From a virus, in IMG/VR virus record IMGVR_UViG_3300042309_000773, positions 1 to 26,580 of that record: a stretch of 26,580 nucleotides of DNA. The stretch is one strand, 5' to 3'. Positions 1-26,580 of this stretch are shown piece after piece. The notes under the pieces are model-generated. The model searched no databases. It was not told the origin of the DNA and saw only the letters and a program-made list of their open reading frames with translations. How positions within the stretch are numbered: the stretch's first letter is position 1; each line of letters opens with the position of its first letter. Position numbers and translations under genes: made by a program.

Positions 1-1
1 G

Positions 2-1198
2 CTGTGGACCGATGCACCCTCCCCCGGCACCGGCCGCCGCACGCGCGGCAGCAACATGGGGCTCGACACCACCGATGCCGACCGTGAGAGTGAAGCAGCC
101 TCGCGCAAGGCAGCAGCAGAGGCACGTCGTGCAGCAGCCGAACAGGAGCGACTGGAGGATCGCCGCAGAAGCCTCACCGAGCGTGCCATCGACCTGCAAC
201 GCCAGCTGCAGGAGAGCGTGGCTGATGTGAACCGCGCCTATGAAGGAGTGGGCGCCGATAAGTTCCAGCAGCTGCTGCTGCGGCGCGATGAGGCGATCAC
301 CGAAAACGACCGCATGATCGACCAGCTCACCCGTGATGTGGTGAAGCTGGCGCTGGAGGTGAACGCAGCTGGCGGCCAGATGGACATTGAGCCGTTCGAG
401 CAGTTGGTTAATCAGCTGTCAGAGGCCAACGTCGCGCTGGCCGATAAGGAATACCAGCAGGGGCTGAAGGAGATTGGCGACGAAGCCAGCAAGGCTGCGA
501 TCGACCTGTTCCAGTTCACCGATGCGGTGAGCACGCAAGGTGCTGTGTTGGCAGGTGCCAAGGATGGCATCAGCTCCTACCTCGAGAGCATCGGCACGCT
601 GGGTGAGAACATCAGCAACCTGACGCAGAACGCCATCAAGGGACTGGAGGATGCGATCGTCTCGCTGACCACCACCGGCAAGTTCAACTTCCAGGATTTT
701 GCGCTGTCGATCGTCACTGAGGCCACGCGGATGGTGGCCCGGCTGCTGATCCTGGCGCCGATCATGCAGGCGATCACCGGCCTGTTTGGCGGCGGCGGCG
801 GCTTCCTCAGCGGTGCCGGTGCGCTGTCAGGCGGCAAGCTGTTCTCGGGTGGCATCTTCGCCAATGGCGGCATGTTCGCCAACGGCATCCAGCCGTTCGC
901 TGCTGGTGGTGTGGTCAACTCCCCCACCCTGTTCAAGTTTGCCAACGGTGGTGCCGGCCGCCTTGGCCTGATGGGTGAGGCCGGACCGGAGGCCATCATT
1001 CCTCTGAAGCGCGGCCGCGACGGCAAGCTCGGCGTATCCGGCGGCGGCAGCACCAGCGTGGTGGTGAACGTGGATGCGAAGGGCACCACCGTGCAGGGCG
1101 ACAACGGCCAAGGCCAGGCGCTCGGCCGTGCCATCAGTGCTGCTGTGCAGCAGGAGCTGATCAAGCAACGCCGGCCTGGCGGCCTTCTCGCGGCATAA
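2..1198 (+). CDS. Tail tape measure protein, C-terminal part (5' end outside window)
   Basis: This is the tail-length ruler of a siphovirus. The frame is open from base 2 with no start that must be used, so the gene begins upstream of the window; the ATG at 56 is only internal. The visible part begins with a charged, Ala/Glu/Arg-rich stretch likely to form a coiled coil, then a hydrophobic and glycine-rich segment around bases 740-960. It ends with the phrase MGEAGPEAIIPLKRG, a hallmark of the C-terminus of lambda-H-type tape measure proteins, followed by a beta-rich tail. It is the first gene of the tail-tip series that continues in lambda order downstream, although an endonuclease gene now separates it from the next tail gene. 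Confidence 0.93.
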   Translation: MWTDAPSPGTGRRTRGSNMGLDTTDADRESEAASRKAAAEARRAAAEQERLEDRRRSLTERAIDLQRQLQESVADVNRAYEGVGADKFQQLLLRRDEAITENDRMIDQLTRDVVKLALEVNAAGGQMDIEPFEQLVNQLSEANVALADKEYQQGLKEIGDEASKAAIDLFQFTDAVSTQGAVLAGAKDGISSYLESIGTLGENISNLTQNAIKGLEDAIVSLTTTGKFNFQDFALSIVTEATRMVARLLILAPIMQAITGLFGGGGGFLSGAGALSGGKLFSGGIFANGGMFANGIQPFAAGGVVNSPTLFKFANGGAGRLGLMGEAGPEAIIPLKRGRDGKLGVSGGGSTSVVVNVDAKGTTVQGDNGQGQALGRAISAAVQQELIKQRRPGGLLAA

Positions 1199-1220
1199 TA
1201 AAGTAAAAGGTAGCCACCAA

Positions 1221-1841
1221 ATGCCAGTGCCTACGCGGATTGAATTAACAGGACAACGGTTTGGCCGCTTAGAGGTCCGGTCTTACGATGGTCTTCGCGG
1301 TGGAAAAGGCTATTGGCACTGTCGCTGCGAGTGCGGCGCAGAGACTTCAATCGCGGCTCAGCTATTGCGCAATGGCAAGGCTACGAGCTGTGGATGTTAT
1401 CGCGCCGAGTTGATGAGCAAAATAAAAAGAAAACACGGAATGACTGGCACCCCCGAGTACAACGTCTATAGCTCAATGCTTGGTCGCTGTTTAAATGTAA
1501 ATAATCACAAATTTGCTCACTACGGAGGTCGCGGCATTAAAGTTTGTGACCGTTGGCGCAATTCGTTTGCCGATTTTTATGCTGACATGGGACCACGCCC
1601 CGATAGGTGCTCGCTAGACCGTATTGATGTCAATGGAGATTACACTCCAGAAAATTGCCGGTGGGCAACTCCTCAGCAGCAAGCGCAGAACACAAGAAGC
1701 AACATCAATCTCACGCATTGCGGCGAGACAAAATGCTTAACTCAGTGGGCTCGTGAACATGAAGTGCCGGTGTTGACGGCTTACTCGCGCCTGCAACGCG
1801 GCTTACCATTTGAGAAAGTGTTTGCTAGGAGGGCGTCTTGA
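1221..1841 (+). CDS. Free-standing HNH-like homing-type endonuclease inserted in tail operon
   Basis: The 206-aa protein has three visible parts. An N-terminal part carries CRCEC (34-38) and SCGC (56-59), a likely zinc-binding module. The centre carries YGGRGIKVCDRW (101-112) and LDRIDVNG..Y.PENCRWAT (132-150), a motif set typical of phage-borne homing-type endonucleases with a degenerate HNH (beta-beta-alpha-metal) site. The C-terminal part, about 165-206, has a short helical motif containing LTQW. It sits between the tape measure gene and the M-like tail gene, where lambda has no such gene, and its base composition is clearly more AT-rich than the flanking tail genes, which suggests transfer. 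A relative with the same layout lies at 21944. The catalytic activity is inferred from the motifs only. Confidence 0.82.
   Translation: MPVPTRIELTGQRFGRLEVRSYDGLRGGKGYWHCRCECGAETSIAAQLLRNGKATSCGCYRAELMSKIKRKHGMTGTPEYNVYSSMLGRCLNVNNHKFAHYGGRGIKVCDRWRNSFADFYADMGPRPDRCSLDRIDVNGDYTPENCRWATPQQQAQNTRSNINLTHCGETKCLTQWAREHEVPVLTAYSRLQRGLPFEKVFARRAS
1827..1840 (+). promoter_or_regulatory. Strong ribosome binding site and TTG start of the M-like tail gene
   Basis: AGGAGGG at 1827-1833 lies 4 bases before a TTG start codon at 1838, which overlaps the TGA stop of the endonuclease at 1839-1841. The Shine-Dalgarno sequence lies inside the last codons of the endonuclease gene. It decides the unusual TTG start, because no ATG or GTG fits the conserved N-terminus. 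Confidence 0.7.
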
Positions 1842-2176
1842 GTACGTTTACTTATACGCCAGACTTCGGCGCTACACGCTCCAGCCGGCCAACGGTCACC
1901 ACCGTGAAGTTCGGTGATGGCTACGAGTCGCGGCAGGCCACCGGCATTAACGCTGATCTCAAGAGCTGGACGCTGACCTTTGCAGCGCGCACCGACACTG
2001 AGGCCAATGCGATCGAGGCGTTCCTCGATGCACGCGCCGGCGTCGAGAGCTTCGACTGGACGGCGCCGAACGCTGCGGCCTCCGCGAAGTACGTCTGCCG
2101 CGAGTGGCAGCGCACGCTGGATGCCTGCAACCTGAACACCATCCAGGCCACCTTCGACCAGCTGGCTGAACCATGA
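1838..2176 (+). CDS. Minor tail protein M-like (tail tip)
   Basis: The 112-aa protein belongs to the lambda gpM family (Phage_min_tail). Family features seen include the N-terminal Y.PDFG segment, KFGDGYESR near residue 27, the FLDARAGVESFDWTAP segment and a C-terminal Cys-containing strand. The family acts at the tail tip near the baseplate end of the tape measure during lambda-type tail assembly. The start is TTG with a strong ribosome binding site (annotated separately). Its stop overlaps the ATG of the L-like gene in an ATGA, so the two are translationally coupled. Its length is typical of the family. Confidence 0.92.
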   Translation: MSTFTYTPDFGATRSSRPTVTTVKFGDGYESRQATGINADLKSWTLTFAARTDTEANAIEAFLDARAGVESFDWTAPNAAASAKYVCREWQRTLDACNLNTIQATFDQLAEP

Positions 2177-2907
2177 CCGTTCCCACCCCCGTCATCACCG
2201 AGCTGCAGAAGCTGGCGCCCAGTGCGCTCATCGAGCTGTTCGAGCTGCAGCTGTTCAGCAACCTGCACGGCGCGGCGACCACCTACCGCTTCCATGCCGG
2301 CACCAACGGCCTGCAGCAGGACCTGATCTGGGCCGGCAACAGCTACAACAGCTGGCCGGTGGAGGCCACGGGCTTTGAGTACGGCGGTGGCGGCCAGCTG
2401 CCGCGGCCGAACATCAGGGTCGCCAACGTGCTGAGCACCATCACCGCGGTGCTGCTGAGCGTGAACGCAGCCACACCAGGCAACGACCTGAATGGAGCCA
2501 AGGTGACGCGGATCCGCACGCTGGCGAAGTTCCTTGATGCTGCCAACTTTCCCGGCGGCACCAACCCGACCGCAGACCCCACGGCCGAGATGCCGCGCGA
2601 GATCTACTACGTCGATCGGAAGGTGACGGAGAACCGCGAGCTGGTCGAGTTCGAGTTGGCCTCAGCCCTTGACCTGGTGGGGATGCGCCTGCCCCGGCGC
2701 CAAACCATCCAGAACGTCTGCCAATGGGGCTACCGCTCGGCAGAATGCGGCTACACCGGCGGCCCGGTGGCGGATGTGAACGACAAGCCCACCAGCAACG
2801 CTGCGCTCGACAGCTGCGGCAAGCGGCTTGCCAGCTGCAAACTGCGGTTTGGCGCCTACTCTGAGCTGCCGTTCGGTTCCTTCCCTGGCGTGGGGCAGAT
2901 CGCATGA
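2173..2907 (+). CDS. Minor tail protein L-like, iron-sulfur tail-tip protein
   Basis: The 244-aa protein matches lambda gpL in size and gene order. Four cysteines lie in the C-terminal third (C183, C192, C215, C222), in NVCQWGYRSAECGY and SCGKRLASC. In gpL-type proteins such C-terminal cysteines are known to hold an iron-sulfur cluster, and the same is inferred here. The N-terminal domain, with ALIELFELQLF and RPNIRVANV, is the folded tail-tip part. The start codon overlaps the previous stop and its own stop overlaps the next ATG (ATGA at both ends), a tightly coupled tail-tip operon. Confidence 0.93.
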   Translation: MTVPTPVITELQKLAPSALIELFELQLFSNLHGAATTYRFHAGTNGLQQDLIWAGNSYNSWPVEATGFEYGGGGQLPRPNIRVANVLSTITAVLLSVNAATPGNDLNGAKVTRIRTLAKFLDAANFPGGTNPTADPTAEMPREIYYVDRKVTENRELVEFELASALDLVGMRLPRRQTIQNVCQWGYRSAECGYTGGPVADVNDKPTSNAALDSCGKRLASCKLRFGAYSELPFGSFPGVGQIA

Positions 2908-3617
2908 AGCCGAAGCTGCTGGCCGCTGCACTGGAGCACGCGCAGGCGGAGGCGCCGGGCGAGAGCTGCGGCCTCGAGGTGGTGGTCAAGGGGCGCCGGC
3001 GCTACTGGCCGTGCCGCAACATCGCCACGGACCCGGAGGAGATGTTCACGATCGACCCGGATGACTACGCAGCAGCGGAGGATGCCGGCACGATCATCTC
3101 CGTGATCCACAGCCACCCGCACACGCCACCGGCACCAAGCCAGGCGGATCGGGTCGCGTGCGAGCGTTCAGGGCTGCCTTGGTGGATCGTGAACCCCAAC
3201 ACCGGCACCTTTGACGGCTGCCAGCCTGAGGGCTACCAGGCGCCGCTGGTGGGCCGGGAGTACGCCTGGGGCGTGCTCGACTGCTGGACGCTGGTGCGCG
3301 ATTGGTACGCGCGCGAGTGGGGGCTGGAGCTGCCCGACTGGCCGCGGCCGACACCGGATGCGTTTGAGCAGGCGCCGATGTTTGAGGGCTGCTTCAAGGA
3401 GGCCGGCTTCCGGGAGGTGAGCCTCGAGGAGATCAAGCCCGGCGATGCGCTGCTGATGGCGCTCGACCGCAACGACGGCCGCGCCAATCACGTCGCTGTC
3501 TACCTGGGCGACCAGCTGATCATCCACCACCTGCGCGGGCGACTTTCAAGTCGGGACCTGCTGGGTGGCTACTATCTGAAACAGACCGGGAAGGTCGTGC
3601 GCCATGAAAGTCGTTAA
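2904..3617 (+). CDS. Tail-tip hydrolase K-like: JAMM metalloprotease domain plus NlpC/P60 domain
   Basis: The 237-aa protein carries two hydrolase domains, as lambda gpK does. Residues 1-110 hold a complete JAMM/MPN+ signature: E20, H69-S-H71-P, then S79 and D82 with canonical spacing. Residues 115-237 hold an NlpC/P60 cysteine peptidase fold with C127 (VLDCWTL) and H196 (NHVAVYLGD), plus a downstream His pair at 208-209. The family processes tail proteins or local peptidoglycan during tail assembly or DNA injection; which applies here is not visible. Both active sites look intact. It overlaps the genes on both sides, so it is coupled within the L-K-I group. Confidence 0.93.
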   Translation: MKPKLLAAALEHAQAEAPGESCGLEVVVKGRRRYWPCRNIATDPEEMFTIDPDDYAAAEDAGTIISVIHSHPHTPPAPSQADRVACERSGLPWWIVNPNTGTFDGCQPEGYQAPLVGREYAWGVLDCWTLVRDWYAREWGLELPDWPRPTPDAFEQAPMFEGCFKEAGFREVSLEEIKPGDALLMALDRNDGRANHVAVYLGDQLIIHHLRGRLSSRDLLGGYYLKQTGKVVRHESR

Positions 3618-4257
3618 GGTCTACGGCCGGATCGCTGAGTTTGTGGGCGCACGCAGCTTTAAGGCTGACGTGGCATCACCGGCCGAGGCGGTGCGGTTTT
3701 TGCTGGCCAACTTCCCCGGCCTCGAGAAGTTCCTGGTCGATGGCGACCGCGAGGGCTACGGCTACAAGGTGCGCGTGGGCGGCCGTCCGGTGGGCGATGC
3801 CGATGAGCTGCAGATCCCGAGCGAGCGCGCCAAGACGATCAGCATCGTGCCGGTGCTCAGCGGCGCTGGTGGCGGCCTCGGGCAGATCTTCGCCGGCATC
3901 GGCCTGATCGCTGCGTCGATCCTGCTCGGCCCGGTGGGCGCCATCATCGGCGGCCTTGGCGCTGGTGTGATCGGCGGCACCGCTGCCACCATCGTGGCCG
4001 GCATCGGCTTCAGCCTGGCGCTCGGCGGTGTGGCACAGATGCTCTCACCGGTGCCGAAGCTCAGCACCTCGATGTCATCGCAGCGCGCCAGCTTTGCCGG
4101 TGCGCAGAACGGCGATCGCGCCGACCCCAAGCGGCTCGAGTCCTACAGCTTCTCCGGCATCCAGAACACCTCAGCGCAGGGGCTTCCGGTGCCCATCATC
4201 TACGGCCGCGTGTGGGTCGGATCCGTCACCATAAGTGCAGGGATCGACGTGGCATGA
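3604..4257 (+). CDS. Tail assembly protein I-like
   Basis: The 217-aa protein has the lambda gpI layout. An N-terminal beta-grasp-like part (1-85) carries the typical VKVYGRIAEFVG and a SIVPVLSGAG boundary. A long Gly/Ala/Ile-rich hydrophobic segment (about 87-150) follows, then a polar C-terminus with PVPIIYGRVWVGS, the conserved end motif. Family members are needed for tail-tip assembly and are not usually found in the mature virion. The start overlaps the K-like gene by 14 bases, and the stop overlaps the J-like start in ATGA. The hydrophobic stretch is normal for this family and need not mean a membrane protein. Confidence 0.92.
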   Translation: MKVVKVYGRIAEFVGARSFKADVASPAEAVRFLLANFPGLEKFLVDGDREGYGYKVRVGGRPVGDADELQIPSERAKTISIVPVLSGAGGGLGQIFAGIGLIAASILLGPVGAIIGGLGAGVIGGTAATIVAGIGFSLALGGVAQMLSPVPKLSTSMSSQRASFAGAQNGDRADPKRLESYSFSGIQNTSAQGLPVPIIYGRVWVGSVTISAGIDVA

Positions 4258-7200
4258 CGCAGTTCATTTCGGGCGCTGGTGGCGGCAACAGCGCCCAGAA
4301 ACGCGCGGAGAAACGTGCCAAGAGGCAGCAGAAGAAGATCAAGCAGCAGCTCGATCGGATCGAGCAGAAGCTCGAACCGTACAAGCCAACAGAAGCGCCC
4401 GACAGCCTCGAGAGTGCAGCCTATGCCTACCTGCTCGATCTGATCGGAGAGGGCGAGATCCAGGGCCTCGAGAACAGCTGGCAGTCAGTGCTGCTAGACG
4501 ACACGCCGCTGATGAACCCAGACGGCACGTTCAACTTCTCAGGCGTCCAGATCGAGACCCGCTACGGGACGCAGAACCAAAGCTACATCCAAGGCTTCTC
4601 CGACATCCAGCGCGAGGTTGGCGTCAACATTGAGCTGAAATACAACGCCAGCCAAGTCCGGCAGATCACTGATACCAACGTGAACGCTGCGCGCGTCACA
4701 ATCTCGCTGCCGGCGCTGCAGTTCACAGAGGAAGACGGCGACATCGTGGGCACCTCGGTGCGCATGACCGTCGATGTGCAATACAACGGCGGCAGCTACA
4801 GCACCGTGATCGACGACACGATCACCGGCAAGTCCAGCTCCGCCTATCAACGGGACTACCGCTTCCCGATCAGCGGTGCGTTCCCGGTCAACATCCGCGT
4901 CACGCGACTGACTGAGGACTCGACCACGGTGCGGCTGCAGAACGCCACCTTCTGGACGGCCTACACCGAGATCATCGACCAGAAGCTGCGCTATCCCAAC
5001 ACCGCACTGGTGGCGCTGAAGTTCGATGCGCAGCAGTTCGGCGCCATTCCCACCCGCGCCTACCTGATGCGTGGCATCAAGGTGGCGATCCCCAGCAACG
5101 CCACGGTGGACACGTCCACCTATCCGGGGCGGATCACCTACAGCGGCGTATGGGGCGGCACCTTTGCAGCAGCGCAGTGGACATCAGATCCGGCCTGGTG
5201 CTTGTGGGACCTGCTCACCAACACCCGCTACGGCGCGGCGCTGCCAGCTGCCTCGCTCGATAAGTTCAGCTTCTACGCCATCAGCCAATACTGCAACGAG
5301 CTGTTGCCCAACGGCTTCGGCGGCCTCGAGCCGCGCTTCTCCTGCAACGTGAACATCCAGACGGAGGAGGAGGCGTTCAACCTGATCGAGGAGATGACCA
5401 CCATCTTCCGCGGGATGGCGTGGTGGTCGGCCGGCTCCGTTGCACTGAGCTGCGATCGTCCGGTGGACAGCAGCTACCTGCTCACGCCGGCCAACGTGGT
5501 GGAGGGGCTGTTTGTCTACGAAGGCTCGAGCCTAAAGTCTCGGCACACGGTCTGCATCGTCCAGTACATGGACATGGACAAGCGGGACGTGGCCTATGAG
5601 TACGTCGAGGATGCCGCAGCCGTCTCGAAATACGGCCTGATTGTCTCGCAGCTGTCGGCCTTCGCCTGCAACAGCAGGGCACAGGCCCGGCGCGTGGGTG
5701 AGTGGCTGCTCTACACCGAGCAGAACGAAACCGAGACCGTCACCTTCTCTGTGGCGCTCGATGCCGGCATCCTGCTGCGCCCCGGCATGGTGATCGAGAT
5801 CGCGGATCCGCTGCGCGCTGGTGAGCGCCGCGGCGGCCGGATCATGGCGGCCACCAGCACCACGATCACGCTGGACGATGATCTGAACATCACCGGCGCC
5901 GCTGAGCTGTCGGTGATCCTGCCCGATGGCACCATCGCAACGCGCGGCATTCAGTCCGTCAGCAACCGCGTGGTGACCGTCACCAACGCCTTCACCACCC
6001 TGCCGGCTGTTGGTTCGATCTGGGTGATCGAGACCACCGATCTGGCCACATCAACCTGGCGCGTGGTCAGCATCACCGAGGGCGATCAGGGCGTCTTCCA
6101 GGTGACGGCCCTGGCCTACAACGCCTCGAAGTTTGACTACATCGAGCGCGATGTGCCGCTGGAGCGCCGCGATGTCACCAACCTTTCGGCCCAGCCGGAT
6201 GCGCCAACGAACCTGACGGTCAACGAGAACCTCTACGAGTCGGGCTCCACCGTGCTGGTGCGCGTGAACCTGAGCTTCTCGCCGGTGCAACGCGCGGCCG
6301 GCTATGTGGTCGCCTACAAGGCTGGTGAAGACAACTGGATCACGCTGCCTGAGACCACCTCACCGGAGATCTCGCTGCCCGATGCGCGTGAGGTGCGGCA
6401 CTACTTCCGCGTTCAAGCGGTCTCATCGCTGGGCGTGCGCTCCTCCACCGCCGAGATCTCCTATGAGGTGATCGGCAAGACGGCCGTTCCGGTCAACGTG
6501 AGCGGCGTGTCGCTGCTGCCGATCGACCAGGCCAGCGCCATCATCAGCTGGACGCAGGCGCCCGATCTCGATGTGCGCGTCGGCGGCAAGGTGCTGATCC
6601 GTCACACCCCGCTGCTGGTCGGTGCGCTGTGGGAGGAGGCAAACGAGATCGTGCCATCAGCGGCCGGCAACCAGACGCAGAAGCAGGTGCCGCTGCTTGA
6701 GGGCACCTATCTGCTGAAGTTCGAGGACTCGACCGGCAATCGCTCCAGCGTTGCCACCACGATCGTCACCGATCTGCCGGAGCCGCAGCCGCGCCTACTC
6801 GTCCAGACCTACGCAGAAGATCAGGAGACACCGCCCTTCCAGGGCAACTACACCGACATGTTCTACAGCGAGGCGCTGGACGGCCTGGTGATCTCGACCG
6901 GCCTGGCTGTGGACAGCATGGCCACCGACAACAACTGGGACGGCCTGGCGTCGATCGACAGCGTGGGTGGCGTGCTCAGCTCCGGTGAGTATGAGTTCGG
7001 CTCGACGCTCAGCCTCCCGGGCACTTTCGACGTGAATCTGCTCCGGCGCTTTGTCACCCGCCCCTACCTGCCAGGCGATCTCTGGGACGACCACCTCGAT
7101 CTGATCGACACCTGGGACCTGATCGACGGTGCCGCGCCCGACCGTGTGAACGCGCGGCTCTATGTCCGCTCAACACCGGACGACCCGGCTGGCACGCCAA

Positions 7201-7577
7201 CTTGGAGCAGCTGGCGGGAGTTCAGCAACGCGCTCGTGCGCGGCCGCGGCTTCCAGTTCAAGGTGCAGGCCACCAGCGACGACCCCACTCAGAACATCGT
7301 GGTGGATGAGCTGGGCTGCGTGGTGGAGATGCAGCAGCGGATCGAACAGTCCGCCACTCTCACCAGTCCTACCGCTACTTACTCCGTGACCTTTGGAAAC
7401 AATTTCTACCAGGCGCCGAGCGTTGGTATCACTGCACTGAACATGGGAACCGGCGACTACTTCCAGCTCGGCAGCGTGACACGCACTGGTTTCCAAGTAA
7501 CATTCAGGAACAGTGCCGGCAGTGCCGTGGCTCGCAACTTCACCTACACGGCCGTGGGGCACGGCAAGGAGGTCTAA
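4254..7577 (+). CDS. Central tail-tip / host specificity protein J-like
   Basis: The 1107-aa protein is the distal tail-tip hub that contacts the host. I chose the ATG at 4254 because it overlaps the previous stop (ATGA) and the protein then begins MTQFISGAGGGN; an in-frame start at 4212 would add 14 residues encoded inside the I-like gene. The N-terminus holds a basic helical stretch rich in Lys/Gln. The body has the lambda-J core, including SAAYAYLLDLIGEGEIQGL near residues 45-65. A fibronectin-III-like segment follows around bases 6190-6480 (QPDAPTNLTVNE). The C-terminal 60 residues (YQAPSVGITALNMGTGDYF and VGHGKEV) form a distinct tip domain with a slightly lower GC content, possibly exchanged between phages. 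Length is typical of the family. Confidence 0.93.
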   Translation: MTQFISGAGGGNSAQKRAEKRAKRQQKKIKQQLDRIEQKLEPYKPTEAPDSLESAAYAYLLDLIGEGEIQGLENSWQSVLLDDTPLMNPDGTFNFSGVQIETRYGTQNQSYIQGFSDIQREVGVNIELKYNASQVRQITDTNVNAARVTISLPALQFTEEDGDIVGTSVRMTVDVQYNGGSYSTVIDDTITGKSSSAYQRDYRFPISGAFPVNIRVTRLTEDSTTVRLQNATFWTAYTEIIDQKLRYPNTALVALKFDAQQFGAIPTRAYLMRGIKVAIPSNATVDTSTYPGRITYSGVWGGTFAAAQWTSDPAWCLWDLLTNTRYGAALPAASLDKFSFYAISQYCNELLPNGFGGLEPRFSCNVNIQTEEEAFNLIEEMTTIFRGMAWWSAGSVALSCDRPVDSSYLLTPANVVEGLFVYEGSSLKSRHTVCIVQYMDMDKRDVAYEYVEDAAAVSKYGLIVSQLSAFACNSRAQARRVGEWLLYTEQNETETVTFSVALDAGILLRPGMVIEIADPLRAGERRGGRIMAATSTTITLDDDLNITGAAELSVILPDGTIATRGIQSVSNRVVTVTNAFTTLPAVGSIWVIETTDLATSTWRVVSITEGDQGVFQVTALAYNASKFDYIERDVPLERRDVTNLSAQPDAPTNLTVNENLYESGSTVLVRVNLSFSPVQRAAGYVVAYKAGEDNWITLPETTSPEISLPDAREVRHYFRVQAVSSLGVRSSTAEISYEVIGKTAVPVNVSGVSLLPIDQASAIISWTQAPDLDVRVGGKVLIRHTPLLVGALWEEANEIVPSAAGNQTQKQVPLLEGTYLLKFEDSTGNRSSVATTIVTDLPEPQPRLLVQTYAEDQETPPFQGNYTDMFYSEALDGLVISTGLAVDSMATDNNWDGLASIDSVGGVLSSGEYEFGSTLSLPGTFDVNLLRRFVTRPYLPGDLWDDHLDLIDTWDLIDGAAPDRVNARLYVRSTPDDPAGTPTWSSWREFSNALVRGRGFQFKVQATSDDPTQNIVVDELGCVVEMQQRIEQSATLTSPTATYSVTFGNNFYQAPSVGITALNMGTGDYFQLGSVTRTGFQVTFRNSAGSAVARNFTYTAVGHGKEV

Positions 7578-7580
7578 CGA

Positions 7581-9140
7581 GTGGCACAGCACGACTACAA
7601 CATCGCCAACCAGTCCGGCCTCGCCTTCCGGCAGGACCTGAACAACGCGCTGGCCGCGATCGTCAGCCAGAACAGCGGGGCCACAGAGCCCAGCACGATC
7701 TACGCCTACCAGCTGTGGGCGGACACCACTGCGGGCCTTCTGAAGCAGCGGAACGCCGCGAACACCGCATGGGTGACGATCGGCGCGCTGGGCAGCGCCA
7801 ACCTCGGCCTGGTGCCCACCACCGGCGGCAGCCAGGCCAATGCGCTGGGCACTGCTGCGCTGCCGAGCTACAGCTTCTCCGGCGACACCAACACCGGCAT
7901 TTACAGCCCTGGCGCCGACCAGGTGGGCATCGCCACCAACGGCGTGGTGCGACTGACCACCACCACGGCGCAGTTCACCGGCACGCTGCCCTGGCGCGGC
8001 CAGAACGGATCCGTCACCGCGCCGGCGTTCTCGTTCTCCGGCGACACTGACACCGGCATCTACTGGGTCAGCGCCGACACGGTGGCCATCACCACCGGCG
8101 GCACGCAAGCCTCCAGGTGGGACGCCAGCGGCAACCAGACCAACGTGGGCGACATCACCGCGCCCAGCTTCAATGGTGGACCCCTGGCAGGCGCCCGCAA
8201 CCGCATCATCGGAGGCTGTATGCGGATCGCGCAGCGGGGCACTGCTGCGGTGACGAGCAGCGGATCGTTCCCCGTTGATCGCTTCACACTGAACTTCGTC
8301 ACCACTGGCGCGCTGAGCTCGTCGCAGTCCACTGACGCGCCGGCGGGCTTTAGCAACTCGCTGCTGGTTTCGGTCACCACGGCTGACACGTCGATCGCGG
8401 CAACTGAGCAGGCGCACATCGCGCATGTGATCGAAGGCCTCAACACTGATGATTTCGGCTTTGGCGCCGCAGGCGCTCAAACCGTCACCCTCTCCTTCTG
8501 GGTGAAATCGTCGGTCACCGGCACCTATGGCGTGGCGCTGCTCAACAGCGCGCTGAACCGCTCCTACGTCGCCACCTACACGATCAGCGCCGCGAACACC
8601 TGGGAGCGGAAGTCGGTCACAATCGCCGGCGACACCTCCGGCACTTGGCTGAAAGACAACGGCGCCGGCATCCGCATCCGCTGGGGACTGGCGGCTGGAA
8701 CGAACTTCCACCAGGCGGCCGGCAGCTGGGGCACCGGCAACGCAGTCAGCACCTCGGCGCAGGCCAACGTGCTCGGCACGGTGAGCAACAGCTTCCTGCT
8801 CACCGGCGTGCAGCTTGAGTCCGGCTCAGTCGCTACACCGTTCGAGAGGCGCAGTTACGGGCAGGAATTGAGCTTGTGTCAGAGGTATTATCAACTGATC
8901 GGGTTTGGAACCTCCTTGCAAGTCAGCAGCGGGCAAACATACGGCGGAAACGTTCAATTTAACTGGATGCGGGCGCTACCTACTTATGCGTTTATATCTG
9001 CCAACAACGCTACAAATTTCCAATCAACGCCAAACCTAACGGATGTCTGGTTGAACGCAAATATGAGATGGACTGCTGTGGCGACCAGCACTACGTTTGG
9101 CACTTGCTCCTATTACGCATCGCTATCTTCGGAGCTGTAA
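7581..9140 (+). CDS. Tail fibre protein with repeated motif and divergent C-terminus
   Basis: The 519-aa protein starts at GTG 7581, with AAGGAGG at 7566-7572 inside the end of the J-like gene. The N-terminus (MAQHDYNIANQSG..FR.DLN.AL.AIVSQNSG) is the attachment module common to many phage fibres, including marine and freshwater cyanophages. Residues about 93-175 contain two copies of a SFSGDT-N/D-TGIY repeat. Residues about 210-420 form a beta-rich, carbohydrate-binding-like domain (TLSFWVKSSVTGTYGVAL). After SYGQELSLCQRYYQ the last 85 residues lie on markedly more AT-rich DNA. That end is expected to be the receptor-binding part and looks exchanged by recombination. The receptor is not deducible. 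Confidence 0.88.
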   Translation: MAQHDYNIANQSGLAFRQDLNNALAAIVSQNSGATEPSTIYAYQLWADTTAGLLKQRNAANTAWVTIGALGSANLGLVPTTGGSQANALGTAALPSYSFSGDTNTGIYSPGADQVGIATNGVVRLTTTTAQFTGTLPWRGQNGSVTAPAFSFSGDTDTGIYWVSADTVAITTGGTQASRWDASGNQTNVGDITAPSFNGGPLAGARNRIIGGCMRIAQRGTAAVTSSGSFPVDRFTLNFVTTGALSSSQSTDAPAGFSNSLLVSVTTADTSIAATEQAHIAHVIEGLNTDDFGFGAAGAQTVTLSFWVKSSVTGTYGVALLNSALNRSYVATYTISAANTWERKSVTIAGDTSGTWLKDNGAGIRIRWGLAAGTNFHQAAGSWGTGNAVSTSAQANVLGTVSNSFLLTGVQLESGSVATPFERRSYGQELSLCQRYYQLIGFGTSLQVSSGQTYGGNVQFNWMRALPTYAFISANNATNFQSTPNLTDVWLNANMRWTAVATSTTFGTCSYYASLSSEL

Positions 9141-9143
9141 ACC

Positions 9144-9410
9144 ATGACCGCAACCGTAACTGACGCTATGTATCAACTCACCACCGGCAAATCCATCCTC
9201 CGCCTCGCGGACAACGCATCTATCCCACCCGACCCAGCCAACACGGACTACGCCGCCTATCTCCAGTGGCTTTCCGAAGGCAACACCCCCGAGCCTGCCC
9301 CTGAACCCGAACCAGCCCCAGTGCTCACCACCGAGCAGAAGCTGGAGGCTGCTGGCCTCACCGTGGCGGAGCTGCGCGAGCTGTTCGGCCTCCCTGCCCC
9401 TGACGCCTGA
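9144..9410 (+). CDS. Small fibre-distal protein with ILRL..ASIP..PANTDY motif
   Basis: The 88-aa protein starts 3 bases after the fibre stop. Residues 12-50 (YQLTTGKSILRLADNASIPPDPANTDYAAYLQWLSEGNTPEP, not quoted further) resemble a short segment seen behind fibre genes in many phages, in my recollection. It is followed by a Pro/Glu linker (PEPAPEPEPAP) and a helical end, LTVAELRELFGL. A role in fibre attachment or assembly is likely from position, but I cannot assign a precise function. The stop overlaps the next start (TGATG). Confidence 0.8.
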   Translation: MTATVTDAMYQLTTGKSILRLADNASIPPDPANTDYAAYLQWLSEGNTPEPAPEPEPAPVLTTEQKLEAAGLTVAELRELFGLPAPDA

Positions 9411-9547
9411 TGGCAGTCCGCAGCAAGACCGGCACCGCGCGCCTAGATCATCAAGCCGGGCCGCCCAAGACCACACGGCAGGGATACGGCCAACATTCGC
9501 GGCCACGCCGCAGAGGCCGCAAGAAGCTCCGGGGACAAGGCCGCTAA
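9410..9547 (+). CDS. 45-aa highly basic small protein
   Basis: This short gene begins at the ATG overlapping the stop of the 88-aa gene (TGATG) and ends at TAA 9545-9547. Fourteen of 45 residues are Lys or Arg. It begins MAVRSKTGTARLDH and ends KKLRGQGR. The layout (VRSK.G.A.LDH....KTRQG ... RGQG) resembles a small basic protein that I remember from cyanophage genomes, of unknown function. Overlap coupling and the conserved-looking ends support a real gene. A nucleic-acid-binding or virion role is possible but unproven. Confidence 0.62.
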   Translation: MAVRSKTGTARLDHQAGPPKTTRQGYGQHSRPRRRGRKKLRGQGR

Positions 9548-9620
9548 CTCCCGCTTGCCATCACCACGACGAGGCGGCACCGTCCGCTTCGTTACGATGT
9601 GATCGACGCAGGGCGCCCCG

Positions 9621-9854
9621 ATGGTGGACGAACCCAAAACCGTTGGCGGAGTGCTCGCTGCTTCTCTCCCGGCAGCACTCGCAGCAGGCATGGTTGCCAT
9701 CGGGGCGCTGCTGATCTCGATGCAGGTGCAGTCCGCCAGGATCGAGGCCACGCTGGTGCAGATGGCCAAGTCCGTCGATGAGCTGAAGACTGATGCACGC
9801 TCACAGCTGGCGGAGCTGGATCAGCGGGTGCGTGCCCTTGAAATGAAGCCCTAA
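9621..9854 (+). CDS. Membrane protein with coiled coil; holin candidate (XhlA-like layout)
   Basis: The 77-aa protein has one N-terminal membrane segment (residues about 9-33, VLAASLPAALAAGMVAIGAL) followed by a heptad-rich, charged helix (36-73, RIEATLVQMAKSVDELKTDA). This layout is shared by XhlA-type lysis-associated proteins and some holins. The endolysin follows two genes later, so a role in host lysis is likely. The ATG at 9621 has only a weak ribosome binding site. A 73-base gap separates it from the preceding gene and may hold a promoter, with TTACGAT at 9589-9595 as a weak -10 candidate. Confidence 0.72.
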   Translation: MVDEPKTVGGVLAASLPAALAAGMVAIGALLISMQVQSARIEATLVQMAKSVDELKTDARSQLAELDQRVRALEMKP

Positions 9855-9869
9855 CGTTGGAGCACCAAC

Positions 9870-10019
9870 ATGGATGCCATGAACGCCGAGACCGCTGCGA
9901 TCATTGCGATCATCATCGCCGCAGGATCTGAGATCATCGCGCTCAGCCCCCTGAAGTCCAACAGCTGGCTGCACCTGATCCTGCAGGCTGCACGCCTCGC
10001 CTTTCCGAAGCGCCGCTGA
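9870..10019 (+). CDS. 49-aa membrane protein of the lysis cassette
   Basis: The protein starts MDAMNAETAAIIAIIIAAG and ends LAFPKRR. It has one hydrophobic helix at the N-terminus, the conserved-looking middle SEIIALSPLKSNSW, an amphipathic helix and a basic tail. TTGGAG at 9856-9861 is a good ribosome binding site, 8 bases before the ATG. The stop is followed after one base by the endolysin start. Position, size and a single membrane span make it a holin, antiholin or lysis-accessory candidate. I recall similar small proteins beside cyanophage lysis genes, but the function is unproven. Confidence 0.7.
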   Translation: MDAMNAETAAIIAIIIAAGSEIIALSPLKSNSWLHLILQAARLAFPKRR

Positions 10020-10020
10020 C

Positions 10021-11103
10021 ATGGCCAACTCCGCGCCGATCACGCTCGAGCAGCTGTTTAGGTTCTATCGCGGGCTGCCACACCAGGCTGCTGCCATCCA
10101 GCAGCTGGAGCAGGATCTAGCGGTGAACGGCTACGCAGCAGCAATGCGGCGCGATCGGGCATGGTTCAACACTTGGAGCCAAGACGGCAAGCAGGCTGAC
10201 CTCAGTGCTGCGCTCAAGCTCATCCAGGAGTTCGAGGGCTGCCACCTCGATGCCTACCCCGATCCGCTCAGCGGTGGCGCACCGTGGACGATCGGCTGGG
10301 GCACCACGCGCTACAGCGACGGCCGGCCGGTGCAGAAAGGTGATCGGATCAACCGCGTCGAGGCCGACATGCTGCTGCGGCAGGAAGTCGATCGCATCGC
10401 CACCAAGCTCCGCACCACCATCCCCTACTGGGTGGAGATGACCGATGCGCAGAAGTCTGCGCTGATCAGCTTCGCCTACAACCTCGGCTCTGGGTTCTAC
10501 GGCAGCAAGGGCTTCGAGACCATCAGCAAGCGGCTACGCGAGAAGGACTGGGCGCTGGTGCCCGATGCCCTGCTGCTCTACCGCAACCCCGGCACCAACG
10601 TGGAGGCCGGCCTGAAGCGGCGCCGGATTGCAGAAGGTGACCTATGGGGCCGTGAGCGGCAGACCAGCGGACCGATCTCCGCGATGTTCACGCCGGAGTC
10701 ACCCTTCAGCTTTAAGGTCACCCCTCACATCACCTACGGGGAGTTTGCGCTGAACCAGGAGGCCCGGCGCTTCGATCACCAGCACCAGTGCGACACCGCG
10801 CTGAAGCTGGCGCAGTTCCTCGAGAAGGCCAGAGCAGCGTTCGGTGGCCGCCCCGTGGTCATCACCAGCGGCTACCGCAATGCTGCAGTAAACCGCTCTG
10901 TAGGAGGTGCTAGCAATAGCGAGCATCTTTACTCCGACATTGGCGTAGGTGCCGTTGACTGGTACATCGACGGAGTGGACATCTACCAGCTGCAGGACTG
11001 GTGCATCAAGAACTGGCCGTTCAGCACTGGAAGAGGCGCGCCTCGCGGATTTATTCACACGGGGATCAGAAAAGGATCACCGCGGGTGGTTTGGGATTAT
11101 TAA
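10021..11103 (+). CDS. Two-domain endolysin: GH24 lysozyme fused to M15 peptidase
   Basis: The 360-aa protein combines two cell-wall hydrolases. Residues about 60-215 are a T4/P22-type lysozyme (GH24): catalytic E72 in EFEGCHLDAYPD, D81, and T90 in WTIGWGTT; it also has FAYNLGSG (151-158) and the RRIAEGDLW end. Residues about 232-360 are an M15A-type zinc peptidase: TSGYRNAAVN (282-291), H302 and D313 in SEHLYSDIGVGAVDW, and H346 in GFIHTGI. It would cut glycan strands and peptide cross-links. No signal peptide is visible, so release by a holin is expected, matching the small membrane genes just upstream. The first 58 residues are of unknown function. Its end overlaps the minus-strand HNH gene by four bases. 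Confidence 0.92.
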   Translation: MANSAPITLEQLFRFYRGLPHQAAAIQQLEQDLAVNGYAAAMRRDRAWFNTWSQDGKQADLSAALKLIQEFEGCHLDAYPDPLSGGAPWTIGWGTTRYSDGRPVQKGDRINRVEADMLLRQEVDRIATKLRTTIPYWVEMTDAQKSALISFAYNLGSGFYGSKGFETISKRLREKDWALVPDALLLYRNPGTNVEAGLKRRRIAEGDLWGRERQTSGPISAMFTPESPFSFKVTPHITYGEFALNQEARRFDHQHQCDTALKLAQFLEKARAAFGGRPVVITSGYRNAAVNRSVGGASNSEHLYSDIGVGAVDWYIDGVDIYQLQDWCIKNWPFSTGRGAPRGFIHTGIRKGSPRVVWDY

Positions 11104-11603
11104 ATGTGCGCCCAACGCTTTCGCGCCCTGATCATTGAGACCAGCGACTGAGACACCTCAAACTGCTCGGCAATGGCAGCCTGACCGCCTGAGGCTGCTC
11201 TGATCAGTTGAACATCGTGCTCAGTCAGTTTGGCGTTGCCGTGCATTTCTCCTTGAGTAAAAGTGCCGTGACGCCGCCTGTCGCTGTCGTTTTCGCTCGG
11301 CGTTCCCCAAACCAGATTTGCCAGCCTTGAGTCCGTACGGTTGCCATTGAGATGTCGGCATTCATGGCCGGCTTGCCGCGGTCCAACAAACGCCGTCAGA
11401 ACCAGCGTGTGAACCGTGAATGTCTTGCGTTTGCCGTTGTGCTTCAAGTCAACTGCTGGATACCCTTGAGCGTTGACTGGCGTCTTGCGAATGCAGGCTG
11501 CCTTCCTTGCGGTGCGCAGGCTCCTGACCCGGCCCTGATTTGACACTTCGTAAAGCCCTTCGTAGCCGACAACGGGCTTCCACACCTCTACGCTGGTGGT
11601 CAT
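11100..11603 (-). CDS. NUMOD4-HNH homing endonuclease with helix-turn-helix tail
   Basis: The 167-aa protein (ATG at 11603) is a three-part homing endonuclease. NUMOD4 is WKPVVGYEGLYEVSNQGRVRS (8-28; two pieces of one motif). An HNH_3 domain follows at about 60-112, with H65, H80/H84, N86 and NLVWGTPSEND. The C-terminal helix-turn-helix (125-167, KLTEHDVQLIR ... SQSLVSMIRARKRW) is typical of DNA target recognition. An in-frame GTG at 11627 is an alternative start. It points against the surrounding late genes, lies between endolysin and dCTP-deaminase genes, and is more AT-rich than both, all consistent with a mobile gene. The helix-turn-helix resembles the separate protein at 14417. Confidence 0.9.
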   Translation of the reverse strand: MTTSVEVWKPVVGYEGLYEVSNQGRVRSLRTARKAACIRKTPVNAQGYPAVDLKHNGKRKTFTVHTLVLTAFVGPRQAGHECRHLNGNRTDSRLANLVWGTPSENDSDRRRHGTFTQGEMHGNAKLTEHDVQLIRAASGGQAAIAEQFEVSQSLVSMIRARKRWAHI

Positions 11604-11679
11604 CGCCTGGGATCTGCAGGTGGTCACGCTCCAGGGGCGGCAACCCGCTGGGGCACCCCAATCCTACTGCGCGCGATCT

Positions 11680-12195
11680 GTGCCGCTTCCTGATTACGAC
11701 ATCCACGAGCTGTGCAAGCGCCACGCGATGGTGGTGCCCTTCGACCCCGACCTGGTGAACCCGGCCAGCATCGACGTGCTGCTGGGCGATCGGCTGATGA
11801 TCGAGGTGCCCGATCGGCCTGAGCTGCAGATCCACGGCATCAGCAGCCACACCGCAGAGGATCCGTACCTGCTGCAGCCGGGGGAGTTCTGCCTGGCGGA
11901 GACCCGCGAGATCCTCAACATCCCGGATTTCGTGGCAGCTCAGTTTGTGCTGAAGTCCAGCCGCGCGCGCGAGGGCCTCGAGCACCTGCTGGCCGGCTGG
12001 ATCGACCCTGGGTTCCATAACAGCCGCCTGACGCTGGAGCTGAGCAACGCGCGCCGGATGCACCCGGTGGCGATCTGGCCAGGTATGAAGATCGGCCAGC
12101 TGGTGTTCCACAAGATGGAAGGCATCCCCGGCCGCAGCTACGCCGTCACCGGCCGCTACAACGGCGACCTGGGCGTAACCGCCAGCAAGGGCTAA
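11680..12195 (+). CDS. dCTP deaminase-like nucleotide enzyme
   Basis: The 171-aa protein belongs to the dCTP deaminase/dUTPase superfamily, which supplies dUMP for dTTP synthesis. NPASIDVLLGD (residues about 27-37), FVLKSSRAREGLEH and GWIDPGFHNSRLTLELSNA are the family landmarks. The Glu of LTLELSN corresponds to the catalytic Glu of dCTP deaminases, and the Ser-Ser...Arg segment corresponds to the substrate loop. I chose GTG at 11680 (PLPDYDIHELCKRH) because the conserved part begins there; the frame stays open to an ATG at 11596 that would lie inside the endonuclease gene on the other strand. Deaminase rather than dUTPase is the better guess. A terminator follows at 12225. Confidence 0.85.
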   Translation: MPLPDYDIHELCKRHAMVVPFDPDLVNPASIDVLLGDRLMIEVPDRPELQIHGISSHTAEDPYLLQPGEFCLAETREILNIPDFVAAQFVLKSSRAREGLEHLLAGWIDPGFHNSRLTLELSNARRMHPVAIWPGMKIGQLVFHKMEGIPGRSYAVTGRYNGDLGVTASKG

Positions 12196-12224
12196 GCTGA
12201 GCCCGGAGCGTCTTGTGGAGACGG

Positions 12225-12254
12225 AGCCCCGGCTTAGCCAGCTGGGGCTTTTAT
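12225..12254 (+). terminator. Intrinsic terminator behind the late/dCTP deaminase genes
   Basis: AGCCCCGGCT (12225-12234) can pair with AGCTGGGGCT (12240-12249), ten pairs including one G-T wobble, around the 5-base loop TAGCC. It is followed by TTTAT. It lies 30 bases after the dCTP-deaminase stop. A second, outer pairing of GGCTAAGC (12190-12197) with GCTTAGCC (12232-12239) could compete with it. Confidence 0.75.
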
Positions 12255-12312
12255 CTGCGCAGCCACCAGTGCGGCAGCAGCGGCTGGGGCGGCCTGCTGC
12301 GCCGTTCGCGCA

Positions 12313-12504
12313 CTATTCGCGCACCATCGGGTGCTGCAGCTTCGCCATGCGCAGCCGGTGGATCCGGCCCGGCGCTTCGGCTGGATCATCGAGCGGGATC
12401 AGGGTGAAGTCATCGCAGCCGTGGCTCTCGGCAAAGTGCTGCGCCGAGATGTGGGTGGGGAACGGCCCGACGTGCCACGGGCCGATGCGGAGGATGTATT
12501 GCAT
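12313..12504 (-). CDS. 63-aa hypothetical protein
   Basis: The protein begins MQYILRIGPWHVGPFPTHI and has a compact alpha/beta-like pattern with SAQHFAESHGCDD in the middle. I do not recognise a named family, although the style resembles small cyanophage proteins. It lies downstream of the 81-aa gene on the same strand with a 39-base gap. That gap holds a perfect 7-bp inverted repeat, GGGCCGC..GCGGCCC, at 12518-12535. The ribosome binding site is weak. Overlapping frames on the plus strand have low-complexity composition and are less convincing. Confidence 0.55.
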   Translation of the reverse strand: MQYILRIGPWHVGPFPTHISAQHFAESHGCDDFTLIPLDDPAEAPGRIHRLRMAKLQHPMVRE

Positions 12505-12517
12505 GGTGGTGAGAGTA

Positions 12518-12535
12518 GGGCCGCAGAAGCGGCCC
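12518..12535. repeat. Perfect 7-bp inverted repeat between two small minus-strand genes
   Basis: GGGCCGC (12518-12524), loop AGAA, GCGGCCC (12529-12535). It has no T-run on either side, so it is more likely an mRNA stability or translation-control hairpin than a full terminator. It lies just before the start of the 63-aa gene on the minus strand. Confidence 0.5.
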
Positions 12536-12543
12536 GGTAGGGG

Positions 12544-12789
12544 TCAGCGCCCGAGGCACCGGATGGCGGGCTGCTCAGAGACCCAGCCGCCTTCTTCGCC
12601 GGCGTTGGGCAGCGCTGTTGTAGGCAGCTGGCGCACCCAGACCATGCCGGTCTGAGGCTCGCGGTGACCCTCGATCACCTCAGCCCACATCACGGCACCG
12701 GGGAACCAGTCAGCCATGTGGGGCATGTCCACCCAGACCTTCTGGCCGATGTCGAGAGCCTGGCCGGCTTGATCGAGAATCTGAAGCAT
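12544..12789 (-). CDS. 81-aa hypothetical protein
   Basis: The ATG at 12789 is preceded by GGAGGA at optimal distance, which is why I prefer it to the longer frame opening at 12864. The protein starts MLQILDQAGQALDIGQKVWV and contains ADWFPGAVMWAEVIEGHREP and GMVWVRQLP, a beta-rich pattern like a small SH3-type barrel. No catalytic motif is seen and I do not recognise a named family. A candidate promoter lies just upstream (12815-12827). It would be co-transcribed with the 63-aa gene. Confidence 0.65.
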   Translation of the reverse strand: MLQILDQAGQALDIGQKVWVDMPHMADWFPGAVMWAEVIEGHREPQTGMVWVRQLPTTALPNAGEEGGWVSEQPAIRCLGR

Positions 12790-12814
12790 GGCGTCCTCCG
12801 CCTGAACTGAAAGA

Positions 12815-12875
12815 ACTATACACCGCCCACGGGGCACCCTGCCCCTGAGCGCCGACCCGTTCACAATCCGTCACA
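12815..12875 (-). promoter_or_regulatory. Candidate early promoter and operator region (minus strand)
   Basis: Read on the minus strand, GGCGGTG is followed directly by TATAGT (12820-12815), a good -10 element, 26 bases before the 81-aa gene's ATG. Upstream are the hairpin-like GGGGCA-CCC-TGCCCC (12831-12845) and two TCACA boxes exactly ten bases apart (12861-12865 and 12871-12875). No clear -35 is visible. The GGCGGTG-TA signature recurs in the promoter region of the long minus operon at 17394. Confidence 0.45.
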
Positions 12876-12925
12876 GTGGCTGTTCCTGTTCCTCTCGCTA
12901 CCGTGGCACCAGCGGCGGCCAGCCC

Positions 12926-13111
12926 ATGCGGGCGTTCTACCTAGAGATCTCCGCCAAGCTCATCATCCGATCCGACACCGACCCCGACGAACTGCCAGCG
13001 GACATCTACGCCCACCTGGCTGAGTTCATCCGATCCGATGAGGACATCATCGACATCGAGGTGAACGCCATCCCCCTCCCGCCGGACCTCTGTGGATCAG
13101 CACCACATTGA
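12926..13111 (+). CDS. 61-aa hypothetical acidic protein
   Basis: The protein begins MRAFYLEISAKLIIRSDTD and contains IYAHLAEFIRSDEDIIDIEV, an acidic alpha/beta pattern without catalytic residues. I recall similar small proteins in cyanophages, but no function is known to me. It is read divergently from the 81-aa minus gene, from a 136-base gap that must hold promoters in both directions. Its end overlaps the start of the HNH gene by 20 bases, suggesting co-translation. Confidence 0.6.
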   Translation: MRAFYLEISAKLIIRSDTDPDELPADIYAHLAEFIRSDEDIIDIEVNAIPLPPDLCGSAPH

Positions 13112-13409
13112 TGAGACCCGCCTGGTCACCCGGCGATCGGCCCGTGACCAGATCCACCTCGCATGGAACTACCGCTGCGCCTACTGCGGGGATCAGCTGG
13201 GCCGCAGCCCCACGCTCGACCATGTGGTGCCCAAGGTTCACGGCGGCCTCACCGTGCGCGAGAACCTGGTCTCCTGCTGCCTAATGTGCAACAGCCAGAA
13301 GGGTCACAAGGAGTGGATCAGCTGGTATCGCCAGCAGCCCTTCTGGTCTGCAATGGGTGAATGGGCGATCGCACAGTGGCTGGCCAGCGGAGCTAATCTG
13401 TCGGCCTAG
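13092..13409 (+). CDS. HNH endonuclease (classic zinc-stabilised type)
   Basis: The 105-aa protein is a compact HNH nuclease. CAYC (29-32) and CCLMC (62-66) hold the structural zinc, D43-H44 is the metal/catalytic pair, N58 is the central Asn, and N67 follows the last cysteine. The C-terminal WYRQQPFW motif is one I recall from cyanophage HNH proteins. The start is GTG at 13092, overlapping the preceding gene. It could be a homing enzyme or one that helps degrade host DNA; unlike the endonucleases at 1221, 11100 and 21944 it matches its surroundings in GC content. Its target is unknown. Confidence 0.88.
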   Translation: MDQHHIDETRLVTRRSARDQIHLAWNYRCAYCGDQLGRSPTLDHVVPKVHGGLTVRENLVSCCLMCNSQKGHKEWISWYRQQPFWSAMGEWAIAQWLASGANLSA

Positions 13410-13453
13410 ACCTTTTGAGGGACTAGGCGATCCAGTAGCAGCCGGCTGCGGGG

Positions 13454-13483
13454 AAAAAGGCGGACACCGCGTGAGGATCCGCC
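13454..13483 (-). terminator. Intrinsic terminator of the long minus-strand operon
   Basis: On the minus strand GGCGGA (13483-13478) pairs with TCCGCC (13464-13459) and is followed directly by TTTTT (13458-13454). It lies 12 bases after the last minus-strand stop (13495), in the gap between converging genes. It gives a clear 3' end for the sixteen-gene operon. Confidence 0.75.
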
Positions 13484-13494
13484 ACCGGCTACCC

Positions 13495-13665
13495 CTATCG
13501 CCCCAGCAGGTGGTCGAGGTACAGCTCCGCCTGCCACATGTCGCTGGAATACCTGCAGATGCCACCCACGCAGCTGCGGTAGTAGACCTCACCCTTCACG
13601 GGCATGATCGTCTCGATGCTGCCGCCATCGCGCTCGTAGCGGCTGATCACCTCAGGTCCGAACAT
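13495..13665 (-). CDS. 56-aa hypothetical protein, last gene of early operon
   Basis: The protein starts MFGPEVISRYERDGGSIETI and ends LYLDHLLGR. It holds CVGGICRYSSDMW, with a Cys pair that could bind metal or form a disulfide. The ATG at 13665 overlaps the preceding stop by 14 bases; a TTG at 13686 is a longer alternative. The C-terminal YLDHLLGR pattern is echoed in the DUF3310-like protein at 14199 (YLDRLLGK). No family is recognised. A terminator follows. Confidence 0.6.
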   Translation of the reverse strand: MFGPEVISRYERDGGSIETIMPVKGEVYYRSCVGGICRYSSDMWQAELYLDHLLGR

Positions 13666-13975
13666 ACAGATCACACCTGGCCGCAAAACGGCCGCCGCTT
13701 CTCTTTGATTCTGGCAACTCGTAGCCGCAGCGCTGGTGGTTCATCTCCCAGAAGCGGCAATCCCAACACATCGGCGGGCTACCAGCTGGCCGCAGCTGCA
13801 TCACCGCGGCTCGATAGATCGACTGCGCACGCAGTAGGGCATCCTGCAGGTGGACCGTGCCGGTGTCGGTCTCGATCTGTAGCTCGGGCTTTGGACCGAG
13901 CACCACGCGCGCGTGCCAGTTTCGATCGGAGCGGCTGCACACCAGCAGCAGACGGCCGGCGTACAGGCTAATCAC
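13652..13975 (-). CDS. 107-aa protein with C-terminal Cys cluster
   Basis: The protein begins at GTG 13975, whose GTGA overlaps the previous stop. The N-terminal half is beta-rich (ISLYAGRLLLVCSR and NWHARVVLGPKPELQI). The C-terminal half contains CWDCRFWEMNHQRCGYELPE and, after a basic stretch, RCDLY: four cysteines spaced C-x2-C-x9-C-x18-C (approximately) that look like a zinc site. I recall similar C-terminal motifs in cyanophage proteins of unknown function. It lies near the end of the overlapping operon. Confidence 0.68.
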   Translation of the reverse strand: MISLYAGRLLLVCSRSDRNWHARVVLGPKPELQIETDTGTVHLQDALLRAQSIYRAAVMQLRPAGSPPMCWDCRFWEMNHQRCGYELPESKRSGGRFAARCDLYVRT

Positions 13976-14202
13976 TCCTCCTCCCCGTAACTTGGCTGAT
14001 GGAAGATCCGCTCGAGCGTCATGCTGGCCGGCTCAGGCTCGCCGCCGGTGACGTGTGCCGCCACCGGATCAGCTGGGTTGGCCGCCACAAACACGGTCGG
14101 CCAGAGGTGCTCCTTCACCACAACCAGGCTGGTGCGAGGGCTACGCACCAAGATGCGGAGCGCTAGGCGCTCGAGCAAGTTCAGTCCTGGCAGGTGCATC
14201 AT
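13972..14202 (-). CDS. 76-aa hypothetical protein
   Basis: The protein starts MMHLPGLNLLERLALRILVR and continues PRTSLVVVKEHLWPTVFVA, an N-terminal helix and hydrophobic strands, then an acidic end (SYGEEE). CTGGAG lies just before the start and ATG-14202 overlaps the previous stop in ATGA. A start three bases later is also possible. No motif of known function is seen. Small proteins of this kind recur in cyanophages in my memory. Confidence 0.65.
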   Translation of the reverse strand: MMHLPGLNLLERLALRILVRSPRTSLVVVKEHLWPTVFVAANPADPVAAHVTGGEPEPASMTLERIFHQPSYGEEE

Positions 14203-14420
14203 GGCTCCAGTTTGCCGAGCAGACGGTCGAGATACCACCTCGCTTTAGCAGCGTTCACAGCAGGCTCGCCTTTATCCCACATCCTGAGGATGTAGCGCAA
14301 GACATGCCCCTGACAGTTGCCAAGCACTGGATCGGGTGCGCGCGCAATCGCGGCCTCGATCACGTCGATCGCTTCGGCTGGGCCGTAGCGGTAGTGGGCC
14401 GGGTTGATCTGGTCAGTCAT
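14199..14420 (-). CDS. DUF3310-like protein
   Basis: The 73-aa protein (ATG 14420, overlapping the previous stop) has the DUF3310 pattern: INPAHYRYGPAEAIDVIEAA at the start, then LGNCQGHVLRYILRMWDKG and KARWYLDRLLGK. Family members are common in phages, often beside nucleotide or replication genes, and their biochemical role is not settled. The helical NxxxYIxR..KG motif is intact. The gene is coupled on both sides by ATGA overlaps. Confidence 0.82.
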   Translation of the reverse strand: MTDQINPAHYRYGPAEAIDVIEAAIARAPDPVLGNCQGHVLRYILRMWDKGEPAVNAAKARWYLDRLLGKLEP

Positions 14421-14707
14421 TCCACCCATGCCCATTGCTTGCGGTTGCAGATGCGCCACATCTGCTTGGCGCTCATCCCATAGCGAACAGCAAGCTGCTC
14501 ATAGGTCAGACCGTCTGCGCGCATCTTGCGCATCTGGCGCACATCGTGAGGTGTAAGCACTGCCACAGGGTTGGATTCTCCGGTTTTGAACTGGCCGCTG
14601 GTCGGTCTGCTTAAAGCACGCTTGGCCGACGCCAGAAATGGATCATCGGCAGGAACATGCTCAGCCAGCCGCTCGACCAGCTCGATCGCCAAGGCGTAGT
14701 GGTTCAT
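14417..14707 (-). CDS. Small helix-turn-helix protein resembling the tail of homing endonucleases
   Basis: The 96-aa protein has an N-terminal helix (MNHYALAIELVERLAEHV) and a C-terminal helix-turn-helix (about 50-96) reading LTPHDVRQMRKMRADGLTYE and then LAVRYGMSAKQMWRICNRKQW. The second part lines up with the C-terminal DNA-binding tail of the NUMOD4/HNH endonuclease at 11100 (LTEHDVQLIR ... SQSLVSMIRARKRWA). No nuclease domain is present. It is probably a DNA-binding regulator. ATG 14707 overlaps the preceding stop; a GTG at 14713 is an alternative. Confidence 0.72.
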   Translation of the reverse strand: MNHYALAIELVERLAEHVPADDPFLASAKRALSRPTSGQFKTGESNPVAVLTPHDVRQMRKMRADGLTYEQLAVRYGMSAKQMWRICNRKQWAWVE

Positions 14708-14970
14708 CGCCACTTATCTCCCAGCAGCTGCTGACGGCACACCTCAATGGCCTGCTGCGCCTGCTTCGCGCTGAACACCGACTCGGTGACATCCATCGCG
14801 CGCACCACGCGCGCCAGCAGCTCGGGGTAGCTGGTGTCGCGGAAGTTAGCGGCGATGTCGCGGCAAAACTCCTCCCACAGCCCGGTGTAGGTGCCGCAAG
14901 TGCGGCCGCTGTGCGCATAGAGGCTGTCCATCATGTCGGCGCGCTGCTGGTCGAGCTGGTGAGGCTTCAT
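14704..14970 (-). CDS. 88-aa hypothetical helical protein
   Basis: The protein starts MKPHQLDQQRADMMDSLYAH and contains TCGTYTGLWEEFCRDIA, then SAKQAQQAIEVCRQQLLGDK. It is mainly helical and charged, with three cysteines (two of them in the TCG...EEFC stretch) and no membrane segment. I recognise no family of known function. It is coupled to both neighbours by ATGA overlaps, which supports its reality. Confidence 0.65.
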   Translation of the reverse strand: MKPHQLDQQRADMMDSLYAHSGRTCGTYTGLWEEFCRDIAANFRDTSYPELLARVVRAMDVTESVFSAKQAQQAIEVCRQQLLGDKWR

Positions 14971-15164
14971 GGTTCAAGGAGTTGGCGAATGTGAAGCAGC
15001 TCAGCGCAGAGCTGCTGGCGGTTGCGGATGCCGGTGATGCCGTGCAGCTCGTCAATTCTGATGTCGATCAGCTGGCGGATGCGCCGGCGCTCCTCAGTCT
15101 GACCAGCAGTGAAGGCGCTGGTGTCGCTGAGCAGCTGCTCGATGCGGTGGCGGATGTCGCTCAC
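14967..15164 (-). CDS. 65-aa hypothetical helical protein
   Basis: I chose GTG 15164 because its GTGA overlaps the previous stop and the protein then reads SDIRHRIEQLLSDTSAFTAG. It continues with RRRIRQLIDIRIDELHGITG and ends with a Leu-rich helix. The pattern suggests two to three amphipathic helices, perhaps a small dimeric coiled coil. No family is recognised. The stop overlaps the next ATG. Confidence 0.6.
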   Translation of the reverse strand: MSDIRHRIEQLLSDTSAFTAGQTEERRRIRQLIDIRIDELHGITGIRNRQQLCAELLHIRQLLEP

Positions 15165-15397
15165 GCCACTTCCACCGTGGCACCAGGCCAGCGGGCTTCG
15201 GCGTAGCGGATTGCGTGACGCTTGCTCTCTGCGCGCGTGATCCACGTCATCGGCCTGGCACCTATGGGATAGACGATCAGGCGAAACTCCTTGGTGCGCA
15301 CCTTTGGCCGCGGCCGGCTGATGCCGTCGCCGTGCTTACTGGTGGTTGGTTCTTCGCGCCACTGCCAAGGCAGCATGGCGCCAACGATTTCAGGCAT
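15161..15397 (-). CDS. 78-aa hypothetical protein
   Basis: The protein starts MPEIVGAMLPWQWREEPTTS and its C-terminal half reads EFRLIVYPIGARPMTWITRA followed by RHAIRYAEARWPGATVEV. That half is a beta-strand/helix pattern similar to other small proteins in this block (12313 and 15390). I see no catalytic motif. Its start overlaps the end of the 53-aa gene by 8 bases. Confidence 0.62.
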   Translation of the reverse strand: MPEIVGAMLPWQWREEPTTSKHGDGISRPRPKVRTKEFRLIVYPIGARPMTWITRAESKRHAIRYAEARWPGATVEVA

Positions 15398-15551
15398 TGG
15401 TTTCGGGTTCGAGGTTGATCCATTCCATTTGCGACCACCACTCGAGCCAAGTGTCGGCAGCGATCAGCTTGGCCTCGCACAGGCTGTGGGCGAGCACGCA
15501 TTCAACGACGTTGGCGCTGCGGATCTGGAAGTAGAAGCGGCGTGGTGTCAT
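15390..15551 (-). CDS. 53-aa hypothetical protein
   Basis: This short gene fills what would otherwise be a hole in the operon. The ATG at 15551 overlaps the previous stop (ATGA), and the TGA at 15390-15392 overlaps the next gene. The protein starts MTPRRFYFQIRSANVVECVL and contains AKLIAADTWLEWWSQMEWI. The strand-then-helix pattern (F-x-I-R-S-A..V..C ... EAK..AADTW) is reminiscent of small cyanophage proteins. No function is known to me. Confidence 0.68.
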   Translation of the reverse strand: MTPRRFYFQIRSANVVECVLAHSLCEAKLIAADTWLEWWSQMEWINLEPETNA

Positions 15552-15889
15552 TCAAGCAGCGCCTCCAATGCGCGGCGGAGTGGTTCGATGATGCCTGGAT
15601 CTGTGGTCCGCTGTTGCAGTGCTTGTAAGGCAACCAGCGCCTGCTCCTTCAAGCTCGGCGGCTTGGGGCGGCGGACAAGACGAAGATCATGGGCATGAAC
15701 AAATTTGTTTTGGAATGAGTTAATCCACTCACAGCACGCCTCCAGCTCCTGGTCGGCGCCCCATTGGGCGGCGCGCTCTATCAGCTGGAGCGTTATGCGC
15801 CGAAGAGGGATGACGGGACCACCGTCGCCGTAGATCTCGTTAACCCACTTGGCCGCAAGCTCCGGCGGTGGGGTGATGGGGTGGGTCAT
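15548..15889 (-). CDS. PITPPP/PPSLKEQAL family protein, copy 1
   Basis: The 113-aa protein begins MTHPITPPPELAAKWVNEIY and carries RAAQWGADQELEACCEWIN in the middle and RRPKPPSLKEQALVALQAL near the end, then a helical tail. The same landmarks, in the same order, occur in the 128-aa protein at 16556, so the two are paralogues. I recall this family from many cyanophage genomes as protein of unknown function. A helical, cytoplasmic protein is likely. ATGA overlaps couple it to both neighbours. Confidence 0.75.
   Translation of the reverse strand: MTHPITPPPELAAKWVNEIYGDGGPVIPLRRITLQLIERAAQWGADQELEACCEWINSFQNKFVHAHDLRLVRRPKPPSLKEQALVALQALQQRTTDPGIIEPLRRALEALLE
15635..15674. repeat. 40-bp near-identical direct repeat, copy 1
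   Basis: This copy pairs with 16646-16685: one mismatch in 40 bases, including 30 identical bases at the right end. It encodes the RRPKPPSLKEQAL part of both paralogous proteins. A second shared block, GCGCCCCATTGGGCGGC (17 bases), encodes AAQWGAD in both. The copies are about 1.01 kb apart. Confidence 0.85.
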
Positions 15890-16038
15890 TTAATACACTC
15901 CCACCAGATAATTCCCTTGACTACCGCGCCACCAGCGGCGTGACATTCAGACGCAAACTGCACGGTGCAAAAAAGTGAAGTCACAGCAACAATGAAGCCA
16001 ATCAAGAGGAGTGTTGCATTTAATGGTTGCTCATTCAT
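15886..16038 (-). CDS. 50-aa single-span membrane protein
   Basis: I chose ATG 16038 because GGAGGG lies 8 bases upstream and the start overlaps the previous stop by 8 bases. The protein reads MNEQPLNATLLLIGFIVAVT in its first 20 residues, then SLFCTVQF: one clear membrane helix (about 8-28). A short external or cytoplasmic part with two cysteines follows, ending GIIWWECIK. The function is unknown. It is one of three membrane proteins in this operon. Confidence 0.68.
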   Translation of the reverse strand: MNEQPLNATLLLIGFIVAVTSLFCTVQFASECHAAGGAVVKGIIWWECIK

Positions 16039-16213
16039 TGAGCAGCCCTCCATCAACAAGGGCATCGCACCACTCCTTAAACGGCGCTTCAATCTGAGCC
16101 ATGGCTTTGTTGTCGATAGTTTCAGGCTTTCGGATCATGCTGATTGCCAAGCCCAAAGCATCGCCAAGGCGATTCTCCAGCGTGTCCAGTGGCACAAACT
16201 TGTAATCAGTCAT
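16031..16213 (-). CDS. 60-aa hypothetical protein starting MTDYK, copy 1
   Basis: The protein begins MTDYKFVPLDTLENRLGDAL and contains helices with no recognised motif, ending WCDALVDGGLLNE. The next gene upstream on the strand starts with the same MTDYK, on a shared 14-base stretch (TTGTAATCAGTCAT at both gene starts). That suggests the start region was duplicated or converted. ATG 16213 overlaps the previous stop. Confidence 0.65.
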   Translation of the reverse strand: MTDYKFVPLDTLENRLGDALGLAISMIRKPETIDNKAMAQIEAPFKEWCDALVDGGLLNE

Positions 16214-16563
16214 TGGTTTGCTTGGTCATAGAGGGCATTGACGACGATGCTGCGATCGCCGGGGTAAAGATCCAAAGGAGCTTTGTTAAGCCACAAGGCC
16301 ACCTCGCGGATCGCGGCGCGGGCTTCGTCGTCCCATGTTTCCTTGTTCCAGTCTTTGGTCGGGAGGTGATCAATAGCTATAGCCACTCGATCCACCAGCG
16401 AACTTCTAATTTGGCGATCTTTAGGAGTTGGCTTGGAGTTGGCCTCCAGCGCCTCGACCCTGGCGCGGAGTTCGAGGATGGCGGAGCAGTCAGCGCTGCC
16501 AACTACATCAGCGCATTTTTGAACTTGAACCCACTGATCAGATGTTGCTTTGTAATCAGTCAT
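16210..16563 (-). CDS. 117-aa hypothetical protein starting MTDYK, copy 2
   Basis: The protein starts MTDYKATSDQWVQVQKCADV at ATG 16563, overlapping the upstream stop by 8 bases; a longer frame reaches 16638 but lies inside the paralogous gene. A helical segment ILELRARVEALEANSKPTP suggests a coiled coil, followed by a helical domain with WNKETWDDEARAAIREVALW and YPGDRSIVVNALYDQ. I recall a similar C-terminus in cyanophage proteins of unknown role. Confidence 0.68.
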   Translation of the reverse strand: MTDYKATSDQWVQVQKCADVVGSADCSAILELRARVEALEANSKPTPKDRQIRSSLVDRVAIAIDHLPTKDWNKETWDDEARAAIREVALWLNKAPLDLYPGDRSIVVNALYDQANQ

Positions 16564-16942
16564 CAAGCTGCTCCAGTGCGCGGCGGATGGTGTCCCAGTC
16601 CTTGGGTGACGGCCGCCAGCCGTCTTCGTGCTGCTCAACGAGCGACAGCGCCTGTTCCTTCAAGCTCGGCGGCTTGGGGCGGCGGGCAGCACGGAGTTCT
16701 GCTGCGCGGAACGGCCCACGCAAGTTCTTGATTCCGTCGTACCACTCGGGATCCGTAAGTTGTCTGCAACACGCCGCCAGCTCTTGGTCTGCGCCCCATT
16801 GGGCGGCTTGAGTAGCGATGTCTTGCAGCTTGGTGGTAGTAACAGTCACCATTACGCACGGAGACAACGCGGAAAACTCGGGCGCTTCTCGCCACTGCTG
16901 CACCAGCTCAGTCGGCGGTGGGGTGATGGGATGCTCAGTCAT
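16556..16942 (-). CDS. PITPPP/PPSLKEQAL family protein, copy 2
   Basis: The 128-aa paralogue of the protein at 15548 begins MTEHPITPPPTELVQQW and has AAQWGADQELAACCRQLTD, ARRPKPPSLKEQALSLVEQ and a longer C-terminal helix. A Tyr/Lys-rich insert (WYDGIKNLRGPFRAAE) and an extra strand (CVMVTVTTTK) distinguish it from copy 1. Function unknown. It overlaps its neighbours by 8 bases at both ends. Confidence 0.75.
   Translation of the reverse strand: MTEHPITPPPTELVQQWREAPEFSALSPCVMVTVTTTKLQDIATQAAQWGADQELAACCRQLTDPEWYDGIKNLRGPFRAAELRAARRPKPPSLKEQALSLVEQHEDGWRPSPKDWDTIRRALEQLDD
16646..16685. repeat. 40-bp near-identical direct repeat, copy 2
   Basis: This is the partner of 15635-15674, inside the second paralogous gene. 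The two copies lie in the same orientation about 1.01 kb apart, so recombination between them would delete four small genes and fuse the two paralogues in frame. Confidence 0.85.
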
Positions 16943-17066
16943 GCCGCACCACCTGCTGCGTGCCGGAGTGGGTGGGGCTGTGATGTGCGCCGGATTCGAT
17001 GCCGATCATGGCGAACACGGCTGCGGCGATCAGCAGGCAGATGGCGTTGTTGATGCGGTTGATCAT
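16935..17066 (-). CDS. 43-aa single-span membrane protein
   Basis: This very short gene (ATG 17066, TGA 16935-16937) starts MINRINNAICLLIAAAVFAM, a membrane helix or uncleaved signal anchor. It is followed by a His/Ser/Thr-rich tail, ESGAHHSPTHSGTQQVVRHD. It overlaps both neighbours (ATGA at its start, 8 bases at its end), completing the unbroken operon. Function unknown. Confidence 0.62.
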   Translation of the reverse strand: MINRINNAICLLIAAAVFAMIGIESGAHHSPTHSGTQQVVRHD

Positions 17067-17257
17067 GATGCGAGCGCCTGACGGACGCGGTAGCGGGTGA
17101 GGTTGAGACGGGTGGCGATCTGTCGCTGGCTGAGACCCGTGCGACGCAGGACGCGAACGCGGCGGCTTTCTGATGCGGTCAGCCAGTCGATCACTGCCAC
17201 TACGAACAGCAGCGGCAGGATCAGCTTCCAGATCACCAGCAGAGTGGCGGTGAGCAT
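17063..17257 (-). CDS. Membrane-anchored helix-turn-helix protein, first gene of early operon
   Basis: The 64-aa protein combines one membrane span (residues 2-25, LTATLLVIWKLILPLLFVV) with a basic linker (SESRRVRVLRRTG) and a helix-turn-helix of LuxR/sigma-region-4 style (LSQRQIATRLNLTRYRVRQA). This puts a DNA-binding fold directly under the membrane. I recall relatives in cyanophages, with no known function. There is no ribosome binding site in front of the ATG; a leader of about 135 bases precedes it after the candidate promoter at 17394. Confidence 0.72.
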   Translation of the reverse strand: MLTATLLVIWKLILPLLFVVAVIDWLTASESRRVRVLRRTGLSQRQIATRLNLTRYRVRQALAS

Positions 17258-17393
17258 GGCTGGAGTGGATGGGTGTGCCGGACCAACCGGCGGTGTGGGC
17301 TTACTCAGGCCGTGTTGGGCTCGTGGTGACGCGTCGTGTGCCCGGTTCCGCGGCGGTTGAGTTTTGCGAGTGGACCGCTCCCCTCGTGATCAA
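17258..17393 (-). promoter_or_regulatory. Long untranslated leader of the early operon
   Basis: If transcription starts near 17387, about 130 bases precede the first start codon. I see no ribosome binding site, no convincing ATG gene and only short GC-rich hairpins (CCG...CGG near the 3' end). A frame reading LAKLNRRGTGHTTRHHEPN is open here but lacks a start. The leader may act in post-transcriptional control, or hold a gene I cannot define. Confidence 0.35.
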
Positions 17394-17447
17394 ATACTAC
17401 ACCGCCGGCGGTGCACGTCACGGGCGCGTGTGACAGTTCTTCACACG
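17394..17447 (-). promoter_or_regulatory. Candidate promoter and palindromic operators of the sixteen-gene operon
   Basis: On the minus strand the -10-like TAGTAT (17399-17394) is directly preceded by GGCGGTG, as in the promoter at 12815. CACCGCCGGCGGTG (17400-17413) is a perfect 14-bp palindrome between the -10 and the usual -35 position. Further upstream CGTGTGA (17427-17433) and TCACACG (17441-17447) form a perfect inverted repeat with a 7-base spacer, like a CRP-type site but with one extra spacer base. A repressor or activator site is likely; no clear -35 is visible. Confidence 0.5.
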
Positions 17448-17674
17448 GCATTGCTGCCGACCGCCAGCTCAACAGGCACCCGCAGAACGGGCACACTCTT
17501 ATTTGTGTCCGGCGTGCGCGCCCAGCCGATCGCCACCAGACTTACCGGCAGCTCGACCGTGTACCAGACATGCCGGCAGTCCACGCACCTCCGCTGGCGG
17601 GTCACCTTGTCAGGCTGCTTCCCGTTCGTTGCGATCGCCCTGATCTCACCGCTACCGCAGCGTGGGCACTCCAT
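17441..17674 (-). CDS. Zinc-ribbon protein
   Basis: The 77-aa protein starts MECPRCGSGEIRAIA and has a second pair, RRCVDCRHVWYTVE: a C-x2-C ... C-x2-C zinc ribbon similar to the N-terminal half of NrdR-type regulators and to transcription zinc ribbons. The C-terminal part is hydrophobic and beta-rich. I prefer ATG 17674, with AGGA upstream, to GTG 17701, which would sit in the divergent promoter palindrome. It probably binds nucleic acid. It stands alone between two divergent promoters. Confidence 0.7.
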   Translation of the reverse strand: MECPRCGSGEIRAIATNGKQPDKVTRQRRCVDCRHVWYTVELPVSLVAIGWARTPDTNKSVPVLRVPVELAVGSNAV

Positions 17675-17698
17675 AGGTATCCTGAACCTGTACCCCGC

Positions 17699-17713
17699 CA
17701 CTATGGCACAGTG
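17699..17713. promoter_or_regulatory. 15-bp near-palindrome between divergent genes
   Basis: CACTATGGCACAGTG is a dyad apart from its centre and one mirrored mismatch pair. It lies 24 bases upstream of the zinc-ribbon ATG and ends exactly on the GTG start of the 67-aa plus gene. It is well placed for a regulator that controls both directions, perhaps the zinc-ribbon protein itself. Confidence 0.45.
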
Positions 17714-17914
17714 AACTTCGGTCAGTGGATGGCGGTCGAGCTATCGCCAGAGCAACAGTTCGAGATCGAAAAACAAGCCCGCACCCTGCTGGCGAGCAAG
17801 GATGCGGGCGCTATGGCTGCTGCTCTTCTTAAGCAAGCCTGCTACCAGCAGCAGCTACTGCAGCAGGCCGTTCACGAGATCGCTCGCCTCGAGTGTGAGC
17901 TGATGAAGCTCTAG
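17711..17914 (+). CDS. 67-aa conserved-looking helical protein (NFGQWMAVELSPEQ)
   Basis: The protein starts at GTG 17711 with the text NFGQWMAVELSPEQQFEIEK, which I recall as the opening of a small cyanophage/cyanobacterial protein of unknown function; ATG 17729 is a shorter alternative. The rest is helical (LLKQACYQQQLLQQAVHEI and a final Leu/Glu helix), consistent with a dimeric coiled coil. It is the only plus-strand gene between 13409 and 20575. Its stop overlaps the stop of the minus-strand 108-aa gene by four bases. Confidence 0.72.
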   Translation: MNFGQWMAVELSPEQQFEIEKQARTLLASKDAGAMAAALLKQACYQQQLLQQAVHEIARLECELMKL

Positions 17915-18237
17915 AACAGATCAGCCTCGATGATCTCGCTCACCACACCATCCATCGCCTTGGCCAGGCTCTGAGCGGCGCTCTGCGCGGTCACCGGGGG
18001 CACCCAGTCACGCGGCGGCTGCGCCACTGCGCTCACATAGGCGAGGCCCTTGCTGCTGGTCTTCTTCCAGCCGCTGATCGGCACCTGCACGCTGCCGTAC
18101 TGGTCCGGCGTCTGGCTCATCACGAACGCGCAGAAGGCGTCCAGCTCCTCGACCTTCACGTTCATCATCCCGGAGAAGTCCAGCTTGCTCTCGGGTTTGG
18201 TGCTCTTGAAGATGCTCAGGTTCAGCTTGAAGCTCAT
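17911..18237 (-). CDS. Candidate single-stranded-DNA-binding protein
   Basis: The 108-aa protein starts MSFKLNLSIFKSTKPESKLD and is beta-rich up to about residue 75 (FSGMMNVKVEELDAFCAFVM, then VQVPISGWKKTSSKGLAYVS). It ends with an acidic tail that finishes EADLF, like the acidic Phe-ending tail that SSB proteins use to recruit partners. It lies directly downstream of the regulator, annealing protein and exonuclease genes. SSB function is inferred from context, size and tail, not from a proven family match. Confidence 0.65.
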   Translation of the reverse strand: MSFKLNLSIFKSTKPESKLDFSGMMNVKVEELDAFCAFVMSQTPDQYGSVQVPISGWKKTSSKGLAYVSAVAQPPRDWVPPVTAQSAAQSLAKAMDGVVSEIIEADLF

Positions 18238-18461
18238 GGTCTCGGTTGATTGGGTGGATTGTTTGGCATCCCGCGCAGGTTCCGAAGCTCATACGCCTCG
18301 ACCTCCGCGACGGGATACAGCACGCGGCCGCCGATCTTCACAAATCGCGGCCCACGGTTCTGGCTGCGCCAGTTGTCGAGCGTGCTCAGCGTGACGACAC
18401 CACGCCACCGCTCAGCCAGCTCTCGCGGCTGGAGATAACCAGCCTCAGAAGATTTCGTCAT
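18234..18461 (-). CDS. AlpA/excisionase-type DNA-binding protein
   Basis: The 75-aa protein reads YLQPRELAERWRGVVTLSTL then DNWRSQNRGPRFVKIGGRVL and YPVAEVEAYE: the winged-helix layout of AlpA-like and excisionase-like proteins (helix-turn-helix_17 type). Such proteins regulate phage genes or steer excision. No integrase is visible in the window, so a transcriptional role is at least as likely. ATG 18461 has GGAG seven bases upstream and overlaps the annealing-protein gene by 17 bases. Confidence 0.82.
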   Translation of the reverse strand: MTKSSEAGYLQPRELAERWRGVVTLSTLDNWRSQNRGPRFVKIGGRVLYPVAEVEAYELRNLRGMPNNPPNQPRP

Positions 18462-19119
18462 CAAGCACTCCCTCCTTCTCCTCTACTGTCGCCGTCTTGG
18501 CGATCTTCTGGTTCAACTCATCGATGCTGGCCTTGACCGGCGCCTCGGTGATCGTCACCGGCTCCACGTCCAGCACCTCCTCCTGCGTCTGGATGCCCAC
18601 CAGCAGCTCCGGGATGTACAGCCGGCCCCAGAAGGCCGCCGCGCGATACCGGATCATCAGCTCGGGCATGGTCTGCCACTTGCTGCCGCTCTTGGTGGCC
18701 CAGCCTTCCTTCTTGGCCATCGCCATGCTCACGGTCGGACCTTTGAGATCCTTCCCGCTGCTCAGCTCGGTGGCCTCGCAGTAGCAGGCCATGCTGTCAC
18801 CCTCGCCCTTGATCTCATACCGCAGCGGGCTGAAGCGCCCGCAGCCGTTGATCAGGCCGATGATGAACTGGCTCGACCAGCTCGGCCGGCCGTGGATGAT
18901 GTGAAGATTTTGTACAACAACGAAGGGCGACATCCTCATCCGGTGCGCAATCTCCAAGGCGACCAGGCAGTTTGCAAAGCCTGCTTGCCCTTGGAACTGC
19001 GGCGGCACCAGCGTGGAGCTGGCAAGCGACTTGGCCATCCGTTGCGCGTCCTCAAACGCGGCAATCCCGCTGAAGGCTGAGCCGTTGGTGGTCGTGAGTG
19101 CTGTGGACTGATCAGACAT
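18445..19119 (-). CDS. RecT-like single-strand annealing protein
   Basis: The 224-aa protein (ATG 19119, SDQSTALTTTN) has the core pattern of a RecT/Bet-type annealing protein: FANCLVALEIAHRMRMSPFV, VVQNLHIIHGRPSWSSQFII, and MAKKEGWATKSGSKWQTMPE followed by LMIRYRAAAFWGRLYIPEL. It should pair complementary single strands after exonuclease resection. The C-terminus is long and acidic (VEEKEGVLDDEIF), like an SSB-interaction tail. The exonuclease lies upstream but an HNH/AP2 gene now separates the two. Annealing activity is inferred from motifs and context. Confidence 0.85.
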   Translation of the reverse strand: MSDQSTALTTTNGSAFSGIAAFEDAQRMAKSLASSTLVPPQFQGQAGFANCLVALEIAHRMRMSPFVVVQNLHIIHGRPSWSSQFIIGLINGCGRFSPLRYEIKGEGDSMACYCEATELSSGKDLKGPTVSMAMAKKEGWATKSGSKWQTMPELMIRYRAAAFWGRLYIPELLVGIQTQEEVLDVEPVTITEAPVKASIDELNQKIAKTATVEEKEGVLDDEIF

Positions 19120-19591
19120 GAGCGTATTCACCAAAGAGTTGGGTTTTGGCTGCAGCGTGCGCAGCTCTTGCCTCCTCGGCGGTGTCGAACATGCCGAGGT
19201 GAACGCAGGTGCGGTCTTTGTAGACGTAAGCCTGAAACCTGCCAGACGACTTCCGCTGGTGGATGCCGTTCGTGAACTTGTTTGCGCAGTTTTGGCTGCG
19301 GGTAGCTAGTCGCAGGTTTTCGGGGCGATTGTTGGTTTTGTCGCGGTCGATGTGGTCAACGTCGAAATCGCCAGGATCGGCACCGTTACAGATTGCCCAG
19401 ATGATGCGATGTGCCAAGAAGGACACGCCGCAAATCCTGACAGCCAGATAGCCGCCACGCATGGGTGACCCGACAGGATCGCCCGCTTTGCGGCCACCGC
19501 CAGCATTGAGCTTGCGAATTAGGGTGCCATCGCTGCGCACCGCAAACCTGCGGCGCAACTCTGTGATTGCTGGAAGCGGTTTGGCTTTCAT
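19112..19591 (-). CDS. HNH endonuclease with AP2 DNA-binding domain
   Basis: The 159-aa protein (ATG 19591) has an HNH_3 domain at about 45-105: LAHRIIWAICNG (59-70), DVDHIDRDKTNNRPENLRLA (77-96) and N101. An AP2 domain follows at about 107-155 (GIHQRKSSGRFQAYVY and LGMFDTAEEARAAHA). This is a common phage homing endonuclease layout. It lies between exonuclease and annealing-protein genes, whose pairing it interrupts, and its last codons overlap the annealing protein's start by 8 bases. It reads in the same direction, so expression of the partner genes can continue. Confidence 0.9.
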   Translation of the reverse strand: MKAKPLPAITELRRRFAVRSDGTLIRKLNAGGGRKAGDPVGSPMRGGYLAVRICGVSFLAHRIIWAICNGADPGDFDVDHIDRDKTNNRPENLRLATRSQNCANKFTNGIHQRKSSGRFQAYVYKDRTCVHLGMFDTAEEARAAHAAAKTQLFGEYAHV

Positions 19592-19593
19592 GG

Positions 19594-20472
19594 TCAGAAG
19601 GTCTCGATCTCGGTAATGGTGGGCATGGATCCATCCGGCCGCGGCCGCATCCAAGGCGGCAGGCTGATGGTCTCGATCTGGTCGCTGTAGCCCGGCCACG
19701 CATCAGCGGCTTTGCAGTCAGCCAGCTGCTGCAGATCGCGCGCTGCAGTGATCTGCCCCTGGGCGATCATCTCCGCATCGGCGGCGTAGACCGCCACGGC
19801 ATGAGGTGGCTTTTTCTCCACGCAGATGAAGATGAACTGCTCCGGTCGTTTGCCGGTGGCGCGCTCGAGGCCGTCGAGATACCAGCTGGCCTGGACGTGA
19901 TACCGCCAGTTTGCGATCGACTTCCTGAAGCCTGCCGGGCTCGCATCCTCTGTGGTTTTCAGGTCCACGATCAGGCTGCCGTCATCGGTCAGCCAATCCG
20001 GCCGGCACTTGCATTGCAGGCCCGTGGCCTCATCGTTCCACATCCAGGTGGTCTCAGCCTTGCCTGGCAACGCCAGCAGCATCGCAGCGGCAGGATGGCG
20101 AAACACCGAGTGCGCCATCGCCATCACCTGATCGGCGTCGGCCTTGCTGATCACCATGCGACCCGTGGCGGCCACGCTGAAGGCTTCCCATTCCGCCTTT
20201 CCTTGCTTGGTGCGGCGGTCAATGCCTTCCGGCGCCATCACATAACGCTGGTCCCACTGGTCCAGCTCTAAGACGTGAGTGTGCAATGCAGTGCCGATCA
20301 GCATCGCTGGCGTCGGCTCAGGCTCCACCCGGTTCGGGTCCACATAACGCGCCCAGTAGTGCAGCGGGCTGCGCGCCACCAGATCGAGGTGGCTTTTCGA
20401 TACCGCGCTGTGGCGGTGGTATTCAGCGTTCTCCAATCCCTCCCAGTCATCGGGGCTCTCAGAGCTTACCAT
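19594..20472 (-). CDS. RecE/exonuclease VIII-like PD-(D/E)XK nuclease
   Basis: The 292-aa protein (ATG 20472, with GGGAGG at 7-12 bases upstream) has the catalytic layout of RecE-type exonucleases: H64/H66 and E69 (TALHTHVLEL), E140, D159 in CKCRPDW, and D170-L-K172 in LIVDLKTTED, with downstream Gln and Tyr in YHVQASWYLDGL. It should resect double-stranded ends to give the annealing protein its substrate. The longer frame opening at 20616 lacks support. It is read divergently from the helicase gene across a 102-base gap. Confidence 0.88.
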   Translation of the reverse strand: MVSSESPDDWEGLENAEYHRHSAVSKSHLDLVARSPLHYWARYVDPNRVEPEPTPAMLIGTALHTHVLELDQWDQRYVMAPEGIDRRTKQGKAEWEAFSVAATGRMVISKADADQVMAMAHSVFRHPAAAMLLALPGKAETTWMWNDEATGLQCKCRPDWLTDDGSLIVDLKTTEDASPAGFRKSIANWRYHVQASWYLDGLERATGKRPEQFIFICVEKKPPHAVAVYAADAEMIAQGQITAARDLQQLADCKAADAWPGYSDQIETISLPPWMRPRPDGSMPTITEIETF

Positions 20473-20574
20473 TGGTTCCTCCCTTGTCACTCCTCTTCCC
20501 GCTAAGCCACTGAAATCATTTGGCTTTCCGGGCTTCGACTCGGATACCACTACGGCGATCTCGGGTCTAGTCCA
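20473..20574. promoter_or_regulatory. Divergent promoter region between recombination and replication genes
   Basis: This 102-base gap separates the exonuclease (minus) from the helicase (plus). The exonuclease ribosome binding site is at its left end. TTGGCT at 20519-20524 with GATACC 17 bases on is a weak plus-strand promoter candidate. I see no strong palindrome and no coding potential. Confidence 0.4.
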
Positions 20575-21939
20575 ATGAGTCTCACGCTCCGTCCCTACCA
20601 ACAGCGCGCTGTTCACGATCTCCGCCTCGCCTTTCGAGAAGGCGCACGCGCTCCGTTGTTCGTCATGTGCACCGGAGGAGGCAAGACAATCGTCATGGCC
20701 GAAATTCTCCGTTCACTGGCGACCCGCGGCCGCAGCGCCTTTGTCCTGGTCCACCGCCGTGAACTGATCGCCCAGACCAGCCACAAGCTGGACCTGGCCG
20801 GTGTCGAGCACGGCATCATCGCCGCTGGCCACACCGGTGCAAATGCACCGATCCAGATTGTATCTGTGCAAACGCTCGCCCGCAGGCTGGCGCACATCTC
20901 CGCCTCCCCTGATCTGATCCTTATTGATGAGGCGCACCACGCCACCGCAGGCAGCTGGGCAAGCGTGATCGGCCACTGGCCTGATGCCCTCCGCCTTGGA
21001 GTCACCGCCACCCCCGTTCGACTGGATGGTCGCGGCCTGTCAGCAGTCTTCGACCGCCTTGTTCTCGGCCCGTCTGTCGCGGACCTTGTTTTTCTGGGCT
21101 ATCTCAGCCCGGCGAGGATCTACGCGCCTCCCGTGCGTGCAGATCTGCACAGACTCGCCAAACGTGCAGGCGATTTCGCAGCGGGGGAATGCGCTGAGCG
21201 CATGGATCGCCCCACCGTCACAGGTGACGCCATCGACCATTACCGGCGCTTGGCCGCAGGGCAGCGTGCAATCGCCTTCTGCTGCACCGTTCAGCACGCA
21301 GAGCACGTTGCTGGATCGTTCCGCGCAGCCGGCATCGCCGCGGCCACGCTGCTGGGCTCATCACCAGATCGTGATCAGATCGTGAACCGCTTCGCCACCA
21401 ACGAGCTGCAGGTGCTGGTGACCGTCGATGTGGTCTCCGAAGGTTTCGACATCCCGGCCGCCAGCTGCGCCATCTTGCTCCGACCCACCGCCAGCCTCGG
21501 CCTTTACCTCCAGCAGGTTGGCCGCGTGCTCAGGCCCGCAGAGGGCAAGCAGGCAGCGGTGATCCTCGACCACGTCGGCAACGTCCACCGGCATGGCTTC
21601 CCCGATGATCCGCGCGACTGGTCGCTGGACGATCGCCTCCGCTCTGGCCGCGGTGGTGGCCAGGCAGCGCCATCAGTGCGCACCTGCCCCAGCTGCTTCG
21701 CTGCGTTCAAGCCGGCGCCAATCTGCCCATGCTGCGGCGCACACTGCGCGCCCGAGCCCAAGCGCGCCATGCGCCAGGTCGATGGCGAGCTGCAGGAGCT
21801 GAAGCGGGTCAATGCCCAGCTCCGTGCCAGCGAGCGCAAGCGTGCCCGCACCCTGCCAGAGCTGCTCGCCATCGCCGCACAGCGCGGTTACTCGCCCGGC
21901 TGGGCGTACAAGGTCCACGCTGCAAGAGCGAGAACGTAA
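20575..21939 (+). CDS. SF2 DEAD/DEAH-type helicase with C-terminal zinc ribbon
   Basis: The 454-aa protein has complete SF2 motifs: LRPYQ at 5-9 (Q-like motif), Walker A CTGGGKT (32-38), Walker B DEAH (118-121), TATP (144-147), VSEGFDIP (287-294) and QQVGRVLRP (313-321). This is the arrangement of type III restriction/UvrB-like phage helicases. A C-terminal zinc ribbon (CPSC at 371-374, CPCC at 384-387) and a basic helical tail follow, probably for DNA binding. It is the first gene of the plus-strand replication block. Direct DNA unwinding is inferred; a translocase role is possible. Confidence 0.93.
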   Translation: MSLTLRPYQQRAVHDLRLAFREGARAPLFVMCTGGGKTIVMAEILRSLATRGRSAFVLVHRRELIAQTSHKLDLAGVEHGIIAAGHTGANAPIQIVSVQTLARRLAHISASPDLILIDEAHHATAGSWASVIGHWPDALRLGVTATPVRLDGRGLSAVFDRLVLGPSVADLVFLGYLSPARIYAPPVRADLHRLAKRAGDFAAGECAERMDRPTVTGDAIDHYRRLAAGQRAIAFCCTVQHAEHVAGSFRAAGIAAATLLGSSPDRDQIVNRFATNELQVLVTVDVVSEGFDIPAASCAILLRPTASLGLYLQQVGRVLRPAEGKQAAVILDHVGNVHRHGFPDDPRDWSLDDRLRSGRGGGQAAPSVRTCPSCFAAFKPAPICPCCGAHCAPEPKRAMRQVDGELQELKRVNAQLRASERKRARTLPELLAIAAQRGYSPGWAYKVHAARART

Positions 21940-21943
21940 TAAG

Positions 21944-22561
21944 ATGGGAACAGCTGCCCCATCTTTCTTCGTGCCTAATCCAATTCCGGCTGCGCTGATC
22001 GGCCAGCGCTTTGGCCTGCTTACCGTGGTGTCCGACGCATCAAACGGCCAGCGTTACCAGATGGTGCGTTGCCAGTGCGATTGCGGAAACATCACCGTGA
22101 TCAGAAAGAGCCGTTTGCACGAGCGCAAGGGAAAGCAACTTGCCTGCGGATGCCTGCGTGGTCGGCACACCAAGCACGCTGATTCCAACAGCAAGCTGTA
22201 TAGGGTTTGGGATTCGATGGTGCGACGATGCCACAACCAAAACCATCGAGCGTTTGCTGGCTATGGCGGTAGAGGCATCACAGTGTGCGCTGAATGGCGC
22301 GACTACTGCGGTTTCAAAGCGTGGGCTGACAAAAGCGGCTACGCCGAAGGCTTGACCATCGACCGAATTGATAACGATGGCAGTTACTCCCCGGACAACT
22401 GCAGGTGGGCTACCCGCAAACAACAGCAGAACAATCGCCGCTGTTGCGTCTACATCGAGCACGACGGCAAGCGCCTGACGCTCACGCAGTGGAGTGAGTT
22501 GCTAGGCGTGCCGCGGCACACTGTGCGCAGGCATCTTGAGGCAGCGCATGTCAGCCAGTGA
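21944..22561 (+). CDS. Free-standing HNH-like homing-type endonuclease, relative of the gene at 1221
   Basis: The 205-aa protein (ATG 21944) has CQCDCG and ACGC zinc-type clusters in the first third, then YGGRGITVCAEW and IDRIDNDG..Y.PDNCRWAT in the middle, and a C-terminal LTLTQWSELLGVPRHTVRRH helix-turn-helix. The order and spacing match the protein at 1221, with similarity mainly in the central motif. It sits between helicase and VRR-NUC genes and has a different codon feel, somewhat more AT-rich, from its neighbours. Its last codons overlap the start of the VRR-NUC gene. Nuclease activity is inferred. Confidence 0.82.
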   Translation: MGTAAPSFFVPNPIPAALIGQRFGLLTVVSDASNGQRYQMVRCQCDCGNITVIRKSRLHERKGKQLACGCLRGRHTKHADSNSKLYRVWDSMVRRCHNQNHRAFAGYGGRGITVCAEWRDYCGFKAWADKSGYAEGLTIDRIDNDGSYSPDNCRWATRKQQQNNRRCCVYIEHDGKRLTLTQWSELLGVPRHTVRRHLEAAHVSQ

Positions 22562-22946
22562 GACAGAGCTTCAGCAGCGCATCCGACTGGCTCTTGGCAC
22601 TAGGCCAGACCTAAGGCTTTACAGGAACAACTGTGGCAGCCTGCCAGACCCCCGCACCGGCAGGCCCGTGCAGTTTGGCCTCGCACGCGGATCCGCAGAT
22701 CTCATCGGCTGGCGCACCGTGGTGGTGACACCCGAGATGGTTGGCCAGCGGATCGCGGTGTTCACCAGCATCGAGGTGAAGACGGCAACGGGCCGGCTGG
22801 CGCCTACGCAGCAGCAGTGGCTCCATGCCGTGCGAGCTGCTGGTGGTGTGGCCGGCGTGGCGCGTTCCGTTGGCGATGCGTTGCGCATGGTCAAAATGCC
22901 GCTAGAGTTTCCCCAGCGATCCCCCAGCGATCCCCATGCAGCCTAA
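22548..22946 (+). CDS. VRR-NUC domain nuclease
   Basis: The 132-aa protein (ATG 22548, GAGG upstream) shows the minimal phage VRR-NUC pattern: RLYRNNCGSL, GLARGSADLIGW (with the Gly-x-Ala-Asp acidic position), SIEVKTATGRLAPTQQQWL (catalytic Glu-x-Lys and Gln) and ARSVGDALRMV. Family members cut branched or flapped DNA, often beside SF2 helicases as here. The C-terminus is extended by a small tandem duplication at the DNA level (CCCAGCGATCC twice). It overlaps the next gene by 11 bases. Confidence 0.9.
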   Translation: MSASETELQQRIRLALGTRPDLRLYRNNCGSLPDPRTGRPVQFGLARGSADLIGWRTVVVTPEMVGQRIAVFTSIEVKTATGRLAPTQQQWLHAVRAAGGVAGVARSVGDALRMVKMPLEFPQRSPSDPHAA

Positions 22947-23088
22947 GCGCCAACAGCGCCGCACCATCACCCTCGACCTGCCACCTGAGCAGATCGCCTG
23001 GCTCGATCAGCAGGCCGGTCTCCTCCTATCCCGCTCAGCTTTTGTTCGGCAGCTCATCGCTAACGCCATGCAGCAGGAGCAGAAATGA
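22936..23088 (+). CDS. Ribbon-helix-helix (CopG/Arc-type) protein
   Basis: The 50-aa protein starts MQPKRQQRRTITLDLPPEQI and continues AWLDQQAGLLLSRSAFVRQL: a strand (RTITLDL), a first helix, a turn at SRS and a second helix (AFVRQLIANAM), the standard ribbon-helix-helix layout. It would bind DNA as a dimer and could regulate this operon. It is too short for many gene finders, but its start overlaps the nuclease gene and its stop overlaps the next start (ATGA). Confidence 0.78.
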   Translation: MQPKRQQRRTITLDLPPEQIAWLDQQAGLLLSRSAFVRQLIANAMQQEQK

Positions 23089-23441
23089 CGGAGTGCCCGC
23101 AAGGTGATTGCCCACTGCGAGCTGGCATGGAAGCTGTCAAGCATTGCCACCGTATGCAATGCGGCCTCAGCCTTTCCCTAGAAGGCTCCGATCGCTTCAA
23201 GCGCAAGATGCGCGCCCAACTGGCGGACCTGATCACCGCCGATGTGCTCTATCAGGCATACACCGGCGAGGAGGACATCTACAAACTCGATCGCATCCGC
23301 GGATGTTCAATTAACGATCCACTGATCACCAATGCTGCCAAACATTGGCCGGATCGTCTTCGCGCGCTCGAGGCCAAACGCAAGCAAGAAATAGAAGACA
23401 ACCGCCTCGCAGTTCAGCAGTACACGCTCGGCCGTTTCTGA
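23085..23441 (+). CDS. 118-aa protein with N-terminal Cys/His cluster
   Basis: The N-terminus MTECPQGDCPLRAGMEAVKH contains two cysteines, followed by CHRMQCG: a C-x4-C ... C-x4-C/His arrangement that may bind zinc. The rest is helical and charged (FKRKMRAQLADLITADVLYQ and LEAKRKQEIEDNR). I recognise no family. Its stop overlaps the start of the primase-helicase gene (TGATG), so it may be a replication accessory protein. Confidence 0.65.
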   Translation: MTECPQGDCPLRAGMEAVKHCHRMQCGLSLSLEGSDRFKRKMRAQLADLITADVLYQAYTGEEDIYKLDRIRGCSINDPLITNAAKHWPDRLRALEAKRKQEIEDNRLAVQQYTLGRF

Positions 23442-25957
23442 TGACCCGCATCACAGATCTCGCTATCGGCCACTGGCCGTCAATCCTTGGCGCCCTTGCT
23501 GGTCTCTCCAGCGATCAGCTCACTGACAAGCATCAGCCCTGCCCGCTGTGCGGTGGTGAGGATCGCTATCGCTTCGACGACCAAGACGGCTCCGGCTCCT
23601 GGTTCTGCAATCAGTGCGGCGGCAAGAACCAGTCCGGTGGTGCCGGCAATGGCATGGATCTCCTCCTTCGCCGCACCGGCTGGACCTTTGCCGAAGCAGC
23701 CAAGCGCATCGAGCAGCACCTCGGCATCGCCCCGCAGCGCCCAACACCTCCAACCAAGGGCGCCGAGAACGTCTGGCGCTACAGCGACACCTTCCTGGTC
23801 TGCCGCTTCCCCGGCAAGAAGATCCGCCCACTCTGGTGGTCCGGCAGCCGCTGGGAATGGAAGGCCCCACCAGCGCCTCGACCGCTGCTCAACCTCGACC
23901 AGCTGCGCAGTCGCACCGGCACCGTGCTGATCGTTGAAGGCGAGAAGGCAGCCGACGCAGCAGCCAAGCTCTACCCCCGCGCTGTCGTCACCACCTGGCC
24001 ATCAGGTTGCAAGGCGATCGACAAGGCCGACTGGTCACCACTGGCCGGCCGCCGCGTCATCCTCTGGCCTGATGCTGATGCCGTTGGCCAGCAGGCGATG
24101 GATCGCCTCGCGCAGCTGCTGCTCCGCCTCCCCGTCGATCGCGTGCAGATGGTCACCCCACCAGCAGGCTCACCTGAAGGCTGGGATCTGGCTGATGCCA
24201 CCTGGACGCCAGAGGAGGCCGCGGCCTACATCAAGGCCAACCTCTCCTCTTTCCTCGAGCTGGATCCTGAGCTGCCCGAGCAGCCGGAACTGCAGGGCGA
24301 GCCCGACACCGAGCCGGACCTTCCCGATCTCGATGCAAATCGCCATTTCACCTGCCTCGGTTTCGATGGTGATGCCTACTACTACCGCCCGCACAACACC
24401 GGCCAGGTGGTGCGCCTCACCCGCGCATCGCACACCTCAACCAACCTGGTCTCTCTTGCCGGTCTGAAGTATTGGCGCGAGCTATGCCCGACTGATCGTG
24501 GTGGCGTTGACTGGACAAAGGCCGCATCCATGCTGTTTGCGATCAACGCTGAACGTGGCTTCTACAACCCCGATCGGATCCGCGGCCGCGGCGCATGGTG
24601 GGATGAGAAGCGCACCATCCTTCACCTCGGCGATGAGCTGGTGGTCGATGGCAAGCGTCACCCCGTTCTCAAACCCTTCAAGTCGAAATACCTCTACCAG
24701 CGCATGTCAGAGCTGGAGGGGCCGGGCTCAACCAAGCCGCTGAGCGATGCCGAGGCCCTCGTCATCTGCGAGCTGGCCGAACGCTTCCACTGGGAGGTGC
24801 CAGCATCCGGCCTGCTCCTCGCCGGTTGGGTCACCCTTGCGCCGATCTGCGGCGCCCTCCCATGGCGGCCGCACGCTTGGCTCACTGCAGCAGCTGGATC
24901 CGGCAAGTCCGCCATCCTCGATCGCTACGTCGCCATCCTGCTCGGTGACATGGGGCTCATCGTCGCCGGCAACACCACTGAGGCCGGCCTCCGCCAGACC
25001 CTTCGCTGTGATGCCCTGCCTGTTGTGTTCGATGAGGCCGAGTCGAACGAGAAGGCCGATCAGGTGCGGATGCAGAACATCCTCGCGCTGGCTCGTGTTG
25101 CGTCCAGTGAGTCTCACGCAACCATGCTCAAGGGCAGCCCCGGTGGTGATGTCACCCGCTTCAACATCCGCTCGATGTTCCTGATGTCATCCATCGCCAC
25201 CGCTCTCAAGCAGGGCGCCGATCGCAGCCGCTTCGCTCAGCTCACCCTGCGCTCACCGAACGAGCTGCCCAAGGCCGAGCGCATCGCCCACTGGGAGCAG
25301 CTGGACCGCGATCTCGATCGCCACATCACCAACGAGACAGCCCGCAGGCTCATCGCGCGCACCGTTTCGCTGATCCCCACCATCCGCGCCAGCGTCCGCA
25401 TCTTCACCAAGGCTGCGGCTGAACATTTCGACTCGCAACGCCTCGGTGATCAGTACGGCACCCTCCTCGCCGGCGCGTGGTCGCTGATGTCCAGCGAAGT
25501 GCCCACGCCAGAGCAGGCGCGCACCCTCATCGATCAGAACGATTGGGAGCCCTACAGCCAGACCACTGAGGTGCCCGATGAGCAACGCTGCATCCAGCGC
25601 ATACTCCAACATCAGGTCCGAGTTGAGACTGATGAGAAAACCGTCACCCGCACCCTGGGTGAGCTGGTCGAGATCGTCGGCCACACCATGAACGACATGG
25701 ACGTGTCCAGTCGCCAGGCTCAGGAGAACCTCGGGCGGCATGGTCTACGGGTCGATAAGGACGCCGATCAGCTGCTGGTCAGCAACACCGCCGAGGCGTT
25801 GGCATCGATCCTGCGTGACACACCCTGGTCTCACAGCTGGGCAACAGTGCTTGGCCGCTTGCCAGGTGCGAGCAAGGCAGGGGCCACCCGTTTCAGGGGT
25901 GTGGGGGCCATCTCCAGGGCGATTGCGTTACGGATTTCGGCCTTGCAACGGGGGTGA
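23441..25957 (+). CDS. Primase-helicase fusion (zinc, Toprim-like and P-loop ATPase domains)
   Basis: The 838-aa protein (ATG 23441) joins three parts. Residues 30-65 are a primase zinc-binding domain: C34-x2-C37, C56-x2-C59 (CPLCGG ... WFCNQCGG). Residues about 155-260 are Toprim-like: IVEGEKA (164-170), TWPSGCKAI, and LWPDADAVG (208-216). An acidic Pro-rich linker follows (about 272-300). Residues about 470-610 are a P-loop ATPase: AAAGSGKS (483-490), VVFDEAES (528-535) and FLMSS (580-584). It would prime and unwind at the phage replication fork. The candidate origin begins just behind its stop. Confidence 0.9.
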   Translation: MTRITDLAIGHWPSILGALAGLSSDQLTDKHQPCPLCGGEDRYRFDDQDGSGSWFCNQCGGKNQSGGAGNGMDLLLRRTGWTFAEAAKRIEQHLGIAPQRPTPPTKGAENVWRYSDTFLVCRFPGKKIRPLWWSGSRWEWKAPPAPRPLLNLDQLRSRTGTVLIVEGEKAADAAAKLYPRAVVTTWPSGCKAIDKADWSPLAGRRVILWPDADAVGQQAMDRLAQLLLRLPVDRVQMVTPPAGSPEGWDLADATWTPEEAAAYIKANLSSFLELDPELPEQPELQGEPDTEPDLPDLDANRHFTCLGFDGDAYYYRPHNTGQVVRLTRASHTSTNLVSLAGLKYWRELCPTDRGGVDWTKAASMLFAINAERGFYNPDRIRGRGAWWDEKRTILHLGDELVVDGKRHPVLKPFKSKYLYQRMSELEGPGSTKPLSDAEALVICELAERFHWEVPASGLLLAGWVTLAPICGALPWRPHAWLTAAAGSGKSAILDRYVAILLGDMGLIVAGNTTEAGLRQTLRCDALPVVFDEAESNEKADQVRMQNILALARVASSESHATMLKGSPGGDVTRFNIRSMFLMSSIATALKQGADRSRFAQLTLRSPNELPKAERIAHWEQLDRDLDRHITNETARRLIARTVSLIPTIRASVRIFTKAAAEHFDSQRLGDQYGTLLAGAWSLMSSEVPTPEQARTLIDQNDWEPYSQTTEVPDEQRCIQRILQHQVRVETDEKTVTRTLGELVEIVGHTMNDMDVSSRQAQENLGRHGLRVDKDADQLLVSNTAEALASILRDTPWSHSWATVLGRLPGASKAGATRFRGVGAISRAIALRISALQRG

Positions 25958-26206
25958 AACAGGGGCTGTTACGGCTCAAATCCCTTGCGCTGCAACGGGT
26001 TAGCAAAAAGCGTAACGGTGTAACGGTTTTCGGCCGACATACTCTCTCTCTCTCTTACAGAGAGACATGTGTGTGTGAACCCTCTTAGACCCCCCTTTAT
26101 AAATAATTCTATTCTTAAAAATAGTTGTTACATGGTTACGGGGGGCTCAGACCCGCTGCCCCGCAATCGGTCTTGATGTAACGCCCCCTGTTACGCAGGC
26201 GTTACA
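25927..26206. repeat. Nine GTTAC/GTAAC boxes (iteron-like) at a candidate replication origin
   Basis: GTTACG, GTTACA or GTAACG boxes start at 25927, 25968, 26012, 26020, 26127, 26135, 26178, 26190 and 26201. Two pairs are tandem with exactly 8-base spacing (26012/26020 and 26127/26135), in opposite orientation on either side of the AT-rich core. GTTAC and GTAAC are the same box read on opposite strands, and a 5-base box on either strand would be expected less than once in 280 bases. The first box lies inside the end of the primase-helicase gene. Confidence 0.75.
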
Positions 26207-26271
26207 AGCGTGACGGTCAAGCTCACGCCATTTCGCTTCCCTGGCTCGGCCTCCCTGCCTACCCTTGGCGC
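25958..26271. other. Non-coding AT-rich region, candidate replication origin or control region
   Basis: This 314-base stretch is the only long non-coding segment. In order it holds GCAACGGG/GTTACGG motifs; (CT)7 at 26042-26055, whose last seven bases can pair with AGAGAGA (26059-26065); (TG)5 at 26068-26077; a run of Cs; and an AT-rich core at about 26096-26130. Three more boxes and a GC-rich end follow. A short AT-rich unwinding element between two box clusters behind a primase-helicase gene is typical of iteron origins. It also could carry the promoter of the structural gene at 26272. I see no gene in it. Confidence 0.55.
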
Positions 26272-26580
26272 ATGGCGACCCTCACCCTCGACATCCAGTC
26301 AGAGCTGCCCAAGGCCATCAGGTGGACCGACACCATGACCAAGCAGCTTCCGTTCGCCATCTCGCAGGCGCTCAACAGCGTGGGCTTTGACGCACGCACC
26401 GCACTGAAGGGCGCATCACGCACCTACTTCGATCGGCCGACACCCTTCATTCAAAACGCATGGCGGGTGGAGAAGGCCAGCAAGCGCAGTCTGGTGGTGA
26501 CCGTCTTCCCTGAGGCCAAGCGCGAGCCATACCTGCGCGCCAACATCCTCGGTGGCAGACGTGGCACCAAACCCTTTGAG
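26272..26580 (+). CDS. Structural gene start, probable tail-completion/minor tail protein (3' end outside window)
   Basis: The frame is open from ATG 26272 to the end of the window (103 codons). The protein starts MATLTLDIQSELPKAIRWTD and holds LPFAISQALNSVGFDARTAL, YFDRPTPFIQNAWRVEKASK and REPYLRANILGGRRGTKPFE. This pattern resembles phage proteins of the lambda gpZ/tail-completion type (helix, then a YFDRPT.FI.NA strand), in my judgement. The ribosome binding site is weak. It marks the return to late structural genes after the candidate origin. Confidence 0.7.
   Translation, partial: MATLTLDIQSELPKAIRWTDTMTKQLPFAISQALNSVGFDARTALKGASRTYFDRPTPFIQNAWRVEKASKRSLVVTVFPEAKREPYLRANILGGRRGTKPFE

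Follow-up and report, generated by a model that had tools for sequence, protein, structure and literature searches.

A small phage operon protein and the tail of a nearby HNH endonuclease share a helix-turn-helix module

The AP2 domains of plant regulators are analogous to the case described here. In the PLE satellites of Vibrio cholerae, CapR is a stand-alone transcriptional repressor which has its DNA-binding domain in common with T5orf172 phage homing endonucleases (PMC10448857), and I-TevI, through its autorepression, is a homing endonuclease that acts on transcription (PMC3943268). We have analyzed a 26,580 nucleotide stretch of viral DNA (the window, taken as a whole) in which a NUMOD4/HNH endonuclease gene and a gene for a 96-aa protein lie 3 kb apart (Table 1). 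Open reading frames and Pfam searches agree with the initial annotation on the position of both and on the NUMOD4/HNH nature of the first: in its 175-aa product NUMOD4, in the N-terminal part, and HNH both exceed their Pfam cut-offs.

Table 1. Coordinates of the features discussed, in window positions
Feature	Position	Strand	Basis or remark
Free-standing NUMOD4/HNH_3 endonuclease gene, 175 aa	11100..11627	-	Pfam NUMOD4 E 4.6e-12, HNH_3 E 4.2e-10
C-terminal HTH tail of HNH protein, residues 125-175	11103..11255	-	tail HMM; block pLDDT 97-98
DNA 5' of HNH gene	11628..11690	-	kept in 7/8 aligned HNH-bearing relatives (exception G016)
DUF3310 gene, right slot border	14199..14420	-	PF11753 E 1.4e-10
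Stand-alone HTH protein, 96 aa	14417..14707 (stop included)	-	ORF; 12-member family A4; low dN/dS
HTH module of 96-aa protein, residues 47-96	14420..14569	-	52.1 bits with HNH-tail HMM; Hin, Tc3, sigma-4-like fold
Low-confidence linker including GESN, residues 34-46	14570..14608	-	pLDDT <50 at 38-45
N-terminal helical hairpin, residues 3-33	14609..14701	-	AlphaFold2, block pLDDT 78-91 (residues 1-30)
Upstream operon gene, 88 aa, left slot border	14704..14970	-	no Pfam match; conserved beside slot in relatives

The helix-turn-helix (HTH) regions of the two proteins had been reported to share letters in the same order (LT-x-HDV-x-x-x-R, A-x-x-(F/Y)-x-x-S and K-x-WA); they do, and the similarity exceeds chance. 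BLASTP aligned the tail of the HNH protein with the 96-aa protein at E 9e-5 (19/58 identical, 33%); profile-profile alignment gave a probability of 98.7% and E 3.4e-16 over 63 columns. These columns include a common linker ahead of the HTH (GE-x-N-x-x-A-x-LT, also written GE-N-x-x-A-x-LT), which the initial annotation had overlooked and which, like the shared closing W-x-(H/W)-(V/I), lies outside the HTH core. Against an HMM made solely from 40 HNH tails, the 96-aa protein scored 52.1 bits, and the maximum among shuffles was 10.7 bits (4592 scored of 5000); the HNH tail of the window, whose own sequence is among the 40, scored 71.6 bits. At E 1e-4 these two were the only matches among window ORFs of at least 40 aa. 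The best PHROG families for the 96-aa protein were the HNH family phrog_20467 (1.8e-8) and the endonuclease family phrog_6156 (2.7e-7), with generic HTH families ranking below, so the two domains do not fall into different HTH families. Both nuclease PHROGs match 12/12 members of the small protein's family, and their matches to the 96-aa protein span the linker and HTH only (residues 29-95). A tblastn search matched 71 of 50,697 phage records; HNH or endonuclease labels predominate among the 60 matches listed. These comparisons confirm that the two tails are members of a single HTH module family, nameless so far, which we define by a significant profile match that includes the linker and the terminal W, as found in the 96-aa protein. 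Among the papers found by literature searches on the module, none describes it as a family in its title or abstract opening, and no Pfam model fits it well in the members scanned, though the module is common.

The small protein has no nuclease family in Pfam or NCBIfam, in agreement with the initial annotation, and is not an HNH homing endonuclease by that measure. No Pfam HTH family exceeds its cut-off either, and generic HTH families give only weak matches; HTH_7 (PF02796) reaches 14.0 bits against a gathering cut-off of 23.8, whereas some other module members pass it. NUMOD1-3 were found in neither the HNH tail nor the 96-aa protein at E up to 1. Three HTH helices are predicted in each protein, at residues 53-64, 69-76 and 80-88 of the small one and at 136-144, 149-156 and 160-167 of the HNH tail. 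An extra N-terminal helix had also been claimed; the addition is there, but as two predicted helices (3-15 and 23-33) rather than one. This hairpin is confined to the clade of the 96-aa protein (SMALL), and homologues in the same genomic slot lack it. When 44 aa of the hairpin were searched by tblastn with an E limit of 1, none of the 50,697 phage records matched.

The small gene starts with ATG (an alternative GTG lies two codons upstream in the ORF list) and has an ATGA overlap with both flanking genes. Together with the conservation of its neighbors in relatives, these overlaps show that it is an operonic resident of the slot in a minus-strand operon. Relatives fill the slot before DUF3310 with the form that has the hairpin, with forms lacking it, with ThyX or with other genes; because its contents are replaceable, the small protein is not an essential core regulator. 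It is 55-73% identical to its orthologues in relatives, and whole-gene dN/dS in four close pairs was 0.11/0.49, 0.04/0.36, 0.01/0.14 and 0.03/0.27, low values which show, as far as codon comparison can, that its function is kept under selection. When 25 kb were compared by megablast with the phage collection, a single match, of 122 bp, resulted; a pattern scan of genome contigs gave 345 matches and zero relatives; and Rfam and tRNA searches of the window found nothing. A BFVD search returned nothing with E <0.001.

The HNH gene behaves differently. It is inserted between the lysozyme and dCTP deaminase genes, a junction at which 9/17 relatives carry a gene of this type (HNH175) and 4/17 are empty, the junction being missing or arranged otherwise in the remaining 4/17. 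This insertion polymorphism, at one site between conserved genes, shows that the HNH gene is a mobile insert separate from the small gene, which is present in all four empty-junction relatives (G001, G003, G005 and G007). The DNA immediately 5' of the HNH gene is not seen in the alignment at junctions without it, and probably belongs to the mobile unit.

For the trees, 103 sequences were compared to the tail HMM and 100 matched; 14 below 25 bits were dropped, including Sagefire gp47 and Edwardsiella phage eiAU gp54, the latter a candidate full-length relative by tblastn (27% over 94%) that scored 19 bits. Removal of two duplicates left 84 rows in the first tree, where the identical L010 stands for the window HNH tail; rows that were long-branch, cut or odd were then excluded by hand, 8 for the second tree and 12 for the third. 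All used 55 columns and midpoint rooting. The two HTH types found in the slot each fall within nuclease tails in the best trees, apart from one another, a nesting that is biased because sampling was seeded with HNH genes. The nearest neighbors of the small protein are nuclease tails of other phages, weakly supported. The sister of SMALL was Brent gp34 in the first tree (95/85; a long branch, excluded later), a jumbo-phage GIY-YIG tail in the second (97/75) and phiGT1/Vib1147/L069 in the third (57/80), and is therefore unstable. AU tests on the 55-column trees rejected none of the alternatives tried, a single stand-alone origin included: p-AU was 0.471 for a clade of SMALL with the HNH175 tails, 0.427 for that clade with the hairpin-less form, 0.103 for all stand-alone forms as one clade, 0.31 for SMALL with SHORT, and 0.433 for SMALL with MID and SHORT.

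Taken as a whole, the data are probably best explained by a small DNA-binding operon protein whose module is shared with nuclease tails and which is separate from the HNH insert. The 96-aa protein would bind DNA through its C-terminal 50 residues, a predicted Hin/Tc3-like HTH of a widely shuffled module family that phage nucleases, mostly of the NUMOD4/HNH homing type, carry as a tail that appears to address DNA. The 96-aa protein most likely dimerizes through its N-terminal hairpin, and it is most likely a sequence-specific transcription regulator or DNA organizer that does not cut. Its role as a phage regulator is inferred; a search for operators by repeats (16900-20700) turned up two pairs of short direct repeats and two of long-range inverted repeats, none convincing. 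The HNH gene, with its own version of the module, would be a separate mobile insert, and neither gene is seen to derive from the other.

A directional version of this explanation, which overlaps it and which we regard as possible but tentative, is that the stand-alone genes are former HNH or other nuclease genes minus their nuclease part. It is favored by the nesting of stand-alone types among nuclease tails; by an HNH allele in one relative (G017) with an internal deletion that fuses the HNH core to the HTH; and by the positions adjacent to RecT or ERF, occupied by an HNH gene in phiGT1, Vibrio 1.147 and BrutonGaster, and by a stand-alone HTH gene in Arthrobacter phages Brent and Jinkies. Against it, the hairpin is unlike HNH, the profile match beginning at residue 34; no partial-HNH intermediates occur among 14 SMALL and 39 SHORT loci; and a single stand-alone clade is compatible with the AU test. 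The module also occurs with GIY-YIG (PF01541), Phage_integrase (PF00589) and an NrdR-like Zn ribbon (below its cut-off), as well as on HNH proteins and alone, and so has been shuffled. The direction may have run from nuclease tail to stand-alone gene. We would only speculatively extend this to an unusually mobile phage module repeatedly freed from nucleases into stand-alone regulators, the slot acquiring two different nuclease tails (SMALL/MID and SHORT) on separate occasions before one lineage gained the dimerizing hairpin.

The initial annotation had suggested a domain moved between a mobile nuclease and the phage's own regulation, in either direction. Membership of one shuffled family agrees with this, but transfer within this particular pair is unsupported. 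Recent exchange within the phage lineage, in which one of the two genes, 3 kb apart, supplied the other with a copy of its HTH, would account for the presence of module and linker in both genes of one genome, and the joint clade that it predicts is compatible with the AU test. Such a clade was, however, not recovered, other nuclease tails lying nearest; the pair is 33% identical, well below the small gene's orthologues, four of them in relatives with an empty HNH site; and the recognition-helix residues differ. We consider exchange quite improbable. Convergence on a common HTH consensus with no special kinship seems highly improbable: the HTH fold is indeed common, and generic Pfam families match weakly, but the similarity reaches beyond the HTH core at E 3.4e-16 and nuclease PHROGs outscore generic ones. 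An anti-homing shield, in which the stand-alone tail would occupy homing sites and so keep the nuclease from cutting, would suit the four relatives with an empty junction, but is extremely improbable, as both genes coexist in the window and the differing recognition helices make a common target unlikely.

The slot is a natural experiment, a single operon position with a hairpin, without a hairpin or without an HTH gene. There is also a consequence for annotation: RefSeq calls one stand-alone copy, Brent gp34, an "endonuclease", and GenBank calls it a "helix-turn-helix DNA binding domain protein", which, with the poor Pfam fit, implies that annotation by tail similarity misleads.

Comparison with known systems places the 96-aa protein as follows. 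The closest solved structure to the 175-aa protein is the HNH homing endonuclease I-HmuI (1u3e; profile E 1.7e-27, Foldseek E 5.3e-9), although the alignment of its own C-terminal region to the tail is poor. The fold of the small protein resembles the HTH of Hin recombinase/resolvase (Foldseek probability 0.85; VIA-align Z 5.7 over 46 residues, rmsd 3.1), but its VIA-align Z values, only 5-6, are common among HTH folds, and it lacks the recombinase domain and falls below the HTH_7 cut-off. Brent gp34, Jinkies gp42 and a "transcriptional regulator" of a Rhodobacteraceae phage are likewise stand-alone copies of the module, at 77-92 aa, but without a hairpin of this type and with different neighbors (RecT/SSB in the Arthrobacter phages). 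WhiA is homing-endonuclease-related and acts on transcription, but the related endonuclease type differs; I-TevI retains its nuclease (PMC3943268), unlike the 96-aa protein. CapR is a Zn-finger protein (CxxC...CxC; PMC10448857), a motif absent from the 96-aa protein, which is an HTH protein with a single cysteine (residue 87) and a putative regulatory role. Part-sharing of this kind is thus already known from CapR, and the 96-aa protein is a new example, a second and HTH-based case of homing-endonuclease DNA-binding parts in stand-alone phage proteins.

The initial annotation had proposed that a helix-turn-helix (HTH) domain moved, in either direction, between a mobile nuclease and the phage's own regulation, pointing to a likeness between the tail of a 175-aa HNH protein and a stand-alone 96-aa protein (the small protein). 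This likeness is real. Pairwise BLASTP aligned the two at 33% over 58 residues (E 9e-5). Comparison of the family profiles (n = 12 for the small protein, n = 40 for the HNH protein) gave a probability of 98.7% and an E value of 3.4e-16 across 63 columns, corresponding to residues 34-96 of the small protein. Against a profile built from the 40 HNH tails alone, the small protein reached 52.1 bits and its 12 family members 46.5-58.2, whereas the best of the shuffled controls reached 10.7 bits (4592 scored of 5000 shuffles). The small protein's best PHROG matches are families named HNH endonuclease or endonuclease, with a late transcriptional activator (3.1e-5) and a DNA invertase (0.006) placed lower. 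Pfam HTH families matched it weakly in several cases, none above cut-off, and a Pfam scan put no family over threshold on the HNH protein's tail. The virus record, 26,580 bases long, is probably a fragment.

Features of the virus record and of related loci
Feature	Position	Strand	Remarks
HNH protein, 175 aa	11100-11627	-	NUMOD4 + HNH_3 above Pfam cut-offs
Small protein, 96 aa	14417-14707	-	ATG overlaps stop of preceding gene; TGA overlaps next ATG
88-aa gene	14704-14970		bounds the slot before DUF3310
HNH match	13092-13409	+	PF01844, E 7.3e-10
HNH-type or look-alike genes	1221-1841	+	named from sequence only
	19112-19699	-	as preceding
	21944-22561	+	as preceding
HNH175 allele, 128 aa (record G017)	L135:7989-8375		in-frame internal deletion fuses HNH core to mid-HTH tail
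Second, different HNH gene, 167 aa (record G008)	L126:4711-5214		same tail kind; after dCTP deaminase
dCTP deaminase match (record G009)	G009:C1:439-1029		one internal TGA
ThyX gene (record G010)	L128:3652-4197		in the slot
GIY-YIG protein	L150:1108-1662		weak NUMOD3 match, module at end; 642-kb uncultured phage record

The predicted structures agree in the order of their HTH helices. For the small protein, AlphaFold2 (mean pLDDT 79) gave an N-terminal hairpin (helices 3-15 and 23-33) joined by a low-confidence linker to an HTH of three helices (53-64, 69-76, 80-88); the predicted HNH protein (mean pLDDT 94) has three helices in the same order (136-144, 149-156, 160-167). The modelled small-protein HTH resembles those of Tc3 transposase, IstA, sigma region 4 and Hin (43-49 residues, rmsd 2.1-3.1), with Z scores of 5.7-5.9 that cannot assign it to one family; Foldseek gave a probability of 0.85 for Hin. 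I-HmuI was the HNH protein's sole Foldseek match with E < 0.001; the C-terminal part of I-HmuI itself aligns poorly with the HNH-protein tail.

The shared HTH segment, or module, ends HNH proteins in many phages (matched phage genes, Pfam). Burkholderia phage AH2 carries it on a tyrosine integrase and cyanophage S-EIVl on a protein with an NrdR-like Zn ribbon (below its cut-off); in gp46 of Mycobacterium phage Bactobuster it follows a segment that, judging by sequence, resembles a coiled coil. Brent and Jinkies, both Arthrobacter phages, and one Rhodobacteraceae phage have it as a stand-alone protein; Brent gp34, one such stand-alone HTH gene, is an 'endonuclease' in RefSeq (NC_041930.1) and a 'helix-turn-helix DNA binding domain protein' in GenBank (KT365401.1). 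The tail profile matched 120 of 6263 distinct ORFs in the compared sequences, a sample seeded with HNH genes and so no census: 65 have an HNH domain that a local profile recognised, a further 36 have <60 residues before the module, and the 19 others include HNH proteins missed by that profile and slot genes whose reading frame is too long.

Present or absent at one junction and probably accompanied by upstream DNA, the HNH gene has the behaviour of a mobile insert. Among 17 related records, an HNH175-type gene lies between lysozyme and dCTP deaminase in nine (G008-G015, G017), whereas these genes directly adjoin, within a few tens of bases at most, in four (G001, G003, G005, G007); the remaining four (G002, G004, G006, G016) have a different order or a junction outside the record. 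About 60 bases 5' of the HNH start are kept in 7 of 8 aligned HNH-bearing relatives (exception G016), and the alignment found none of this DNA at empty junctions. The small gene is present in each of the four records with an empty junction. In a further set of 14 records, an HNH175 relative occurs in seven and is absent from seven, and the small-protein profile has a match in all 14; at least one of these matches (G027) falls inside the HNH tail itself. The HNH175 of G008 is identical to that of the window. On the strength of these sequences, the HNH gene and the small gene have different histories.

Since its start and stop overlap both neighbours, the small gene sits between two others in a compact operon; the DUF3310 gene follows directly. 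This slot, between the 88-aa gene and DUF3310, holds the hairpin-bearing form (SMALL) in the window and in G001-G007 (the 88-aa gene is unrecognised in G002). Low dN/dS in four close pairs (0.07-0.22) shows that the small gene is maintained. Elsewhere the slot holds hairpin-less forms: MID, of 64-67 aa with a similar HTH, 42-47% identical (G018, G019, G021, G022), and the more divergent SHORT, of ~64-71 aa (G012, G014, where the record end cuts it, and G017). The bare module therefore suffices for a kept gene. SHORT occupies the slot at most of the 39 loci found with that form; a minority (e.g. L192-L199) have other neighbours, with DUF3310-like genes still nearby. None of these SHORT forms is joined to a nuclease. 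ThyX fills the slot in G010 and G011 (Thy1 E 1.2e-39), and other genes do so in G008, G013 and G015.

In a tree of 84 modules over 55 columns, the SMALL family is monophyletic (99/86), SHORT falls together with an HNH tail (96/98), and at least two changes of the label 'HNH' are required on the starred branches. A tree without the long rows united SMALL and MID (100/98) and placed SHORT beside the HNH tail L041 (97/92). This topology suggests that nuclease tails and the slot gene have been linked twice, separately. AU tests rejected neither a single clade of all slot forms (p 0.433) nor a clade joining SMALL to the HNH tail of the window (p 0.471 and 0.427), so the trees neither demonstrate nor exclude the proposed exchange, and the direction of any transfer would be a matter of inference.

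We propose that the modelled hairpin most likely lets the small protein dimerise. Such a dimer would offer two HTH heads to DNA, and the protein would thereby probably regulate phage transcription or organise DNA.

The closest published case is CapR, described in PMC10448857 as a stand-alone repressor whose DNA-binding domain is common to T5orf172 homing endonucleases; that domain is a Zn-finger, whereas the small protein carries an HTH. The same paper reports that domains are shuffled between genes for homing endonucleases and other genes. Autorepression is described for I-TevI (PMC3943268), and WhiA is a regulator described as homing-endonuclease-related (PMC3781837). Because the CapR, I-TevI and WhiA cases are published, this kind of part-sharing is already known; as far as literature searches go, the module, the slot and the hairpin variant are its new details.
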